A stretch of DNA of 64,000 nt from Arthrobacter roseus (lineage in GTDB: Bacteria; Actinomycetota; Actinomycetes; Actinomycetales; Micrococcaceae). The stretch is taken from assembly GCF_016907875.1 (NCBI RefSeq), contig NZ_JAFBCU010000001.1, positions 1 to 64,000 of the forward strand, read 5' to 3'. The notes beneath the pieces were generated by a model. The model made no database searches and had not been told where the DNA came from. It saw nothing but the letters and a program-made list of their open reading frames with translations. This document shows, in pieces, positions 1 through 64,000 of the stretch; positions within the stretch are counted from its first letter, which is position 1, and each line of letters opens with the position of its first letter. Made by a program: the position numbers and the translations under genes.

Positions 1-123
1 AAGATGACGGTATATCGTCTGGTGCAGTCGGGAGTGCTGCAGGGTATTCGGTTTGGCCGCTCCTACCGAGTGCCCAAGGCGGCCGTAGACCACTACCTCA
101 AGTCCATCAATCCCGACTACTGA
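1..123 (+). CDS. Excisionase-like helix-turn-helix protein, C-terminal part
   Basis: Only the last 40 codons are inside the window, reading in frame from base 1 to TGA. The residues TVYRLVQSGVLQGIRFGRSY and a following RVPKAAVDHYL segment have the pattern of the MerR-like HTH_17 excisionase fold: recognition helix, a short wing with G-R-S, then an alpha helix with a conserved A-V. Such proteins are DNA-binding accessory factors of integrases or small regulators. The partner gene would lie upstream of the window, so the role cannot be decided. Confidence 0.7.
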   Translation, partial: KMTVYRLVQSGVLQGIRFGRSYRVPKAAVDHYLKSINPDY

Positions 124-260
124 CCTGCCGACGTGACACGTAGGCGGCCCAACGGATTAGGCGGTACGCCACTGACGGAGTTCCGGACGTAAACTGTGTA
201 TGAGCCCACGGCCCGGAAGGACTTGCAGACAGCCTCCACGTGTGAAAGGGCACCACACTA

Positions 261-1988
261 GTGACTAACTCAATGGCCAGAGCCCAATCCGCTGCTCCCA
301 CTGTTCCCACATCGGCATGGAAAGCGCTCGTCGTCCTCCTGATCGGGATGTCCATCGCGCTTCTGGACACCACCATCGTCAACGTTGCCCTGCCGACCAT
401 CCGCACCTCCATCGACGCGAGTGAGGCCACGCTCTCCTGGATCATCTCCGGTTACGCCCTGGCTTTCGGACTCTCGCTGATTCCCGCCGGCCGTATCGGC
501 GACCGGGTGGGCCACAAGTGGGTTTTCTTCACTGGTATCGCCCTCTTCACAGTGGCGTCCTTCGCCTGCGGAGTGGCGCAGTCCGACATGGAGCTCGTCA
601 TTTTTCGCGTCATTCAGGGTCTCGCGGGCGGCATTTTTGTGCCCGCCGTGACCGCCTACATCCAGCTGCTCTTCCCTCCGCGGCAGCGAGGCAAGGCCTT
701 CGCGATCATGGGCAGCGTCATTGGTGTCTCGTCAGCGCTCGGCCCGATCATCGGCGGCCTCCTGATCCAAGCTTTCGGTGAAACCAACGGCTGGCGCTTC
801 GTCTTCTTTGTGAACCTGCCCATCGGCCTAGCTGCACTCGTTCTCGCGTTCTTCTGGCTTCCGAAGCGCGACCCGGACGCGCCGCGTCCTCCCGCCGGTC
901 TGGATTGGTTCGGCGTCTTCCTCGTATCCGCTGCCCTGGTCTGCTTGCTCGTCCCCCTCATCCAGGGCCAGGATGAGGGCTGGCCGCTCTGGACCTACCT
1001 CACAATCGCGGGCGGCGTCGTCCTGCTGGCACTGTTCGCTCTCTGGGAGGTCTTTTACACTCGCCGAGGCCGAAGCGCCCTTGTGCCGCCACCTCTGTTC
1101 AAGCACCCCCAGTTCACCGGCGGCGTGATCCTCGCCCTCGTCTATTTCGCCGCGTTCACGAGCATCTTCTTCACGATCGCGCTGCTGTGGCAAGCCGGTC
1201 TCGCCCACAGCGCTCTCGCATCAGGCGTGGTGACCATTCCGTTCGCTGTGGGCAGCATCGTCGGCTCGTCGCAGAGCAATCGACTATCTATGCGACTTGG
1301 TCGAAACGTTCTGGTGCTCGGAACCGCATGTGTAGCCATCGGCCTGATCTGGCTGTGGCTACTCTTCGAGAACGTCAAAGGCACCGACCTCACCAACTGG
1401 ACTCTGCTTGCGCCGCTCCTCATCGCCGGTGTTGGCAACGGATTGTTCATTGCACCGAATGCCCAATTCATTGTGGCGACCGTTGATCATCGGGATGCAG
1501 GATCTGGCTCTTCCGTCATCGCTGCCATCCAGCGTGTTGGTGCTGCCATCGGCATCGCCGTGATCGGTTCGGTCCTCTTCGGCACCCTGTCGATAAACAA
1601 ACAGCCAGGGCCGACGTCGAATACGGCCGCTGCCATTGCGGAAGTCAAGAGACAGGCCGCAGCGGAAGTTGCCGCTGGCTTCACCAACGCCTCCGCCCAC
1701 GCCATGCTCGTCAGTGCGATCTTCGCCGTGGCCGCCTTCGTCTTGGTGTTCGCGCTGCCGAAGCAGGTTAACCAGTACGGCGGTGGTGGTGCTCCGGACG
1801 ATGGCAGTGGCTCGGCCAGGACCGGGGCTGCCGGGACTGCTGCTACCGGCGCCTCCGCCGGGTCCCGCCAATCGGCCACGAGCCAACGCTTGCCGAAGCC
1901 AGCAGGCAAGCCGTGCCATCAGCACTTGCTGAAGAGAGGTGGGGCCGCGATGCGCGGACGACGCCTGCTACTTTGCGCCGGGCGCTAG
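261..1988 (+). CDS. MFS drug efflux transporter, DHA2 (14-TM) family
   Basis: Proton-driven multidrug exporter of the cytoplasmic membrane. TM1 carries the DHA2 signature LDTTIVNVALP (residues 35-45), the loop after TM2 has motif A GRIGDRVGHK (77-86), motif B RVIQGLAGG follows near 117, and an antiporter motif C-like glycine-rich helix lies near 150-165. The GTG start at 261 follows AAAGGG at about 10 bases; an ATG at 273 is an alternative. The last ~75 residues are low-complexity Gly/Ala/Ser sequence and run 4 bases into the convergent lipoprotein gene, which suggests the original stop was lost or the tail is non-conserved. The substrate cannot be read from sequence. Confidence 0.9.
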   Translation: MTNSMARAQSAAPTVPTSAWKALVVLLIGMSIALLDTTIVNVALPTIRTSIDASEATLSWIISGYALAFGLSLIPAGRIGDRVGHKWVFFTGIALFTVASFACGVAQSDMELVIFRVIQGLAGGIFVPAVTAYIQLLFPPRQRGKAFAIMGSVIGVSSALGPIIGGLLIQAFGETNGWRFVFFVNLPIGLAALVLAFFWLPKRDPDAPRPPAGLDWFGVFLVSAALVCLLVPLIQGQDEGWPLWTYLTIAGGVVLLALFALWEVFYTRRGRSALVPPPLFKHPQFTGGVILALVYFAAFTSIFFTIALLWQAGLAHSALASGVVTIPFAVGSIVGSSQSNRLSMRLGRNVLVLGTACVAIGLIWLWLLFENVKGTDLTNWTLLAPLLIAGVGNGLFIAPNAQFIVATVDHRDAGSGSSVIAAIQRVGAAIGIAVIGSVLFGTLSINKQPGPTSNTAAAIAEVKRQAAAEVAAGFTNASAHAMLVSAIFAVAAFVLVFALPKQVNQYGGGGAPDDGSGSARTGAAGTAATGASAGSRQSATSQRLPKPAGKPCHQHLLKRGGAAMRGRRLLLCAGR

Positions 1989-2482
1989 CGCGGGACCTTG
2001 ACCTCGAGAGTCGCACCGCCGAACCCGTTCTCGGTATCCCTGCCCTGGACAGTAATGACATCGACGCCCTCGGGGATCTCAAGATCGCTCTGGGTGCGTG
2101 TCACGGGCTGCTCATCGGCGTGGTCGTGGCCCAGCGTGTGCTCACCGAGCACATTCCCATCCGCATCCAGCACCCGCCAGCCGTCGGCGTACCGCTTAGG
2201 GCTGTCGTACTCCGAGCTGAGCGTCACCTCCAGCGACCAGCCTGCGTTGCTGTCGCCCTCAAGCACGGCGCCGAGGACGTCGGGGTGCTCAGCATCCTTC
2301 GTGTCCGGCTCGATGTCCGCAGACACACTGGCGTAGGCACCGGATGGCACCGCATCCTCGGACTCGGACTCGGACGAACCCGCACCACAGCCGCCCAGTA
2401 CCAAAGCCAACCCCAGAACAGGACCCACAGCTAACGCGGCTCGATACGGATTCTTCCGGCGGGCGTTCGCTGCGTGAGTCAT
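1985..2482 (-). CDS. Hypothetical secreted lipoprotein
   Basis: 165 residues with a lipoprotein signal peptide: basic start, hydrophobic core, lipobox ending LGGC with the lipidated Cys at residue 32, then a Ser/Glu linker. The mature part reads as a small beta-rich domain (WSLEVTLSSEYDSPKRYADG, GWRVLDADGNVLGEHTLGHD) like the generic extracellular domains of actinobacterial lipoproteins. The sequence LGHDHADEQPVTRTQSDLEI contains two His residues but no clear metal motif. It overlaps the convergent MFS gene by 4 bases. No function is recognised. Confidence 0.8.
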   Translation of the reverse strand: MTHAANARRKNPYRAALAVGPVLGLALVLGGCGAGSSESESEDAVPSGAYASVSADIEPDTKDAEHPDVLGAVLEGDSNAGWSLEVTLSSEYDSPKRYADGWRVLDADGNVLGEHTLGHDHADEQPVTRTQSDLEIPEGVDVITVQGRDTENGFGGATLEVKVPR

Positions 2483-2509
2483 GTCTTTATTGTGCCAGCT
2501 GATCGGTGA

Positions 2510-3286
2510 CTAGACCCGTAGCCGGGACCGTGCTGGCCACCGTTTGGGCACAGGGCGTGTTTGCGGTAAGCCGTCGATGGAAATGTCCAGTTCCTCTTGC
2601 AGGAAGGCGACTGCCCCGGCGATGTTGCGGTACGGGAAGAACGGTTCGGGGTAGGACCATGCAATGTCAGTGAGAGAAGATTTGCTGGTAACGCTCCAGT
2701 AGTCGGTGGCGAAGCCCTTGTAGGGACAGATACTCTTCGTGGTCGTCGGCGTGAGAAGGTCAAAGTCGATGTCTCGCCTCGGCAGGTAGTAGCGCGGTGG
2801 CAGCCCTGTTTCCCAAAGGAAGATCGCCTCTCGCGACTCGCCGATCACGACGTTGTCGTGGCGCACCGTCACTAATCGAGAGCTAGGCAGGGCATCAATA
2901 TGGACGAAGGGGTCGTGGGGATGCTCGAACACTTCCTGATTTTCTTCATACCAGTGGTCAAACTCACCGCGTTCCCACGTCACTCCCGTATAACCGGCAA
3001 GACCCTTTATCCGCCACGCCCCGTGGCGAATGATGTGGTTATCAACAACTACATCGAACCAGGACGTGACTTCGGTATTCGGGTGGTGGTAGTGCAAGTC
3101 GTCCGGAGGTCCGGTAGGTATCAGATGCTCTGAGCGGACATCTTCGTCCCGGAACACGTACCGCGGTACAGGGATTTCTTCTTCCCATACAAGGAGCTGA
3201 TCGCGGCTGTCGACCACAAGAGCGTCACCCACGATTCCGCGCACCCACCGCGTACTGGGCAGTGGTTCTCTCGGGTTCTGTTTCAT
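2510..3286 (-). CDS. DUF427 domain-containing protein (two DUF427 units)
   Basis: 258 residues from the chosen start. Two tandem DUF427 units are visible: an N-terminal one around GDALVVDSRDQLLVWEEEIP and a C-terminal one around HDNVVIGESREAIFLWETGL with the family's LPPRYYLPRRDI and CPYKGFATDYWSV segments. DUF427 proteins are small beta-barrel proteins of unproven biochemical function, common in actinobacteria. ATG at 3286 is preferred over longer readings because a perfect GGAGGT lies 7 bases upstream (3294-3299). The gene is divergent from the frameshifted membrane protein that follows. Confidence 0.85.
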   Translation of the reverse strand: MKQNPREPLPSTRWVRGIVGDALVVDSRDQLLVWEEEIPVPRYVFRDEDVRSEHLIPTGPPDDLHYHHPNTEVTSWFDVVVDNHIIRHGAWRIKGLAGYTGVTWERGEFDHWYEENQEVFEHPHDPFVHIDALPSSRLVTVRHDNVVIGESREAIFLWETGLPPRYYLPRRDIDFDLLTPTTTKSICPYKGFATDYWSVTSKSSLTDIAWSYPEPFFPYRNIAGAVAFLQEELDISIDGLPQTRPVPKRWPARSRLRV

Positions 3287-3354
3287 TGACATGACCTCCA
3301 CAGTAACGGTCATAATAGTTGCGGCTACTGCTCGGGGAGACAACAATTGGCAGT

Positions 3355-3830
3355 ATGTTTGCTCAAGAGAAGCCTTCCATCATTGGGTCGATTGTCCGGG
3401 GCATGGCTGCAGGTGTTGCTGGGACCGTGGTGATGACGGCGTTCCAGACGTTCGTTGAGATGCCCTTGACCCGGCGTGAGGCCAGTTACGGTCCCGCGGA
3501 TTTGGCCGAACGGATCCTGCCCATCCATCCGACGACCGATCGGGGCCGCAAACAGTTGAACTGGGTCACGCACTTTGCATTGGGAACCATGTGGGGTTCG
3601 GCCTATGGCCTCACAGCCCACACTGGCCTGCGTGGGGCGAAAGCAATCGCGGTCGTGTTTCCCACACCGTCTATTCGGGCGATGTCCTACTCACCACCGC
3701 TCTTGGACTGTATAAGCCCACCACCTGGACCGCCGAGGATTGGACCGTGGATCTGGTCAACAAATTCGTCCAGGCCGTATCGACCGGCGTGCTCTACGAC
3801 CACGTTTTCAAACCAACTCACGCACCCTAG
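3355..3830 (+). pseudogene. Frameshifted conserved actinobacterial membrane protein
   Basis: The first frame starts at ATG 3355 (MFAQEKPSIIGSIVRGMAAG) and has a glycine-rich membrane helix, a PADLAERI segment and a second helix ending LRGAKAIAVVF near 3660. The natural continuation, HTVYSGDVLLTTALGLYKP to VLYDHVFKPTHAP and a TAA at 3828-3830, lies in another frame. One missing base in the TTTCCCAC run near 3658-3665 would join the halves into a protein of about 158 residues. Either the gene is broken or the base call is wrong. Function unknown; the shape is a two- to four-helix inner-membrane protein. Confidence 0.7.
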
Positions 3831-3842
3831 ACCAGCTGCGGT

Positions 3843-4829
3843 TCAGAACGGTTCGGCCAGGGTCATCGCATAGCGTTTATCGGGATCCGTCCACTGCCCT
3901 GCGATGGTTAGCTGCGCCGCCGCCAGCTCAGCTTCAATCCGCTCCGGGCGGAACTTTGCGGACACCTCGGTCCTGAGGTCCTCACTCTGGTCAAAGTGGA
4001 TTTCAAGACCGGCGCCGGGCAGTTGCACGTACATGGCCCGCGTGGCGCGGAGCCTCATCTCGATCCACTCCTCAGCCTCGTTCCACACCGCGACATGCTC
4101 GAATGCCTCGACGTCGAAATCCGCCCCCAACTCGGCGTTGAGGACACGCAGCACATTCCGGTTGAAGTCGGCTGTCACACCGCTGGGGTCGTCGTAGGCG
4201 GGAATCAGTATCTCCGGCGGCTGCACCAAGCCCGTGCCCAGTAGCAATGATCCACCCGCCTGCCCCAACAGTTCCCGCACCTGGATCAGGAACTGTGCAC
4301 GGGCATCCGGCTCGAGGTTCCCGATCGTACCGCCCAGGAACGCCACCATCCTTCGTCCGTCCTTCGGAAGCAGCTGCAGCTGTGATTCGAAATCAGCGGC
4401 CACCGCCTGCAGGGTGAGATCGGAATAGTTCCGAGACAATTCGCTGTTGGCCCCCGTCAGCGCGCTGTCACTGACGTCCACGGCAACATAGCTCCGGAGA
4501 TCTCCGGCGTCCATCAATGCATCGAGCAGCAGGGGTGTTTTCCTCGATGAGCCGGAGCCAAGTTCAATGAGCGTCTCTGCCGGGCTTGTCCCCGCCATCT
4601 CCCGCGCATGGTCCTCGAGGATGCGCCGTTCGGCGCGTGTGGGGAAATATTCTGGCAGCTGGGTGATCTGCTCGAACAGTTCGCTGCCCCGCTGATCGTA
4701 GAACCACTTGGGTGGCAGCGTTTTTGCCGGTTTTCCCAGCCCTGCGCGCACGTCCTCGCGCAGGGTGCGCTCGAGGTAGTGCGGCGGTAGGTGATGGACT
4801 ATCTCAAGTGCTGTTTTTGAGGGGTTCAT
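3843..4829 (-). CDS. egtD: EgtD, L-histidine N-alpha-methyltransferase
   Basis: Cytoplasmic SAM-dependent enzyme that trimethylates L-histidine to hercynine, the first committed step of ergothioneine synthesis. 328 residues, the normal family length. Diagnostic stretches are KWFYDQRGSELFEQITQLPE near residue 40 (histidine-binding region), the SAM loop LIELGSGSSRKT and the YVAVDVS strand. It is the last gene of egtABCD and its ATG overlaps the egtC stop by 4 bases (ATGA), so the two are translationally coupled. The downstream neighbour is on the other strand, so egtE does not follow. Confidence 0.95.
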   Translation of the reverse strand: MNPSKTALEIVHHLPPHYLERTLREDVRAGLGKPAKTLPPKWFYDQRGSELFEQITQLPEYFPTRAERRILEDHAREMAGTSPAETLIELGSGSSRKTPLLLDALMDAGDLRSYVAVDVSDSALTGANSELSRNYSDLTLQAVAADFESQLQLLPKDGRRMVAFLGGTIGNLEPDARAQFLIQVRELLGQAGGSLLLGTGLVQPPEILIPAYDDPSGVTADFNRNVLRVLNAELGADFDVEAFEHVAVWNEAEEWIEMRLRATRAMYVQLPGAGLEIHFDQSEDLRTEVSAKFRPERIEAELAAAQLTIAGQWTDPDKRYAMTLAEPF

Positions 4830-5605
4830 CTGAGCGCGGGCTCCATCTCTACGTGGGATATCGGGCTTATATCGACGCCGTGCGAGGTGGCGACCAACAG
4901 GGACTGATCCGGGACCTCATGCCATCCGGCATCGTCGTCGGAGGGCTCACTGGCAACGACGGTGCCTCTGTTGTCTGAGCGCCAAAAAAGGGTATCGCCG
5001 GCCGCCGTGGCCGCGATGGTCGTTCCGTCGGTCAAAAGGAAGTTGTACCTGCCCGGGCTCGCGGCGGCGGCGTCGATCGCAACGCGTGCCAGCACGTCGG
5101 CGGCGGAGTGCTGGACACCGTAGTCAGGCGATTGGAGCCGCTCAAGGACGAGCGCCCACAGCAGGGCTGAATCCACCCGGGCCTCCAGGGCAAGAAGCCG
5201 GGCCGGAGGCAGCGTCGCCGCAAGTGTCTCCGCGGACCTGGGCCAGTTGTCGATCCGCCCGTTGTGGCTGAACATCCATTTCCCCGAGGTGTAGGGAGCA
5301 GCAGCAGCCTCGTCCGGCGTCGTACCGGGTGTCGCTGAACGGACGGCGGCAAGCACCGCTGTGCTGGTGGTGACCCGCGCCAGGTCAGCGAAGGACTGGT
5401 CCGTCCACATGGGCACAGCGCGCCGGTAGCGGGCCGGGACGGGATCTTCGGCGGCATACCAGCCGACGCCGAACCCGTCCGCGTTCATCGTACCGTTGCG
5501 TTGGCGCCGCGGTGCCCAGGACTGCCGGAGCAGGCCGTGCTCGGGCGCCGAAATCAGTGTGGCCAGCGGCGTCGGCGGGCCAAGGAACGCCAGATGACGA
5601 CACAC
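4826..5605 (-). CDS. egtC: EgtC, class II glutamine amidotransferase of ergothioneine synthesis
   Basis: Removes the gamma-glutamyl group from gamma-glutamyl-hercynylcysteine sulfoxide. The protein begins M-C-R-H-L-A-F, so Met removal exposes the N-terminal nucleophile Cys2 typical of Ntn glutamine amidotransferases; MNADGFGVGWY and the SHNGRIDNW segment complete the class II active site. 259 residues. The start is GTG at 5605, only 3 bases after the egtB stop at 5609, with GAGGGT as a close ribosome site. It overlaps egtD by 4 bases. Confidence 0.94.
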   Translation of the reverse strand: MCRHLAFLGPPTPLATLISAPEHGLLRQSWAPRRQRNGTMNADGFGVGWYAAEDPVPARYRRAVPMWTDQSFADLARVTTSTAVLAAVRSATPGTTPDEAAAAPYTSGKWMFSHNGRIDNWPRSAETLAATLPPARLLALEARVDSALLWALVLERLQSPDYGVQHSAADVLARVAIDAAAASPGRYNFLLTDGTTIAATAAGDTLFWRSDNRGTVVASEPSDDDAGWHEVPDQSLLVATSHGVDISPISHVEMEPALR

Positions 5606-5608
5606 CCT

Positions 5609-6964
5609 CTACATCCCGCCAGCTGGAGCGGCGTCCCGGGCGGTCCGGAAGCCGGTGAAGATCTGGCGCCGGATAGGGTAATCCCAGTTCCGGAACGTTC
5701 CTCGGCTCGCTGCTTTGTCGGCAGCCCAGGAACCACCGCGCAGCACCTTGTAACCTCCGCCGAAGAAGGCTTTGCTGTACTCGGCGTAGGGAAACACCTG
5801 GAACCCGGGATATGGACCGAAGTCGCTGGACGTCCATTCCCAGACATCGCCGATCAGTTGATGGACGCCCAGCGCGGACGCGCCCTCGGGGTAGGACCCG
5901 ACAGGGGAAGGCCGCAGCGCTGCTCCGCCCAGGTTCGCGTGCAGGGCCGTCGGGTCCTCGTCGCCCCACGGGTAGCGCCGGGACCGGCCGCTGACCGGGT
6001 CGTGGCGAGCAGCCTTCTCCCACTCTGCCTCGGTGGGCAGGCGCCTCCCCGCCCAGCGGGCATATGCCTCGGCCTCAAAGAAGGACACATGCTGTACGGG
6101 TTCATCCACGGGAACCGGCTCAAGAACGCCGAAACGGGTCCTCCACCACTGGTAACCGTCCCGCCTCCAGTACTTGGGTGCCCTTAGGTCATCATCGTTG
6201 CGGTGGCTCCAGCCCTCGGCGGTCCACCAAACCGGGTTCGAGTATCCGCCGTCGTTCACGAAATCAGTGAACGCACCGTTGCTAACCGGAACCGTGTCGA
6301 TCCAGTAGCCGGGAACGTGCACCTCATGGGCAGGCCGTTCGTTATCCAGTGCCCAGGGTTCCACGGAGGTGCCCATCGTGAAGGAGCCGGCTGGCACATG
6401 CACTTCCCGCGGAAGCCTGGTGACACCGCGGGCCAGCACGCCGGGATCCGGATTCACCGGGTGCAGCACGGGGTCGCCGACCCGAAGCTGATGGGTCGCG
6501 AGCATGGTCTCGGCGTGCTGTTGTTCATGCTGGATCATCATGCCGAAGGCAAACCCACCCTCCAGCAGCGGCGAACCCTCAAGGGGAACCCGTTCTAGGA
6601 TGCCCAGCGTCTTGGAACGCACATCGGCGAGGTAGCCCCGCGATTCCGACGGTGCCAGCAGCGGCAGCGAGGGGCGGCTGCTGCGCGAATGTTCAAAGGC
6701 GTCGTAGAGTTTGTCGATTTCCGGGCGGAGCGGCTCCATCCTACCGACGTCGCGGACCAGCCATAGTTCTTCCTGGCTGCCGACATGCGCAAGGTCCCAT
6801 ACCAGTGGCGACATCAGGGGTGAATGCTGTTTGAGCAGTTCCTCCTCGTCACACGCGGTGAGAGCATGGGTACGACGACGCGCGCACTCCAGGCCCTCCG
6901 CGATGGAGGCGCGAAGTTTCTCGGGGGCACCGCTGGTGTCCGGTGAGATTTGCGGATTCGTCAT
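5609..6964 (-). CDS. egtB: EgtB, iron-dependent hercynine sulfoxide synthase
   Basis: Non-haem iron enzyme joining gamma-glutamylcysteine (or cysteine) to hercynine with oxygen. The N-terminal DinB-like domain has H60 (DLAHVG) and the HX3HXE motif H146-E-Q-Q-H150-A-E152 as iron ligands. The C-terminal FGE/formylglycine-like domain follows (FTMGTSVEPWALDNERPAHE, RLPTEAEWEKAARH, GDVWEWTSSDFGPYPGF). ATG at 6964 is chosen because it overlaps the egtA TGA as ATGA; the 451-residue product matches family length. A longer in-frame reading upstream would overlap egtA without support. Confidence 0.95.
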   Translation of the reverse strand: MTNPQISPDTSGAPEKLRASIAEGLECARRRTHALTACDEEELLKQHSPLMSPLVWDLAHVGSQEELWLVRDVGRMEPLRPEIDKLYDAFEHSRSSRPSLPLLAPSESRGYLADVRSKTLGILERVPLEGSPLLEGGFAFGMMIQHEQQHAETMLATHQLRVGDPVLHPVNPDPGVLARGVTRLPREVHVPAGSFTMGTSVEPWALDNERPAHEVHVPGYWIDTVPVSNGAFTDFVNDGGYSNPVWWTAEGWSHRNDDDLRAPKYWRRDGYQWWRTRFGVLEPVPVDEPVQHVSFFEAEAYARWAGRRLPTEAEWEKAARHDPVSGRSRRYPWGDEDPTALHANLGGAALRPSPVGSYPEGASALGVHQLIGDVWEWTSSDFGPYPGFQVFPYAEYSKAFFGGGYKVLRGGSWAADKAASRGTFRNWDYPIRRQIFTGFRTARDAAPAGGM

Positions 6965-8244
6965 TGGCCTTTTTCCTTTCGCTGTGCGGAATCTGAGAAC
7001 CGACCCGTGCGGCGCCAATCGTCGATCCGCTGGTCTGCGGGAGAGCGCCCACGCGCTGCGTATTGCTCAACAAACGATTCCACCCGGAACCGTGTGGCCG
7101 CATCGGCGCCCAGCCGTTCCATCGCGCCCAGTGCTGCCTCAGCGCAAACCTGCCCCGCTGTAGCAAGGACAGGGTCGGCCAACCCATCCCGGGCCGCAGT
7201 AGTCATTGGGTCGGGCAGCGCAGTCACTGGTGAACAGGCTTCCGCAGCGCTGTCCGCTGCCCACTCATCATCCACCAATGCGGTCGTTATGGCTGCGACC
7301 GCTTCCCAGTCGGAGCCAGCCTGGGCATCGATCACCCGGATCTCAAGGAATCCCCGGGGGCGGATGAAGGGAAAGAGAGTGCTGAGATGGTAGTCGAGGT
7401 CCGCACCGGTGACTGGCCGGGGCCCCTGTCCGCGGAGCCATTCCCGCATGGTCAGTGCTCGCGGTGCTTCCCACGAACCCTGCGACGTTGGGATGCACAG
7501 TATCGACGCATCGAGGGCATAGTGGGCCCACGCGGCCGGAGGATCCTCGGAATCCGGAACGGGGGCTGTACGGGACGGGTCGGTTTTCAGCCACACGGCC
7601 TCGCGTGTGCTCTGCCAGCCGCTGGGCGCGCCGCTGCGGAAGGGGGAATTGCCAAAAAGTGCGACGAGCACCGGGGCGAGACGGTGGAGTCGCTGCCAGC
7701 GCTGCACGGCGCTGCCGGTGCCGTTTCCGGGCAGACCGGCGTCCAGACATACCTGCAGGGATGAAGTGGAGCACATCATGGTCCGTCCGGCGGGCCCAGA
7801 ACGATCAAAATGGGTTTCCATGGCTGCGTACCGGGGATGATCCAGCGTCCGCACAGGCGGACGGACTGGATCCAGGGCGACGCTACTGAAGGAAAGACCC
7901 GTGTCCCCGAAAGCATCATCAATGCCGGCGAGGTCTCTTCTTGTAGCTTGGATGACTGCGGGAAGGTCAGCACCGCACGCCGAGCTCAGTTCAAGCTGCC
8001 CACCCGGCTCATAGGTAATGACACCACCACCGGGAAGATCTATTTCCGCCTCCGCAACAACAGACCGGACTTCAGCTACCGGCACCGGCCGCCGCGGGTT
8101 GAACGCATCGTGCACAATCCGTTCGATTTCCACGCCCACGGCCCCCGGAGGACCGGTCTTGAAACACACCGACGCGACATAGACTTCCGCTTCGGACTCT
8201 GAGAGCGGCCTTGAATCCCGATCCAACCCTGACGTCAACGCCAT
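6961..8244 (-). CDS. egtA: EgtA, glutamate-cysteine ligase of ergothioneine synthesis
   Basis: ATP-dependent ligase making gamma-glutamylcysteine, the sulfur donor for EgtB. 427 residues; the GCS2-type fold is supported by GAVGVEIERIVHDAFNP at the N-terminus, MMCSTSSLQVCLDAGLPG in the middle and FPFIRPRGFLEIRVIDAQ. First gene of the egtABCD operon, overlapping egtB by 4 bases. A 249-base gap separates it from the DUF1508 gene on the same strand, and the operon promoter is probably there. No specific operator could be picked out. Confidence 0.92.
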   Translation of the reverse strand: MALTSGLDRDSRPLSESEAEVYVASVCFKTGPPGAVGVEIERIVHDAFNPRRPVPVAEVRSVVAEAEIDLPGGGVITYEPGGQLELSSACGADLPAVIQATRRDLAGIDDAFGDTGLSFSSVALDPVRPPVRTLDHPRYAAMETHFDRSGPAGRTMMCSTSSLQVCLDAGLPGNGTGSAVQRWQRLHRLAPVLVALFGNSPFRSGAPSGWQSTREAVWLKTDPSRTAPVPDSEDPPAAWAHYALDASILCIPTSQGSWEAPRALTMREWLRGQGPRPVTGADLDYHLSTLFPFIRPRGFLEIRVIDAQAGSDWEAVAAITTALVDDEWAADSAAEACSPVTALPDPMTTAARDGLADPVLATAGQVCAEAALGAMERLGADAATRFRVESFVEQYAARGRSPADQRIDDWRRTGRFSDSAQRKEKGQ

Positions 8245-8493
8245 AAACCATCCCTTGATCGCGATGCAATCACATCAACAGCTAAACAGTCCTTAAACCA
8301 GCAACGAAGCCCGTGTAGTTCTTATTCCTATCCGTCGGCAACAACACGTTCTTTCCAGTGCGGTTGGTCATTTCTTTGAGGGCAACTGTACCGATTGTTC
8401 CCGGCGCCTCCCCAGCCCGCGTTCACTCATGGAAATCCAAGGCCACCGTTTTTACCGTCGACCTACGGAATCGTCCTTCTCTCGCCGTTCGCG
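8245..8493. other. Intergenic region upstream of egtA
   Basis: No gene, RNA or clear repeat is visible. It follows the stop of the small DUF1508 gene and should carry the egtA promoter on the minus strand; no convincing -35/-10 pair could be fixed. The plus-strand reading 8395-8595 runs antisense through the DUF1508 gene and is not credible. Confidence 0.5.
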
Positions 8494-8670
8494 TCAACTG
8501 ACGTCAGCGATGAGCGCCGTCGACGCGCAGTCCCGGATTCCCTTGATTCCTACAATGGTTGCTTCCTTTTCACTGTAAGTTTCACTCGTCACTAGGGTCG
8601 CTCCGTCGTCTCCGGTCAATCGGAACCTGAACTGCTCCTCGTCCCGGTAGATCTCAAACCGTCCTGCCAT
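8494..8670 (-). CDS. Small DUF1508 (YegP-like) protein
   Basis: Short gene of 58 codons that automated calling can miss. It begins ATG GCA GGA at 8670 and ends TGA at 8494-8496. The product starts MAGRFEIYRDEEQFRFRLTG, continues with DDGATLVTSETYSEKEATIV and ends GIKGIRDCASTALIADVS. This is one complete DUF1508 unit: F-E-I-Y-x-D start, a beta hairpin with R-F-R-L, then S-E-x-Y and G-I-x-x-I-R. AAAGAGG lies 6 bases before the ATG. DUF1508 proteins are single or tandem alpha-beta domains of unknown function, often stress-linked. Confidence 0.85.
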   Translation of the reverse strand: MAGRFEIYRDEEQFRFRLTGDDGATLVTSETYSEKEATIVGIKGIRDCASTALIADVS

Positions 8671-8898
8671 ATCGAGCCTCTTTCACCTTTTATACCTGGA
8701 TATCAACGCTCGTGGATACGACCCCCGAACCTGGCCGCTCACCCTTCCCTGTGAGTAGCGGATGGCGGAAGCTCTACCCGCGGTGGTGCTGTCATTGCAG
8801 CCCGTAACGCCACTGACGTATCGGCGGTCCTGGTACCTGACGGCACCGACACCCGATGGAACACTTCGAGGCCAGGTCCGCGCTGTACGCCGCAAACT
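8671..8898. other. Intergenic region without recognised feature
   Basis: It lies between the TetR gene and the DUF1508 gene, both on the minus strand. Open frames here are short and have no recognisable domain. It should include the DUF1508 promoter. Nothing else is supported. Confidence 0.4.
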
Positions 8899-9498
8899 TC
8901 ACCAGGAGTCGGCAGCGAGGTGCACGGCATGAAGGTATCGGTGGATCTCCTCAGCACCGGCACCGGAACGCATGATCACCTGTAGCCCCAGCAGGGAGGT
9001 TGTCAGCAAATCAGAGCGGGCCTGGATGAGAGCAGACCCGTCGTCGGGTAGCGCCTGGGCGACGAGGGTTTCGATCTGCCCGCCCATTTGCCGCCGGTAG
9101 TCAGCCGAGAAGTCGTAGCCCGGCAGGGTGCCGCGTAGTTCGTTCGAGGCCATCACCATCAGGCAACCGTCCCGACCGCGTTCAGAGACCGCGTCAGCCT
9201 CAAACAGGTTCAGGAAGGTATGGACACCCTCGATGCCAGGTCCGGCCTGCTCGACCATACCGGCGAACATCCCAATCCGCTCTGCGAGGTATCGGCGCAG
9301 CACCCTCGCGAACAGTTCTTCCTTGGTGCCAAAGGTCCTGTACAGGCTGGGCTTGTGAACGCCGCTGGCTTTCACGATGTCCCCCACCGACGTCTGGCTG
9401 TATCCCTGCCGCCAGAAGAGGGCCGTCAAACGGGAGAGCACCGCCTCCTCATCGAAGAGCCGGGGGCGACCGATCGTGGCATTTACACTAGCGCTCAT
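8899..9498 (-). CDS. TetR-family transcriptional repressor
   Basis: 199 residues. The N-terminal HTH (residues about 34-55, SVGDIVKASGVHKPSLYRTF, followed by GTKEELFARVLRRYL) is typical TetR/AcrR. The C-terminal ligand domain has the RGRDGCLMVMASNELRG segment seen in the subgroup that regulates oxidoreductase operons. The gene is divergent from the SDR and AhpD-like genes, with two dyad sequences in the 142-base gap, so it probably represses both itself and them. The inducer is unknown. Confidence 0.9.
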   Translation of the reverse strand: MSASVNATIGRPRLFDEEAVLSRLTALFWRQGYSQTSVGDIVKASGVHKPSLYRTFGTKEELFARVLRRYLAERIGMFAGMVEQAGPGIEGVHTFLNLFEADAVSERGRDGCLMVMASNELRGTLPGYDFSADYRRQMGGQIETLVAQALPDDGSALIQARSDLLTTSLLGLQVIMRSGAGAEEIHRYLHAVHLAADSW

Positions 9499-9524
9499 AT
9501 CCTGATACTACGTCTCCCGAAGAG

Positions 9525-9577
9525 GTTTGTAACCTTTCGGTACCAAAGCCTGTGACCCTTATGGTACCGTTCGGTAC
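9525..9577. promoter_or_regulatory. Two dyads in the TetR/SDR divergent promoter
   Basis: GTACCGTTCGGTAC at 9564-9577 is a perfect 6-2-6 inverted repeat. A second, looser dyad with the same core, TTTGTAACC-TTTC-GGTACCAAA, spans about 9526-9548. Paired half-sites containing GGTAC in the gap between a TetR gene and its divergent neighbour are the expected arrangement for the repressor's operators. That the protein binds them is inference. Confidence 0.6.
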
Positions 9578-9640
9578 AGAACAACACGTTCTGCGGGCCG
9601 CCACTGCGGGCCGCTACCTCAACTCGGAAGGATCTTCATC

Positions 9641-10441
9641 GTGGATCTCAGAAACCGCCGAGGCATCATCACCGGTGCAGGCCAGGGAATCGGCCAGGCA
9701 CTGGCCCTCGAGTTCGGCGCTAAGGGTGGCCACCTGCTGCTCGTGGGCCGCAAAGAAGGAACACTGAAGGAAACTGCGCTTTTGGTGCAGACCGCCGGGG
9801 GCAGCGCAGAAATCCTAGTGCAGGACTTGAGCAAGCCGGATTCGGTGGACCGGGTGGCCTCATCCGTGCAGTCCTGGGACACTGTGGATCTGCTCGTCAA
9901 TAACGCCGGTAATGTCCGTGCTGGCCGGCTGGAGCAGTCCAGTGAAGCCGATATCCGGTCGATGATCGATGTGAACCTCACGGCACCGCTGTTGCTGACC
10001 CGGGCCCTCCTGCCGCAGCTGCGTAACAGCGCAGCCGGCACCGGAAGTCTTGTGCTGAACATTTCCAGCGAGATCGCACTGGTAGGCATGCCGTTCTACG
10101 CCATCTATGCAGCCACAAAATCCGGCCTGGCCAGCTTCGGTGAATCTTTGCGGCGCGAACTGCACGGCACGGGCGTGCACATCGCCACCGTCTACCCGGG
10201 CGCCACTGACACCGCAATGATGGGCACTCAGAACGCCGACTGGGAGCGCCGATCAGTCGCCGACGTCGTAGCCGATGTGATGTCCGGACTCGCCGCAGGC
10301 GAGCACGAGATCAACGCCACCGCCCAGGACGGCCGTGAGATGCAGCAGCTCAACGCTACCGACCCGCTGGCAGTCGACGCCGCCATCGCCCCGGGACTTG
10401 AAGAGTTGGAAGCCGCGGTCCGGGACCACCGCAGCATCTGA
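9641..10441 (+). CDS. Short-chain dehydrogenase/reductase (SDR family)
   Basis: 266-residue classical SDR, a cytoplasmic NAD(P)-dependent oxidoreductase. It has the cofactor motif TGAGQGIG (11-18), NNAG (87-90), the catalytic Ser of ISSEIA (142/143) and Y156-A-A-T-K160. Starting at GTG 9641 places GGAAGGA 8 bases upstream. It lies 79 bases before the AhpD-like gene on the same strand and divergent from TetR, so the three form one small regulated unit. Substrate not identifiable; possible detoxification of a carbonyl compound. Confidence 0.9.
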   Translation: MDLRNRRGIITGAGQGIGQALALEFGAKGGHLLLVGRKEGTLKETALLVQTAGGSAEILVQDLSKPDSVDRVASSVQSWDTVDLLVNNAGNVRAGRLEQSSEADIRSMIDVNLTAPLLLTRALLPQLRNSAAGTGSLVLNISSEIALVGMPFYAIYAATKSGLASFGESLRRELHGTGVHIATVYPGATDTAMMGTQNADWERRSVADVVADVMSGLAAGEHEINATAQDGREMQQLNATDPLAVDAAIAPGLEELEAAVRDHRSI

Positions 10442-10520
10442 CCGGCACAAAGCCAAGAATCGTCCCACGTTTTGCTATCCCCGGCGGGCAACTGCCGCCA
10501 CAACTGAACGGGAGCCACCA

Positions 10521-11084
10521 ATGATCGAATTTCAGCTGCACAACGAAGAAACGGCGCCCGAAGACAGCAAAGCGCTACTCGCGCAGTCAAAAAAACAGCA
10601 CGGCATGATCCCCGGCCTGCACGCCGTCATGGCCGAAGCGCCCGGACTGCTCGAGGGCTACCGGCTGACACACGAGCTTTTTATGAATTCCAGCTTTGAC
10701 AAAGATGAACTCACGGTCGTCTGGCAGACGGCCAACGTTGAACACGCCTGCCACTACTGCGTGCCCGCTCACACCGGTATTGCCAAAGCCATGAAGGTGG
10801 ACGACGCCATCACCAAGGCGCTGCGCAATGAAACGCCACTACCGAATGCCCGGCTGGAAGCCCTTCGCACCTTCACGTTGGCCATGTTGCGTGAACGAGG
10901 CAACGTCGACGAGAGCGCGGTGCAGACCTTCCTGGACGCCGGCTTCACCAAGCGCCAGGTTCTCGAGGTTGTCTTGGGCATCTCGCAGAAGGTGATGTCG
11001 AACTACACAAACCACCTGGCACAAACGCCGGTGGACGCGCCGTCACGCAAGTTTGAATGGCACGAAGCAGATACAACGATCTGA
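10521..11084 (+). CDS. Carboxymuconolactone decarboxylase / AhpD-like protein
   Basis: 187 residues in the all-alpha AhpD-like fold. The redox motif is EHACHYC with Cys77 and Cys80, followed by VPAHTGIAKA, as in peroxidase-like alkylhydroperoxidase relatives. ATG 10521 is chosen because GGGAGC lies 5 bases upstream; the longer reading enters the SDR gene. With the SDR it probably forms a TetR-controlled pair for oxidative or electrophile stress. The exact reaction is unknown. Confidence 0.88.
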   Translation: MIEFQLHNEETAPEDSKALLAQSKKQHGMIPGLHAVMAEAPGLLEGYRLTHELFMNSSFDKDELTVVWQTANVEHACHYCVPAHTGIAKAMKVDDAITKALRNETPLPNARLEALRTFTLAMLRERGNVDESAVQTFLDAGFTKRQVLEVVLGISQKVMSNYTNHLAQTPVDAPSRKFEWHEADTTI

Positions 11085-11141
11085 GGCAGGGGCGACGCGA
11101 CTGCGCCTAACAGTCATCACCGCAGCCGAACTCCCGTCGGT

Positions 11142-11802
11142 TTGCCTGAGTCGAAACCCGGCACAGGGAAGATTCAAACTCCGCTTCGGCTCGATAATGA
11201 CGGGAGCGCGCCGCTCTGTGCGATGATCCTCAACGACAAACTCATCAAGCCCATCATGGTCGAACACGAAATCGCCGGAGTTCGGCGGGCCAGCGCGTTC
11301 CGTAACCCGCTGGCAGACAAACGCACTGATACCGATCTAGTCAATCGGATCTTCACCGCTGACGGACCAAACAGGCTTTGGCTGACTGACGTTACTGAAC
11401 ACCCCACGAAGGAAAGTGAGGTCTACTACTGCTGTGTGGTGCTGGATTGCTTCGTTCGCACCGCGGTCAGCCGGACTCCCCCCGGCCCAACGAAACCGGA
11501 AGCGCGAAGGGCCGACAATCATGCATTCGGATCACGGCGCGAACTTCACTTCCTAAGGGTTCAGTGAGAACCTTCATACTTGGGACCTCCCCCCTCGCCG
11601 GGCAGCGTCGGGATTGCGCGATAACGCTGCCATGGAGTCCTTCTGGGGCCGCATGCAGACCGAACCCCTGAACAGCCGAAAGACCTGGCAGACCGTGATT
11701 GAACTCATCACAGCAATGAACGCCTGGCTGGCCTTCTACAACAGCAAACGCCAGCACAGCAACACTGGCTATATGAGCCCCGACCAATACGAAGTACTCT
11801 GA
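11142..11802 (+). pseudogene. Decayed IS3-family transposase (OrfB)
   Basis: Pieces of an rve integrase core appear in more than one frame. The first frame has AGVRRASAFRNPLADKRTDT, then DGPNRLWLTDVTEHPTKESE and YYCCVVLDCF, the DDE-domain start. MHSDHGANFTS near 11518-11553 is the second Asp block in another frame and is cut by a stop. The end frame gives RDNAAMESFWGRMQTEPLNS with the catalytic Glu of ESFW and a C-terminal YNSKRQHSNTGYMSPDQYE tail. Frameshifts and a missing internal part mean it cannot be active. No intact terminal repeats were found. Confidence 0.85.
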
Positions 11803-11864
11803 AACGATCTCAATAACCCGCTCCTACTCACATAAGACCGGCGGAAAAGCGGGGCCTCTATCAG

Positions 11865-12030
11865 TTGTGCAGCCGGCTCTGAACACGTGGCTGTTCGAAC
11901 CCGCGTGCACTAGCTAGCGTTTTGCATCGGAGTCGTCTGCACCGAACGGTTGCGGCTACTGCGTTGACGCCTTCGCTCTATCCGCTTCGGGGATCCACCG
12001 GGTAGAGCGTGGGGTGCAGACGTCGAGGCT
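11865..12030. repeat. Short dispersed repeat copies in a gene-free stretch
   Basis: Between the IS3 remnant and the GIY-YIG gene. TGTGCAGCCGG at about 11866 begins a roughly 40-base unit that resembles one at about 16860-16898. AGTCGTCTGCAC at 11931-11942 is the reverse complement of the GTGCAGACGACT motif repeated at 16.5-16.95 kb, and a direct GTGCAGACGTCGAG lies at 12014. No gene is credible here. Confidence 0.5.
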
Positions 12031-12053
12031 GCTGGGGACTTCCCGGGGTGGTG

Positions 12054-12788
12054 TTAGTTGCGGTTCAGTCCGAACTGCCTACTGAGGAGCGCACGCTTGT
12101 AGTGGGCCTCGGCTCCGTCGATTTCCACTGTTGAAGCGCCAGTGCTGAAGACGCGCAGGATGCTGAACTGGAAATGGTTTCGGTGGGACATGTCCAGATC
12201 GTCGAGGTTGCGGAGTGCGACGTTGCCGCCATGGCCGGTCTTCGCGTAAGCATTCCAGCGCCCCAGGATCCGTTCGCTGCCGTCAGCCTTCCCCACGTAC
12301 AGCTGTCCGCTTTTCGTGTCGGCGATCAAGTAGATTCCCTGGACCACTTTGAGCACTTCGCGCCAGCTTTCATAGCGGGAGTCCTCCATGACCGATTGCA
12401 GCTCGCTAAACGAGAGGATCAAGTTATCGAATCCCGGGAAGGCCCGGGCCTGGGCATCGGCGATCTCATTGACCCGGAAGCCGGCACCCAATTCGCCTCG
12501 CTTCGCCCAATTGACTGTGTCACTGGACCAATCGATGACCAGCAGATTTTGGAAGGTGGAGAGGCATGAGGATGGCAACAGGTCGTAGAAGCGCAGCGTC
12601 TCCGTCCGTTCGGCCAGAGCTTCGCCTTGGTTCTCGTAAGCGTTTAGGAACCTGCAGCGGTTACCTCCGACGGCGATGAAGTTCAGCCAGATGAGAGGTG
12701 GAGTCCTGGGGAACTTATAGGCCGCGACCCCCTGTTTGCGAACGGATCCCATGATCTTCGCCGGTGTGAGATCGTCGGGCCCGGTCAA
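12054..12788 (-). CDS. GIY-YIG nuclease-domain protein, probably missing its N-terminus
   Basis: 244 residues from a TTG at 12788. The C-terminal domain begins GIYLIADTKSGQLYVGKADG and continues ILGRWNAYAKTGHGGN, a GIY-YIG fold with the tyrosine, glycine and arginine positions of the family. The upstream part (residues 1-150) has no recognised domain. The frame is open further upstream and reads LLLRHTYTKTGLTGPDDLTP before meeting a stop where the resolvase remnant begins, so the natural start was probably removed by that insertion. Role unknown; such proteins often sit in mobile or defence regions. Confidence 0.7.
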   Translation of the reverse strand: MTGPDDLTPAKIMGSVRKQGVAAYKFPRTPPLIWLNFIAVGGNRCRFLNAYENQGEALAERTETLRFYDLLPSSCLSTFQNLLVIDWSSDTVNWAKRGELGAGFRVNEIADAQARAFPGFDNLILSFSELQSVMEDSRYESWREVLKVVQGIYLIADTKSGQLYVGKADGSERILGRWNAYAKTGHGGNVALRNLDDLDMSHRNHFQFSILRVFSTGASTVEIDGAEAHYKRALLSRQFGLNRN

Positions 12789-12826
12789 ACCGGTCTTCGT
12801 ATAGGTGTGGCGAAGCAGCAGAAAAC

Positions 12827-13311
12827 GAAGACCGCCCCGAACTTATGTCCTGCCTGAAATCTCTGCGCGACGGCGACACCCTCATGGTCTGGAAACTGGA
12901 CCGGCTCGGCCGAGACCTGCGGCACCTGGTCAACATCGTCCACGACCTCACCGAACGCGGCATCGGGCTCAAAGTCCTCACCGGGCAGGGCGCAGCCATC
13001 GACACCACCACTGCCTCCGGGAAACTGGTCTTCGGGATCTTCGCCGCCCTGGCCGAGTTCGAACGCGAGCTGATTTCCGAGCGCACCCTCGCCGGCCTGG
13101 CCTCCGCACGTGCGCGCGGGGGGACAGGTGGGCGACCCTACAAAATGACCCCGGCGAAAGTCCGCCTGGCCAGAGCTTCCATGGGACAGCCCGACACCAA
13201 AGTCGGCGACCTCTGCAAGGAGCTCGGCATCACCAGACGAGCCCTGTACCGGCATGTACCCCAACTGGTGAGCTGCGGTCCGACGGGGTAAAGCTGCTGA
13301 GCAGGACTTAG
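12827..13311 (+). pseudogene. Serine resolvase/invertase, truncated and frameshifted
   Basis: The sequence enters a Hin/TnpR-type recombinase at EDRPEL and continues KSLRDGDTLMVWKLDRLGRD, GAAIDTTTASGKLVFGIFAA and LAEFERELISERTLAGLASA. The N-terminal portion with the catalytic Ser (normally YARVSTxxQ) is absent. The C-terminal HTH (VGDLCKELGITRRALYRHV) is present, but one base is lost near 13258: the expected SPTGELRSDGVKLLSRT tail is in the next frame, ending at 13311. It is a dead fragment whose 5' junction falls against the GIY-YIG gene. Confidence 0.85.
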
Positions 13312-13322
13312 AAGTTCCAGTC

Positions 13323-14534
13323 TCAGAAAGGATTGGCGGAGGTGTCGGTTTTCAGTCCGCGCCAGCCGGTCCAGGCGGCGGTCAGTAGGAGGGTGCCGCC
13401 CAGGTAGAAGACCGCTCTGATGCCGAAGAGGTCAGCGGTGATGCCGCCGAGTAGTAGTGAGATGAGTCGGCCGGATTGCCAGAGCATGTCGAAGGTGGCG
13501 AAGATGCGCCCGCGTAGTTTCTCCGGTATCTCTGCCTGCAGGAGTGAGTTGAAGGTGACGGCTCCGGTGGAGGTTCCCAGCCCGTAGACGACCAGGGCGG
13601 CCATGGCGGAGAACAGTCCAGTGATCGTCGCGAGGACGGCGTCGACCAGTCCGCGGAGGACAAACGGTCCCAGCACAAACCCTGGCCGGCGCGGGTTGTC
13701 AGTAATCCGAGCGAGGATGAGAGGCCCAATTGCGGCGCCGGCGCCGATGGCTCCAATGAGCAGTCCGAAGCTGGCCTCGTCGAGGCGGAGGTGGTCTTCT
13801 GCCAAAACGACGAGCAGCGCGCCGGTTGCTCCGGCTGAGAGGGCGGCCAAAAACTGTGTGGCCGCTAGCGCGCGCAAGAGCCGGTGCCGTGCGAGTTCTG
13901 TGAGTCCTTCGCGGGCGTCCCGGTACCAGGAGGACCGGTGGGTGCGGGCGGGCTGGGTAGGTACTGTCAGGCGCAGCAGGGCGGCGGCTGAGGCGAGGTA
14001 GCTTGCGGCGTTGATCCAGAACGCCCAGTCATAGCCGAAGACTGCAACCACCACGCCGGCCAGGGGTGCCAGGACGACCTGGGAGATGACGGCGGCGGTC
14101 CAGAGCCCACTGTTCGCGGCGACCAGGTCCCGCTCCCTGATGATGGAGGGCAGGACCGATTGCGCCGCCGGGTTGAAGAACACGGCTGCGGCGGAGAGAC
14201 CGACGGCGATCAGGTAGACGTTGATAACGTTGCCGTCCACGAAGGGCAGGGCAAAGGCGAGCCCGGCCCGGATCAGGTCCGCGGCGATCATGACCTTCAC
14301 CCGCGGCAGCCGGTCCACGAGCGACCCCGCCAAGGGAGCCAAGAGCAGAACCGGGATGATTTCGGCGATGACCACCCCGGACACTCCGAGTCCGGAACCG
14401 GTCAGGGAGTAGACCAGTAGAACCAGGGCGACCGTGTTGAAGGCGTCCCCCCATTGGGAAATGGTCCGGGCGGTCCACAGACGCTGGTACTGCTGCTGCC
14501 GCATCAAAGTGGTGAAGGAAGTCCGCTTACCCAT
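13323..14534 (-). CDS. MFS transporter, 12-TM exporter downstream of merA-like gene
   Basis: 403 residues of alternating hydrophobic helices. The N-terminus TLMRQQQYQRLWTARTISQW and the cytoplasmic loop GSLVDRLPRVKVMIAADLIR are typical of the EntS/macrolide-efflux-like MFS branch. It starts 21 bases after the merA-like stop on the same strand, so it is probably co-transcribed and under the divergent MerR regulator. A dedicated MFS pump is not a standard mer component; it may export a metal complex or be unrelated cargo. Confidence 0.85.
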   Translation of the reverse strand: MGKRTSFTTLMRQQQYQRLWTARTISQWGDAFNTVALVLLVYSLTGSGLGVSGVVIAEIIPVLLLAPLAGSLVDRLPRVKVMIAADLIRAGLAFALPFVDGNVINVYLIAVGLSAAAVFFNPAAQSVLPSIIRERDLVAANSGLWTAAVISQVVLAPLAGVVVAVFGYDWAFWINAASYLASAAALLRLTVPTQPARTHRSSWYRDAREGLTELARHRLLRALAATQFLAALSAGATGALLVVLAEDHLRLDEASFGLLIGAIGAGAAIGPLILARITDNPRRPGFVLGPFVLRGLVDAVLATITGLFSAMAALVVYGLGTSTGAVTFNSLLQAEIPEKLRGRIFATFDMLWQSGRLISLLLGGITADLFGIRAVFYLGGTLLLTAAWTGWRGLKTDTSANPF

Positions 14535-14555
14535 CAGAGCAGCCCGTATGCTTCG

Positions 14556-15944
14556 TCACGCGCAGCAAGAGGTGGGCATTTCGTTGTGGAACAGGCCGGC
14601 GACGAGACGGAAACTTTCCGACATGGTCAGATACGGCGCCCAAGTGTCGATGATGTGCCGGGTCGTCATCCCAGCCCGGATCGCGTAAGTAGCGGCCAGC
14701 ATTATTTCTCCTACGCCGTCGCCGACCGCGCTGAGTCCGAGGATTTGGCCGGTGTGGGCATCAGCGACCATCTTGATCGCCCCGTTGGTGTCGTGGTTGA
14801 CCAGTGCCCGGGGTAGATCCTCAAAGCCCAGCACGCGGCACTCACACTGGTATCCGCCGGCGACGGCTTCGGCTTCGGTGAGGCCCGCTATGGCCAGCTG
14901 GGGGCGGGTGAAGATGACCGCGGGCAGGCCGGTGTAATCCAATCGCGCCGATGCATCTGCTGGAGAGTTTTGGAGTGCGTTGTGTGCTGCAGCTTTGCCC
15001 GAAGCGGCGGCAACGTAGACGTATTGGGGTCCGCCGGTCACGTCGCCCGCGGCGAAAACGCGTGGGTTGCTGGTCCGCTGCCGGTCATCGACCGTGATGA
15101 AGCCCTGTTCATCAATGGCCACCCCCGCAGCGTCGAGGTTCAGTCCATCCGTTCGGGCAGTCCGCCCCGTGGCGATCAGCAATTTCTCCGCGTGCAACAC
15201 CACGCGGGAACCAGTGCTGACGGTGACGCCTCCGCTCACAGCCGAGACGGACACCGCATGTTCCTCAACGACAATGATCCCCGCATCGATCAACGCTGTA
15301 CGGAGGATGGACGCCAGCTCGGGCTCGGCGGCCGGGGCGATCCGCCCGATGATGGTCACCGTTGATCCCAGGTGCGCGAACAGCTGGGCCTGTTCCAAGC
15401 CCACATAACCGCCGCCGATGACAATCAGTGATTCGGGAAGGCTGGTTTGTTCCATAGCGCTGGTGGACGTGAGGTATTCCATCTCATCGAGGCCGGTCAT
15501 CTCTGGTAGGGCAGGTCCGGCTCCGGTTGCGACGATGAACGATCGCGCGGACAGAGGCACACCATCAACCGCCAATGTCTCATTGTCGAGGAAGGAAGCC
15601 TCACCGGCGCGGATTTCGAATCCGTAGGAAGCAGCCACATCGGCGTATTTCGCACCACGTAAGTGCTCAATCAGCGCATCTTTCTGCGTTAGCAGGGATT
15701 GCAGATCAATGGTGCCCGCGGAGGTCGGCGCGCCAGGAAAGGGGTTGTTCAGAGCGGCATGGCGGTTACCGGCCGCAGCCAGCAAGGTTTTGGAAGGAAC
15801 GCACCCCACATTCACGCATGTTCCTCCCAGCACCGCGCGCTCAATAAGCACCACTGTCTTACCGGACTGCCGCGCTGTGATGGCCGCAGCCATGGCCGCA
15901 CCACCGGAACCCACCACAGCCAGATCGAATTCATACTCAGCCAT
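14556..15944 (-). CDS. merA: Mercuric reductase-like flavoprotein (MerA-type)
   Basis: 462-residue pyridine nucleotide-disulfide oxidoreductase. It has FAD-binding VVGSGGAAMAAAI, the redox disulfide GTCVNVGCVPSK (Cys43, Cys48), NAD-binding VIGGGYVGLEQAQ, and the C-terminal vicinal pair of MerA (TSCCA, Cys460-Cys461) that hands Hg(II) to the active site. No N-terminal HMA (MerA-N) domain, as in many actinobacterial MerA. ATG 15944 is favoured by GGAGGT 8 bases upstream. It is divergent from a MerR regulator whose operator lies between them. Expected reaction: NADPH-dependent reduction of Hg(II) to Hg(0). Confidence 0.9.
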   Translation of the reverse strand: MAEYEFDLAVVGSGGAAMAAAITARQSGKTVVLIERAVLGGTCVNVGCVPSKTLLAAAGNRHAALNNPFPGAPTSAGTIDLQSLLTQKDALIEHLRGAKYADVAASYGFEIRAGEASFLDNETLAVDGVPLSARSFIVATGAGPALPEMTGLDEMEYLTSTSAMEQTSLPESLIVIGGGYVGLEQAQLFAHLGSTVTIIGRIAPAAEPELASILRTALIDAGIIVVEEHAVSVSAVSGGVTVSTGSRVVLHAEKLLIATGRTARTDGLNLDAAGVAIDEQGFITVDDRQRTSNPRVFAAGDVTGGPQYVYVAAASGKAAAHNALQNSPADASARLDYTGLPAVIFTRPQLAIAGLTEAEAVAGGYQCECRVLGFEDLPRALVNHDTNGAIKMVADAHTGQILGLSAVGDGVGEIMLAATYAIRAGMTTRHIIDTWAPYLTMSESFRLVAGLFHNEMPTSCCA

Positions 15945-15994
15945 CACCACTTACCTCCTCCTTCGCACACGGACATATCGAAACTCCATCATCA

Positions 15995-16019
15995 ACGTTC
16001 CAGTAAAGTGGAAGGTCAA
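15995..16019 (-). promoter_or_regulatory. MerR-family operator/promoter for the merA-MFS unit
   Basis: ACGTTCCA (15995-16002), six bases, then TGGAAGGT (16009-16016) form a dyad matching in 7 of 8 positions. On the minus strand TTGACC (16014-16019) overlaps it as a -35 element, followed by a long spacer of about 19 bases, the hallmark of MerR-activated promoters. The half-site ACCTTCCA looks more like CueR/copA-type operators than the Tn501 mer operator. Confidence 0.75.
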
Positions 16020-16046
16020 GTTACGGAAGACAGCGAAGGAACGATC

Positions 16047-16436
16047 ATGCGGATAGGTGAACTGGCAAACGCCACGGGGACCACCACCAAAACCCTGCGG
16101 TTCTACGAGTCGGAGGGCCTGATGCCGCTACCGCCGCGAACCTCAAGCGGCTACCGCGATTATCCGAGTAATACCGTTCACCGGATTGCCTTCATCCGGC
16201 GAGGCCAAAGCGCTGGACTGAAGCTGGCCCAGATCGGCGAAATCCTCCACATCCGGGACGGAGGCAACGCGCCATGCGCCCACGTACAGTCACTGCTGTC
16301 CGGCCGGCTGAAGGAACTCGATGACCAGATAGCGGACCTGCTGGTTCTACGCGAAACAGTGGGAAGCCTGCATTCGGCCAGCCTCACAGTCGAGCCCGCC
16401 GCCTGCGCACCGAACCAAGTCTGCCAATACATCTGA
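16047..16436 (+). CDS. merR: MerR-family metal-responsive regulator
   Basis: 129 residues: winged HTH (MRIGELANATGTTTKTLRFY, then SGYRDY) and a dimerisation helix with a C-terminal metal loop. Cysteines sit at 77, 120 and 126. Cys77, at the head of the dimer helix, is the position (Cys82 in Tn501 MerR, Cys79 in ZntR, Ser in CueR) that marks divalent-metal sensors, and C120/C126 would complete a three-thiolate Hg site. It is divergent from merA. The start is set by AAGGA about 8 bases upstream of ATG 16047. Confidence 0.85.
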   Translation: MRIGELANATGTTTKTLRFYESEGLMPLPPRTSSGYRDYPSNTVHRIAFIRRGQSAGLKLAQIGEILHIRDGGNAPCAHVQSLLSGRLKELDDQIADLLVLRETVGSLHSASLTVEPAACAPNQVCQYI

Positions 16437-17027
16437 ACCGGCACTCATCCATCAGGATCCTTCTCTAACGAACAGACCACAGCGTCCAGCAGTCAGTGCA
16501 GGCGACTTCAAACATTCGGTGCAGAAGTCTTCGAAAAATGACACCGACCTCCCGCCGCAGCGGCTCCTTCCATGTCTTGCTACCCCGTCTCCTAAGCAGG
16601 AGCACTAATTCGTGATGGCAACACCGGTTGCGAGACACTGTCATTTTTCGAAGTTGTCTGCTTGGGCATCATCAAGAGGACTAGGGTCAGCACATCTGTC
16701 TTAGGGATAAACGGCGGTTATTTTGCAGCTTCGATTGGCGGTTCCTGCCATCCCGCAAGCAATGCCTTCATCTTCCGCGCAGAGCGGACCCGGCCGTCTT
16801 GGACAGCGGTTTACAACCCTCAGGTTGGGAGTGCAGACGACTTCAATACGGAACGCATGTTGTGCAGCCGGGTTCAAACACCCGACTGTTCACACCCGTC
16901 CCCACAAACTCCTGTACTTCCGCGGATGCCCGTGCAGACGACTTCGAAAAATGACAGTTATCGTTTTAGAGGACTACATCGGCCTGCCGGGAACAGGCCG
17001 CCATTCAGCTCTCAATTGCTGAACCGC
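16437..17027. repeat. Gene-free region with repeated GTGCAGACGACTTC motifs
   Basis: About 590 bases without a credible gene. Copies of one motif occur: GTGCAGGCGACTTC (16496), GTGCAGAAGTCTTCGAAAAA (16519-16538, followed by TGACAC), an inverted copy TGTCATTTTTCGAAGTTGTC (16639-16658), GTGCAGACGACTTCAATA (16833-16850) and GTGCAGACGACTTCGAAAAA (16932-16951, followed by TGACAG). The direct and inverted long copies could be ends of a small non-autonomous mobile element or remnants of an IS. A TGTGCAGCCGG unit at about 16860 matches one near 11866. Confidence 0.6.
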
Positions 17028-18083
17028 TCAGATGGGCAGCTTCCGGGCTGACAAGTCGGTCTCCAGTACCCGCCGGTAGATGTACTCGGTGCACCAGCCA
17101 GGAGATGTCAGAGGCAGATCATGGCCACCTGGATGTGTACGCGCTGTGACGTTGTCATAGCGGTCGGCGAGCATGTCTGCACGTCCCGGCATGGGCACAG
17201 GATCGGATGCGCCATCCACGAGGTCTACGGACACTTGCCGCATCAAGAGGCTCGAGAGCGCCGGAACCCAGGTATCGCCGCTGACCAGTGCACGGAAACT
17301 GCCGATGTAGGAAAACCAGGTGTGCTTCACCCCGTCTCGTACAATCGCGATCGGGATGGCCGGATTTATCAATACAGCGATTGCGGATGCCGTGGTGCGG
17401 TGGCGACACATCCACCAACACACCTCACGAGCGAGGGGCCCGCTCGCAAGGAGCGCCTCGAACCACCCTATCTGGCGCACCCGATCCGTCGCTTCCTCAG
17501 GTGAGTAGTAGAGCGGTGCGTTGAAGGCGATGACCGCCCGCACGTCGCTGTCAACGGCCGCCGCCCACTGGAGCGCGAGCGAGGCACCCATCGAGTGGCC
17601 CACCACAATCAGCGGGCGTTGACTAAGACCGAGTTCTCGTAGGGCGATAGAGAGCGCCTCGGTGTGTTGGCTGAGCGCAAACCCTTCAGGATTCGTCCCG
17701 GGGTCCATAGATGAGCCGAACCCCAAAGGGTCCATGACGAGCACAGTCGCGATGTCGCCCAACCGGTCATACGCGGCCCCATAGAAAGCCTGACTTGCTC
17801 CGATCCCGGGCAGCAGCACGAGAACCGGCTCACCCCGCCCAAAAACCCGCACACCGAGTGCACCACTGCGTTGCACCGTGCCGCCCCCCGGCTGCCACCG
17901 CTGCACTCTTTTAGACGTCCGGTGTCGCAAAACCCAGGCCGAGACCAGAGACAAGGCGATACCGGCAGCGGCCGAAGCGAAACCGGCTCTACTACCCGAA
18001 ACGCTCGCTCGATGTTCAATGTCCACGAACCTCAGCCTATTACGCTCCTCTCGCTGTCGGCGCCCACCCTGCCCGCGTTGCAC
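17028..18083 (-). CDS. Alpha/beta hydrolase with N-terminal membrane anchor
   Basis: 351 residues. After a basic start and one hydrophobic segment (SAAAGIALSLVSAWVLRH) comes an alpha/beta hydrolase core: GEPVLVLLPGIGASQAFYGA (oxyanion loop), nucleophile elbow VVGHSMGASLALQ, a lid with WWMCRHRTT, acid VDGASDPVPMPG and catalytic His in THPGGHDLPL. The triad looks intact. The GTG at 18083 has a poor ribosome site; GTG at 18026 is an alternative. It is divergent from the Met-rich peptide operon, and the perfect BlaI-type dyad at 18101 lies in the shared promoter. Substrate unknown. Confidence 0.8.
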   Translation of the reverse strand: MQRGQGGRRQREERNRLRFVDIEHRASVSGSRAGFASAAAGIALSLVSAWVLRHRTSKRVQRWQPGGGTVQRSGALGVRVFGRGEPVLVLLPGIGASQAFYGAAYDRLGDIATVLVMDPLGFGSSMDPGTNPEGFALSQHTEALSIALRELGLSQRPLIVVGHSMGASLALQWAAAVDSDVRAVIAFNAPLYYSPEEATDRVRQIGWFEALLASGPLAREVCWWMCRHRTTASAIAVLINPAIPIAIVRDGVKHTWFSYIGSFRALVSGDTWVPALSSLLMRQVSVDLVDGASDPVPMPGRADMLADRYDNVTARTHPGGHDLPLTSPGWCTEYIYRRVLETDLSARKLPI

Positions 18084-18100
18084 TCCAATCCATTCCTGTA

Positions 18101-18119
18101 CTACTATGGAGAATAGTAG
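18101..18119. promoter_or_regulatory. BlaI-type operator, perfect dyad (site 1)
   Basis: CTACTAT (18101-18107), GGAGA, ATAGTAG (18113-18119): a perfect 7-5-7 inverted repeat, 17 bases before the Met-rich peptide start and just upstream of the divergent hydrolase. It matches the dyads at 24002 and 26984, and its half-site recurs in front of the BlaI-like gene. Confidence 0.8.
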
Positions 18120-18136
18120 ATAAAGAGGAGGCGCTC

Positions 18137-18475
18137 ATGCGCATACGTACATGGATATCAGCCGTCGCCGCCACCGGGCTCCTTGCCGCCGGTGCGGCCG
18201 TACCCGCCAGTGCCGCCGCTGGGCATCCCGCACCTGGCAATAGCTCGTCCTCTCCGGCCGAGCAGCATCGGATGGATGGCCAGGACGGTATGCGCAATAT
18301 GGCCGGGATGCACGAGCAGATGATGCAGCAGATGTCGGAGATGGCCAGCATGCACGAGGACATGATGCAAAGAGCCCCGGGCATGGCCCGGATGCACGAG
18401 CAGATGATGGGCGGCCACCCACAGGATGGCATGCCATCAGCGCCCACTGGCGAAGAGCAGGGGGAAACCCGATGA
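18137..18475 (+). CDS. Secreted Met/His-rich small protein, probable copper binder
   Basis: 112 residues with a cleavable signal peptide (basic RIRTW start, hydrophobic AAATGLLAAGAAVPASA). The mature part carries repeated Met/His blocks: QHRMDGQDGMRNMAGMHEQM, MASMHEDMM and MARMHEQMMGGH. Such Met-x-x-Met/His stretches bind Cu(I) in periplasmic chaperones, although no named family is recognised. GAGGAGG lies 5-6 bases before the ATG. It is the first gene of an operon behind a perfect BlaI-type dyad and overlaps the next gene by 4 bases. Copper binding is inferred from composition and context. Confidence 0.75.
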   Translation: MRIRTWISAVAATGLLAAGAAVPASAAAGHPAPGNSSSSPAEQHRMDGQDGMRNMAGMHEQMMQQMSEMASMHEDMMQRAPGMARMHEQMMGGHPQDGMPSAPTGEEQGETR

Positions 18476-18708
18476 GCGAAGCCCTACTCGCCCTTGCCGT
18501 ACTGGCATGCCCGGTCGGTATGGGAGTCATGATGTGGCTCATGATGCGCGGCAGTAAGAACAGTTCGCCGTCGGCTCCGGATCCCTCCCCTGCCACTGAA
18601 ACGGAGTTAACGAAGTTGCGCGCCGAGGTGGACCAGCTCCGCGCAAGTGAGCGGGACTCCGGGCAGAACCCGCCGACCCTGCCTTCGAAGAGTACTGGCT
18701 CGCGATGA
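18472..18708 (+). CDS. Small membrane protein with Met-rich helix and coiled coil
   Basis: 78 residues. One N-terminal transmembrane helix (LLALAVLACPVGMGVMMWLM) contains Cys, Pro and several Met, followed by a polar linker and a short heptad segment TELTKLRAEVDQLRA. Starts at an ATGA overlap with the upstream gene and itself overlaps the next by 4 bases, so the three are translationally coupled. No family name can be assigned. The Cys-Pro and Met cluster inside the membrane, in a metal island, fits a metal-related role, but this is inference. Confidence 0.7.
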   Translation: MSEALLALAVLACPVGMGVMMWLMMRGSKNSSPSAPDPSPATETELTKLRAEVDQLRASERDSGQNPPTLPSKSTGSR

Positions 18709-18926
18709 GCGAGCTCGGCTTCGCCGCAGTGGTTCTTCTGTTGTCGCTGGCAGTGACTTACTTCTTCTGCTTACGTCCGATGCGTCAGGACCGGTGTGCG
18801 ATGGCGGGCAAAGCCAGTACCGGTGAACAGTCCCACTCCACACGCAATGACGAGGCGGAAATCTCGCGTTTGCGCGAAGAAGTCGCAGCGCTGCGCGGTG
18901 AGTCACTCACTCATAAATCTGATTGA
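18705..18926 (+). CDS. Small membrane protein with C-terminal coiled coil
   Basis: 73 residues, similar in design to its upstream neighbour: one transmembrane helix (LGFAAVVLLLSLAVTYFFCL) followed by RPMRQDRCAM and a heptad-like end EAEISRLREEVAALRGE. Overlaps the previous gene by 4 bases (ATGA). The matching coiled-coil tails suggest that the two small proteins pair with each other. Not recognised as a named family. Confidence 0.65.
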   Translation: MSELGFAAVVLLLSLAVTYFFCLRPMRQDRCAMAGKASTGEQSHSTRNDEAEISRLREEVAALRGESLTHKSD

Positions 18927-19120
18927 TCACCGTAATCCGCCCGGATTATGGTTCGCGAGAAAACAGTTGCTAACTTTAACGGACTCCCTGGCCACGGCGC
19001 GCCCATGCCCATGGCCGTGCAGATCTAAGATCCCTGACATATCAGCTGACGCTGCCACCTAGGACACCGCTGACCGGGTCCGCCTCCCAGCCGCACTAAC
19101 TCAATACCAAGGATTTCACC

Positions 19121-20062
19121 GTGAACGACATATCCCGAGTGCCACCAGCGTCAAAACCCGCGACACTGGCTAAACCTTCGAAATCGCGCCGCACCGTTGT
19201 CGGCCGCCGCCGATGGGTTGGCGCAGCGGTGGCAGCTGTCATTGCCGTCGGCGGTGGGATCGGTGTTCTTGCTGCCACTGGCGGTAACGACGCCGACGCC
19301 GAAGCGTCCGGGGCCACGGCCGGTCCGTATGTAGGCGGTGACCTGCACGTGTTGACCGCCCTCCAGGGCAAGCTCTATGTGGGCGGGCACGATGGCGGGG
19401 CTGTTTCGACCGACGGCGGCAACACTTGGGCCCAGCTCCCCTCGCTGAAAGGAACCGACCCGATGGGTGTGGCCGCAACGGAGGAAACGACGCTCATTGG
19501 CGGCCACCCGGGCCTTTACCAGTCTGACGACGGTTCATCCTTCACTAAGGTCACCGGCGAAGGGGCCCTCGATGATGTCCATGCCCTCGGCGGTTCAGAC
19601 GAAATTCTCTACGCCGGCACGACGCAGGGCGGGCTGCAGGTGAGCGAGGACGGCGGGAAGAGTTGGACGACCCGAAACGGTGAGGTGGGCCGATCCTTTA
19701 TGGGGGTCATTTTGGTTGACCCTGCCGACCCTAAGCGGCTAATCGTACCGGATATGGCTAATGGTCTGGTATCCAGTAACGATGGTGGCCGCACCTGGAC
19801 CGCTCTGGGTGGCCCCGGCGCGGCGATGGCCGCCGCCTGGGACCCAACCAATACCGAACGGGTCGTGGCGGTGGGCATGGCCGAAAGTGCTATCAGCAGT
19901 GACGGCGGTGAAACCTGGACCGCTTTGACGGTACCTGAAGGCACGACCGCCGCGGCCTTCTCGCCCGACGGGCAAACGCTTTACGCCGCAGCCCTCAGCG
20001 GCACCAACGCCACCGTTTACGCCAGCTCTGACGAGGGCCAGTCATGGACAAACCTGACTTAG
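19121..20062 (+). CDS. Membrane-anchored BNR/sialidase-like beta-propeller protein
   Basis: 313 residues: a basic cytoplasmic start, one transmembrane segment (WVGAAVAAVIAVGGGIGVLA) and an extracellular propeller with repeated Asp-box/BNR motifs such as STDGGNTWAQL, SEDGGKSWTT, SNDGGRTWTAL and SSDGGETWTAL. It resembles the F510_1955-type glycosylhydrolase-like family and is a paralogue of the lipoprotein at 24060. Catalytic sialidase residues are not evident. GTG 19121 has AAGGA 7 bases upstream. It sits between the Met-rich operon and the CopD-CtaG gene, so a role in envelope metal or redox handling is likely but unproven. Confidence 0.8.
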   Translation: MNDISRVPPASKPATLAKPSKSRRTVVGRRRWVGAAVAAVIAVGGGIGVLAATGGNDADAEASGATAGPYVGGDLHVLTALQGKLYVGGHDGGAVSTDGGNTWAQLPSLKGTDPMGVAATEETTLIGGHPGLYQSDDGSSFTKVTGEGALDDVHALGGSDEILYAGTTQGGLQVSEDGGKSWTTRNGEVGRSFMGVILVDPADPKRLIVPDMANGLVSSNDGGRTWTALGGPGAAMAAAWDPTNTERVVAVGMAESAISSDGGETWTALTVPEGTTAAAFSPDGQTLYAAALSGTNATVYASSDEGQSWTNLT

Positions 20063-20126
20063 GACTCATGCGCGGGCTCTCGGCGACGATAATTCGGGCA
20101 TTGGTAGAGGTGGGTGAAGGCCGCAC

Positions 20127-22007
20127 TTGTCGTTAGCTTCCACGGTTCTCTTGAATCCCACCATCAGCTCCTTTGCGATAATGCCGCTGCATGGCGGCTC
20201 GGCCCCACTGGTTGATTTCGGTCAGTTCCTCTTGTGGGCGCTGCCGGTTGCCAAGTTCCTATTCAACGTCTCAGCAGCTGCGACTATCGGTGCCCTCGTC
20301 CTGGCATGCATTGCTTTGACCCCTAACCATCGGGAGTATGCCAGAGCACTAAACTCCGCCGGTATCTCCGCTGCGGTGTGGACGGTGATCTCAGCCGTAA
20401 CCATGATGTTGGCCTACCTGGATGCGGCAGACGGAGTCGCCTCCGATGATTTGTTCGGAGCGGAGTTCGCCCTGTTTGTGACCAGCGTGGGGCTGGGACA
20501 AACTTGGCTGGTGACCACCGTGATCGCTGCCATCGTCACGATGCTGTGCTTTGCGGTCAGGAACGCGGTGCCCGTCGGCGCCGTGACTCTCCTGGCGATC
20601 GGTGGGTTGGTGCCCCTGACGCTTAACGGGCACCCAAACTATGGTGAGGGCCACGAGGCCGGGATGGCCGCCTTCGGGCTTCACATTATCGCCGCAGCCC
20701 TCTGGTTAGGCGGTCTCATCACTCTCGTCGTGCTGCGTCCCGTACTCACTCCCGGCAGACTGACGGTCATTGTTAGACGCTATTCGGCTTTGGCCCTGTT
20801 CTCTTTCATCGTGCTCGCCGCCTCCGGTTACCTCAGAGCGCAGGTGACGATCGGAACGCTGGAAAACCTGTCCTCCGCCTTCGGGCTCCTTGTCCTGGTG
20901 AAGGCTTTTGCCTTGGTTGTCCTCGGCGTGCTTGGCTTCGCGCAGCGCCGCTGGATCATCTCCAGAATGGAACGGGACCCGGCAGACAGCATGAAACCCT
21001 TCTGGACATTCGTCACCGCCGAACTGCTCTTTATGGGCCTGGCCTCAGGCATAGCACCGATCTTGGCGCAGATCGAGTCGCCCATCCCTGATGTTCCCGT
21101 CGCCTACAGCACTCTCGCCGAGCGGATGGTCGACGCACCACTTCCCCCAGCTCCCGGACCTTGGAACTACTTCACCGAGTTCGGTTTCGATCCGATCTGG
21201 TTCCTGCTCTTCAGCTCCGGAGTCCTCTTTTACCTGGCCGGCGTCCGCCGTCTACACAGAGCGGGCGGCCGGTGGCCTGCCCGGCGGAGCGTTTACTGGC
21301 TGACCGGTCTGATGATGCTGCTCTACATCACCAATGGCGGTCTCAATGTCTACCGGGAGTTCCTCCTCAGTGCGCAGGTGCTCGCACAGGTGATCCTCAC
21401 CACAATAATTCCGGTCCTGCTCGCCGCCGGGCACCCCGTTATCCTCGCATCACGGACGATAAGTGTCCGCGATGACGGGAGCTGGGGTCCCCGGGAATGG
21501 ATCAAGGCCGCGAGCCGGTCACCGCTGGCAGGTGCACTTGCGCACCCCTATGCGGGCGCGGCTGTCCTGAGCGCATCACTTGTCATTTTCTATTACTCGC
21601 CGCTGCTGCAGTGGGCCGCTCGGGATCCCCTGGGCCATCAATGGATGATGGCGCACTTCCTGGCCGTCGGCGTCCTGTTCGTCAATTCGCTGAGGCGCTC
21701 GGCGTCCGGACCGGGGAGTCGACCTCCGAACGCCCTTTACGCGGTGCTGGCGGCAACGATGTTCTACATTGCCCTAGGTCTCTTTCTGCTGAGCAGCCCC
21801 AATCTCCTTCTACCCGAATGGTACGGGGCCATGGAAAGCCCCTGGGCCATGAGCGCGATGACTGACCAACGGCTGGCCGGCGCCTATATGTTGAGCATCG
21901 ACGTCATCCAGGGTTCCTTGTTGACTCTCGTGCTGCTCAGACGCGGCGGATTAGAAAGTAGACCGCCGGAAACACCGACGATAGCCGTGACTAGCAGAAA
22001 TCGCTGA
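20127..22007 (+). CDS. CopD-CtaG fusion: copper transport / cytochrome oxidase assembly protein
   Basis: 626 residues, polytopic. The N-terminal half (about 20-300) is a CopD-type copper import domain with many helices; the C-terminal half (about 320-600) is a CtaG/caa3-assembly domain (FGFDPIWFLLFSSGVLFYLA, QVLAQVILTTIIPVLLAAGH, DPLGHQWMMAHFLAVGVLFV, YMLSIDVIQGSLLTLVLLRR). The fusion is known in actinobacteria and is thought to supply copper to the oxidase. TTG 20127 is selected because AAGG lies 6 bases upstream. It overlaps the convergent M56 gene by 17 bases. Confidence 0.88.
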   Translation: MSLASTVLLNPTISSFAIMPLHGGSAPLVDFGQFLLWALPVAKFLFNVSAAATIGALVLACIALTPNHREYARALNSAGISAAVWTVISAVTMMLAYLDAADGVASDDLFGAEFALFVTSVGLGQTWLVTTVIAAIVTMLCFAVRNAVPVGAVTLLAIGGLVPLTLNGHPNYGEGHEAGMAAFGLHIIAAALWLGGLITLVVLRPVLTPGRLTVIVRRYSALALFSFIVLAASGYLRAQVTIGTLENLSSAFGLLVLVKAFALVVLGVLGFAQRRWIISRMERDPADSMKPFWTFVTAELLFMGLASGIAPILAQIESPIPDVPVAYSTLAERMVDAPLPPAPGPWNYFTEFGFDPIWFLLFSSGVLFYLAGVRRLHRAGGRWPARRSVYWLTGLMMLLYITNGGLNVYREFLLSAQVLAQVILTTIIPVLLAAGHPVILASRTISVRDDGSWGPREWIKAASRSPLAGALAHPYAGAAVLSASLVIFYYSPLLQWAARDPLGHQWMMAHFLAVGVLFVNSLRRSASGPGSRPPNALYAVLAATMFYIALGLFLLSSPNLLLPEWYGAMESPWAMSAMTDQRLAGAYMLSIDVIQGSLLTLVLLRRGGLESRPPETPTIAVTSRNR

Positions 22008-23022
22008 CATGGGCAGGAAGGCCCATGTTCTCCGCTGAGCAATTTCCCTGAAGATTGGAGCTGCTGCTGGGCATATCGGTAGGGCAGAGCATATCCTGAC
22101 CGGCAGTGGCGGCCGGCGCTGCCAAAATCACCAAGGGCAGTACTATCACAGCAGCGGCGGCCATGCCCGTCACCATGGTTCGTACCGGGCCCAGTGGATT
22201 GGCCGGCGCGACAAGACGCCGGACCCGAACCAGTGCAGTATCGCCGCCGGCAGCCAATGCGGCGGCAGGGGCAGCGCCGCGTTCGGCCAGCCGTACCAGG
22301 GCGGTAGCAACGGTGAGCCGGGGGCTGCTACGAACTGCGGTGTCGTCGGCGAGCATCTCCACCAGGGCGATCATTTCGGTATGAGCGATACGGAAAGCAG
22401 CCAGCCGCGGAAACGCCCGGCGCAGGGCATCGGCCGCTGCCAGAATCAGGTGATGATTGCCCTGCAAGTGAGCCCGCTCGTGCGCCAGCACGGCGGCAAA
22501 CTGGTCCTCATCCAAAGCCTCAAGGGCGGCGGTGGTGAACACCACCGTCCGATGCCGACCCGGTAGACAATAAGCGGCGGCGCAGGGGTGATCAACCACC
22601 AGAGCCTCGGAGCCTTGATGGTGCTGTGCGACCATGACCAGCGCGTCTAACTGAACTTTCTTCGTCCGTCGGCCGCTGAGAAGGCCACGGAAAAGGCAGA
22701 ATCCGACCCGGCCGATCACCGCAAAGGCGAGCACCGCACCGGTGGCGCTCACGGCCACCCCGCCGGGAGTTGAATACTGGGCCTGCAGGGCCATGGCACA
22801 TGATTCAATCAGGGCCGCCAAATCCGTGGTCCACGGAATAGCGGGAACGGCCAGCGACAGGCCGGCGAACACAACCGCGAGCAGTACCGACGCACTCAGC
22901 GCCTGCCAGGCCAGGATGCCCAGCCGTGGCGCTCGGCTCGGCCAGTCCAGACGACGCAGGAGCCGTGGGCCAAGCACAGCTGTAACGAGAGCAAAGACGA
23001 ACAGGGTGATGGGTGCTGTCAT
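21991..23022 (-). CDS. M56-family membrane metalloprotease with short Cys/Met extracellular tail
   Basis: 343 residues. Four transmembrane helices (about 4-22, 35-62, 87-115, 283-305) flank a cytoplasmic zinc-protease domain with HExxH-type HERAH (181-185) and a downstream VEMLADDTA Glu. This is the BlaR1/MecR1 plan, but the penicillin-binding sensor is absent: after TM4 only about 38 residues follow, with Cys313, Cys328, Cys343, Met311, Met317, Met333 and His338. By BlaR1 topology this tail is outside. It overlaps the BlaI-like gene by 4 bases, forming a repressor-protease pair that probably senses a metal or thiol state rather than a beta-lactam. Confidence 0.85.
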   Translation of the reverse strand: MTAPITLFVFALVTAVLGPRLLRRLDWPSRAPRLGILAWQALSASVLLAVVFAGLSLAVPAIPWTTDLAALIESCAMALQAQYSTPGGVAVSATGAVLAFAVIGRVGFCLFRGLLSGRRTKKVQLDALVMVAQHHQGSEALVVDHPCAAAYCLPGRHRTVVFTTAALEALDEDQFAAVLAHERAHLQGNHHLILAAADALRRAFPRLAAFRIAHTEMIALVEMLADDTAVRSSPRLTVATALVRLAERGAAPAAALAAGGDTALVRVRRLVAPANPLGPVRTMVTGMAAAAVIVLPLVILAAPAATAGQDMLCPTDMPSSSSNLQGNCSAENMGLPAHVSDFC

Positions 23023-23396
23023 GACCGGCGCTCATCGTCATGCGGATCGTGTTCGCCCAGTGCTTCACGGAGCAGCGCGATGTTATCTGAGGGTATGGTC
23101 TCCAGAAAGTGCAGCAGGGCCGCTGAGGGGTTAGTGCTTGATGCCAATGCCTGCCCCATGATGGTCGCCGTGTATTCATCGCGGGGCTGCGCAGCCCGGT
23201 ATCGGTAGGCTCTGCCATCTTTCTCGCGCACCAGCATTCCCTTGCGGTGCAAGTTATCCATCACCGTCATCACTGTGGTGTAGGCAAGGGGGCGATCACC
23301 GTGTAGCTCTTCGAGCACGTCCCGGACGGCAACCGGGCGGTTTAAAGACCACAACCGTTCCATCACAACCGCTTCCAACTCTCCGAGCCGTTGCAC
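23019..23396 (-). CDS. BlaI/MecI/CopY-family repressor
   Basis: 125 residues with the BlaI winged helix: LGELEAVVMERLWSLNRPVA, TTVMTVMDNLHRKGMLVREK and RAYRYRAA. This family binds TACTA-type dyads as a dimer and is released by cleavage through an M56 protease or, in CopY, by copper. No CopY C-terminal CxC pair is seen, so release by the coupled M56 protease is more likely. Dyads of the expected type occur before its own gene and at five other island promoters. Confidence 0.9.
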   Translation of the reverse strand: MQRLGELEAVVMERLWSLNRPVAVRDVLEELHGDRPLAYTTVMTVMDNLHRKGMLVREKDGRAYRYRAAQPRDEYTATIMGQALASSTNPSAALLHFLETIPSDNIALLREALGEHDPHDDERRS

Positions 23397-23438
23397 TGCC
23401 CACCTCTTTCACCGTTGTCCCAGCCCGTGTACGAGCAT

Positions 23439-23457
23439 TTCCTACGTTCTATAGTAG
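23439..23457. promoter_or_regulatory. BlaI-type half-conserved operator before the blaI-like gene (site 2)
   Basis: The right half ATAGTAG (23451-23457) is intact; the left half (23439-23445, TTCCTAC) matches the CTACTAT consensus at 4 of 7 positions. It sits about 45 bases upstream of the repressor start on the minus strand, suggesting autoregulation with weaker binding than sites 1, 3 and 5. Confidence 0.55.
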
Positions 23458-23583
23458 ATGATCAGGAGATACACCGCTCCAGCGCAGGAGACTACCAGGA
23501 CCGATTTGCGGGTCCTTGCAGCTCAACTGGTGCCGCACAACGCCAGGCTGTTGACTCCCCAAAAGCATGGCAGCGGCGTGCAG

Positions 23584-23971
23584 CTATTTATCGACGTTCC
23601 GGAGCCGCAGTGAGTTCAGAACCACCAGCACGGAGCTGGCAGCCATGGCCCCGCCGGCGATAATCGGACTAAGCAGGCCAAGCGCCGCAATCGAAATTCC
23701 CAGAGTGTTGTAGGCAAAGGGCCCAGAACACGTGCATCGTGATCGTGCTGAGCGTCCTGCAAGATAGCTCAATGGCTTGAGCCACTTGGGCCAGATCGTT
23801 GCCCATTACTGTGAGGTCAGCGGCCTCGATCGCCACGTCGGTTCCCGAGCCCATCGCGATTCCCGGATCTTCCTGAGCGAGGGCTGCAGCGTCGTTCACG
23901 CCGTCGCCAGCCATGGCACCCGTGAGACCCTGTGCCTGCAGGCCCTTGACGGCGTCGACCTTTCCTTCCAC
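23584..23971 (-). pseudogene. C-terminal fragment of a P1B copper ATPase (CopA-like)
   Basis: Only the end of the P-domain and the last two transmembrane helices remain. GKVDAVKGLQAQG, MAGDGVNDAAALAQEDPGIA and [17 protein letters not shown] carry the conserved GDGVND hinge. The continuation [16 protein letters not shown] and [19 protein letters not shown] is in a second frame, with the shift near 23725. The heavy-metal domain, CPC membrane motif and DKTGT phosphorylation site are missing. The fragment begins just beside the dyad at 24002, so the ATPase was cut out of the island. Confidence 0.85.
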
Positions 23972-24001
23972 GCGGCCGCCTGGACGTATTCAGAACGTTT
24001 T

Positions 24002-24020
24002 CTACTATGCAGTATAGTAG
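24002..24020. promoter_or_regulatory. BlaI-type operator, perfect dyad (site 3)
   Basis: CTACTAT (24002-24008), GCAGT, ATAGTAG (24014-24020), a perfect 7-5-7 repeat 39 bases upstream of the beta-propeller lipoprotein start. It should control the lipoprotein-lgt-DUF3105 unit. Confidence 0.8.
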
Positions 24021-24059
24021 GTGGGTCTGTACGAGTCCCCACAGTTTCGAAAGTAAGTT

Positions 24060-24950
24060 ATGCCTTCACTTCCAACGCCCCGGCGGCGCGCAGCAAAGTC
24101 ACTCTCCCTCATGCTCGGCGCAACAGTGCTCCTGTCCGCTTGTTCTGGCTCCTCCGCCGGCGAGAATGACCCCGCCGAAAGTCACTCCGACTCCGCGACG
24201 GGCGGTTATCCGACCGGCCATATTCACGGCATGACCGTAGCCCCGGAAACCGAGGACGTGCTTCTGGCCACGCACGATGGCCTATTCAACGTATCGAACC
24301 ATCCTGTGACGAAGATTGGGCCGCCGATCGACCTGATGGGATTCACGGCCAGAGGATCGGGAGAGTTTTATGCCTCCGGCCACCCCGGTCTGGGAAACGA
24401 TATGCCGAACCCGGTCGGGTTGATCGAATCAACCGACGGCGGGCAGACCTGGAAGATCCTCTCCAGGGAAGGTGAGTCGGACTTCCACACGCTCACGACC
24501 TCAGATGGAAACGTGGTCGCCTTCGACGGGACAGTGAGAACCAGTGAAGACGGCCAAACCTGGGAGTCATCCCCCACAAATATCCAGCCCTTCGACCTGG
24601 CCGGCAGCCCCCGCTCGGACGTTGTTCTGGCAACGACTGAGGAGGGGCTGCAGCGCTCCACCGATTCGGGATCAAGTTGGGCCAGCGTGCCGGGGGCTCC
24701 GGTCTTAATGTTCACCACGTTCGCTGGTGCCGAAATAGCCGTTGGTATTACCCCCGGCGGTCAGGTGCATGTAAGCAACGACGCGGGGCTCAGCTGGGCC
24801 AACACCGGTTCGATCCAGGGTCAACCGGCCGCGATCGCCGCCACGGCAAGCACAGACGAGGATCTGAAGGTGTGGGTGGCGTCTGCAGAGAACGTCCAGG
24901 TCTCTGAGGACGGCGGGAAGACTTTCGCCGCAATGGTGGCGGGCAAATGA
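24060..24950 (+). CDS. Beta-propeller lipoprotein (BNR repeats, F510_1955-like)
   Basis: 296 residues. Lipoprotein signal with lipobox LLSAC (Cys28), an acidic/Ser linker, then a propeller starting GYPTGHIHGMTVAPETEDVL and carrying Asp-box repeats (STDGGQTWKIL, SEDGQTWESS, STDSGSSWASV, SNDAGLSWANT, SEDGGKTFAAM). It is a paralogue of the anchored protein at 19121. The IHGM segment near the start is common to this family. It overlaps lgt by 4 bases, which fits because lgt lipidates such proteins. Enzymatic activity is not demonstrated by any visible catalytic set. Confidence 0.82.
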   Translation: MPSLPTPRRRAAKSLSLMLGATVLLSACSGSSAGENDPAESHSDSATGGYPTGHIHGMTVAPETEDVLLATHDGLFNVSNHPVTKIGPPIDLMGFTARGSGEFYASGHPGLGNDMPNPVGLIESTDGGQTWKILSREGESDFHTLTTSDGNVVAFDGTVRTSEDGQTWESSPTNIQPFDLAGSPRSDVVLATTEEGLQRSTDSGSSWASVPGAPVLMFTTFAGAEIAVGITPGGQVHVSNDAGLSWANTGSIQGQPAAIAATASTDEDLKVWVASAENVQVSEDGGKTFAAMVAGK

Positions 24951-25855
24951 AAACTGCAGCAGCCGTTCTCACCGAGACCCAGACCTATATTCCTTCCCCG
25001 ACTGTGAGTGCTTTCGATCTGGGTCCGGTCACGATCCACTTCTATGCACTCTCCATTCTCGCCGGTATCGTCGTGGCCGCGTATCTTACCGAGCGCAGGT
25101 TCGTAGCCAGGGGAGCCGAACGTGGGACAGCGTTCGACATCGTGGTGTGGGCTGTGCCCTTTGGGGTTGTGGGCGGGCGGATCTATCACGTCATCACTGA
25201 CCCACAGCTCTACTTTGCCCCCGGGAGGAACCCGTGGGATGCGTTGAAGATTTGGGAGGGCGGCCTCGGTATTTGGGGCGCCGTTGCTCTAGGAGCACTG
25301 GGGGCGTGGATAGGATGCCGTCGGCACAACGTGTCATTTCTCGCCTTCGCCGATTCAGCAGCCCCCGGCGTACTGTTTGCTCAGGCACTGGGGCGTTGGG
25401 GGAACTGGTTTAACAACGAGCTCTACGGTGAATCAACGACCGTTCCATGGAAATTGGAGATCCACGAGATGTCCGCCGGCCGCGCCGTCTTGGACGCCGC
25501 CGGAAACCCCGTCGTACTGGGTTACTTCCACCCCACCTTCCTCTACGAGTCGCTGTGGGCTCTGGCCGCGGGCCTCATTTTGCTGCTGGTTGATCGAAAG
25601 CGAAATATCGGGGCCGGCGGGATCTCGGCGCTGTACATCGTTTTGTACACGGCCGGGCGGTTCTTCATTGAACTCATGAGATCAGACACCGCGAACCTTA
25701 TCCTCGGCCTCCGTGTTAACACTTGGGTCTCCGGCTTGCTCTTTGTGATTGCTCTGCTGGTGTTTATCCAACGCAAAAACTATGGCCGATCCCGCGCGCA
25801 CCCCAATGAGGGACAGATCGAGCCGGCCGACGGTTCTCCGGCAGAGAGCCGATAA
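24947..25855 (+). CDS. lgt: Prolipoprotein diacylglyceryl transferase
   Basis: 302-residue polytopic enzyme transferring diacylglycerol from phosphatidylglycerol to the lipobox Cys of prolipoproteins. The signature GRWGNWFNNELYG is at 149-161 with the essential Arg, the Tyr/His region GGRIYHVITD is near 78, and the C-terminal helix carries GRFFIELMRSDT. Starts in an ATGA overlap with the lipoprotein gene. An lgt tied to lipoproteins in a metal island is usually a second, accessory copy; whether the main copy exists elsewhere cannot be seen. Confidence 0.93.
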   Translation: MKTAAAVLTETQTYIPSPTVSAFDLGPVTIHFYALSILAGIVVAAYLTERRFVARGAERGTAFDIVVWAVPFGVVGGRIYHVITDPQLYFAPGRNPWDALKIWEGGLGIWGAVALGALGAWIGCRRHNVSFLAFADSAAPGVLFAQALGRWGNWFNNELYGESTTVPWKLEIHEMSAGRAVLDAAGNPVVLGYFHPTFLYESLWALAAGLILLLVDRKRNIGAGGISALYIVLYTAGRFFIELMRSDTANLILGLRVNTWVSGLLFVIALLVFIQRKNYGRSRAHPNEGQIEPADGSPAESR

Positions 25856-25895
25856 GCAAGATAAAAGGACTACATCCAGGAGAGGAACTATCTAC

Positions 25896-26534
25896 GTGGT
25901 AAAGAAGAAACAGCAGGAAACCAATGACCGGCGAGCCAAAGCCGCTGCCATTCGGGCCAAGCATCAGAGCGCCGAACGGCGACACAAGATTCTCGTCTAC
26001 GGGATATCATCCCTGGTCATTGTGGCGCTGATCGGCGTCGTTGCCTTTGTCCTGGTGGGCGAGGCCCAGCGCCAGGCTGCCACTGAGGAAGCGGCGAGCA
26101 GACCCATTGCGGGCGTGGAAAAGTTTGAGGATTTATCACGCAATCACGTCCAGGAGCCCATCGACTATGAGCAGTCGCCCGGCGTCGGCGGCGACCATGC
26201 GCCGGTATGGGTCAACTGCGGCGTCTACACCTCCCCGGTGGACGAAAAGCCGGCCGTGCATTCCCTCGAGCATGGGGCCGTGTGGCTCACGTACAACTCA
26301 GACCTGCCCGATGACCAGGTACAGGAACTCACCGACCTGGTGGACTCCAGAAGCTATGTCTTATTGAGCCCGAACCCGGATCAGGAGGCTCCTCTTGTCG
26401 CGCCTGCCTGGGGCACCCAACTCACACTCGATGGTGCTGCTGATGAGCGGCTGGAACCCTTCCTGGCCGCCTACGTTCAGGGCCCCCAGACACCTGAACC
26501 AGGAGCATCCTGCTCGGGTGGGGTGGACGGTTAG
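25896..26534 (+). CDS. DUF3105 membrane-anchored protein
   Basis: 212 residues from GTG 25896, chosen because AGGAGAGG lies about 10 bases upstream. A lysine-rich cytoplasmic start and one helix (ILVYGISSLVIVALIGVVAF) are followed by the extracellular DUF3105 domain: HAPVWVNCGVYTSPVDEKPA, VHSLEHGAVWLTYN and LVAPAWGTQLTLD. The conserved NCG/Y and HSLEHGAVW features make metal binding plausible (His, Glu, Cys). DUF3105 proteins are widespread in actinobacterial copper and cytochrome loci. It follows lgt by 40 bases. Confidence 0.85.
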   Translation: MVKKKQQETNDRRAKAAAIRAKHQSAERRHKILVYGISSLVIVALIGVVAFVLVGEAQRQAATEEAASRPIAGVEKFEDLSRNHVQEPIDYEQSPGVGGDHAPVWVNCGVYTSPVDEKPAVHSLEHGAVWLTYNSDLPDDQVQELTDLVDSRSYVLLSPNPDQEAPLVAPAWGTQLTLDGAADERLEPFLAAYVQGPQTPEPGASCSGGVDG

Positions 26535-26562
26535 TCAGACTTGCCTGGGAAGCGGTTGGCCA

Positions 26563-26823
26563 TCAGTCGTTGCCCAGGGCAGTGCGGCGGCGCTGGTACT
26601 CTTCGTCATCAATCTCCCCGGCCGCGAAGCGCTTGCGCAGAACACTATGGGCTTCACCAGAATCTGCTGCAGGTTCGCTCCGCGTGGACGCTCCCTGCCT
26701 GCCGGCACGGACGGCCAGAACAATGACCGCGGCCACCGCAGCGGCCAGCAACAGCAACAGCAGAATCCCCCAAATCATGACTCCGCCCATCATTCCACCC
26801 ATCATTGCGCCCACACCCATCAC
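26563..26823 (-). CDS. SHOCT-domain small membrane protein with Met-rich N-terminus
   Basis: 86 residues. The N-terminus MMGVGAMMGGMMGGVMIWGI is very rich in Met and Gly, then one transmembrane helix (LLLLLLAAAVAAVIVLAV) and a C-terminal SHOCT motif (HSVLRKRFAAGEIDDEEYQR). SHOCT tails bind nucleic acid or partners in many small proteins. Met-rich starts of this kind recur in copper and silver islands. Upstream on its strand is a BlaI-type dyad at 26858. It lies convergent to the DUF3105 gene. Confidence 0.85.
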   Translation of the reverse strand: MMGVGAMMGGMMGGVMIWGILLLLLLAAAVAAVIVLAVRAGRQGASTRSEPAADSGEAHSVLRKRFAAGEIDDEEYQRRRTALGND

Positions 26824-26857
26824 TCCTGACCTACCTGTTATTCGGACTATTGATAAA

Positions 26858-26876
26858 ATACTATCGTCAATAGTAG
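26858..26876. promoter_or_regulatory. BlaI-type operator (site 4), SHOCT gene promoter
   Basis: ATACTAT (26858-26864), CGTCA, ATAGTAG (26870-26876): one mismatch in the left half. It lies 35 bases upstream of the SHOCT gene start on the minus strand. Confidence 0.75.
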
Positions 26877-26983
26877 ATGAGAGCCTTGTGGTGCCGCCTC
26901 ACTCCGACAGCACTGAAGTGCAAGTCACCCGAACTAGACGAAAACTCACCGCGCGAACAACCAACGGCAAGCCGTACAACCAT

Positions 26984-27002
26984 CTACTATGACACATAGT
27001 AC
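26984..27002. promoter_or_regulatory. BlaI-type operator (site 5), tlpA-side promoter region
   Basis: CTACTAT (26984-26990), GACAC, ATAGTAC (26996-27002): one mismatch. It lies in the divergent region between the SHOCT gene and the cytochrome c maturation operon. Confidence 0.75.
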
Positions 27003-27085
27003 TATTGCCATACGACCTTTTCCCGCCGCAGACAAGTTGCTTGCCGCCCGGGTTTGCCTCTGTCTCTAAGGGGGCGTAAGGGTTG

Positions 27086-27102
27086 TACTACACGCTGTAG
27101 AA
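27086..27102. promoter_or_regulatory. BlaI-like dyad variant (site 6) before tlpA
   Basis: TACTACA (27086-27092), CGC, TGTAGAA (27096-27102). The core CTACA-CGC-TGTAG is a perfect 5-3-5 dyad and is closer to the classical BlaI/CopY TACA/TGTA core than the other five sites. It lies 34 bases before the tlpA start, where a bound repressor would block transcription. Confidence 0.6.
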
Positions 27103-27136
27103 AATTGGTAATGGTCCCAGAAGTTTCGGAGAGTAA

Positions 27137-27751
27137 GTGAAAGCCGCCGTCGTGAACCAAACCCTGCAACGTCCAATCGGGAGACTGCTCGCCGTCGTCA
27201 TTGTCTTAGTCTTCGCCCTGACCGCTTGCGCGTCCGCTGATCCACTGGCTGACCAAGTTGCGGCGGGAGATGGCAAAAACTACATTGCCGGTGACGGCTC
27301 GATCTCCGAGTACATTCCTGAAGCTCGGGGGGCTTCGGTGGAGCTTTCGGCTGAACTCTACGACGGCACCATGGTGGATTCGGCTGACTGGCAGGGACAG
27401 GTGACGGTGCTGAACTTTTGGTATGCAGCGTGTCCGCCGTGCCGACTTGAAGCCCGGGACCTTGAGTCGCTGCATCAGAAGCATAAGGACAACGGCGTGT
27501 TGTTCTACGGGGTTAACGTTCGTGACCCCGAGGCTACCGCGGCGGCGTTCGAGCGCAATTTCGGTGTGACGTATCCCAGTATTGATGACCAGGACGGCGG
27601 AGTACTCTTCTCGATGACCGATTATGTTCCGCCGCAGGCTGTACCGACGACACTTGTATTGGACAAGCAGGGACGCGTGGCCGCGAGAATTCTTGGCTTG
27701 GTGGATAAGAACACTCTGGACGCCCTGATATCCGAGGCCGTGGCAGAGTAA
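27137..27751 (+). CDS. TlpA/ResA-type thiol-disulfide lipoprotein
   Basis: 204 residues. Lipobox LTAC (Cys31) tethers a thioredoxin domain outside the membrane; the active site is NFWYAACPPC with Cys99 and Cys102, followed by the cis-Pro region QAVPTTLVLDKQG. It reduces apocytochrome c haem-binding cysteines or other exported thiols, with electrons from CcdA. GTG 27137 follows CGGAGAG. First gene of tlpA-ccdA-resB-ccsB, separated from ccdA by 2 bases. Confidence 0.92.
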   Translation: MKAAVVNQTLQRPIGRLLAVVIVLVFALTACASADPLADQVAAGDGKNYIAGDGSISEYIPEARGASVELSAELYDGTMVDSADWQGQVTVLNFWYAACPPCRLEARDLESLHQKHKDNGVLFYGVNVRDPEATAAAFERNFGVTYPSIDDQDGGVLFSMTDYVPPQAVPTTLVLDKQGRVAARILGLVDKNTLDALISEAVAE

Positions 27752-27753
27752 CG

Positions 27754-28560
27754 ATGAACCCGGCCGATATCACAACGCCTGCAACCGTCATCGTGCAGAC
27801 CGCAGCAAACAACCCGTTTGCCGAGACGGTGCTGAGCGGTTCGATGCTATTGGCCATTCCGGTCGCTATCTTGGCCGGCCTAGTCTCGTTCGCCTCGCCC
27901 TGCGTGCTGCCGCTGGTGCCGGGGTATCTGGGCTATGTGACCGGGTTGACCGGGGCGGATCTGGAGCAGCAGAGGCGCGGACGCATGTTCGTCGGTGTCG
28001 GCTTATTCGTGCTGGGATTCTCCGCGGTGTTCATGCTCATTGGGGCCGTGTTCGGCGGCCTCGGTGCCTGGCTGCAGCGAGACGAACAGGCATGGATCAC
28101 TCAAGTTTCAGGTGGCCTGGTGCTTCTCATGGGCGTCATCTTTCTCGGCGGATTCTCCTGGTTCCAGCGGGAGGCGAAGATCCACGCGAAGCCACCGACC
28201 GGCCTTTGGGGGGCGCCGCTGCTGGGAATCACCTTTGGCCTGGGCTGGGCACCCTGTATCGGTCCGACGCTATCGGCCATCCAACTCCTGGCATTCTCCA
28301 GCGGCGCCGGAGCGATCAATGGTGCGTTTCTGACACTCTTTTACAGTCTAGGACTGGGGGTACCGTTCCTGCTGATCGCCCTCGGCGCACGACGCGGGCT
28401 GGGAGCCCTGAAGTTTTTCCGCCGCCACCGCCTGTCGCTGCAGCGTTTCGGCGGCGCCGTGCTGATCCTACTTGGCCTGCTGATGGTTTCAGGTCTCTGG
28501 GGATTCTGGGTAGGACAGCTGCAGGACTGGTTTACCAATGAAGTGAGATTACCGATTTGA
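27754..28560 (+). CDS. ccdA: CcdA, cytochrome c biogenesis transmembrane reductant carrier
   Basis: 268 residues with six transmembrane helices. The paired redox cysteines are in VSFASPCVLPLVPGYLGYVT (helix 1) and GWAPCIGPTLSAI (helix 4). It passes electrons from cytoplasmic thioredoxin to the extracytoplasmic thioredoxin-like partner encoded just upstream. The stop overlaps the resB start (TGATG), so translation is coupled. Confidence 0.93.
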   Translation: MNPADITTPATVIVQTAANNPFAETVLSGSMLLAIPVAILAGLVSFASPCVLPLVPGYLGYVTGLTGADLEQQRRGRMFVGVGLFVLGFSAVFMLIGAVFGGLGAWLQRDEQAWITQVSGGLVLLMGVIFLGGFSWFQREAKIHAKPPTGLWGAPLLGITFGLGWAPCIGPTLSAIQLLAFSSGAGAINGAFLTLFYSLGLGVPFLLIALGARRGLGALKFFRRHRLSLQRFGGAVLILLGLLMVSGLWGFWVGQLQDWFTNEVRLPI

Positions 28561-30206
28561 TGCGCAATACCGTACACGATCAGAAAGTAACAAAGCCGGC
28601 GCCGACAGCGGAATCCACCGACAACGTCGCGCTGCCAGCTCTTGGCTTCATCGGGACCTTACGCTGGGCGTGGCGTCAGCTGACGAGTATGCGCACAGCA
28701 CTATTTTTACTGCTGTTGCTGGCTGTAGCCGCGGTCCCCGGCTCGCTGTTTCCGCAGCGGCCGGCGAACCCCGCCGTCGTGGCCCAGTACATCCAGAACA
28801 ATCCGAGCGCTGGTCCGTGGCTGGACCGCTTCCAGCTCTTTGATGTCTATTCCTCAGTCTGGTTCTCAGCGATCTATCTGCTGCTGTTCATCTCCCTGAT
28901 CGGCTGCGTGTTCCCGCGGGCCAGCCAGCACGCCAAGGCTATCCGCTCACAGCCGCCGCGCACCCCGCAGCGACTATCCCGGCTGCGACACTACGGAGCC
29001 CTAGCCATACCCGCTGAGCGACAGGTCCCGGCATCGCAGGCGGTGGCGGACGCTGCGGCTATCCTCAAGCGCCGCGGCTACCGAGTCGATGTCCGTGATG
29101 CGGACGGGCCGCACCCCTCGGTGGGCGCCGAGCGCGGCTTCATCAAAGAAGTGGGCAATCTGGTATTTCACGCCGCGCTGATCGGTGTGCTGATCTCCGT
29201 CGCCGTCGGCGGGCTGTTTGGTTACCGAGGCCAAAAAATCCTGGTCGAAGACGGCACCTTCATCAACAACCTGGTCAGCTACGACTCGTTCACCCCCGGC
29301 ACGAACTTCAGTGACGGGACGCTCGATCCGTTCTCGATCCGTCTGGACAACTTTGATGTGACCTTCGAGCGTGAAACGACAAGTAACTACGGTCAACCCA
29401 TCGACTTCACCGCCAAGGTCACCACCAAGACCACCCCGGACGCAGAACCGCGGGAACAGGTACTGGAGGTCAACGAACCGCTCTCCTTCAATGGGACCAA
29501 CGTCTACCTGGTCGGAAACGGATATGCACCGGTCATCACCATCCGCGACGGTGAGGGCAACATCACGCTGAGCGAACCGGTGGTCGCCCGCGTCAACGAC
29601 GCCGCCTACACCTCCACCATCGTCATTAAGGCCCCCGACGCCCAGCCGTTCCAGCTAGGCTTCGTCGGGCTGTTCATCCCCACCGCGATGAAAGGCGAAA
29701 ACGGGCAGACTGTAGCCGGGGACCCCGACCCGTTCAATCCGCAGCTGCTGCTCGACTCCTACTATGGCGATCTCGGACTCGATGAGGGCGTGCCGACTTC
29801 CGTCTACACGCTCGATACCTCGGAGCTGACGCAGCTCAACGGTCGTAAACTGGACACCGGCGGCATCGTCCTGGGCGCGTATCAAACGTATGACCTTCCC
29901 GAGGGCAAAGGCTCAATCACCTTTGACGGCCTCAAGCGCTACATCGGTGTCGATATCACCTATGACCCCGGCAAAATCGGGGCGCTCATATTCTCATCCC
30001 TGGCAGTACTGGGTCTGATGACCTCCCTCTTCATCGGCCGCCGCAGGGCGTGGGTGCGCGCCGGCACCCACGAGGACGGGCGCACCATGATCGAATACGG
30101 CCTGCTCGCCCGCGGAGAGGACTACCGGCTCATCGGCGAAGAAAAAGCGCTCCGCACCTTGTTCGAAAACAAATGGTCGACGAGAAACAACAGTGAAGAG
30201 AAGTAA
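28560..30206 (+). CDS. resB: ResB, System II cytochrome c synthetase subunit
   Basis: 548 residues from ATG 28560, which overlaps the ccdA TGA; TTG 28557 is a one-codon longer option. Three N-terminal transmembrane helices, including SMRTALFLLLLLAVAAVPGS with the SLFPQR motif, a large extracytoplasmic domain (about 230-440) and a last helix (GALIFSSLAVLGLMTSLFIG). Together with CcsB it moves haem outward and attaches it to apocytochrome c. The stop touches the ccsB start. Confidence 0.92.
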   Translation: MRNTVHDQKVTKPAPTAESTDNVALPALGFIGTLRWAWRQLTSMRTALFLLLLLAVAAVPGSLFPQRPANPAVVAQYIQNNPSAGPWLDRFQLFDVYSSVWFSAIYLLLFISLIGCVFPRASQHAKAIRSQPPRTPQRLSRLRHYGALAIPAERQVPASQAVADAAAILKRRGYRVDVRDADGPHPSVGAERGFIKEVGNLVFHAALIGVLISVAVGGLFGYRGQKILVEDGTFINNLVSYDSFTPGTNFSDGTLDPFSIRLDNFDVTFERETTSNYGQPIDFTAKVTTKTTPDAEPREQVLEVNEPLSFNGTNVYLVGNGYAPVITIRDGEGNITLSEPVVARVNDAAYTSTIVIKAPDAQPFQLGFVGLFIPTAMKGENGQTVAGDPDPFNPQLLLDSYYGDLGLDEGVPTSVYTLDTSELTQLNGRKLDTGGIVLGAYQTYDLPEGKGSITFDGLKRYIGVDITYDPGKIGALIFSSLAVLGLMTSLFIGRRRAWVRAGTHEDGRTMIEYGLLARGEDYRLIGEEKALRTLFENKWSTRNNSEEK

Positions 30207-31336
30207 TGGGAATCAATGAAGACCTCGGCCAATACAGCGAACTTTTCATGCTCCTGGCCGCCCTGACCTATCTGGTGGCCTTTGGCGCATTCGCCTGGGA
30301 CATGGCCGCCAGCAGCAAGAAACTGGCTGCCATTAACCACCGGGTAGTAACACAGTCAAACGCCGCCGCGGACGGCACAGCACACCCCAACGCCGCAACC
30401 ACGTCTACTGCAGAGACTGCAGAGACTGCCCAAGCCAAGCTTCCCGCCATGGCCGGAACAAGCAGCCACGAAGGACTGACCGGCCCCGAGGACCGGGTCG
30501 CCCGTAGCACCAGCGATTCAACCGGCAACCGTTCATCTGACTCGGTGGCCGATGAGTCCATGCACTACACCAAAGAACGACGTACCGCCGCCCGCATCGG
30601 AGTGGCAGTAACAACATTGGCGTTCGTCGTGCATCTGGCTGCAGTCCTCAGCCGGGGCATCGCCGCTAACAGGGTCCCCTGGGGCAACATGTATGAATTC
30701 GCCACTACCGGGGCGCTGGTAGTGGCCGGTGTCTTCCTCCTGGTTCTCACCCGGAGGGACCTGAGGTTTCTGGGTACCTTCGTCATCGGCCTGGTACTGA
30801 TCATGCTGACTGCCGCGACCATCGGCATCCCCACCCCAGTAGGGAACCTGGTCCCGGCGCTGCAAAGCTACTGGTTGATCATCCACGTCTCCATCGCCGT
30901 CACCGCCTCAGCACTGTTCACTCTGACCTTCGCGATGTCCGTCCTGCAACTGCTCCAAACCCGCCGCGAGGCTGCCCTCACCAACGGAGGGTCTCCGGGC
31001 ATGAGTTTCATGCGCCGCATCCCGGATGCGCTAAGCCTTGAAAATCTCGCCTACCGCATTAACGCCGTCGCCTTCATCCTATGGACCTTCACCCTCATGG
31101 CCGGAGCAATCTGGGCCGAAGAGGCCTGGGGCCGCTACTGGGGGTGGGACACCAAAGAAGTCTGGACCTTCGTCATCTGGGTCATCTTCGCCGCATACAT
31201 GCACGCCCGCGCCACCCGCGGCTGGACCGGCACCCGAGCAGCATGGCTCTGCATCGTCGGCTACCTGTGCATCATCTTCAACTTCGCCATCGTCAACGTC
31301 TACTTCTCCGGCCTCCACTCCTACTCCGGCCTCTAA
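30206..31336 (+). CDS. ccsB: CcsB/ResC, haem-handling cytochrome c biogenesis protein
   Basis: 376 residues. Several transmembrane helices with the tryptophan-rich WWD haem-binding region WGRYWGWDTKEVW near residue 310 and flanking His residues (the VVHLAA and IIHVSI helices). A low-complexity Ala/Thr/Ser/Glu insertion (about 50-115) follows TM1, typical of actinobacterial CcsB. It is the last gene of the maturation operon. No cytochrome c gene is present in the window, so its clients are elsewhere. Confidence 0.93.
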   Translation: MGINEDLGQYSELFMLLAALTYLVAFGAFAWDMAASSKKLAAINHRVVTQSNAAADGTAHPNAATTSTAETAETAQAKLPAMAGTSSHEGLTGPEDRVARSTSDSTGNRSSDSVADESMHYTKERRTAARIGVAVTTLAFVVHLAAVLSRGIAANRVPWGNMYEFATTGALVVAGVFLLVLTRRDLRFLGTFVIGLVLIMLTAATIGIPTPVGNLVPALQSYWLIIHVSIAVTASALFTLTFAMSVLQLLQTRREAALTNGGSPGMSFMRRIPDALSLENLAYRINAVAFILWTFTLMAGAIWAEEAWGRYWGWDTKEVWTFVIWVIFAAYMHARATRGWTGTRAAWLCIVGYLCIIFNFAIVNVYFSGLHSYSGL

Positions 31337-31579
31337 CCAGACCGGCTGACTTGGCTGGGTCCCTCCGATAAGGGCTTGTCGTTTTCGACGCGACTGCGCG
31401 ATACTCGCCAGGCTTGGGACGGGAATCCTCCATGTCGCCTATAGAATCCGAGTCAGACTGGGGCATACCCCAACCAGATGTCGGGCATTCCATCCAATTT
31501 CCTCAGGGTGGATTCGACTTAGTGTTTCCCGGACACTGACGGGTGGCGAGTCAAGGTTCCAACCTGACACTTGACGCCT
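31337..31579. other. Intergenic region after ccsB
   Basis: No credible gene, RNA or repeat. It separates the cytochrome operon from the decayed zeta-toxin gene. No strong hairpin followed by a T run was found for the operon end. Confidence 0.4.
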
Positions 31580-32529
31580 CTACCCGAAGTTGGTTTCCAG
31601 GGTTTGACGTGGCGCACCGGTCTGCGCGTCTAAGTCAAACCGGCGCAGCTTCCCGTGACCGAGCTCGTTGGCGGCGCGTTCAGCGAGAATCAGAGCGTTT
31701 GCTGCGCACTTTGATTCAGTTGACTGGGCGTCGTCGTAGCACCGCGTGACAGCCTCATCGGGCACAAAGCGACCGCCGAAGTGCGAATCGTTCTGCCGTC
31801 CGGCCCACCACCGCTCCCTGGCGCGGGCCACAGCAATTTCAAGAGAAGTCTCCACGTCAATAACCTCAAGGCCCCCGTATCCTGCGCTGAAGAGCTCGTC
31901 GATGTAAAGACCGGTTAGCGGCCGCCAGGACAGCGTACCGTCGATAACGACGTTCTCCCCCGCTGCCAAACCAAAGCCAACCGGCGAACAACGTCGCTCA
32001 CCCTCGTCGACAGGATGTGCACATGAGCTGAGAGTTCACGCAGCCCTACCGGTCCGCCATCAGGTAAAACGTGCTCATATCGATAGTCCAGCAGGTCATA
32101 CCGGTCCGCTTCATCAAGGAGCATATCCTTGGCCGCATCGGGGTCGATAACCCGGTAACCACCTAGAGACAGAGAGTCCAACACATCAGTCTTACCTGCC
32201 CCGGGTGGCCCCGCACTGACGACAACTGCCCGCCCTCCAGCTGACACATTCTGCTGGAGTTCCATGCACGCTTTCGCCACTCTTACGACTGCTACATCAT
32301 CGAAAACTCGGAGAATAATCTCCTCAGGGTCCTGCTCGACTGTCCCGCCGCGGCGTTCGAGAGCCTGAAGCATACGGTGCACCTGGGTTTGACTGGTCGC
32401 GAGGAGCTCGGCGATCTCGCGCTGCGTTAGGTTCCGGTCCGCCGCGTTCTTGGCCGCGCGGAGCTCGTCGAGCCGGTCCACACGCTGCCTGTATCTCTGT
32501 GATTCACTTTGAATCAAGTGGTTGTACAC
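31580..32529 (-). pseudogene. HTH-zeta-toxin-like kinase, broken by one frameshift
   Basis: The 5' frame (start 32529) encodes an N-terminal HTH (NLTQREIAELLATSQTQVHR) and a P-loop kinase start VVVSAGPPGAGKTDVLDSL with the RVIDPDAAKDMLL strand. The 3' frame resumes with AAGENVVIDGTLSWRPLTGL and EVIDVETSLEIAVARARERW, the rest of a zeta-toxin fold that phosphorylates UDP-N-acetylglucosamine. One missing base in the TTGGTTTGGCA stretch near 31965 splits them. Joined, it would be about 316 residues. No separate epsilon antitoxin is visible; the HTH may act as the regulatory part. Confidence 0.75.
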
Positions 32530-32665
32530 CTCTTCCTGACTTCACAACCCAGCACCCTATAACCGTTAATCTCGCTTGGCAGTTAAGCCACAGCCTGAAT
32601 GGCGGCTTTGCGGTTCCGTTTGCGAAACCCCTGCCAGACCGACCTGGAACCGGCACATGAACCCC

Positions 32666-33041
32666 TCACACCAGTTCATCACTTCCCATATTCAGATAGC
32701 GGTACACCGTCGCCCGGCTAGCCTCCTCTAGACCCGCCTTCGTTTCCTTCTTGGCTTCCTCCGGCAACTCGAGCAAAGGTACGTTCTCCGCCTGGCCTTC
32801 CGCCGATGCCGGCTTGTACGTAGCAGTTGGCGTGGGTGACGGGGTGGGCGTCGTCGTCGGGCTGGCTGACGTGGTGGCGGCTACGTTCCGACTTACCGCA
32901 AGGTCTCCCCCTGCCCCCTCCACAGGCGGTGAGCGCCGTCACGAGAGCGATAGCTACTTCTTCTTCGCTTCGCGCGACGTGCACTTTGTGGACGAGCTCC
33001 CCAGACGCGGCTTGCAAGCGGCGTTCAGCCTGCGGTGTCAA
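32666..33041 (-). pseudogene. Broken DUF6318-like lipoprotein fused to a recombinase-like tail
   Basis: One frame gives a lipobox-like LVTALTACGGG; the other continues with the Pro/Thr-rich linker (SPTTTPTPSPTPTATYKPAS) and AENVPLLELPEEAKKETKAG, the pattern I associate with actinobacterial DUF6318 lipoproteins. A shift within the G run near 32915-32930 separates them. After GLEEA the product ends SRATVYRYLNMGSDELV, which reads like the HTH tail of a Hin-type resolvase, not the lipoprotein. This looks like a deletion junction. It ends 3 bases inside the start of the next minus-strand gene area. Confidence 0.55.
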
Positions 33042-34288
33042 CTACCCGCAAGCTGAATGAGCGTGTCCAGCAGCACGTTCGCACCATTTTCCACGTCAAT
33101 CCATGACGTGTTCTCTTGCGGGCAATGACTGCGACCGTCGATGCTCGGCACGAAGATCATTCCGGTCGGGGCGAGCGTTGCCATGTTCTGCGAGTCGTGT
33201 CCGGCGCCAGATGGCAGGCAACTCGATGAGAGACCCCGCGCTGCGGCTGCGGCCGCGATGAGATCTTGGATGCCCTGGTTGAGTGGTGCAGGCGGAATGC
33301 TCGGTTCGAGATCGATGCTGACATCCACCCCATATTGATCTGCGATAGCACGGGCGGCCCCCCGTATTTCTGCCTCCAATGCCGCAAGCTGGTTCGCGTC
33401 AGGATGCCGGAAGTCAACGGTCACGTGGACTAGTTCCGGAATGACGTTGGCACTTCCTGGTTCAACGCTGATCACACCGCTGGTAATCACGGCACCATCG
33501 CCGATACGCGCAGCCAGATCCGGAAAGGCGACAACGAGGGCTCCTGCAGCAACGAGGGCGTCCTTGCGCCCCAGCATCGGCGTCGTCCCGGCATGATCAG
33601 CGCGGCCGCGAAAAGTTACGGAGCCGCCACCGAGGCCGACGATGCCGGTCACTACGCCGATCTCGTGTCCGAGGTTCTCGAGTGTGGGCCCTTGCTCGAT
33701 GTGTAGTTCGACCGTGGCATGCAACGTGGCCGGATCGATTTTGGTGCGCGTCGCGGCATCGAGGTTGCCACCCGCAGCGGTGAAGGCGTCGACGAAACGG
33801 TCGCCGTCCCGGCCGTTCATAGCTTCGAGTTCAGCCAGCGAATACCCGCGCGCCAGAGCGCTTGAGCCGAGCAGATGCGCGTAGCTGCCCTCTTCGTCGG
33901 TGTAGACAATGCTGCGCACCGGTCGCTCCAGAACGATGCCCTCTTCGTGGATGCGACGCAGGCACTCCAAGGCGGCGATCGCACCGAGCGCACCGTCGAA
34001 CTGGCCTCCGTTCGGCACCGTATCGATATGCGAGCCGGACCAGACCGCTGGACGATCGGTGGTCTCAGGGACAACGTCCGGCGATGAAACGATCAGGTTT
34101 CCGAGACCGTCGACGACAACCGTGAGACCTGCCTCCGCGCAACGTTCGAAGTACCAGTTGCGTGCCTCGGTGTCGGTCGCCGAAAATGACGTGCGACTCA
34201 GCCCACCTGCGGCCACTCGACCGATCTGTCCGAGCGCCTCGAGATCAGCAACCAGCCGTTGAGCGTTCACTGAAAGAACGGAACCCAT
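33038..34288 (-). CDS. Hydantoinase/carbamoylase-family amidase (M20-like)
   Basis: 416 residues. Zinc-site and substrate motifs of N-carbamoyl-L-amino-acid hydrolases and allantoate amidohydrolases are present: SGSHIDTVPNGGQFDGALGA, VYTDEEGSYAHLLGSSAL, ELHIEQGPTLE, GRADHAGTTPM and PSGAGHDSQNMA. It cleaves a carbamoyl or ureido group from an N-carbamoyl amino acid type substrate. It is the last gene of a minus-strand cluster with two dehydrogenases and a transporter. The true substrate is unknown; the DEEG Glu is in place although the family usually has E-E-E-G. Confidence 0.9.
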   Translation of the reverse strand: MGSVLSVNAQRLVADLEALGQIGRVAAGGLSRTSFSATDTEARNWYFERCAEAGLTVVVDGLGNLIVSSPDVVPETTDRPAVWSGSHIDTVPNGGQFDGALGAIAALECLRRIHEEGIVLERPVRSIVYTDEEGSYAHLLGSSALARGYSLAELEAMNGRDGDRFVDAFTAAGGNLDAATRTKIDPATLHATVELHIEQGPTLENLGHEIGVVTGIVGLGGGSVTFRGRADHAGTTPMLGRKDALVAAGALVVAFPDLAARIGDGAVITSGVISVEPGSANVIPELVHVTVDFRHPDANQLAALEAEIRGAARAIADQYGVDVSIDLEPSIPPAPLNQGIQDLIAAAAAARGLSSSCLPSGAGHDSQNMATLAPTGMIFVPSIDGRSHCPQENTSWIDVENGANVLLDTLIQLAGS

Positions 34289-34334
34289 ACTTACTCCTTC
34301 ACGTTGATCCTAGGGCCGCGGCGCAGAGCAAGGA

Positions 34335-35813
34335 TTAGTAGCCGAAGGCCAGTGGGGCCTCGGGGTCGGTCTCTACCCAGACGGCCTTGGACTGGGTGTA
34401 GTCCAGCAGGCCGTCTCGCCCGCTTGAGCGGCCGAATCCGCTGGCGCCGAATCCACCGAAGGGCGCCATCACGTTGATGGTCTTGTAGGAGTTAACCCAC
34501 ACGGTCCCGGCACGGATCTGTCCCGCCACGCGATGGGCCCTGTCCACTGCGTTGGTCCAGACGGAGCCCGCCAAGCCGAAGCTGCTGTCGTTGGCAAGCC
34601 GGACGGCCTCGTCCTCGTCCTCGAACGGAATCGCCACCACGACGGGGCCGAAGACTTCCTCGCGGGCGATCGGATCATCGTTCGTGACACCGCTCAGGAT
34701 GGTCGGGGGGTAGAAGAAGCCGGTTCGGTCTGTTCGAGAACCCCCGACGATGGCGTGGGCCGACCCTTCCAGGGCGGCGTCGACCATGGACGTGATCTGG
34801 CTCAGCTGCCCAGCGTTCTGGACCGGGCCGACCTGGGTCTGTTCCTCGAGCGGGTGTCCCTGGCGGATTCGTCCGGCCAGATCGCCTAGTCGTTCGACGA
34901 CCTCGTCGTGCACGCTCTTGTGGACGAGTAGCCGGGACCCGGCAACACAGCTCTGACCCGCTCCGGAGAAGATCGCCGCGGCGGCTCCACCGATGGCACG
35001 CGACAGGTCGGCGTCCTCGAAGACGATGTTGGCGGATTTGCCCCCCAGCTCGAGCACGCACGGGATCAACTGTTCCCCAGCCGCGGCTGCGATGCGTCGG
35101 CCGGTCTTTGGTGAACCGACGAAAACCACCTTGCCGACGCCGGGATGTGTCACCAGTGCCTGCCCTGCGGTCGGTCCTAGTCCTGCGATTACGTTGACCG
35201 AGCCCCGCGGCAGACCAGCGTCCTCGGCCAGCCGGGCAAGCAGCACCGAGGTCAGCGGGGTGAGCTCGGACGGCTTGAGCACAACCGTGTTGCCAGCCGC
35301 CAGCGCGGGAGCCATCTGCCAGCCGGCGGTAAAGATGGGAGCGTTCCAGGGTGTCATCTGGGCGACCACCCCGTATGGTTCACGCACGGTGTAGGTCAGG
35401 TGAGAGGACGGGACGGGGATCACCTCGCCGTGCTGCTTGTCGGCCCAGCCAGCGTAGTACTCAAACATCTCGGCGACCTTGGTTGTCTCTCCGATGGCGT
35501 CCTTCAACGGTTTACCGACCGTCTGAGCCTCGAGTTTGGCCAGTTCCTGGATATTGGCCCTGACGGCTTGGCCGACCGACCAGAGGATACGTCCGCGCTC
35601 CGAAGCGGTGAGCCCACGCCACTGTGCGCCGGCTCGGTGCGCGGCCTCCACGGCGCGGTGCACCACTTCGGGGCCTCCATCGCGGTACGCCGTGTAGGTC
35701 ACCTCGGTCGACGGGTCCACGAGCTCCATCCGCTCGCCCGCACCCTCGATGACCTCCCCACTCACGTACGAGCCGAGAACGTCGGTGCCGAGCACGTCCT
35801 GCCACAGTTTCAT
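34335..35813 (-). CDS. NAD(P)-dependent aldehyde dehydrogenase
   Basis: 492 residues from ATG 35813, set by the ATGA overlap with the upstream dehydrogenase stop. ALDH superfamily features: oxyanion TPWNAPI (155-161), cofactor VLKPSELTP (178-186), FVGSPKTGRRI (231-241), catalytic base E255 in LELGGKS and nucleophile C289 in FSGAGQSCV. Resembles betaine or gamma-aminobutyraldehyde dehydrogenase types. It probably oxidises the semialdehyde made by the preceding enzyme. Confidence 0.92.
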   Translation of the reverse strand: MKLWQDVLGTDVLGSYVSGEVIEGAGERMELVDPSTEVTYTAYRDGGPEVVHRAVEAAHRAGAQWRGLTASERGRILWSVGQAVRANIQELAKLEAQTVGKPLKDAIGETTKVAEMFEYYAGWADKQHGEVIPVPSSHLTYTVREPYGVVAQMTPWNAPIFTAGWQMAPALAAGNTVVLKPSELTPLTSVLLARLAEDAGLPRGSVNVIAGLGPTAGQALVTHPGVGKVVFVGSPKTGRRIAAAAGEQLIPCVLELGGKSANIVFEDADLSRAIGGAAAAIFSGAGQSCVAGSRLLVHKSVHDEVVERLGDLAGRIRQGHPLEEQTQVGPVQNAGQLSQITSMVDAALEGSAHAIVGGSRTDRTGFFYPPTILSGVTNDDPIAREEVFGPVVVAIPFEDEDEAVRLANDSSFGLAGSVWTNAVDRAHRVAGQIRAGTVWVNSYKTINVMAPFGGFGASGFGRSSGRDGLLDYTQSKAVWVETDPEAPLAFGY

Positions 35814-36679
35814 GGCTTCACCATCCTGTTGAAGTCCTGCTGAGGACCCACTTGGTCCAGCAGCTGCGCCCACATTTCTTTGGCCGCCGCAGCCACCGGA
35901 GAGGACACGCCCAGGGCGTCGGCGACCGACACCGCCAGCTCGACGTCGCGCGCCATCAGACCGACTGGGAAACCGGAGTCGAAGGTGTCGCTGAGGACCC
36001 ACCGAGGGACGTTGACCTCGGTGACGCCACTGCGTCCGGAGGCCGCATTTACCGCCTCGACCAATCTCTCGGGGGCGATCCGTGCACCTTCACTCACCTC
36101 CAGCAGCACCTTAGCCGCACACATGTGGATTCCGCAGAGTAGGTTGTTGACCAGCTTGGCCGTGTGGCCGGCGCCGACTTCTCCTACGTGCGTCACCGTT
36201 CCCACCAGGGGCGCCAGCATCGCCTGGACGAATGCCAGGTGCTGGTCTGGGCACCCCAGGAAGACAGTCAGCTCTCCGGCTAAGGCGCCGGACGGACCCC
36301 CACTCACAGGCGCGTCGACGAGCAAGTGCTCACCAGACGCGAGCTGTTCGGCCCGACGCCGGGTATCCAGCGGGTCGCAGGTGCTGGTGTCGATGACTAC
36401 ACGGGGCGTCTCAACCGTCTCAACCGCGTCAATCACCTCCTGCACTTGTTCCCCGCCCGGCAGGGACAGCACGATAACTTCCGCCTCGTCCAGCGCGGTC
36501 GCGAGCGGGACACGACGCACACCGTCCAGGTGTTGACCAACCACAGGATCGACCCCGAGAACCTGCCGACCGGCACGAACCAACGATGCCGCCATACCGC
36601 TGCCCATCTGCCCCAGTCCCACGACGGCGATGCTCACCGTTCCCCCCGAGCGGGCCCGGGGGTCCTGCTGATCTGCCAT
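35810..36679 (-). CDS. 3-hydroxyisobutyrate dehydrogenase-family oxidoreductase
   Basis: 289 residues from ATG 36679, whose ATG overlaps the upstream stop (TGATG). Rossmann motif GLGQMGSGMA (21-30), substrate-binding DAPVSGGPSGA and the catalytic-lysine helix GAGHTAKLVNNLL are all present. It converts a beta-hydroxyacid to the semialdehyde with NAD(P)+. Paired with the aldehyde dehydrogenase gene by a 4-base overlap, which suggests a hydroxyacid to semialdehyde to acid route. Confidence 0.9.
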   Translation of the reverse strand: MADQQDPRARSGGTVSIAVVGLGQMGSGMAASLVRAGRQVLGVDPVVGQHLDGVRRVPLATALDEAEVIVLSLPGGEQVQEVIDAVETVETPRVVIDTSTCDPLDTRRRAEQLASGEHLLVDAPVSGGPSGALAGELTVFLGCPDQHLAFVQAMLAPLVGTVTHVGEVGAGHTAKLVNNLLCGIHMCAAKVLLEVSEGARIAPERLVEAVNAASGRSGVTEVNVPRWVLSDTFDSGFPVGLMARDVELAVSVADALGVSSPVAAAAKEMWAQLLDQVGPQQDFNRMVKP

Positions 36680-37176
36680 CACGAGGTCACCCACAGCATG
36701 AACTCGGCGATGGCGGCAGAGCCGACGTAAGTGCCTGTGAAGACCAAGATCGCGACAATCAAGATCTTCCACCCGGACCGCCGCATGACGTCAATCTCGA
36801 GCTTGCTGATAGCCAGACCCGCGTACGCCAAAGGGGGAACCGCCAAGGCTAGGAAGTCGATCCCGGACACTAGCCCGTTGAACCAGTCGAACCAGGGCAT
36901 GTAAGGCAGTGTCAGCACAATCCCCACCAGGGAGATCCACGCAACGGACGGCAGGTAGAAGGGCGCATACTTGGTCACCAGCAGGCCTAGGACGCACAGG
37001 ACGTAAAGGGCCGCCAGCCCTGCCACAACACCGCCCAAGGTCAGGTCGGTCGCGATGAGCTGCAGTGGGATGCTAATCACGGTCACCACGGCGAGATCTA
37101 GCAGCGTGGGACCCAGTGGCAACTTCCGGTCGTTGCTGGTGGGGACGAAATCTTCCACGGACTCGTTCGTGGTCAT
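36679..37176 (-). CDS. Small polytopic membrane protein, partner of the DUF3100-like gene
   Basis: 165 residues, four to five transmembrane helices (LLDLAVVTVISIPLQLIATD, VVAGLAALYVLCVLGLLVTK, LPSVAWISLVGIVLTLPYMP, IDFLALAVPPLAYAGLAISK, ILIVAILVFTGTYVGSAAIA). It overlaps the upstream membrane gene by 4 bases and the downstream dehydrogenase as TGATG. Two coupled membrane proteins of unequal size are usual for bipartite secondary transporters. No family name could be assigned with certainty. Confidence 0.75.
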   Translation of the reverse strand: MTTNESVEDFVPTSNDRKLPLGPTLLDLAVVTVISIPLQLIATDLTLGGVVAGLAALYVLCVLGLLVTKYAPFYLPSVAWISLVGIVLTLPYMPWFDWFNGLVSGIDFLALAVPPLAYAGLAISKLEIDVMRRSGWKILIVAILVFTGTYVGSAAIAEFMLWVTS

Positions 37177-38015
37177 CGCACGGGCTCCTCACGGGTTTCG
37201 ACGCGGGGGTTGTCGGGATCGTTGGGACGGATCCGGAGGTACATGCGCTCCACCAGTGGAAGCGCGATGAAGAGACTGACGTACATTCCGGTTGCGTAGG
37301 TGAGCAGGTTGCTGGCACCAGCCAGGGCCGTGATGCTGTCCGTGGCCTCCGGTACGGCTGCCGCGAGGGCTCCTGAGCACGCGGCCATCATGGACCCACT
37401 GCCGACGCCGCAGGCCATCGCCAACGCCTCGATACTGAAGACGCCGGTCGTCGCAAAAAGTGAGGCGATGATGGCGAAGACGAAGGTACCGAAGAGGGTG
37501 CCCATGACGTAAACCCCCATCACGCCAGTGCCCTCGGGGCTGCGAAGCCCGTAACGGTCAGCGATGATCGCGATGTTGGGCTCCCGTGCGATGGAGTGGA
37601 CTGCTCCGATAGATTCGCGCCCCATCCGGAAGACCCAGATCGCGACCGGGAACGCGAGCAGGATCGTTCCCAGATTGCCCAGCTCCTGCAGCAATAGCGC
37701 CGGTCCCGCTTGGATCACTTCTTCGATTGACGGACCGATCGTGGTTCCGAACTTGGCGATAAAGGGCATGATCGCGATTATGATGAGCGGGCTTGCTGCG
37801 GCTACACGTCTGGTCGAGACGATTTTGCCAATCGGCTTAATGATGTGCGGGTTCAAGAGCAGTGTGAACACGAAGACGAACAACAGCGGCAGGAGCAGGA
37901 TCGTTCCGATGCCGATCGGGATGGCGCGCACACCAATGAGTTGTGCGACGATGCTGGTAACCAGCACGATGAGGTGAATGGGCCAGAGTCTGACCAGGGC
38001 TTTCACGGCTTTCAC
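37173..38015 (-). CDS. DUF3100-like membrane protein, probable transporter subunit
   Basis: 280 residues, about eight transmembrane helices, with glycine- and serine-rich re-entrant-like stretches (MACGVGSGSMMAACSGALAA, ITALAGASNLLTYATGMYVS) and a REPNIAIIADRYGLRSPEGTG loop. The shape and neighbours agree with DUF3100-type inner membrane proteins, thought to be transporters. It is the first gene of the catabolic operon and is divergently distant from none: the LysR gene lies 98 bases upstream on the same strand. It probably imports the cluster's substrate. Confidence 0.72.
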   Translation of the reverse strand: MKAVKALVRLWPIHLIVLVTSIVAQLIGVRAIPIGIGTILLLPLLFVFVFTLLLNPHIIKPIGKIVSTRRVAAASPLIIIAIMPFIAKFGTTIGPSIEEVIQAGPALLLQELGNLGTILLAFPVAIWVFRMGRESIGAVHSIAREPNIAIIADRYGLRSPEGTGVMGVYVMGTLFGTFVFAIIASLFATTGVFSIEALAMACGVGSGSMMAACSGALAAAVPEATDSITALAGASNLLTYATGMYVSLFIALPLVERMYLRIRPNDPDNPRVETREEPVR

Positions 38016-38113
38016 AGGTCCTCCTAGAGCGAGATGTGATGAGTCTAGGAGGACTCATAATGTTGCACCAGACAGCAAGGACGTAGCCAGGGTGTTGTCT
38101 TTTAGGCAACGCC

Positions 38114-39007
38114 TCAGTCTTCGAACCATCCACTGCACGCTTCGAGGAGCGCCGCCGCGGCCGGAGTGAGGCGTCGCCCGGTGCGTGTGAGCAGAGCAGC
38201 AGACACACGGGCTAGATAGGCATCGTCTACTGGGATGAGTACCACCGCACCGGTAGCGACAGCTCGCGTGACTGTCACCGGGGGAAGTAGTGCCACCACA
38301 CGCCCGGTCGCCACTGCGGCCACGATCGCCCGCTGGGAGTCGCTTTGCACGGCAACCGTGGTCTCCACGCCGTGCGCACGGACGAAACCGTCGTGCAGAG
38401 CCCGGAGCCCGAATCCTTCGGGCAGCACCGCCATCCGTTCATGGCTGAGCTGAGCCGGCCGGATCAGCGATTCAGCGGCAAGCCGGTGATCGACGGCGCA
38501 CGCCAATCCAACGGGCTGAGGAACGCTGTTCACGACGCGGACTCCTCGATCAACAGTAGGATGCAGCGCCACCGTCACATCGACTTCGTCCCGCTGCAGG
38601 CGAGCGACAAGCTCACTCGTTCCTCCGGTGATGATGTCGACCTGGACGTTCGGATGGTCGTGCATGAACGGTGATAGCACCCGACTCGCAAACTGGTCGA
38701 TGAAGCCCGGGCCCACCCCGATAGTGACCTCGCCAACTGCAGCCGACGTCACCAATGAGAGCTGTACGGAGAATTGTGCATCGAGATCGCAGCGCTCCTG
38801 AGCATGCTGAATGACGAGGCGACCGGCAGCCGTCGAGCGGGCTCCTGTGGTGCCTCGTTCAAAGAGTAAACACCCGACTCGTCGTTCCGCCCCGGCCAAG
38901 GCCCTCTGCACGGCAGATGGAGCCACCCCCAACAGCTTCGCTGCCCCGCGTAGAGATCCAGTTCTTGCTACCGCAACGATGTATCCAAGCGTGCGGTCGT
39001 CAAGCAC
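38114..39007 (-). CDS. LysR-type transcriptional regulator
   Basis: 297 residues. N-terminal winged HTH (YIVAVARTGSLRGAAKLLGV, APSAVQRALAGAERRVGCLL, then LFERG) and a periplasmic-binding-like effector domain (VGEVTIGVGPGFIDQFASRV onward). It lies between the M20 hydrolase gene and the transporter genes, all on the minus strand, and probably activates the catabolic operon in response to its substrate. Confidence 0.9.
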   Translation of the reverse strand: MLDDRTLGYIVAVARTGSLRGAAKLLGVAPSAVQRALAGAERRVGCLLFERGTTGARSTAAGRLVIQHAQERCDLDAQFSVQLSLVTSAAVGEVTIGVGPGFIDQFASRVLSPFMHDHPNVQVDIITGGTSELVARLQRDEVDVTVALHPTVDRGVRVVNSVPQPVGLACAVDHRLAAESLIRPAQLSHERMAVLPEGFGLRALHDGFVRAHGVETTVAVQSDSQRAIVAAVATGRVVALLPPVTVTRAVATGAVVLIPVDDAYLARVSAALLTRTGRRLTPAAAALLEACSGWFED

Positions 39008-39136
39008 AGCCGCTCAATCTATGCGCGCATAGCGCCGACAACGTCTGCCGTGGATGGCCTTCAATTTCGCCCCTACTGAAGGCTTCTGCGCGGTTCTGTG
39101 ATTGGCGTAGGCCAGGCAGAAGCGCTATGAACTTAC

Positions 39137-40363
39137 TCATGGTCGTAACGCGGAAGTGTCCGAACGCAACGCAGCAGCCTGCGCAAGGACGCGTTCCACG
39201 TCAGCCGGCGACGACACCAGGCTCGCCACCGCCCAAGCCATCGCCAGACCACCATGGAACATGACCTCGTAGGCCGGCTCACTGTCGGCTGCCTGGGTGT
39301 AGGCGTGCGAATGGATCCCCATGGTAGCGCCGGGGATCGACATCCACGGGTGAAGACTGGGCACGCGTCGGGACACGTTGCCCATGTCCGTCGAGCCGCC
39401 GCTCAGCGCAGTCTTCCTTTCCATGTCGTAACCAAGGCTAGCGATAGCGTCCGTCCAGTGCTGTCCTAGGGTCTCGTCCTGGATCAAAGGTTCGTAGAGC
39501 GGCTCTGTGTTCTCGAACTCCACCGTGCAACCGGTCGCCAGTGCGCCTGCCTCGAAACACTTCTTGACCTTGTCATGGAGCACCTCGAACTCCTCCATGG
39601 AGAAGGCTCGACATTCCCACTCCACCACGGCTGTCTCAGGGATGATGTTCGTCACATGCCCTGCTTCCGCAACATACAGTGCTACTCGATGGTCACTGGG
39701 GAGTTGCTGGCGAAGCAGTCCGACGGCCACCTGAGTAACGACGACGGCGTCTGCAGCATTAACTCCGAGGTGTGGCGTAGCGGCCGCATGTGCAGCCCGG
39801 CCGCGGAACGTGGTTCGATAGCGACCCACTGCCTGGCTGCTTGTACCCCTGGGGTCGTACGACAGTCCGTCTTGGACGGTGTGAATCATCAACGACATAT
39901 CAACCTCGTCAAAGACGCCGCTCTCAATCATCGCGACCTTGCCACCCCCGTGCTCCTCCGCAGGGGTGCCGATGACCCGCAGCGTGATCCCCAACTTGTC
40001 GACCAACGGTCCAAGCCCGATTCCAGCCGCTACGCCAGCACCTGCGATGAGGTTGTGGCCGCAGGCATGGCCCAGCCCGGGCAGTGCGTCGTACTCGCAA
40101 ATGATGGCGACCACTATCGGACCTGAACCGCGCTGGGCGACCAAGGAAGTCGGGAGATCGGCCACTCCCTTGGTCACTTCGAAATCGTGCTGCTGGAGGA
40201 GATCGTTGAGCCGATCGGCGGCACGGTGCTCCTCGAAAGAAAGCTCAGGATCAGCGTGGATAGCCTTGGCCGTGTCGAGGATGGCCGGTGCAGCGTCGGC
40301 GACGGCTTGGGCGATCTGCGCCTTCAGGCCCCCCGTCGAGGCGATGAGTGCTTCGAAGTCCAT
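39137..40363 (-). CDS. M20-family metallo-amidohydrolase (AbgB/aminoacylase-like)
   Basis: 408 residues from ATG 40363, preferred because GGAAGGA lies 6 bases upstream. Motifs: PELSFEEHRAADRL, ICEYDALPGLGHACGHNLIA (metal ligands), GTPAEEHGGGK (general base Glu pair), RAAHAAATPHLGVNAADAVV (lid) and SGGSTDMGNVSRRVPSLHPW. These are typical of p-aminobenzoyl-glutamate hydrolase B-like peptidases. It precedes the LysR gene on the same strand, probably part of the same catabolic regulon. Confidence 0.9.
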   Translation of the reverse strand: MDFEALIASTGGLKAQIAQAVADAAPAILDTAKAIHADPELSFEEHRAADRLNDLLQQHDFEVTKGVADLPTSLVAQRGSGPIVVAIICEYDALPGLGHACGHNLIAGAGVAAGIGLGPLVDKLGITLRVIGTPAEEHGGGKVAMIESGVFDEVDMSLMIHTVQDGLSYDPRGTSSQAVGRYRTTFRGRAAHAAATPHLGVNAADAVVVTQVAVGLLRQQLPSDHRVALYVAEAGHVTNIIPETAVVEWECRAFSMEEFEVLHDKVKKCFEAGALATGCTVEFENTEPLYEPLIQDETLGQHWTDAIASLGYDMERKTALSGGSTDMGNVSRRVPSLHPWMSIPGATMGIHSHAYTQAADSEPAYEVMFHGGLAMAWAVASLVSSPADVERVLAQAAALRSDTSALRP

Positions 40364-40473
40364 GAGCAGTCCTTCCGCCACCTGCCCATGCGGGCAGCTT
40401 CATTTGCCAACCCTATCCAACACGACGTCGGGATCCAACAAGATATCGGGACTGTCGGAATGGTAGTCGACGC

Positions 40474-41121
40474 TTATTCGCCCGGCAGCCGCCCGGACCT
40501 GATCTGCAGGTGGCCGCCGCGGGCGGAGGCCGCCACGACGTCGACGCAGTCGCGTTCGACAGCGGTCCACGGATGGGCATGGATGTCGGATCCCCCCAGC
40601 CAGCACGCAAGCCGTGCCAACGGAGTAAACACTGAGGCGAGCCCTTCGGGATCCTGCATATCCACCACACTCGCTGTGGAACCTGGCCGGCACAGAGCCA
40701 CCATGTTTTCCCATACCTGTTGTCTCGACGGTATCAGGGACAGAGCGTAAGTGGCCAGCACAGCGTCGGAAAGGGGACGTCCCCCGAGAGCTTCAATACG
40801 GTGCGAAGTTTGCTCCGGCGAGAGATGCACTGCGTCCGCCTCGAGGAGAATCACGTTTTTCCACCCATGACGGACGGCGCGCACCCGTGCCTGGCGAAGC
40901 ATCTCCTGACTTCTGTCAATGCCAACGATTATGCCCGTGCTCCCGATGTTCTTCTGGAGCAGTGGGAAGTTCAGCCCAGTACCACACCCGATATCCAATA
41001 CCTGGCTACCTTCTGATAATGCCAGCCCGTCGATACCGAGCACGCGCCCGCGACGGTAGACAGGATATTCTCCGGAAAGCGCGTCATAGAACGGGGCGAA
41101 CGCGCTGTATTTCTCAAACAT
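40474..41121 (-). CDS. Class I SAM-dependent methyltransferase
   Basis: 215 residues. SAM motif I VLDIGCGTGLNFPLL (near 42-56), then IIVGIDRSQEMLRQA and ILLEADAVHL, a UbiE/methyltransferase-11 pattern. The N-terminal AFAPFYDALSGEYPVYRRGR segment is frequent in small-molecule methyltransferases. It is divergent from the flavoprotein gene at 41252. Substrate not recognised. In other bacteria such methyltransferases accompany TVP38 proteins and FAD disulfide reductases. Confidence 0.85.
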   Translation of the reverse strand: MFEKYSAFAPFYDALSGEYPVYRRGRVLGIDGLALSEGSQVLDIGCGTGLNFPLLQKNIGSTGIIVGIDRSQEMLRQARVRAVRHGWKNVILLEADAVHLSPEQTSHRIEALGGRPLSDAVLATYALSLIPSRQQVWENMVALCRPGSTASVVDMQDPEGLASVFTPLARLACWLGGSDIHAHPWTAVERDCVDVVAASARGGHLQIRSGRLPGE

Positions 41122-41251
41122 CTATGCCAACTCTCCCTTGCGTGCCCCAAATCGTAGTCCATCTCTAGCCTTCGGTTTACTCCCCAACCCATCTCTCGGG
41201 CTTGCCGAAACGAACTACCCTAAGGATTCGACGATAACGATGGAGGCTTCC

Positions 41252-42691
41252 GTGGAGCTGGGCAAATATGAGATTGACCTTTTGGTGATCGGCGGTGGAA
41301 CCGCCGGAATTGTCGGCGCGAAAACGGCGACGCAGCTCGGTGCGCGAACCATTCTGGTGGAAAGCTCCAGAACCGGTGGCGACTGTCTGTGGACTGGCTG
41401 CGTGCCATCGAAAACACTTCTTGCGGCCGCAGCACGTGCCGCTACGGAACACGTCCTGACCGGCAACAGAACTGACTTCTCCGCCGTCCGGACAAGAATT
41501 GCGAGCGCCATAGCAGCCATAGAACCGGATGATTCGCCTCAGGCGTTGGAATCGGCTGGCGCGACTGTCGTGGCTGGAACGGCACGCTTTACCGGGCCGG
41601 GGACAGCAGAAATCGATGGCAGACCAATAAGCTTCCGTCAGGCTCTTATTGCCACCGGCAGCGCACCATCCATCCCACCGATCCCCGGACTTGAAGCCGC
41701 GAGGGTGGTCACGTCCGAGACCATCTGGGACCTCGAAGAACAGCCTCGCCGCCTGGTGGTCGTGGGCGGCGGGCCGATTGGCTGTGAGCTGGGTCAAGCC
41801 TTCGCCCGACTCGGCACATCAGTGACCCTGATCAGCAGATCACGGATCCTTCCCCGGGAAATCCCTGATGCGGCTGACCTCATCAGAGGTAGCCTCACAT
41901 CTGATGGCGTCACGGTGATCGAAGACGACGGCGTCGAGAAAGTCACCGTCGACGCTGACGACACCAGCACTGTGCATACCACCGGAGGGCTGGGTTTTGA
42001 GGCCGACGTCGTTCTGTTGGCGACGGGCAGACAGCCACGGACCAAGGGCCTTGGCCTGGACACCGTTGACGTCCAGTGCGGCGCATCCGGGCACGTCTTG
42101 GTGGATAACGGTATGCGGAGCTCCAACCCGAATATCTGGGCTGCCGGAGACGTTACCGAATCCCCAGACTTCACCCACCTGGCAGCAGTGCACGCGAGCG
42201 TGGCCTCGTCCAACGCCGTGCTCGGACTACGCAGAACGGTCAGCACAACCATTCCTCGCGTCACTTACACCTCTCCTGAGGTGGGGGCCGTTGGAATCAC
42301 TGACTCCACCTCGCCGGAATACACCACCTCGACCATCCACCACAGCGATGGGGACCGCGCCATCACGGAGAACGAGATCGAAGGCATGACTCAGCTCGTC
42401 ATCGATAAGCGGGGCAGGATTGTGGGCGGCACCATTGTTGGTCCCCGAGCGGGAGAATCTCTCGGAGAACTGACCCTCGCAGTTCAGCAACGCCTCCGTA
42501 CCCGGGACCTGGCAGGAGTCACTCACCCCTATCCCACCTACAACGACGCACTGTGGAATGCGGCCACCGCCCACGCCCGCTCATCTCTGGAAGGCCCGCT
42601 GGTCAAGGCGGGGGTGGGCGTACTGGTGCGCTTCAACCGGTGGAGGAAAGCTCACAAACCACTCAACGCAGTATTCGGTAGCCGGAAATAA
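41252..42691 (+). CDS. FAD-dependent disulfide oxidoreductase (MerA/LpdA-like, no C-terminal CC)
   Basis: About 479 residues. FAD motif LLVIGGGTAGIVGAKTA, redox disulfide GGDCLWTGCVPSKTLL, NAD motif LVVVGGGPIGCELGQAFARL, the second FAD site NIWAAGDVTESPDFTHLA and interface HPYPTYNDALWNAA (in place of HxHPTxxE). GTG 41252 follows GGAGG by 5 bases and is favoured over ATG 41240. Unlike the protein at 14556 it lacks vicinal C-terminal Cys, so mercury reduction is unlikely. It belongs to the group found with TVP38/VTT proteins. It overlaps the convergent transferase gene by 29 bases. Confidence 0.88.
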   Translation: MELGKYEIDLLVIGGGTAGIVGAKTATQLGARTILVESSRTGGDCLWTGCVPSKTLLAAAARAATEHVLTGNRTDFSAVRTRIASAIAAIEPDDSPQALESAGATVVAGTARFTGPGTAEIDGRPISFRQALIATGSAPSIPPIPGLEAARVVTSETIWDLEEQPRRLVVVGGGPIGCELGQAFARLGTSVTLISRSRILPREIPDAADLIRGSLTSDGVTVIEDDGVEKVTVDADDTSTVHTTGGLGFEADVVLLATGRQPRTKGLGLDTVDVQCGASGHVLVDNGMRSSNPNIWAAGDVTESPDFTHLAAVHASVASSNAVLGLRRTVSTTIPRVTYTSPEVGAVGITDSTSPEYTTSTIHHSDGDRAITENEIEGMTQLVIDKRGRIVGGTIVGPRAGESLGELTLAVQQRLRTRDLAGVTHPYPTYNDALWNAATAHARSSLEGPLVKAGVGVLVRFNRWRKAHKPLNAVFGSRK

Positions 42692-43304
42692 TTCGTTGAG
42701 TGGCGCTCGCTAACACCAGGATCGCCCAGATAGTAGCGATCTGCCACGCGAACGCAGGGAAGATCAACCAGAGGCTGTGGATCAGGACGGTTTCGGCTCC
42801 CTCGGCGAGACCTTCCAGAAAAGACAGTGAACGGCCGTCATCCTTCTGCCGCCCGGTTTTCTCTGCGATGGAAGAAAACGCGAGAAATACACTTCCGTTG
42901 ATGTAGTAAGCAAACATCACTGCTAGAAACGGTAGCCACGGCGCGTTGAACGCAGCTGTGGCTCCCACTGCTACCCCTGCCACGGTGGCCCCATAAACGA
43001 CGAAGTCTGCTGAAATGTCCCAGAATCCGCCCCGACCTGAATCCTGGCGAGCCTGACCCGACAGACTGCTGCGCCGTCGTCGTCGTCGTGCCAGTGGTCC
43101 GTCCACGCCGTCGGCCATCCGGCATAGGAGCCAGGCTGCCAGTGCTGGAAGCCACTGCTGGGTGGCCGCGAGTACAGCACTGACCAAGCCCAACACCAGG
43201 TTGAGTCCGGTCAGGCGATCGGGCGTAATCCACGGCCTGTCCAACCACCCGGCCACCCGGTTCAGGGCTGGCGCTAACAGGGGCCGTAGCCGAGCATCAA
43301 ACAT
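42663..43304 (-). CDS. CDP-alcohol phosphatidyltransferase family protein
   Basis: About 213 residues from ATG 43304. The CDP-OH-P motif is split: ADGVDGPLARRRRRR, then an insertion of about ten residues, then GGFWDISADF, giving D-x2-D-G-x2-A-R ... G-x3-D-x3-D with a longer linker than usual. Six membrane helices. The family transfers a phospho-alcohol from CDP-diacylglycerol or the reverse. It overlaps the VTT gene by 8 bases. E. coli YnjF is of this family and lies beside ynjBCD. Confidence 0.85.
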   Translation of the reverse strand: MFDARLRPLLAPALNRVAGWLDRPWITPDRLTGLNLVLGLVSAVLAATQQWLPALAAWLLCRMADGVDGPLARRRRRRSSLSGQARQDSGRGGFWDISADFVVYGATVAGVAVGATAAFNAPWLPFLAVMFAYYINGSVFLAFSSIAEKTGRQKDDGRSLSFLEGLAEGAETVLIHSLWLIFPAFAWQIATIWAILVLASATQRIISGYRILR

Positions 43305-43962
43305 CGTGGGTCTTCTCTCCACGCCGTCGACGAACAGCATAAATCAGGCCCACAAGAGTGAGGGCTCCAAGCACACCGGCGGCGAGGCTGGTCTGCCAAC
43401 CAAAGTCCAGTCCGAAAGCACCAAGGGCCACGAAGCTGATGGCCCCGGGCAAGATTCCCAGGCCGGTCCCGAGCATGTACGAACGCCATCCCAACGATGT
43501 CAGGCCAGCCGAATAATTAATGGCGGTGAACGGCAATACCGGCACCAACCGGACGCCTATAACAGCCACAAACCCTCGCCGGCGAAGGACCTCGTCCACC
43601 TTCTCAACCCGCGTTCCCGTGAGCTTCTCGACGGCGTCCCTGCCCAGCACTCGTCCCAGCCAAAAGGCGGCCGCGGCACCGAGCATAGCGCCGATATAGA
43701 CGACGGCGAGGGCTGCGCTGAAACCGAACAGAACCCCCGCCCCAATAGAGAGGACGTTCTTGGGCACTGGTGCGAGCGTGAGCGCCGCGTAGCCCAGAAC
43801 AAAAGCTGCGGGGGCCCACCAGCCGGCGCGCTCTGTCATGCCACGCAGCTGCTCAACTTCAGGTATAGGCACAAGCAACACAACCACGGCAGCCGCGGCA
43901 ACGAATAACAACAGAAGGATCAAACGACGGACGGGATGGGACACTGATATTTGCCCGGCCAT
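43297..43962 (-). CDS. TVP38/TMEM64 (VTT/DedA-like) membrane protein
   Basis: About 221 residues, polytopic. VTT-domain features: LAPVPKNVLSIGAGVLFGFS, AFWLGRVLGRDAVEKL, then GFVAVIGVRLVPVLPFTAIN with the conserved Arg and Pro. VTT/DedA proteins are implicated in lipid scrambling or undecaprenyl-phosphate recycling. ATG 43962 is chosen; GTG 43974 is an alternative. Divergent from the ABC transporter operon and co-transcribed with the CDP-alcohol transferase. Confidence 0.87.
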   Translation of the reverse strand: MAGQISVSHPVRRLILLLLFVAAAAVVVLLVPIPEVEQLRGMTERAGWWAPAAFVLGYAALTLAPVPKNVLSIGAGVLFGFSAALAVVYIGAMLGAAAAFWLGRVLGRDAVEKLTGTRVEKVDEVLRRRGFVAVIGVRLVPVLPFTAINYSAGLTSLGWRSYMLGTGLGILPGAISFVALGAFGLDFGWQTSLAAGVLGALTLVGLIYAVRRRRGEKTHDV

Positions 43963-44051
43963 TGACCTCACCACCCATCAGTTGTTCAGCACTAAACCAA
44001 AACTAGAGAATACTTGACACCGCACGTTCATTTCATGGAAAGGGTCCGCAG

Positions 44052-45314
44052 TTGTCTCATGTGACAGTACCTGCTGAGAGACCACGCACACTTCTTTCGC
44101 GGATAGCGATGGGTACTTTTGCTGCGCTGCTCTTGGCCGGATGTTCAGGCCCCACCCCCGCAGAGCCATCAGAGACTTTTGCTTCTTTCGAGGATGTGCA
44201 GACTGAAGCCGACGGCCAGACCGTTGATTTGTGGATGTACGGCGGCGACCAGCAAGCCAACTCATACGCGGATGAGGTGCTCATCCCAGCAGCAGCGGAG
44301 CAGGGCGTGGAGCTGCGGCGCGTACCGGTTGCGGATACTGCGGACGCGGTGAACCGGGTGCTGACCGAGATCCAGGCTGGCCGTGACGATGGCACCGTGG
44401 ATCTGGTCTGGGTCAATGGCGCCAATTTTGGTACCGGCCAACAAGCCGACGCCTGGCACTGCGAATGGACCGATCTGCTGCCGAACATGAAGTACACCGA
44501 TCCAGCGGACCCGCTGATTACCGACGACTTTGGTGTTCCGGTCAATGGCTGTGAAGCCCCGTGGCATAAGGCCCAGTTCACCTACGCCTATAACTCCGAT
44601 GCCATTTTCGATCCGCCCACGAGTTTGGACGGCATCGTGGAATGGGCCGAAGCTCATCCGGGTCGTTTCACCTACCCGGCACCGCCGGACTTCACGGGCA
44701 GCGTCTTCCTGCGTGAAGTCATGCTCAGCATGGCCGACGGCGCGGAACAAGTGCCGCAAACCTTCTCTGCCGAAGCATTCGAGCAATTTGCGCCCGCCGC
44801 CATCCAGAGGTTGGAGGAACTGGAGCGTTCATTGTGGCGCGAGGGCAGCACGTACCCTCGAGACGAACAGGCGCTGAACCAGTTATTCGCCAACGGGGAC
44901 GTGGACATGACCATGACCTACGGGCCGGCGCGGTTGACCGATCTGGTTGAATCGGGGGCACTGCCTGAGGCCACCAAAGTACTGACTCTGGATGAGGGAA
45001 CAGTGGGCAATGCCAGCTTTTTGGCCATCCCCGCAAATGCGGCAGACACGGCAGGAGCCATGGTTGTCGCCAACCTCGCCTTGTCGCCGGAACAGCAGGC
45101 GGCTAAAGCAGATCCTAAGGTGTGGGGACAATTCACCGTCCTCGAGATGGACAAACTCTCGCCACAACAACGGGAACTATTTGAGTCCCTCCCCTCGTCC
45201 GACGTCGTACCTCCCTATGAGGTGATGTCCCGCAACGCCCACGCAGAGCTCTCCGCCGAGTGGGTCACAGCACTGGATGACGCGTGGAGAGAACGGGTGG
45301 CCGGCACGCCATGA
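44052..45314 (+). CDS. ABC transporter substrate-binding lipoprotein (YnjB-like)
   Basis: 420 residues. TTG start at 44052 with AAAGGG 7 bases upstream; lipobox LLLAGC places the lipidated Cys at 31. The mature protein is a type II binding protein with the VDLWMYGGDQQANSYADEVL segment, DLVWVNGANFGTGQQ and FTYPAPPDFTGSVFLREVM, as in the YnjB branch of thiamine- or iron-like extracellular binding proteins. It delivers an unknown solute to the two permeases encoded downstream. It overlaps the first permease by 4 bases. Confidence 0.88.
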   Translation: MSHVTVPAERPRTLLSRIAMGTFAALLLAGCSGPTPAEPSETFASFEDVQTEADGQTVDLWMYGGDQQANSYADEVLIPAAAEQGVELRRVPVADTADAVNRVLTEIQAGRDDGTVDLVWVNGANFGTGQQADAWHCEWTDLLPNMKYTDPADPLITDDFGVPVNGCEAPWHKAQFTYAYNSDAIFDPPTSLDGIVEWAEAHPGRFTYPAPPDFTGSVFLREVMLSMADGAEQVPQTFSAEAFEQFAPAAIQRLEELERSLWREGSTYPRDEQALNQLFANGDVDMTMTYGPARLTDLVESGALPEATKVLTLDEGTVGNASFLAIPANAADTAGAMVVANLALSPEQQAAKADPKVWGQFTVLEMDKLSPQQRELFESLPSSDVVPPYEVMSRNAHAELSAEWVTALDDAWRERVAGTP

Positions 45315-46159
45315 GTGGGCGGTTCACCACCACCCGCAGTCTGTTGCTCGCGGTTCCAGCCATGCTGCCCGTCGTCGTCGTTCTGCTGGGCAGCCTCACT
45401 GCAACACTGCTGCAGAGCGTAGGGCTCATGCCCTTCATCGGTCCTGCCTCCTTCACCCTCGAATACTGGACTGGGAACGCCACGGAGCTGGCACGAACGA
45501 CGGCGGTTTCGCTGTACATCGCCGGTGCGTCAACGCTTCTGGCCTGCATCGTGGGTTTCATCGCGGCTTCCTACATTCTGATGACGGAGCGAGCCGGACG
45601 TCTGGTTGCGGCGATCGGCGCTGCAACCATCCCGATTCCGCACCTAATTGGAGCAGGTGCAGTGGGATTGCTGCTGGCGGATTCCGGTTTCCTCTCCCGC
45701 CTGTTGGGACTGTCCGATGGCGGGTTCCCGGCCCTGGTGGGCGGACCATACTCGTTGGCGGTCATTTTCGAATACGCCTGGAAGGAGTCGGCGTTCGTAG
45801 CGCTGGTGATCGTTGGCAGTCTGGCACGCTCAGCTGGCGGTTTATGCGAGACTGCGGCCACCCTTGGCGCTACACCACGGCAGCGGATCACGCATGTGGT
45901 TTTCCCGCTGGCGCTGCCTGCACTGGCGGTCTCGGCAGTGATCGTTTTCGTTTACACCCTGGGTTCATATGAGGTGCCCTGGCTACTGGGGGCGATCAGT
46001 CCCGAAGTGCTACCCGTGCGGGGGGTGCGCCTCTTCGGCTCCATTGACCTGGCGTCCCGGCCGGAAGCAATGGTCACAGCCTTGCTGTCAATCCTACTCG
46101 GCGCGGTGGCCATTTTGATGGGCCTTGTCCTGTTGCGGCGGATACGGAGCCTGCGGTGA
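45311..46159 (+). CDS. ABC transporter permease (YnjC-like, first)
   Basis: 282 residues, about six helices. The EAA loop is CETAATLGATPRQRITHVVF with the conserved G and hydrophobic tail that contacts the ATPase. Start ATG 45311 overlaps the binding-protein stop as ATGA; the stop overlaps the second permease. E. coli YnjC corresponds to both halves fused; here they are separate genes. Confidence 0.88.
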   Translation: MSGRFTTTRSLLLAVPAMLPVVVVLLGSLTATLLQSVGLMPFIGPASFTLEYWTGNATELARTTAVSLYIAGASTLLACIVGFIAASYILMTERAGRLVAAIGAATIPIPHLIGAGAVGLLLADSGFLSRLLGLSDGGFPALVGGPYSLAVIFEYAWKESAFVALVIVGSLARSAGGLCETAATLGATPRQRITHVVFPLALPALAVSAVIVFVYTLGSYEVPWLLGAISPEVLPVRGVRLFGSIDLASRPEAMVTALLSILLGAVAILMGLVLLRRIRSLR

Positions 46160-46977
46160 TCCTGGAACAAGTGCCTCCAGTCTCCATAGGTTCCAGAATG
46201 CCGGGCGGGACGACGGCGAGGGTGATGGTAGGTGCCTTGCTGGTCCTCTGGTTCGCGCTGCCGATGGTACCGGTGGCGCTCTGGGCCGTGGCTGGCGAAT
46301 GGCGGGCACCCGCTGTTTTACCGCAGAGCTATAGTTGGCGCGGCTGGTCGCAGGCAGCTTCCTCGGGCCTCATGCCTGCCTTGCTGGCTTCCACCTTGCT
46401 CGGTGGGGCGGTTGCGGTGATCGCTACTCCACTGGGTTTCATGGCGGCTTCATCACTGCGACGTCTTCCTCCGCGATCCCAAAGAATTGTTGAAGCGGTA
46501 TTGCTCTCACCGCTGGCCATACCGCCGTTTGCTCTGGTGATGGGCATGAATGTGGTGTTACTGCGTGCGTACATCCCGGCGGCGGCTGGAGTTCTGCTAC
46601 TTTTGGTGGTCACAGCGTTGCCCTACACAGTATTCATGTTCCGTAGCGCTCTGGCCGGATACGACGATCGGTTTGAAGAAGCCGCCCGGACGCTGGGAGC
46701 CTCCAGAGCCCAGACCGTGCGTCATGTTCGAATTCCCCTCTTGGCCAAAGCAAGTGCACGGGCTGCCTTTCTGGCCTTTCTGGTGGGCTGGGGCGATTAC
46801 CTGGTGACCCTGATCGTTGGCGGTGGCCAGCTCAGAACCTTGCCCCTGATATTGGCATCCGCAGCCTCGGGCAGTGGAAATCAGCAGCTCACGGCTATTC
46901 TGTCGTTGGCCGTAGTACTGCCGCCGCTTGTGCTGCTGGTACTGCTGCTCAGTGGCCGCCCCGGAAGGACCCGATGA
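46156..46977 (+). CDS. ABC transporter permease (YnjC-like, second)
   Basis: 273 residues. Six helices and an EAA loop FEEAARTLGASRAQTVRHVR. GTG 46156 overlaps the previous stop (GTGA), and its own stop overlaps the ATPase start by 4 bases. Pairs with the first permease to form the membrane channel. Confidence 0.88.
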   Translation: MILEQVPPVSIGSRMPGGTTARVMVGALLVLWFALPMVPVALWAVAGEWRAPAVLPQSYSWRGWSQAASSGLMPALLASTLLGGAVAVIATPLGFMAASSLRRLPPRSQRIVEAVLLSPLAIPPFALVMGMNVVLLRAYIPAAAGVLLLLVVTALPYTVFMFRSALAGYDDRFEEAARTLGASRAQTVRHVRIPLLAKASARAAFLAFLVGWGDYLVTLIVGGGQLRTLPLILASAASGSGNQQLTAILSLAVVLPPLVLLVLLLSGRPGRTR

Positions 46978-48023
46978 GCTCTCGACTTGAACTGAAAAAT
47001 ATCTCCCATCTGTATCACGGGACATCGGAACCTGTTCTCAAAGACCTGGGACTCACAGTTGAAGCGTCCCAAACCGTTGCCCTACTGGGCGCTTCGGGCA
47101 GCGGCAAGTCCACCCTGTTGCGCGTCGTCGCAGGTTTAGAGGAGCCATCGGCCGGGCAAGTGATCGTTGACGGGCAGGACCTGACCGAAATTCCACCGGA
47201 GCACCGGGGCATAGCACTGGTATTTCAGAGCCCACTGTTGTTCCCACATCTGAACGTTGTGGACAACGTGGCCTTCTCCTCCCGGATGGCAGGGGTATCT
47301 GCTCGGATAGCCAGAGCAGAGGCACTCGAATTCTTGGATCTGGTGCAATTGAAGGACTTTGCACACCGTCGCACCTCGCAACTTTCCGGTGGTCAGGAAC
47401 AACGCGTATCCCTGGCCAGAGCTCTGGCCCGGCATCCTCGTCTCTTGCTGCTGGACGAACCGTTCAGCTCCCTTGATTCGAGGCTGCGCGAAGATATGTA
47501 CACGCTGCTTTCTGATATCCGCGAGCAGCTCCACCCCACGGTTGTGCTGGTCACCCATGACCGCCGAGAAGCAGCTGTGCTGGCCGATTCAATCGCCGTT
47601 CTGGACTCCGGACGCATCCTCCAGCACGGTCCGGTCTCCCAGTTGCACTACCGCCCTGCCTCCCTGGAAGTGAGCAGGATCTTAGGAGGGCTCAACGAGA
47701 TCCCCGGCGTAGTCAGCGGCGGGATCCACCACTCCGTGCTCGGCTCCATCAACGTTCCGGAGGCCAGAGACGGCCACGGATCGCTGGTGATTCGGCAAGA
47801 AACAGTTGACCTGGTGCCCCCGGGAAACGGTGTCGTTGACGCGATGGTGTCATCGATCAAACCTCTCGGTGCACATTCCCTGGCCAACGTGGTCATCGCT
47901 GGCGGACCCGTTGGTGAACCAGCACAGTGCCTTTGGGCAGAGGTCAGTGGTAACCCGCATTTCTCCCTTGGTGATCGCGTCGGTGTCAGCTTTGAGCCAT
48001 CGTCAACCTGGGTGGTGGACTAG
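46974..48023 (+). CDS. ABC transporter ATP-binding protein (YnjD-like)
   Basis: 349 residues. Walker A GASGSGKST (39-47), Q-loop LVFQSPLLFP, signature LSGGQEQRVSLARAL, Walker B LLLLDEPFSSLD and H-loop LVTHDRREA. A C-terminal TOBE-like domain (about 240-349, LVIRQETVDLVPPGNG) marks the CUT/Pot-type importer class. Completes the four-gene transporter. Confidence 0.92.
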   Translation: MSSRLELKNISHLYHGTSEPVLKDLGLTVEASQTVALLGASGSGKSTLLRVVAGLEEPSAGQVIVDGQDLTEIPPEHRGIALVFQSPLLFPHLNVVDNVAFSSRMAGVSARIARAEALEFLDLVQLKDFAHRRTSQLSGGQEQRVSLARALARHPRLLLLDEPFSSLDSRLREDMYTLLSDIREQLHPTVVLVTHDRREAAVLADSIAVLDSGRILQHGPVSQLHYRPASLEVSRILGGLNEIPGVVSGGIHHSVLGSINVPEARDGHGSLVIRQETVDLVPPGNGVVDAMVSSIKPLGAHSLANVVIAGGPVGEPAQCLWAEVSGNPHFSLGDRVGVSFEPSSTWVVD

Positions 48024-48043
48024 CCGAGGGGGATACTGGGAAC

Positions 48044-48736
48044 ATGAAAACTCCGGAAGTCATTGTTTTTGATGTCAACGAAACCCTCTCAGACACCGCC
48101 CCTTTGGGAGCTGCATTTCAGGACGCTGGTCTCCCGGCCCACGCCGCCCAGACGTGGTTCACGGGTATCCTTCGGGACGGGTTCGCACTAGCGGCCGCTG
48201 GAGGCAACGTTCCCTTCGCCGAGATCGCAAAAGACAGCCTCGAGCGCCTGATGGCTCAGGCTGCGGCGGGGGCTGCGGCAGTGAGCGAGCGCAGCCAGAG
48301 AGTAGACCAAATCATGACCAGCATGAAGGACCTGTCCCTCCACCCCGACGTCGTGCTTGGAATCCCAGCTCTGGCCCGCACTGCGGACCTGGTAACACTG
48401 AGTAATGGCGCCACCACAGTGGCAGATAAGCTCCTCAGCGAAGGACACATCCGTGAATACTTTTCCCACTTACTGAGCGTTGACGACGCCGCCGCGTGGA
48501 AACCAGCCGCAGCCGCTTATTCGACAGCCATGGCCGCGTGTGGCAAAGCAGCCGAAGAGATGCTGCTGGTAGCCGTACACCCCTGGGATATTCACGGCGC
48601 CAACGCTGCTGGCATGCAGACCGCGTGGATCAACCGCGATGGCAACACGTACCCCAGCTATTTCACGCCGCCCACCTACGAAGCAGTGGACCTGCCGTCG
48701 TTGGCCGAACAGTTAGCACTGCGCCCAACGCATTAA
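48044..48736 (+). CDS. HAD-superfamily hydrolase, haloacid dehalogenase type II-like
   Basis: 230 residues. Nucleophile Asp in VIVFDVNETLSD, motif II TLSNGATT, Lys in AAAWKPAAAAYSTAM and the acidic end VAVHPWDIHGANAAGMQTAW. These match L-2-haloacid dehalogenase-like HAD proteins, where the residue after the second motif decides between dehalogenase and phosphatase; this cannot be settled here. It begins 20 bases after the transporter ATPase and overlaps the convergent FNT gene by 4 bases. Confidence 0.87.
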   Translation: MKTPEVIVFDVNETLSDTAPLGAAFQDAGLPAHAAQTWFTGILRDGFALAAAGGNVPFAEIAKDSLERLMAQAAAGAAAVSERSQRVDQIMTSMKDLSLHPDVVLGIPALARTADLVTLSNGATTVADKLLSEGHIREYFSHLLSVDDAAAWKPAAAAYSTAMAACGKAAEEMLLVAVHPWDIHGANAAGMQTAWINRDGNTYPSYFTPPTYEAVDLPSLAEQLALRPTH

Positions 48737-49584
48737 TCTCCGTGCAGCGCATCCGGGTCTGCCGGTGATTCCCGCCGTCGTTTTTGGATCAGATCCTTGG
48801 TACGCAGAAGCCGCAGTGACGTCACCAGCAGCAGACCACCCAAAATGTTGAACAGCAGCGTGTAACCAAACCAGCCAAGCCACTGCACATATGTGATCTC
48901 AGCGCCAGCGTGGATGGCGCCGAAGATCAGTAGCGAGTCCAGAATCGAGTGGAACAGTTGCAGGCCCGCCAGCAGGAAGCCTCCAACAATAGCGGCGGCG
49001 ATTTTGGCCGGATCGGAATCTGTTCCGTGCTGCATCCGCGTCATCAAAGTGATGGTGCTGCCGCCCAGAACCGCCAGACAGATTGCCTGCAGATTGAAGG
49101 GCGCGTTTACGAAGTGTTCGGCTGATGTGGTGACTGTTTCCTGCCACTGTGGGAAAGCTTTCATCACAATCCACATGAAGATCCAGCCGCCCAGTAGATT
49201 AGCTACGAGTGTCCCGCCCCATAGCTTTCCCAACTGTTTTATGCTCCCCGCACGGGACGCGACGGCGGCGATGGGCACCAGGAAGTCTTCAGTGAACAAT
49301 TCGCTTTTCGCCAGCAACAGCGCAATGAAGCCAACGCTGAACGCCAGGCCGGCGAGCAGCTGATTATCTGTCTCATACAAGACGGCCAGATAAGCAGTAA
49401 CACCTATCCCGACCTCGATCCCACCCAGAAGTCCTGTTGTCAGCATGGCAACTAAGGTGCGCTGGATGCGTTCCGCACCCTCTTCGACGAGCCGATTGAA
49501 CGAGCTGATCAGCTCGTCCTCCACAGGTAAGTCAGTTTTACCGAGTTCACGGCGGCGTTCGTCACTCACGCAGATAGGCTCCAA
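48733..49584 (-). CDS. Formate/nitrite transporter (FNT) family channel
   Basis: 283 residues, six helices. FNT features: LLGGIEVGIGVTAYLAVLYE, FIALLLAKSELFTEDFLVPI with the LFTEDFL loop, and FHSILDSLLIFGAIHAGAEI. The LFTEDFL segment is characteristic of the YfdC-like branch, not of the FocA/NirC formate and nitrite channels. Pentameric channel for small monovalent anions is the family role; substrate unknown. Confidence 0.86.
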   Translation of the reverse strand: MEPICVSDERRRELGKTDLPVEDELISSFNRLVEEGAERIQRTLVAMLTTGLLGGIEVGIGVTAYLAVLYETDNQLLAGLAFSVGFIALLLAKSELFTEDFLVPIAAVASRAGSIKQLGKLWGGTLVANLLGGWIFMWIVMKAFPQWQETVTTSAEHFVNAPFNLQAICLAVLGGSTITLMTRMQHGTDSDPAKIAAAIVGGFLLAGLQLFHSILDSLLIFGAIHAGAEITYVQWLGWFGYTLLFNILGGLLLVTSLRLLRTKDLIQKRRRESPADPDALHGD

Positions 49585-49648
49585 CCGGTTGGCACTGATG
49601 CAGAGACACTAATTCTATGCACGCGCATAGTGTTTAGGACGTCAAGCC

Positions 49649-51730
49649 TCAAAGTTTTCCGGCGACTGCTTGTGCCAACCGATCGAAGATCTCACTCGAT
49701 GCCAGGTCCTCCACCAGCACAGCGCGGCCTTCGGTGTCAGCCAAGGGAACGCGCCAGTTAGGATACTCATCGCTGGTGCCGGGTTGATTCTGGGTTCGCC
49801 GCTCCCCCACCGCGTCCGCGAGTGAAATACCCAAAAGAACCGACGGCGTGTGCGCAATGAATGAGTGCAGCTGCTCCACGGTTCCCTGCTCGGCAGAACC
49901 CTTTGTGACAGAGCGAACCAGGGACAACACTGCGTCCTGCGCCTCCCGGTCCGCGCGACGCTCTTCCTCCACCGGACGGCTCAACAAACCCAATGACTCG
50001 CGCAGGTCCACATGCTCGCCCGCCAGGTAGCCGGCGCTGGGCGGTAGGTCGTGCGTGGTGACCGTGGTGAGGCACGCCTGTCGATACTGATCGGCCGGGC
50101 GCGGGCGCTCGCCGTCGTACTCAAACCACAGAATGGACGTACCCAGCATGCCCCGCCCGGCCAGAGTTTTCTGCACTACCGGCTCGAACAATCCCAGGTC
50201 TTCGCCGATCACGACGGCGCCGGCCTTCTCGGCCTCCAGTGCGAGGATCCCGATCAGCGCGTCGTGATCGTAGTAGACGTACGCGCCGTCAGCTGGTCCG
50301 GCGCCGTCGGGAATCCACCAGAGCCGGAACAACCCCAGAATGTGATCCACGCGGATGCCGCCGGCATGGCGCAGAATGGTGCGCAGCATATCCCGGTACG
50401 CGGCATAGCCGAACTCGGCGAGACGTTGCGGGTGCCATGGCGGCTGGCCCCAGTCCTGCCCCTGCTGGTTGAACATGTCCGGCGGCGCCCCCACCTGCAC
50501 CCCCGCGGTCAGCACATCCTGCAGCATCCAGGCATCGGCTCCGTTGCGGGAGACTCCCACCGCGAGATCGTGCACCACACCAATGTCCATACCCGCATTT
50601 CGGGCGGTGTGCTGGGCCGCAGCGAGTTGTTCGTCGCAGAGCCACTGCAGCCAGATGTGAAACTCAATTCTGGACGCGAGCTCCTGCCGGCGCCCTGCAG
50701 GAACGTCCGACGGCGATCCCGGCCACTGCTGCCCACCATCCTCTGACTTCTCTGCGAGCGCGCACCAAAGGGCGAAGTCCTGCAGCCCCTGCCCCTGTTC
50801 CTCACAGAAGCGCCGGAAGCTTTCCTCACGGGAGCGGCTGCGCTCCACGTGATTCAGCTCCTTCAGGACGCTCAGTTTTGCAGCGTAACTGGTATCCCGA
50901 TCGATGAACTCCGGATCTCGGTTTGCGTCCTGGAAATTTCGCGCGGCTTCAGTGGCCTGGTTTTGAGCCGTCGTCGGAAGCTGCTGGAACTCCGGCACGT
51001 CCTCCACGCGCAAGTAGAGGGGGTTGAAGAACCGCCGGGAGGACGGCAAATATGGTGAAGGCTCCACTGGTGGCGCTGGCTCGGCCGCGTGCAACGGGTT
51101 GATCAGCACAAAATCGGCGCCTTTGCCCGCGGATATCGTCGCGAGCGAGGCCAGATCCGTCAGGTCCCCGACACCCCACGATTCAGCTGAACGCACCGAA
51201 TACAGCTGGGCCATCAGCCCCCACCGCTGAGACCCGGAGAGCCGGTCCCCCGTGGTGAGCCGCTGAGGCGTGACGATGAGCGCGCACTCAGCGTGGCCGC
51301 CGTCGTGCGTGGCCTCCAACCGGTGCCACCCCAACGGAAGCTGCGGCAGAGAGAACGTCAGCCGGTCCACGGCGGCGCCGTCAACCTCGTGCGTCTGGGG
51401 CGTTCCCTGCGATATCAGCGCATGCCGTGTTCCATCCTCCGCGATAGCGGTTAGCTCTGGGCTGGTTCCGCTGGGCACATGTACCGGCACCGTGGCCTCA
51501 TCATCCACAAGGACGACGACGGCGGACGGCAGCAACCTGCGCCACGCGGCGTTGGCGGCATATTGCAGAGAATCCTGGATCTGTTCTTCTGTTGAACAAG
51601 GGACACCCAGCGCGGTCAGGATCTTCGTGAGGGTGTCTGCGCTGGCATCGCGCGTTTCTCCGTCCGACCCAGTGACACTCGTGCCAATCCGGTGGGCTTC
51701 GGCAAGCTGCTTCAGGATTCCATCTGACAT
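49649..51730 (-). CDS. malQ: 4-alpha-glucanotransferase (amylomaltase)
   Basis: 693 residues, GH77. An N-terminal beta-domain extension is followed by the barrel with WGVGDLTDLASLA, nucleophile Asp in GGIRVDHILGLFRLWWIPDG, acid/base Glu in VVIGEDLGLFEP and the transition-state Asp in TTHDLPPSAGYLAGEH. Transfers alpha-1,4-glucan segments in maltodextrin and glycogen metabolism. Stands alone, divergent from the PAP2 gene by about 30 bases. Confidence 0.95.
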   Translation of the reverse strand: MSDGILKQLAEAHRIGTSVTGSDGETRDASADTLTKILTALGVPCSTEEQIQDSLQYAANAAWRRLLPSAVVVLVDDEATVPVHVPSGTSPELTAIAEDGTRHALISQGTPQTHEVDGAAVDRLTFSLPQLPLGWHRLEATHDGGHAECALIVTPQRLTTGDRLSGSQRWGLMAQLYSVRSAESWGVGDLTDLASLATISAGKGADFVLINPLHAAEPAPPVEPSPYLPSSRRFFNPLYLRVEDVPEFQQLPTTAQNQATEAARNFQDANRDPEFIDRDTSYAAKLSVLKELNHVERSRSREESFRRFCEEQGQGLQDFALWCALAEKSEDGGQQWPGSPSDVPAGRRQELASRIEFHIWLQWLCDEQLAAAQHTARNAGMDIGVVHDLAVGVSRNGADAWMLQDVLTAGVQVGAPPDMFNQQGQDWGQPPWHPQRLAEFGYAAYRDMLRTILRHAGGIRVDHILGLFRLWWIPDGAGPADGAYVYYDHDALIGILALEAEKAGAVVIGEDLGLFEPVVQKTLAGRGMLGTSILWFEYDGERPRPADQYRQACLTTVTTHDLPPSAGYLAGEHVDLRESLGLLSRPVEEERRADREAQDAVLSLVRSVTKGSAEQGTVEQLHSFIAHTPSVLLGISLADAVGERRTQNQPGTSDEYPNWRVPLADTEGRAVLVEDLASSEIFDRLAQAVAGKL

Positions 51731-51760
51731 GGCTCAAGCGTAGTGCCGTAGGGTCAATCC

Positions 51761-52540
51761 ATGAGCAGCCCCTGGGAACGCGGCCCCGAACCGGATGGCT
51801 GGACGCCCACAGCGCTGCGACCACTGATCCGGTTCGTGCAGGTACTGGCTCGCTGGATGGGCCCGCATCTCGCGCTGGTGCTCATCCTGGTGATCGGCGG
51901 CGGATTCGCGATCGCCTTCACCGCAGTTTCAGGTGAGATCTACGAGAGCGTCGTCGAAAAGGACGGTCTCTCCGCACTGGATGAACCCGCCCTGAAAGCC
52001 GCCGTTGCCCTCCGCTCCCCCGGCCTCAATACAGCAGTCACCGTCTTCACCAACGTGGGCGGACCCATTGGTATGCCGATACTGGCCGGAGCTGCCGCCG
52101 TCGTGCTGTCGCTCAAACGCAAGTCGGTGGCTCCGCTCCTACTCATGATTGTGGCGGCCGCCGGATCGCTGCTGATGACTCTTGGCGGGAAGCAGGCCAT
52201 CGGTCGTCTGCGCCCGCCGATGGAGTTCGCCATCCCACCGTTCGAATATTCGCCGTCATTTCCCAGCGGTCACACGCTCAACGCCACCGTCCTGGCGGGG
52301 GTCTTCGCGTACCTACTCATCCTCAGGCAGCGGCACAAACGGACGCGCGTCCTTACTGTCATCGTCGCCGTTCTGTTCGTTGTGGCCATGGGGCTGAGCC
52401 GGGTGTATCTGGGTCACCACTGGCTGACCGACGTCATCGTGGCCTGGACGCTGGGAGTGGCTTGGCTCGCCGTCGTGGTGTCCGTGCACCGACTGGTCAT
52501 CACATTTCTGGGGCGACGGCGGACACGCGGCGATCCGTGA
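51761..52540 (+). CDS. PAP2-family membrane phosphatase
   Basis: 259 residues with six helices. All three PAP2 motifs are intact: KQAIGRLRPP, PSGHTLNAT and SRVYLGHHWLTDV. Dephosphorylates a lipid phosphate such as phosphatidic acid or undecaprenyl diphosphate on the outer face of the membrane. Start ATG 51761, divergent from malQ. Confidence 0.9.
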   Translation: MSSPWERGPEPDGWTPTALRPLIRFVQVLARWMGPHLALVLILVIGGGFAIAFTAVSGEIYESVVEKDGLSALDEPALKAAVALRSPGLNTAVTVFTNVGGPIGMPILAGAAAVVLSLKRKSVAPLLLMIVAAAGSLLMTLGGKQAIGRLRPPMEFAIPPFEYSPSFPSGHTLNATVLAGVFAYLLILRQRHKRTRVLTVIVAVLFVVAMGLSRVYLGHHWLTDVIVAWTLGVAWLAVVVSVHRLVITFLGRRRTRGDP

Positions 52541-52612
52541 CATACTGTATATACACCCCCGGATACTTCGGTTACCGGTTAGAGAGCCTCAGGAAACTGG
52601 GGCTCTCGGAAT

Positions 52613-53311
52613 TTAAGACCATTTTGGAGGCCGGTGAAATTTACCGACCGCGTCACGAAGTGTATGAGGAAACTGAGAGGCCTCAAGCGCCTCCGGAGTG
52701 ACATGCCCGATGAAATCGGGCCGAGTCTTCACAAGGTCCTTCGAGGACCTATGCGATGGCATGGGAAAGATGATTCCCGTCTGAACACTTAGTTCTGTCT
52801 TCATCGTTGTTAGTGGTCCTACCTGATCTGAATCGTTGGTCAGAACCACATAGATATCGGCGTCTTCCTGGAACGCATCGGCCAGCAACCGTGTCGCCAG
52901 ATTAACATCGGATCCTTTTTCCTCGAGTTTGCGCACATTGACCGTGATGAATTTGCCGGTTTCTGGGTCGATCTTTTGAGGATGCACAGGCATGGGCCGC
53001 TTGTCGTTACGAAACTTACCTAAATGGATCGTCACGCGTGGATCCGTTGTGAGCGCGCGCAAGTACATCTGCTGTCGTACCGGGGTTCCTGGGTCAGCTA
53101 TCAAGCCCAAACGAAGGTGGGCGGTGAAGTAGTGGACCTTGTTGATTCTGTAATCAGGCATGATGAAGGAAGCAAGGGCTGTCAGATCCAACCATTTCAA
53201 AGTCGGGTGACGCTGCAAGCAGCGCCGATACAGATTGAACCCGTCCACATAGATGTTGGCCGTCGGCCTCCCATCACTTCGTACGGTTTGCCCGGGTTCA
53301 GTAGTATCCAC
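52613..53311 (-). CDS. NYN-domain (LabA/PIN-like) protein
   Basis: 232 residues. The NYN nuclease-like fold is supported by the acidic clusters IYVDGFNLYRRCL, KGSDVNLATRLLADAFQEDA and DIYVVLTNDSDQVGPLTTMK. Such proteins are probable RNA or DNA nucleases and are frequent in defence and mobile neighbourhoods. It is transcribed towards the PAP2 gene; upstream lies a transposase scrap. Target unknown. Confidence 0.88.
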   Translation of the reverse strand: MDTTEPGQTVRSDGRPTANIYVDGFNLYRRCLQRHPTLKWLDLTALASFIMPDYRINKVHYFTAHLRLGLIADPGTPVRQQMYLRALTTDPRVTIHLGKFRNDKRPMPVHPQKIDPETGKFITVNVRKLEEKGSDVNLATRLLADAFQEDADIYVVLTNDSDQVGPLTTMKTELSVQTGIIFPMPSHRSSKDLVKTRPDFIGHVTPEALEASQFPHTLRDAVGKFHRPPKWS

Positions 53312-53394
53312 TGAAGCAGCCTATCTGTCAGCCCCGACGAGTCGTCGCTCGGTACGCGTTGGACCTTCATCCGCAACAATTTTGCTTCCACCGC

Positions 53395-53511
53395 TCGACG
53401 CCAAGGTTGGCTGATGCGTCGAAAGAGATCTACAATCATGAACGGTTTCACGGATCCCTCGCCGGAATGGCACCGCATCAATACTGGGAACGCTGGACCG
53501 CGGAGATCCAA
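53395..53511 (+). pseudogene. IS3-type transposase C-terminal scrap
   Basis: One short frame encodes SKEIYNHERFHGSLAGMAPH followed by QYWERW, the conserved C-terminal tail of IS3/IS150-type OrfB transposases. Nothing upstream continues the integrase core and the reading carries on into unrelated sequence. It is a leftover of an insertion between the NYN gene and the A+T-richer gene at 53613. Confidence 0.7.
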
Positions 53512-53612
53512 TTAGCTATCAACATAGTCACTGAGCTGCTAACGGGCGCCCAACACCGTTGCTCCGATGCGACGGGCAGATCGGACCAAAATAGAGTGGG
53601 GAAACCTCGATA

Positions 53613-54236
53613 ATGCCGTTCTTCTCAAAAAAAGTGCTCCTGTGGCCGATTCTGCTCATAGTTATTGGCCTCGTTGCGGTTAGCGCATTGTGGGCGATGC
53701 AGTCCCGGTTCAACATATTTGCCTTTGATGCCAAGTCTGACACCCGCAATACACAAGTCATCGATTCGATAACCCGCGAGGAGCAGGTGGTACTCCTGAG
53801 CTTGGGTATTCAGGGCATAAAGGAGCAAAATGAACCCGCAAAGCGGTTCCTCGGGTTGGATGTGCCGGGAAGCGAGAGGGCATCATTAATCCAATACTCC
53901 TTCAGCGGGAAGCTGGGTATCGACGGCAAAGATGTGAAAATCGAGCAAACTGGCGAAGACAAATACCTAGTGTCCATCCCAGATTTCATTTTCATCGGAC
54001 ACAACGACGAGTTCTTCAAACTAGCCTTCGAAAACAACGGCGCCCTGAGCTGGATGACTCCCAAAATCGATGCTGTCGAGATGATCAACGACATTCTCAA
54101 CGATGAGGCAAAAGATCAGTACATCGATTCCAATGAAGCGATCTTGAAAGATCAAGCAATGGCCTTCTACGAGGGCATCATCACGAGTATCGATTCAACC
54201 ATTGACGTTGAGTTCGAGTTCGCGGACGGCCCCTAG
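53613..54236 (+). CDS. Hypothetical membrane-anchored protein
   Basis: 207 residues. One N-terminal helix (KVLLWPILLIVIGLVAVSAL) and a globular exported part with alternating beta strands (ASLIQYSFSGKLGIDGKDVK, DKYLVSIPDFIFIGHNDEFF) and an acidic C-terminus. It might be distantly related to DUF4230-type proteins, but this is a weak impression. Base and codon use is visibly more A/T-rich (AAA, GAA, ATT) than neighbours and a transposase scrap lies just upstream, so it is probably acquired. Confidence 0.7.
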   Translation: MPFFSKKVLLWPILLIVIGLVAVSALWAMQSRFNIFAFDAKSDTRNTQVIDSITREEQVVLLSLGIQGIKEQNEPAKRFLGLDVPGSERASLIQYSFSGKLGIDGKDVKIEQTGEDKYLVSIPDFIFIGHNDEFFKLAFENNGALSWMTPKIDAVEMINDILNDEAKDQYIDSNEAILKDQAMAFYEGIITSIDSTIDVEFEFADGP

Positions 54237-54277
54237 GGCTTTCTCAGTCCGGTGGATCAGTCAGTCTGATAGCTGGT

Positions 54278-54910
54278 CTACTGCTTTTGCCAGGTACCGC
54301 AACGAAGTGTTGAGAAGTCTTGCCCAACGGCAAGGGTGACCGTGGGACGTCCACCCCCGGGAAGATCGTTAGCAATGATGTCGTCGCCGTTGGATCCGGA
54401 CGTGTATATCCCCCAGTAGCAGGTTGAGTTCACGTCACTGGTGGTGCGGTAAGCGCCAGGCTCAATGTCTGTCCCCACGGTCCACTGACCCTCGGAAACT
54501 GTGTTCTCGGCCTTCTTCTTCTCGGCACCGGTCACGGCCTCTTCGCGCTTCTTGACATCTGCAGCGGCGAGCTTGGCTTTCTCTTCGGCATCCTTGAGAG
54601 CCCCGTCGCGCTGGTCCAAAGCTGCGGTCCGGTCATCGAGCTCGGAGGTGAGGGTGTCGTGCTCGCCTTCGAGCTCGGTGTAGTCGCTTTCAACGGCTGC
54701 CTTCTCTGATTCGAGATCAGCTCTTTCCGCCTCGAGGTCCGCCATGTCGGCGGATAGCGCCGAGTATTGTTCGCTAGCGGTCGGGTCGGGAAGCGTTGTC
54801 CCGAGCGCTATGCCCGATCCAAGCAGGACCATCCCTGCCACCCCACCGGCAATCCAATTGGTGCGGCCGATGCGAAGGAACCTGGGCTTGTTCTGTGTTG
54901 TCTTGTCCAT
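54278..54910 (-). CDS. Hypothetical membrane protein with long coiled coil
   Basis: 210 residues. One transmembrane segment (WIAGGVAGMVLLGSGIALGT), then an extended heptad region from about 45 to 130 (YSALSADMADLEAERADLES and following) and a C-terminal domain SEGQWTVGTDIEPGAYRTTS with a YWGIYTSGSNGDDIIAND part. The end domain, with W-x-V-G-T-D-I-x-P-G-x-Y, is a common small beta domain in actinobacterial secreted proteins. Function unknown. Confidence 0.8.
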   Translation of the reverse strand: MDKTTQNKPRFLRIGRTNWIAGGVAGMVLLGSGIALGTTLPDPTASEQYSALSADMADLEAERADLESEKAAVESDYTELEGEHDTLTSELDDRTAALDQRDGALKDAEEKAKLAAADVKKREEAVTGAEKKKAENTVSEGQWTVGTDIEPGAYRTTSDVNSTCYWGIYTSGSNGDDIIANDLPGGGRPTVTLAVGQDFSTLRCGTWQKQ

Positions 54911-54928
54911 GATGTGTCCCGTTCTCGC

Positions 54929-55459
54929 CTAATCCTGATTCATTTCGATGACGACGTTCAGCCCGTCGTCGGGGTGATAGCCCCATGAAGCGCTCAACCC
55001 GTCCCATTCGCCTGTTTGGCGTCCGTCGAGCGCCCGCGTGCTGCTCATCCGGGAGCTCACGCTGTCTGGCGTCTCGATCGCGGAGAGGACACAGACGACG
55101 TCGGCATAGTCAGCTCCGCTGGATTCGTCTCCGGCCGTGTTCATGGTGATGCTCTGGCCGGCGTCGCCAAGGCTTATACCAGGACTTTCTTCGACGCCGC
55201 AGGTTTCCACGGCGTCCGTGATGACCGCGGATGTCGATCCTCCGGATATAGCGGCGCTGAGCCCCAAACCCAGCAGCACGCCAATCACCAGCCCAGCTCC
55301 GCCGAACAGCCACGGCTTCCGTTTATCGACTTGTTCTGCAGTTTCACCGTATTTAGCCGCGCCGTTCTCATCGATTGCGGATGTCTCAGCGACGCGCGGG
55401 GAGCCCGTCGGCGGCCCTGCTGGTGGCGGCGGTGTGCGTGGATAGTTCGGTTCAGTCAT
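54929..55459 (-). CDS. Hypothetical membrane protein with Pro-rich cytoplasmic tail
   Basis: 176 residues from ATG 55459. A Pro-rich start (YPRTPPPPAGPPTGS), one transmembrane helix (PWLFGGAGLVIGVLLGLGLS), and an extracellular domain with three Cys. It lies 18 bases before the coiled-coil protein on the same strand and the two are probably co-transcribed. No family recognised. Confidence 0.75.
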   Translation of the reverse strand: MTEPNYPRTPPPPAGPPTGSPRVAETSAIDENGAAKYGETAEQVDKRKPWLFGGAGLVIGVLLGLGLSAAISGGSTSAVITDAVETCGVEESPGISLGDAGQSITMNTAGDESSGADYADVVCVLSAIETPDSVSSRMSSTRALDGRQTGEWDGLSASWGYHPDDGLNVVIEMNQD

Positions 55460-55531
55460 TGGTTTTCCCCTCGATTGGCCCTTCATTGCCCTATCGGCAC
55501 GAAGGTCGGTGCGGTAAGTGCGAGGGCCTGG

Positions 55532-56134
55532 TTATGCACCAGCCTTTGGAGTGATGCTGCCGAAGAACAATGCCTCTTCATGCTCGAAGTCAGGGGTAAG
55601 CATGTACAGAACGTCAGTCGCCTTGGTGTTGGGGATCGCGAAGGCCTGAGTCTCGGTCAGTGAGGCGCCGGGCAGGATCTTTCCTTCAAAGACAACCGTG
55701 TCGCCGTCGAACACTCGCTCGGCGGATGTCGAGTCGTAGTTGACCGTGCTGGATGCCATCGTCGGGTCGAAAATCGCCGTCCCATTGTTGGTGATCGTGA
55801 CCTCGAAGAGCAGCACCTGATCTCCGGGATTCGCCCCGAAGGCATACTCACCGGCTACCGTCTGGCCCTTGGTAGAAACCGTCACGGCGATTCCGTCGTC
55901 GTACTCCCAGGTCTCACCGTAGGCGGAGAGTTGGTCCTGCGCGGACTCTTCCACCTCTTCGGCTTCTTCTTCCTCCACTACTGCGTCGGCGGCGGGAGCT
56001 TCCATGGTCATCTGCGGTGTTGCCGGCCCATCAGCGGAGGGCGGCCCTCCGTCGACTGAACAGGCGGTGAGTCCTCCCGTGAGGGCGAGTGCGGCAAGTG
56101 TCAGGACGGCTGTGGTTGTGATCGGCTTACGCAT
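55532..56134 (-). CDS. Secreted lipoprotein with immunoglobulin-like (DUF4352-like) domain
   Basis: 200 residues from ATG 56134, set by AGGAGA 6 bases upstream. Lipobox LTAC, a Glu-rich linker (VVEEEEAEEVEESAQD), then a beta-sandwich with WEYDDGIAVTVSTKG, DQVLLFEVTITNNGTAIFDP and the ILPGASLTETQAFAIPN segment, the usual telokin-like DUF4352 pattern. Head of a minus-strand group of three exported proteins. Confidence 0.82.
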   Translation of the reverse strand: MRKPITTTAVLTLAALALTGGLTACSVDGGPPSADGPATPQMTMEAPAADAVVEEEEAEEVEESAQDQLSAYGETWEYDDGIAVTVSTKGQTVAGEYAFGANPGDQVLLFEVTITNNGTAIFDPTMASSTVNYDSTSAERVFDGDTVVFEGKILPGASLTETQAFAIPNTKATDVLYMLTPDFEHEEALFFGSITPKAGA

Positions 56135-56178
56135 TGGTGTCTCCTGTTTTGAATAACGGTTCTTGGACGAAGTGCGGC

Positions 56179-56224
56179 GAGAGTGAGGGCCATCCCCCCA
56201 AAGCCCCGAAGGGCCCTCACTCTC
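56179..56224. repeat. Perfect 13-base inverted repeat in a divergent promoter
   Basis: GAGAGTGAGGGCC (56179-56191) and GGCCCTCACTCTC (56212-56224) are exact inverted copies separated by 20 bases, between the lipoprotein gene (minus) and the pseudo-methylase gene (plus). No T run follows on either side, so a regulator site or transcript hairpin is as likely as a terminator. Confidence 0.7.
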
Positions 56225-56357
56225 ACCCGGATTCAGCGGTGCTGGTCCGTGATTCACAACTTATTCGTGCAGAGTATGTCTCGGTCAGGATCTCTTGATA
56301 ATGCGGGTTATCAGCTATAGCTCCTAGAAACACGTCTAGACAGGTAAGCTCCTTCTC

Positions 56358-58415
56358 ATGAGCGTCAGAGGCGGGCAACAGGTGAGCAGCATGCAGATCG
56401 CACTTGCCGACGTCGCACTCCTGGCGCGCGTACAGCGTCCTGTGGTGTCCATGTGGCGGCAGCGCAACGCTCATTCGACGATGCCTTTCCCCTCCCCGAT
56501 TGCCATGGATGCCGGCAGTGAGCTTTTCGACGCCGACGCCGTAGTGACCTGGCTCGGCGAGACTGGCCGGGGGAAAAATCCGGACGCGGGGAACGACGTC
56601 GGCGCTTTCGTTTATGCAGGTGAGTTGAGGTCCGCTGACGCGGCGGCGCATTTCCAGGGGCTGACCGCGTTGTTGGCGTTGCGTCAGTTGATGGGCCACC
56701 CGCTGAGCGAACACTCCGGGGAGGAGTTGCTGGATTGTGCAGATGAGCACGACCCCGATGACGTCTTTCTCTTCACAGAAGTTGAGGCTCTTGGTTCGCG
56801 GCTGGGGAATGCCGCTGCCTATGCGGATCTGCTGACTGAGGGCGCGTACGGCCCGGTTGCAGCCTTTGAAAAGCTCGTGGGTCAACGGCTGCGTTCGGGC
56901 GCGCGGGAGCAGTCCGTCAGTGCGTTGATTCCGGTTGCCATCTCGCTGGTCGCTTCGGCCGCCGTCGAGCTCGCTGGTCACCAGGAGGCACCGGTATTTG
57001 CGGACGCGACCACCGGCAGCAGCGACCTGTTGCTCGGCATTATTGCGGAGGCGGGCGAGTTCGCCGCTCCCACCATGCTGACGTCGGCAGCGGACGACGG
57101 CGATGCCCGGCTGGTACGCCGACGCTTGCAAATTCATGGGGTTCACTACCGGGCGATGACGGAGGATTCTGATCTGTTTGGTGAGGCCGTTGTCGTCGGG
57201 CATTATCCGCCGCCACGTTCCGGGCCGATGTCGGATGAGCAGATCCTTCAGGAAATCGAGGACGTTGTCCTGCAGTTGGGTCCGACGCAGCGCGGGGTCC
57301 TCATTGGCCCGGCGAGCGCACTGGCGGATCCGGCCGCTTCGGCGCAGGCGGAGTTGCTGCGTTCGGGTGTCCTGAGGTCGGGCCGGCTGCGTGCGGTGGT
57401 GCGGTTGCCGCGTGGTCTGGTGAAGGGCAAGCCGCGGCAGTCGCAGGCACTGTGGGTTCTGGGACCGGCGCCGGAGGGTGTGCCGATTGCGGAGCGGTGG
57501 ACCATGTCCGCTGATCTGTCCGGTGGAGTGCTGACCCCTGATGTGGTGCAGGATGTGGTAGGCGATCTCGGTGCTTCGCTGGCTGGGCATTCTGCCATTC
57601 GGGCGCATGCGTTCCGGTTCGCCCGGCTAGTCCTGACGCGGGCGTTGTTGGCCTCGCGCGGTTCCCTGGTTGCTCCTGCAATGAGTGGGCGGCAGGCAGT
57701 TGCTGCGGGTGAGGTTGCCTCGGGTGATGCTGTCGTTGAGGCGGACTCTCTGGTGGCCGCACTGAATGAGCCGCCACCCGCGCTGACGTTGCCGGTCCTC
57801 GCCGGTCCGGGTTCTGGCTCGGGCACACTGACACAACAGACCGTGGACAGCGTCATAGCGGCTGGCTACTTGAAGTATGTGCCGGGAAATCGTCTGCTGC
57901 CTGAGGATGTCAGGGCGCGCGTTTCGGGTGCCCGTCTGATCGGAGTTGCTGAGCTTGTTGACGACGCCGATCCCGGGTCACGGCGCATTGACCGACTGGA
58001 CCTGACCGCCAAATATCCGGGCAGCCGGTTGACCGAACCCGGCGATGTGGTTTTCTGCACCAGCCCGCAGACTGCCGCGTTGGTGGATGCGGAGGGCGGC
58101 GCCGTCGTTGTTTATCCGGCCCGAATCCTGCGGATCAGCGAGGCCGATCCAGGCGGACTGCTGCCTGCGGTTCTCGCGGCGGATGTGGAGGCAGCGCCCC
58201 ATGGCGTTCACTGGCGTCGCTGGCGGGTCCGCGCGGTGGTGGAGGAACAACGGGGAAAGCTCGACGGCGTTCTGGCCGGCCTTCGCGATGAGACAGCGCG
58301 GACCCGGGAGCGGCTGCGGCAGCTTGAACGGCTTGAAGATGTGATGATCGACGGCGTTTCCTCGGGATCGTTGATGTTGGAAGATAGGCTCGACCAGACG
58401 AAAGGACGCCGCTAG
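56358..58415 (+). CDS. HTH protein with degenerate N6-adenine methylase core and HsdS-like C-terminus
   Basis: 685 residues. Residues 12-70 are an HTH (IALADVALLARVQRPVVSMW). The middle follows an HsdM-like plan, but the SAM motif reads DATTGSSDLL (216-225) instead of D-P-x-x-G-S-G, and the catalytic NPPY/F position reads VVVGHYPPP (278-286), so Asn is lost. The end (about 500-665) has a recognition-domain-like segment (YVPGNRLLPEDVRARVSGAR, EPGDVVFCTSPQTAAL) and a helical EEQRGKLDGVLAGLRDETAR spacer like HsdS. It overlaps hsdM by one base (TAGTG). Probably a non-catalytic specificity or regulatory partner. Confidence 0.75.
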   Translation: MSVRGGQQVSSMQIALADVALLARVQRPVVSMWRQRNAHSTMPFPSPIAMDAGSELFDADAVVTWLGETGRGKNPDAGNDVGAFVYAGELRSADAAAHFQGLTALLALRQLMGHPLSEHSGEELLDCADEHDPDDVFLFTEVEALGSRLGNAAAYADLLTEGAYGPVAAFEKLVGQRLRSGAREQSVSALIPVAISLVASAAVELAGHQEAPVFADATTGSSDLLLGIIAEAGEFAAPTMLTSAADDGDARLVRRRLQIHGVHYRAMTEDSDLFGEAVVVGHYPPPRSGPMSDEQILQEIEDVVLQLGPTQRGVLIGPASALADPAASAQAELLRSGVLRSGRLRAVVRLPRGLVKGKPRQSQALWVLGPAPEGVPIAERWTMSADLSGGVLTPDVVQDVVGDLGASLAGHSAIRAHAFRFARLVLTRALLASRGSLVAPAMSGRQAVAAGEVASGDAVVEADSLVAALNEPPPALTLPVLAGPGSGSGTLTQQTVDSVIAAGYLKYVPGNRLLPEDVRARVSGARLIGVAELVDDADPGSRRIDRLDLTAKYPGSRLTEPGDVVFCTSPQTAALVDAEGGAVVVYPARILRISEADPGGLLPAVLAADVEAAPHGVHWRRWRVRAVVEEQRGKLDGVLAGLRDETARTRERLRQLERLEDVMIDGVSSGSLMLEDRLDQTKGRR

Positions 58416-60031
58416 TGGCTGCTGTGAAGAAGGTGGATGGTGCGCCGTCCACGATGAAGGAACTGAAGGACACCCTGTGGAAGGCGGCGGACAAGCTGCG
58501 GGGGTCCATGGATGCGTCTCAGTACAAGGACGTCATTCTGGGGTTGGTGTTCCTGAAGTATGTTTCGGATGCCTTCGAGGAGCGTCGGGAGCAGATCCAG
58601 GCGGAGCTGGCGGCGGATGGTCTGAGCGAGGATCAGATTGGCCAGCTCATTGACGATGTTGATGAGTACACGGGCCGCGGTGTTTTCTGGGTTCCGGCGC
58701 AGGCACGTTGGGAGTATCTGGCCCAGAACGCCAAGGGCACGGCCAGCGCGTCCAACGAGCCGGCGAAATCGATCGGGCAACTGATCGATGAGGCGATGGA
58801 CGCGATCATGGGTGCCAACCCCTCGCTGTCGGCAACATTGCCGAAGCTGTATAACCGCGACAATGTGGATCAGCGCAGGCTCGGCGAGCTGCTGGACCTG
58901 TTCAACTCGGCGAAGTTCACCGGCAGCGGCGCTACGCGGGCCCGTGATCTATTGGGCGAGGTATACGAGTATTTCCTAGAGAAGTTTGCCCGCGCTGAGG
59001 GCAAGCGCGGCGGCGAGTTCTATACGCCGGCCGGGGTGGTGCGCGTGCTGGTGGAGGTCCTGGAGCCAACGCACGGGCGAGTGTATGACCCGTGCTGTGG
59101 TTCGGGCGGCATGTTTGTGCAGACGGAGAAGTTCCTGGAGCACCATGAGAAAGAAGGCTCGGACATTTCGGTGTTCGGGCAGGAGTTGAACGAGCGCACG
59201 TGGCGGATGGCGAAGATGAACCTTGCCATTCATGGGTTGAACGCGAATCTGGCGTCCCGCTGGGGGGATACGTTTGCCCGCGATCAGCACCCGGATATGC
59301 AGGCTGATTTTGTTCTGGCGAACCCGCCGTTCAACATCAAGGACTGGGCGCGGTCCGAGTCCGACCCGCGCTGGCGCTTCGGTGTTCCCCCTGCTGGCAA
59401 CGCGAATTATGCGTGGATTCAGCACATCATTTCCAAGCTCGCGCCCGGTGGTTCTGCAGGTGTGGTGATGGCGAACGGCTCCATGTCTTCGAATTCGGGC
59501 GGCGAGGGCCAGATCCGGGCTGAGTTGGTGGAGGCCGATCTGGTGTCCTGCATGATCGCGCTGCCCACTCAGTTGTTCCGGTCTACCGGGATTCCGGTGT
59601 GTACGTGGTTCTTTGCGAAGGACAAGACGGCCAGTGCTGCCGGATCGGTGGATCGTGCCGGGCAGGTGTTGTTCATTGATGCGCGGAATCTGGGGCACAT
59701 GGTGGACCGTGCCGAGCGGGCTCTCTCTGATGAGGACATCGCGAAGATCGCGGGGACGTTCCATGCCTGGCGTGGGTCAGCTTCCGCTGTGGAGGCGGGG
59801 TTGGAGTACGACGACGAACCCGGCTTCTGCAAGTCTGTTCCGTTGGCGGAGATCAAGGCTGCGGACTACGCGCTGACACCGGGCCGGTATGTTGGTGCGG
59901 CTGAGGTGGAGGACGACGGCGAGCCGATCGAGGAAAAGATCGCGCGGCTAAAGAAGGAACTGTTCGAGCAGTTCGACGAATCCGAGCGGCTAGCCGGCGT
60001 TGTGCGGGAGCAGTTGGGGAGGGTCTCGTGA
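58415..60031 (+). CDS. hsdM: Type I restriction-modification DNA methyltransferase subunit
   Basis: 538 residues. The N-terminal HsdM_N helical bundle (KELKDTLWKAADKLRGSMDA, ILGLVFLKYVSDAF) is followed by the catalytic domain: GEFYTPAGVVRVLVE, motif I DPCCGSGG (225-232) and motif IV NPPF (303-306). It methylates adenine in the site chosen by HsdS. GTG 58415 follows GAAAGGA and overlaps the upstream stop; the end overlaps hsdS by 4 bases. Complete and probably active. Confidence 0.94.
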   Translation: MAAVKKVDGAPSTMKELKDTLWKAADKLRGSMDASQYKDVILGLVFLKYVSDAFEERREQIQAELAADGLSEDQIGQLIDDVDEYTGRGVFWVPAQARWEYLAQNAKGTASASNEPAKSIGQLIDEAMDAIMGANPSLSATLPKLYNRDNVDQRRLGELLDLFNSAKFTGSGATRARDLLGEVYEYFLEKFARAEGKRGGEFYTPAGVVRVLVEVLEPTHGRVYDPCCGSGGMFVQTEKFLEHHEKEGSDISVFGQELNERTWRMAKMNLAIHGLNANLASRWGDTFARDQHPDMQADFVLANPPFNIKDWARSESDPRWRFGVPPAGNANYAWIQHIISKLAPGGSAGVVMANGSMSSNSGGEGQIRAELVEADLVSCMIALPTQLFRSTGIPVCTWFFAKDKTASAAGSVDRAGQVLFIDARNLGHMVDRAERALSDEDIAKIAGTFHAWRGSASAVEAGLEYDDEPGFCKSVPLAEIKAADYALTPGRYVGAAEVEDDGEPIEEKIARLKKELFEQFDESERLAGVVREQLGRVS

Positions 60032-61200
60032 GTGGCATCGTCGAACGGTCCTTCACAGATTTGCTGGACTACATTATCGATAATCGAGGTCGCAGCTGTC
60101 CGACAGCTCCAAGCGGGCTTCCTCTCATCGCGACAAATTGCATTAAGGACGACCACCTCTACCCTGTCTTCGAGAACGTTCGCTACGTTGGGCCAGAGAC
60201 GGTAGAAACTTGGTTTCGAGGGCATCCGAAACCAAACGACATTATCTTCGTTTGCAAAGGCTCACCGGGCAGGGTTGCAATGGTTCCCGATCCCGTCTCT
60301 TTCTGCATCGCACAAGATATGGTTGCTCTCCGCGTGGACGAGAACCACACCAGTGCTCTGTACCTGTACTACGTTCTCTCCTCCCCAGAAGTAAAGACGA
60401 AGATATCGAATATGCACGTCGGATCGATGATTCCTCATTTCAAGAAAGGTGATTTCGGGAAGCTCCGGCTCAAGGTGCATGCTGACGTGTCCGAGCAGCA
60501 GGCGATCGCGGAAGTGCTGGGCGCCCTCGACGACAAGATCGCTGCCAACACCAACCTGATCGACGGTGTGGACCAACTGCAGCAAGCTACTTTTCGGTCG
60601 ATGCTGAGCGATTCGGAGGCTGTCCCGCTTTCATCAACGGCTCGCTTCATTAATGGACGCGCGTTCACGAAGAATGCCAGCGGAACCGGCCGAGTAGTCA
60701 TCAGGATCGCTGAGCTGAACTCAGGCATAGGTGCCTCAACCGTTTACAGTGACGCCGAGGTTGCGCCCGAACACCTTGCTAATCCTGGAGATATTCTCTT
60801 TGCATGGTCAGGCTCCTTGACGCTACATCGCTGGTTCCGTCGTTCCGGAATCGTCAATCAGCACATCTTCAAGGTGATTCCGTCGGACCCCTATCCGAAT
60901 TGGTTGGTACACGAACTTATTCGGGAGAAGCTGAGTGACTTTAAGGCAATCGCCGCCGACAAGGCTACGACGATGGGACACATTCAACGCCGGCATCTGG
61001 ATGAGCTAGTGCGGGTACCAACGGTGGCAATGTGGAGGAAGCACGCCAGTCAGATGGAGAATCTATGGTCGCTCGTGCTCAGTGCCGAGATGGAAAATCT
61101 TGATCTCGCCACCACCCGCGACGCGCTCCTCCCCCAGCTGATGTCCGGCAAGCTGAAGGTGAAGGATGCCGAAGCTATCCTCGAGGACGCAAATGTTTGA
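60028..61200 (+). CDS. hsdS: Type I restriction-modification specificity subunit
   Basis: 390 residues. Two target-recognition domains (about 5-150 and 195-340) separated and ended by helical spacers: SEQQAIAEVLGALDDKIAAN and DLATTRDALLPQLMSGKLKV. GTG 60028 overlaps the hsdM TGA. The middle of the gene has lower GC, usual for variable recognition domains. No hsdR occurs in the window; it may be downstream beyond the end. Confidence 0.93.
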   Translation: MSGIVERSFTDLLDYIIDNRGRSCPTAPSGLPLIATNCIKDDHLYPVFENVRYVGPETVETWFRGHPKPNDIIFVCKGSPGRVAMVPDPVSFCIAQDMVALRVDENHTSALYLYYVLSSPEVKTKISNMHVGSMIPHFKKGDFGKLRLKVHADVSEQQAIAEVLGALDDKIAANTNLIDGVDQLQQATFRSMLSDSEAVPLSSTARFINGRAFTKNASGTGRVVIRIAELNSGIGASTVYSDAEVAPEHLANPGDILFAWSGSLTLHRWFRRSGIVNQHIFKVIPSDPYPNWLVHELIREKLSDFKAIAADKATTMGHIQRRHLDELVRVPTVAMWRKHASQMENLWSLVLSAEMENLDLATTRDALLPQLMSGKLKVKDAEAILEDANV

Positions 61201-61224
61201 CTGACGTTTTCCTGAGAACAATGT

Positions 61225-61241
61225 TGCAACAGCCTGTTGCA
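61225..61241. promoter_or_regulatory. Inverted repeat TGCAACA-GCC-TGTTGCA after hsdS
   Basis: A perfect 7-3-7 dyad, 25 bases after the hsdS stop and about 75 bases before the EcsC gene. It could be a hairpin ending the hsd transcript or an operator for the next gene. No T run follows. Confidence 0.5.
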
Positions 61242-61314
61242 CAATTTAGCCTGCGGACGGGCGGCAAATTTCCCGTCTCCGCTACACCACACAAGAACTT
61301 AGAGAGGAATCCCG

Positions 61315-62043
61315 GTGGCCAACGCAACACCCGTCGAACCCGAACAGACGCCGACGGCTAGGTCCGAGAAGGCGTCCGAGCAGCTTCTGAAGCTGACTGG
61401 CAAGGTGATCGACTCGGGTGTCGGTCCACTGACAGGGTCGATCACGTGGGCAGAGGCTCGGCTGGCTAGCGTCCAAGGCACCCGCTATGAACCCAACGCC
61501 GAACCAACACGGAAAGTGAGGCCTGACGAGCGCGACGATATTGAAAAGGCGATCAAGAGACTGATCGTCGAGTCGGTCGAAGCGGCCGGTGTCAACGGTT
61601 TCTTGACCGGACTCGGTGGGTTCATCGCGATGCCAGTAACGGTTCCCGCAAACATGGCGGGCGCACTCGTGATTAATGCGCGTCTCGCGGCTGCAATCGC
61701 TTACTTGCGGGGGTACGACGCCAAGGATCCACACGTCCGCACTGTAGCCACCCTCATCGCGGTGGGTTCGAACGCACAACAGATCGCGAGAACAATCGGC
61801 ATTAGGGTTGGCGAGAAGGTGTTGATTCAGGCAATCAAGAAGCTCCCGATCGCGCTGATTCGCCAGACCAACAAGAAGGTCGGTTTCATGCTCTTGGCCA
61901 AGTACGGCTCGAAGCGTTCGCTTATTACGTTGGCGAAGGGTGTACCGCTCGTCGGCGGAGTGGTAGGCGGCGCGGTGGACGCGACCATGACCAACGTTAT
62001 CGGCCGCACCGCCAGAGCGATGTTCCCTGTCGACTTCGACTGA
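61315..62043 (+). CDS. EcsC-family protein
   Basis: 242 residues. The EcsC region (about 70-235) reads DIEKAIKRLIVESVEAAGVN, FIAMPVTVPANMAGALVINA and KVLIQAIKKLPIALIRQTNK, with two amphipathic or hydrophobic stretches that suggest membrane association. EcsC proteins are named after the B. subtilis ecs locus; their biochemistry is unresolved, and they recur near defence genes. GTG 61315 follows AGAGAGGA. A strong hairpin ends the gene at 62083. Confidence 0.85.
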   Translation: MANATPVEPEQTPTARSEKASEQLLKLTGKVIDSGVGPLTGSITWAEARLASVQGTRYEPNAEPTRKVRPDERDDIEKAIKRLIVESVEAAGVNGFLTGLGGFIAMPVTVPANMAGALVINARLAAAIAYLRGYDAKDPHVRTVATLIAVGSNAQQIARTIGIRVGEKVLIQAIKKLPIALIRQTNKKVGFMLLAKYGSKRSLITLAKGVPLVGGVVGGAVDATMTNVIGRTARAMFPVDFD

Positions 62044-62082
62044 TCGATTCCCGTTCTGGCAACCGCTGCACAATTCAACGAG

Positions 62083-62113
62083 CCAATGGTGAAAGCGCCG
62101 CTTTCACCATTGG
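62083..62113 (+). terminator. Hairpin terminator after EcsC gene
   Basis: CCAATGGTGAAAG (62083-62095), loop CGCCG, CTTTCACCATTGG (62101-62113): a perfect 13-base stem with a 5-base loop, 40 bases after the EcsC stop. There is no long T run, as is common for actinobacterial terminators. Confidence 0.75.
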
Positions 62114-62189
62114 GATTCGCCGCCTGGCGCTGCTCAGCCCACCCGTTGCAGTGACGAAGATCCGGAACTATCCGCCGACGAGGAGCAAC

Positions 62190-62300
62190 GTGACAGGTTC
62201 GACTGCGAGCCAGACTTTTTGCGATGAACTGCTGCGCTTGACCGTCACTGATCCGACAAGCGGAGGGCAGATACTGCCCGTTACTTGGGCGGAGGCCTAG
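62190..62300 (+). CDS. Short ORF resembling the EcsC N-terminus
   Basis: 36 codons from GTG 62190 (GAGGAGC just upstream) to TAG 62300. The product ends LLRLTVTDPTSGGQILPVTWAEA, resembling LLKLTGKVIDSGVGPLTGSI then TWAEA in the neighbouring EcsC protein. It may be a truncated duplicate or a chance open frame; both readings are weakly supported. Confidence 0.35.
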   Translation: MTGSTASQTFCDELLRLTVTDPTSGGQILPVTWAEA

Positions 62301-62400
62301 TTGATCCTGACACAGCAGTGCGTTGGTTGGGAGAACCGAAACTATAGACTGTGCACCAATCGTGCAGCAGCGCGAAGCAATAGCGAAAATGGGGGAGAAC

Positions 62401-63801
62401 ATGAGTGCACCTGCCGGGTGGTATCCAGACAGTCAAAATCCAGAGATCGTCAGGTGGTGGGATGGCATCACCTGGACGGAGCATTCACAACCCGCACACG
62501 GACTCTCCTCTCCGACTACGTCAGCACCGACAAAAGGTCAAGGGAACGCAACTGTGTCACGGCCGAAGAGGATTGGCTTCTTCAACGGGCGCCGAATTGC
62601 AGAAGACCAAATCGCAGAAAATCAGCGGTTACGAACACTTTTGGATGAGTACGGACTGGGAAACCTCGATCGCATTCAGCAAGACAGCCAACGAGCAGCC
62701 GCCGAGCTCACAGAACTGCGCCAGCACTTGACGAACCTCCAGTCCGACCTTGGAGCCGTGCAAAACCAATTAGTGGCCGCTCGATTACAAGTGGAGCTAC
62801 AAGACGCAGGCCTATTTGACTACTCCAACCCAGCAGAGTCGTCCGCGGAGTTGAGCGCAAAGCTTGAAGGTCTTCGGGTGGAGATTAAGGACATGATTCG
62901 CTCCAAATCTGCGATTGTCGCGACCAAAAACTTCACGTTCAACAACTCAGCCAAGCAGGGACAGCGGTTCGTGTCGCAGATGTCCCAGATCATGCTCCGT
63001 GCCTACAACGCCGAAGCCGAGAACTGCGTGAAAACAGTGAAGGCTGGAAACCTGCAGACTGCCCAATCGCGACTGTCGAAAGCCCGTGAACAGATAGTCA
63101 AACAGGGAACGATGATCGACCTCGAAGTCACCCATCGCTACCATCAGCTGCGACTGGTCGAAATGTCACTGGCTGCACAGCACCTACAAGCGCTCCAGGC
63201 AGAGAAGGAAGCAGAAAGGGCGCGCCGGGAAGAGCTCCGTGAACAGCGCAAAGTCGAGCAAGAACTTGCACGGGCCAAGGAAAAACTCGAAAAGGAGCTG
63301 AGTCACTATCAGGCGACGCTCAGAGCGCTAGAAGCGAAGGGCGATACAGAAGGCGCCGCACGAATGCGCAGTCAAGTTGAAGACGCAGAACGCGCGATCA
63401 GCGATGTCGACTACAGGGCTGCAAACATTCGGGCTGGTTACGTTTACGTGATTTCCAACGTAGGCGCCTTCGGTCCGAATGTGGTGAAAATCGGCATGAC
63501 CCGAAGGTTGGAGCCCATGGACCGAGTTCGGGAGCTTGGAGATGCTTCGGTTCCGTTTATCTTCGATGTGCACGCGCTGTTCTTCACCTCAGACGCAGTT
63601 GGCGTGGAGGCGATGCTTCACCGGACGTTCACTGAAGAACGGGTCAACAAGGTGAACACCCGACGAGAGTTCTTCCGCGTCACACCACAGCAAGTACTCG
63701 ATGCGCTGAGGCAACATGAGGTCGAAGTTCTTGAGTTCACTGCAGACTACAAGGCTGAGCAGTATCGCCTTAGCATCGGAGAGGCGGTTACTACCCTGTA
63801 G
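62401..63801 (+). CDS. DUF2510 - coiled-coil (DUF4041-like) - T5orf172/GIY-YIG protein
   Basis: 466 residues from ATG 62401, set by GGGGGAGA 4 bases upstream. N-terminal DUF2510 module (GWYPDSQNPEIVRWWDGITW), a coiled coil (about 60-110), a DUF4041-like helical region (about 115-230, with NFTFNNSAKQGQRFVSQMSQ), a second long coiled coil (about 270-330), then a T5orf172/GIY-YIG-type nuclease-like end: GYVYVISNVGAFGPNVVKIG, MTRRLEPMDRVRELGDASVP and EAMLHRTFTEERVNKVNTRR. Such proteins are phage-like or defence-linked. Lies between EcsC and a probable ATPase. Confidence 0.85.
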   Translation: MSAPAGWYPDSQNPEIVRWWDGITWTEHSQPAHGLSSPTTSAPTKGQGNATVSRPKRIGFFNGRRIAEDQIAENQRLRTLLDEYGLGNLDRIQQDSQRAAAELTELRQHLTNLQSDLGAVQNQLVAARLQVELQDAGLFDYSNPAESSAELSAKLEGLRVEIKDMIRSKSAIVATKNFTFNNSAKQGQRFVSQMSQIMLRAYNAEAENCVKTVKAGNLQTAQSRLSKAREQIVKQGTMIDLEVTHRYHQLRLVEMSLAAQHLQALQAEKEAERARREELREQRKVEQELARAKEKLEKELSHYQATLRALEAKGDTEGAARMRSQVEDAERAISDVDYRAANIRAGYVYVISNVGAFGPNVVKIGMTRRLEPMDRVRELGDASVPFIFDVHALFFTSDAVGVEAMLHRTFTEERVNKVNTRREFFRVTPQQVLDALRQHEVEVLEFTADYKAEQYRLSIGEAVTTL

Positions 63802-63931
63802 TCATTGGTCTTTGATTGCAGTTCCGCCCGGACGAGCTTCAGTACCTCTATCCGCTGCAGGATGGTTTATTGATGTATCCAAACTTTACTAGAAATCAAT
63901 AAAGTGAGATAACTCTTGTAAGATCGTACGT

Positions 63932-64000
63932 ATGGACCCCGTCAACAATCCCTACACGCCGAATGCTGGTGCCACCCCGGAGATTGTCATTGGGCGTGAT
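63932..64000 (+). CDS. Start of a probable ATP-binding protein, cut by the window end
   Basis: 23 codons from ATG 63932 encode MDPVNNPYTPNAGATPEIVI then GRD. The NPYxPNAG...GRD start is the common beginning of actinobacterial AAA-type ATP-binding proteins, where G-R-D precedes the first helix of the ATPase domain. The upstream 100 bases are A+T-rich and could hold a promoter. The rest is outside the window. Confidence 0.6.
   Translation, partial: MDPVNNPYTPNAGATPEIVIGRD

Follow-up and report, generated by a model that had tools for sequence, protein, structure and literature searches.

The window, here the whole stretch of 64,000 nucleotides of Arthrobacter roseus DNA that was analysed, contains a gene island in which a BlaI-family repressor and an M56-type protease are surrounded by copper-type and cytochrome c assembly genes. 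The features of the island are as follows.

18101..18119, no strand: island-code dyad, perfect; putative operator of the Met-rich peptide operon (perfect or one-off dyads precede the same genes in relatives)
18137..18475, plus: small secreted-type Met/His-rich peptide of 112 aa, with repeated MHxxMM-like stretches seen by eye
18472..18708, plus: small ORF of 78 aa overlapping the Met-rich peptide gene; without Pfam match, 50-76% identity to counterparts in other islands
18705..18926, plus: small ORF of 73 aa, from the ORF list and in other islands; no Pfam match
19121..20062, plus: BNR/beta-propeller protein, NF045728-like, under the cut-off
20127..22007, plus: CopD and CtaG fusion membrane protein (PF05425, PF09678)
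21991..23022, minus: M56-type membrane metalloprotease of 343 aa, with HExxH and conserved C75 and C313 (domain, alignment, model)
23019..23396, minus: BlaI/MecI family repressor of 125 aa, no cysteine (PF03965)
23439..23457, no strand: asymmetric putative operator of blaI-M56; promoter-distal half perfect, gene-proximal half three off
23596..23968, minus: P1B-type ATPase remnant, C-terminal piece only, over two frames (tblastn)
24002..24020, no strand: island-code dyad, perfect; putative operator of the F510_1955-lgt-DUF3105 operon (motif scan)
24060..24950, plus: F510_1955 family beta-propeller, lipoprotein-like start by eye (NF045728, 250.5 bits, cut-off 175)
24947..25855, plus: Lgt, prolipoprotein diacylglyceryl transferase (PF01790)
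25896..26534, plus: DUF3105 protein (PF11303)
26563..26823, minus: SHOCT-domain protein (PF09851)
26858..26876, no strand: island-code dyad, one mismatch; putative operator of the SHOCT gene (identical 19-mer in locus L070)
26984..27002, no strand: island-code dyad, one mismatch; putative distal operator of the System II operon (motif scan)
27086..27102, no strand: core-code (hybrid) dyad TACTAC-N5-GTAGAA; putative proximal operator of the System II operon, assigned with probability to the core BlaI
27137..27751, plus: ResA/TlpA-like thioredoxin (PF00578)
27754..28560, plus: CcdA (DsbD_TM; PF02683)
28557..30206, plus: ResB (PF05140, 469.9 bits)
30206..31336, plus: CcsA (PF01578)

The Met/His-rich peptide had no match in Pfam or NCBIfam; relatives with 48 and 64% identity stand behind the dyad in loci L067 and L069. 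The ATPase remnant showed 52 and 50% identity (tblastn, E = 4e-25) to the P-type ATPase of locus L072, a query that contains an E1-E2 ATPase domain, a heavy-metal domain just below the cut-off and a cupredoxin-like domain. ResB, CcsA, CcdA and a thioredoxin-like ResA lie in one gene run, so that all four parts of System II cytochrome c biogenesis (ResA-CcdA-ResB-CcsA) are present as open genes; compared with the usual System II, this is a second copy besides the chromosomal one, located in a metal island under the island dyad. A CxxCH search of frames above 70 residues revealed no c-type cytochrome in the island: its two matches are minus-strand frames overlapping the genes for ResA and CcsA and appear spurious.

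Scanning the window for CTACTAT-N5-ATAGTAG revealed perfect dyads at 18101 and 24002, dyads with one mismatch at 26858 and 26984 and one with three mismatches at 23439, in agreement with the positions and mismatch grades of the original prediction; the variant it had described at 27086 was also recovered, with the sequence TACTACACGCTGTAGAA. Five 19-base dyads with up to three mismatches thus occur in the window, compared with a mean of 0.39 and a maximum of two in shuffled sequences, none of 100 reaching five. All six sites are intergenic and, as had been predicted, in promoter positions, here 17 to 134 bp before genes. With gene starts taken from the ORF list, the 18101 dyad is 17 bp upstream of the Met-rich peptide gene, 24002 is 39 bp upstream of the F510_1955 gene, 26858 is 34 bp upstream of the minus-strand SHOCT gene and 23439 is 42 bp upstream of blaI, while the ResA gene is preceded by two sites, 26984 at 134 bp and 27086 at 34 bp. 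Neither the 19121 propeller gene nor the CopD/CtaG gene is preceded by its own dyad. As the intervals upstream of these two genes contain no called terminator-like site, both could plausibly be transcribed by read-through from 18101. In genome G121 (locus L072), a relative of the 19121 propeller gene has its own one-mismatch dyad.

The whole-genome scan proposed together with the original prediction (3,076,990 bases, one contig) detected two dyads without mismatch, two with one, one with two and 16 with three mismatches, and the strong sites were confined to the island: all four dyads with at most one mismatch are inside it, and the lone two-mismatch dyad, at 1034082, is within a transporter-like ORF. 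The reversed pattern, used as control, gave 90 genome sites at up to three mismatches, and thus 23439, one of the 16 three-mismatch sites, is by itself not above chance.

In the comparison with other genomes, a BlaI of at least 53% identity was present in 11 family genomes, and all 11 of them have dyads with at most one mismatch near the same gene kinds, in shuffled order. In 82 wider loci, 96 sites with at most two mismatches were detected, distributed over 30 loci, as compared to a mean of 0.41 and a largest count of 6 in 150 permuted-arm controls on the same loci. When the gap between the arms was varied, the 96 sites came from gap 5, against 18 for gap 2, 20 for gap 8, five for each of gaps 6 and 11, and 0 to 2 for the others. 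With kinship among loci ignored, M56 was found in 27 of the 30 dyad loci and in 4 of the 52 loci without dyad, copper-type genes in 22/30 and 2/52, and System II genes in 11/30 and 1/52, which bears out the expectation that the latter two gene types accompany the dyad (copper-type queries were P-type ATPase, CopC/CopD, multicopper oxidase and DUF305, the ATPases being found by similarity). Four loci (L099, L127, L157, L168) have BlaI and M56 and no dyad at up to two mismatches, and in three (L115, L149, L159) the dyad is present and M56 was not found. The 80 named loci rank best among 520 confirmed ones, two of 115 plasmid records were taken in, and loci L196-L225, L020 and L021 lie outside the analysis.

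Upstream of the repressor-protease genes themselves, 29 of 34 distinct BlaI-M56 promoters, this island's included, carry a site with at most four mismatches within 75 bp, whereas only 30 of 1560 random 75-mers do; 23439 is taken as supported for this reason. The remaining five promoters have no recognisable self-operator. The 29 sites are asymmetric, the distal half being the better one in 27, the proximal in one, with one tie. Since the strong dyads are island-specific and track BlaI-M56 through many genera, five sites are best explained by a single local repressor-protease pair, and control of 18101, 23439, 24002, 26858 and 26984 by this pair is well supported by the sequence comparisons. 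The original prediction had extended such control to the whole island; it holds for these five sites, on genome specificity and BlaI-M56 co-occurrence, but not for 27086, which follows the code of another BlaI (see below).

The M56 protein is a membrane protein with HExxH, a further conserved glutamate and an adjoining blaI, as in BlaR-type proteases, and H181, E182, H185 and E222 are invariant in 35 sequences. Its Pfam match was to the related M48 model (41.2 bits), with no M56 model matching; the peptidase was the only Pfam match in the 343 aa, and no penicillin-binding sensor domain was found. C75 is present in 33 of 34 M56 proteins and the tail cysteine in 32 of 34, while the core paralogue is without either. 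Of 30 M56 rows, eight were kept out of the alignment of 35 sequences: five from genomes already represented in it, L099, L168 and the second L105 copy. The structure model has a pLDDT of 86.9 and a chain end about 30 residues past the last helix, the C75 loop and the C313 tail being of low modelling confidence. In the fold search, BlaR1 (8exq) was matched with probability 1.00, E = 7.7e-3 and a TM-score of 0.38, and a Ste24p chain ranked higher by E-value; all fold matches, with BlaR1 among the best, are weak by this measure. The M56 protein is likely the sensor, with its two conserved cysteines likely outside the membrane. BlaI proteins are best known as repressors of penicillin resistance, and the BlaI/MecI-BlaR1/MecR1 systems of staphylococci share with the island a repressor and a membrane zinc protease with HExxH. 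The protease here differs from BlaR1/MecR1 in the lack of a penicillin-binding sensor domain, and the operator is TACTA-N7-TAGTA, whereas the staphylococcal BlaI/MecI operator has a spacing of N6.

How the repressor is released, and whether it acts alone, depends on its relation to CopY and to a second BlaI. The island BlaI matched PF03965 (Penicillinase_R) with 94.4 bits against a cut-off of 22.6, which places it in the BlaI/MecI/CopY family. A CopY-type repressor that senses copper itself is suggested by its best named NCBIfam match, TIGR02698 CopY, but the score was 31.4 bits against a cut-off of 121.95, and this candidate was dropped for its score and the cysteine-free BlaI. None of 11 aligned island-type BlaI sequences has a cysteine, or the C-terminal CxC metal motif of CopY/TcrY, which PMC5772342 describes as conserved in CopY, and the CopY box TACANNTGTA, the operator consensus given in PMC7253601, is absent from all six sites. 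CopY-style sensing is thus very improbable, and the direct release by copper that had been envisaged does not fit. The CopY/CopR systems of Firmicutes share the BlaI/MecI fold family and the dyad control of copper genes, but the island differs from them in its cysteine-free BlaI, its lack of the TACANNTGTA box and its partner protease.

A second code, TTCTAC-N5-GTAGWA, is that of the core BlaI elsewhere in this genome. Of the family genomes, 247 of the 248 with BlaI contain its perfect form, TTCTAC-N5-GTAGAA, as do 5 of the 47 without, these 47 being those absent from the BlaI match list, from three genera only (g3, 24; g6, 15; g15, 8) and with sites counted by eye. Core-code promoters include those of core blaI, cytochrome c assembly, ATP synthase, SUF, haem and flavohaemoglobin genes; the code is present at 29 of 30 core blaI promoters and near 14 of 30 ResA genes in family loci, the other 16 having no such site within 260 bp. 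The 27086-type site is kept in both closest islands, and 27086 itself nearly matches the operator of the chromosomal System II genes. The System II operon of the island bears both codes, the core-type site lying 101 bp from the island operator. That the island BlaI alone acts on all six sites, as first proposed, could be argued from the TWCTA-N7-TAGWA frame and the one TACTA half of 27086, from possible cross-binding of BlaI proteins within one genome, and from loci L079 and L080, where a hybrid site before ResA has one full island half. This is nevertheless unlikely, as the halves of 27086 are of the TACTAC/GTAGAA type found before ResA in the 14 family loci, 11 of 14 genomes with such sites have no BlaI of at least 53% identity, and genomes in which no BlaI was matched show the core code at background level. 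Because 27086 fits the core code and nearly matches the chromosomal System II operator, it is probably a site of the core BlaI, and the island is probably run by more than one repressor.

Regarding the signal, copper is suggested as trigger by gene content, in view of the enrichment given above and of the position of copper-type genes close behind dyads in relatives. Alternatively, this regulon could respond to silver, to mercury, to disulphide stress or another thiol stress, or else to stress on the cell wall or on respiration: next to a DsbA-CcdA thiol cassette lies a more distantly related BlaI that has this dyad, and the best solved relative, 2g9w, leads to tuberculosis BlaI, tied in the literature to ATP synthase and beta-lactams. 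Against the copper-type genes, such a signal is the lesser prospect, though the least improbable of the alternatives. That the dyads are ends of mobile elements or promoter parts would agree with the patchy occurrence of the island among genomes and its shuffled gene order; however, no TTGACA-type -35 box at a fixed distance was found in the flanks of 133 distinct sites, and the dyads stand upstream of gene starts whatever the gene order, of which there are many, and are uncommon in loci in which M56 and island genes were not found, which leaves this reading hardly any probability.

We therefore favour, with a probability of roughly 0.7, a single metal-stress regulon of the island's own BlaI-M56 pair, with the System II set probably under two repressors. 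In unstressed cells, a BlaI dimer would occupy the near-perfect TACTAT-N5-ATAGTA operators of the structural operons and the weaker, one-sided operator of its own genes. Under metal stress, the M56 protease would be activated from the outer side of the membrane, the probable ligand of the extracytoplasmic cysteines C75 and C313 being Cu(I) or a similar thiol-binding metal, and would then inactivate BlaI; its catalytic domain must face the cytoplasm in this scheme, because BlaI has to be reached. The weak self-operator would allow early extra production of the switch itself, and release would yield the Met-rich peptide, CopD/CtaG, the propeller proteins, Lgt, DUF3105, SHOCT and the second System II set. 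Assembly of c-type cytochromes is a target of copper toxicity. As the spare operon also carries an operator in the code of ATP synthase, haem, Fe-S and main System II genes, it would probably answer both to a metal repressor and to a respiratory one; this arrangement suggests that metal stress is coupled to respiration at this point.

The closest solved structure to the BlaI family here was 2g9w (E = 2.8e-31), which we take to be M. tuberculosis BlaI, Rv1846c. The BlaI regulon of this species was reportedly described by Sala et al. in 2009. The tuberculosis pair (Rv1846c-Rv1845c) likewise joins BlaI to a BlaR partner; ATP synthase genes are a BlaI target there, according to PMC5874750 and PMC12565901. 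This target set is matched by the core BlaI here, not by the island BlaI, whose system differs in its own code (the tuberculosis operator being outside the comparison), its metal-type targets and two extra protease cysteines. Among the open-access papers listed in the literature searches, none dealt with a BlaI-M56 copper island or with BlaI control of System II.

According to the whole-genome comparison, a single genome appears to use separate operator codes for its two BlaI proteins, site loss in genomes that lost the repressor serving as natural control. This comparison opens to test how M56 proteins without a drug-binding domain are activated, how paralogous BlaI repressors separate their targets, and why copper islands keep a spare cytochrome c assembly line. 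Tentatively, and with slightly more doubt than trust, Actinobacteria may have two parallel BlaI-M56 circuits, one that is core and serves respiration (TTCTAC-N5-GTAGAA; ATP synthase, haem, SUF, System II) and one that is mobile and serves metal stress (TACTAT-N5-ATAGTA), joined at the second System II; the metal protease, without ligand-binding domain, would sense by a bare extracytoplasmic cysteine pair, and the choice of code would depend on a small number of residues within or close to the recognition helix, chiefly position 39. At this position, Y goes with the TACTAT code in each of two separate BlaI clusters and V or I with the TTCTAC code, the two BlaI groups differing at many positions and not only at 39.

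The dyad CTACTAT-N5-ATAGTAG (island code) was present in the window as described in the original prediction, without mismatch at 18101 and 24002, with one mismatch at 26858 and 26984 and with three at 23439, as was the variant at 27086. Five sites were reached by none of 100 shuffles. The genome-wide scan (3,076,990 bases) proposed as a check revealed four dyads with at most one mismatch, every one in the island, a single two-mismatch dyad at 1034082, within a transporter-like ORF, and 16 with three mismatches. This total of 21 was lower than the 90 of the backward pattern under the same three-mismatch limit, and thus the four strong dyads are significant, while the half-conserved 23439 site, taken alone, is not. 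Pfam and NCBIfam analyses of the island revealed a BNR propeller, a CopD-CtaG membrane protein, an M48/M56-type protease, BlaI, an F510_1955 propeller, Lgt, DUF3105, SHOCT and ResA-CcdA-ResB-CcsA (System II) proteins; three small ORFs, including the Met-rich peptide, gave no match in either database. The regulatory genes and a neighboring remnant are:

21991-23022, minus strand: M56 protease gene
23019-23396, minus strand: blaI, encoding the 125-amino acid island repressor
23596-23968, minus strand: P1B-type ATPase remnant, a C-terminal piece in two frames, between blaI and the 24002 dyad

A perfect dyad was found in 13 of 295 family genomes (backward control, 0). BlaI of at least 53% identity was encoded in eleven family genomes, seven of them among these 13, and all eleven had island dyads of at most one mismatch preceding relatives of the same genes in a different gene order. 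A wider set centered on BlaI relatives comprised two plasmid loci plus 80 named loci (the best 80 of 520), at least five of the latter being shared with the family set. It contained 11, 51, and 96 sites in 8, 22, and 30 loci at up to 0, 1, and 2 mismatches, respectively, as compared to means of 0.01, 0.03, and 0.41 for 150 permuted arms. The 96 sites had a gap of 5; gaps of 2 and 8 gave 18 and 20 sites, probably register shifts of CTACTA triplets, gaps of 6 and 11 five each, and the others 0-2. The dyad loci span Arthrobacter, Pseudarthrobacter, Paenarthrobacter, Cryobacterium, Nocardioides, Actinomadura, Kribbella and a Rhodococcus plasmid. With kinship ignored, an M56 gene (tblastn with the window protein) was found in 27/30 dyad loci vs. 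4/52 without a dyad, copper-type genes in 22/30 vs. 2/52, and System II genes in 11/30 vs. 1/52. Copper-type queries were a P-type ATPase, CopC-CopD, CopD, two multicopper-oxidase-type proteins and DUF305; ATPases were counted by similarity to the query, the metal of each not being established. Loci without a dyad were mostly from Streptomyces, with BlaI alone found. L097, L104, L108 and some 40 others, again mostly Streptomyces, encode a BlaI 50-59% identical to the island BlaI, and M56, island genes and dyads were not found in these loci, which form a separate group. The dyad observation is thereby confirmed and extended to the genome and to a wider actinobacterial scale.

The sites preceding blaI itself were regularly one-sided. 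A site with up to four mismatches lay within 75 bp of blaI in 29 of 34 distinct BlaI-M56 promoters (30 of 1560 random 75-mers in the control), and its better half was gene-distal in 27, gene-proximal in one and tied in one (sign test 1e-7, kinship ignored). Target operators were near-perfect, but since they were picked by mismatch count, the asymmetry is the only clean result. Such a one-sided self-operator could provide a built-in order of release.

The genome encodes a second BlaI (1621421-1621771), here called core BlaI, with its own M56-type gene. The relaxed pattern TWCTAY-N5-RTAGWA occurred at 16 sites, as compared to 3 when the pattern was reversed. Besides the four island sites and 27086, the 16 include eleven that are TTCTAC-N5-GTAGAA (core code) or one base off.

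Locations of core-code sites in the A. roseus genome
Core blaI promoter
Chromosomal ResA-CcdA-ResB-CcsA operon
Gene run toward ATP synthase subunit a
HTH gene preceding sufB
Chlorite dismutase-ferrochelatase pair
Succinyl-CoA ligase
Flavohaemoglobin
Divergent ORF pair, one truncated-globin-like by eye, with zero Pfam matches
195-amino acid protein before a DUF1775 (YcnI-type) gene
Two genes of unknown function

Perfect core-code sites were present in 247 of 248 family genomes with a BlaI match vs. 5 of 47 without (one site each), the 47 belonging to only three genera (g3, g6, and g15), of which g3 lacks BlaI entirely. Within g6, the code was found in 9/9 genomes with BlaI vs. 0/15 without, and within g15 in 2/3 vs. 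0/8. The backward core pattern gave 7 sites in the 47 BlaI-less genomes and 0-4 per genome overall. Of 30 core blaI promoters (32 genomes had a match), 29 contained a perfect site and 21 had two or three operators, often 21-25 bp apart. The genome contrast and the promoter conservation are strong evidence that TTCTAC-N5-GTAGAA is the predicted operator of core BlaI.

The main addition to the earlier account is that the spare System II operon of the island carries both codes. On the opposite strand, 27086 reads TTCTACAGCGTGTAGTA, resembling the operator of the chromosomal System II operon in the same genome, TTCTACAACGTGTAGTA. A similar site precedes ResA by no more than 260 bp in 14 of the 30 loci retained (70 genomes), among them the top eleven by E-value; in the other 16, none was found. 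In the two closest islands, L067 (13719) and L070 (3344), this type of site occupies the equivalent position upstream of the island ResA gene, and two more distant islands (L079 and L080) have a hybrid with one island half; in others, no site of this type was found before ResA. By sequence, 27086 belongs to the core code, and the spare operon has one predicted operator per code, with centers 101 bp apart. The proposal that one repressor controls all six sites thus stands for five, the sixth probably requiring a second repressor.

BlaI proteins of the island group (11), the third type (4, of which 3 distinct) and the core group (30) were aligned, and 14 positions between 18 and 70 divide island from core BlaI. 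R25, Y39, and G61 are common to the two groups associated with the island code, while in the core group N25 and T/I61 predominate and residue 39 is V in 29 proteins and I in one; position 48 is R in 30/30 core proteins vs. N, T or H. Positions 39 to 50 align with a MecI helix, presumably the recognition helix. Residues such as 25, 39, 61, and 48 may set the operator code. The third type, more distant at 30-35% identity, was found in the remaining six of the 13 perfect-dyad genomes (G022, G046, G050, G179, G237, and G069; loci L081-L086). There the dyad is always paired, 21 bp apart, with the second copy 0-2 bases off, and this BlaI is encoded about 0.7 kb away. In G022 (L081), the one annotated, the neighbors are DsbA and CcdA proteins, divergent from this BlaI. 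Since the third-type BlaI has two cysteines, as compared to none in island BlaI, and no M56 was found in these six loci (tblastn with the window M56), it may sense directly.

CopY-type sensing by island BlaI is unlikely, as none of 11 aligned sequences has a cysteine and the NCBIfam CopY score (31.4) is far under the cut-off (121.95); the CopY operator consensus was taken from PMC7253601, and the CopY cysteine motif from PMC5772342. The M56 protein has HExxH and is without a penicillin-binding domain. Its AlphaFold model (mean pLDDT 86.9) had no Foldseek match at E ≤ 0.001; a Ste24p chain came first and BlaR1 second and third, the BlaR1 matches having probability 1.00, E near 0.01 and TM-scores up to 0.38. 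With such weak E-values and TM-scores, the modeled likeness to BlaR1 is one of kind. Of 34 island-type M56 sequences, 33 have C75 and 32 a short-tail cysteine; the core M56 paralogue has neither. A cytoplasmic protease domain, needed for access to BlaI, would place both cysteines outside, where the pair would be compatible with either a Cu(I) site or a disulphide switch. Another M56-type group is encoded beside BlaI of 42-46% identity; a CQRC loop and a tail cysteine, present in 17 of its 19 loci, again suggest metal or thiol sensing, perhaps by these proteins as sensors. In this group (L048-L066, 3-kb family loci) the motif lies in the first outer loop; the exceptions are L051, which is island-like, and L063, where no protease was found. 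A copper signal and BlaI cleavage are inferences, as is any role assigned to the spare System II.

No description of such a regulon was found in the open-access papers covered. The nearest system by function and sequence is BlaI of tuberculosis, reported to control the atp operon (PMC5874750, PMC12565901); a transposon screen found its BlaR to be required for the use of haem (PMC7058343). PMC8265638 restates the BlaI regulon, and PMC12140626 and PMC11561320 hold nothing further of bearing here. These targets match the core circuit of this genome, not the island. Only one further genome of the genus was sampled; its single BlaI match (E = 6.8e-15) is core-type and 91% identical to core BlaI, which fits acquisition of the island.

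Several genes adjoining the islands were also observed. An NADH-dehydrogenase-like set follows the SHOCT gene or its neighbors in L075 (4305-11134), L087, L099, and L106; in L075, nuoA, nuoH, nuoL, and nuoM are Pfam matches, nuoJ and nuoK were recognized by eye, and a 425-amino acid protein with a Met/His-rich stretch has zero Pfam matches. A pyridine nucleotide-disulphide oxidoreductase lies near the island in the window (14559-15950, minus strand), and flavoproteins similar by eye adjoin the islands in L067, L068, and L072. In L072, a dyad-linked P-type ATPase (10424-13201, minus strand) has a fused N-terminal cupredoxin-like domain.
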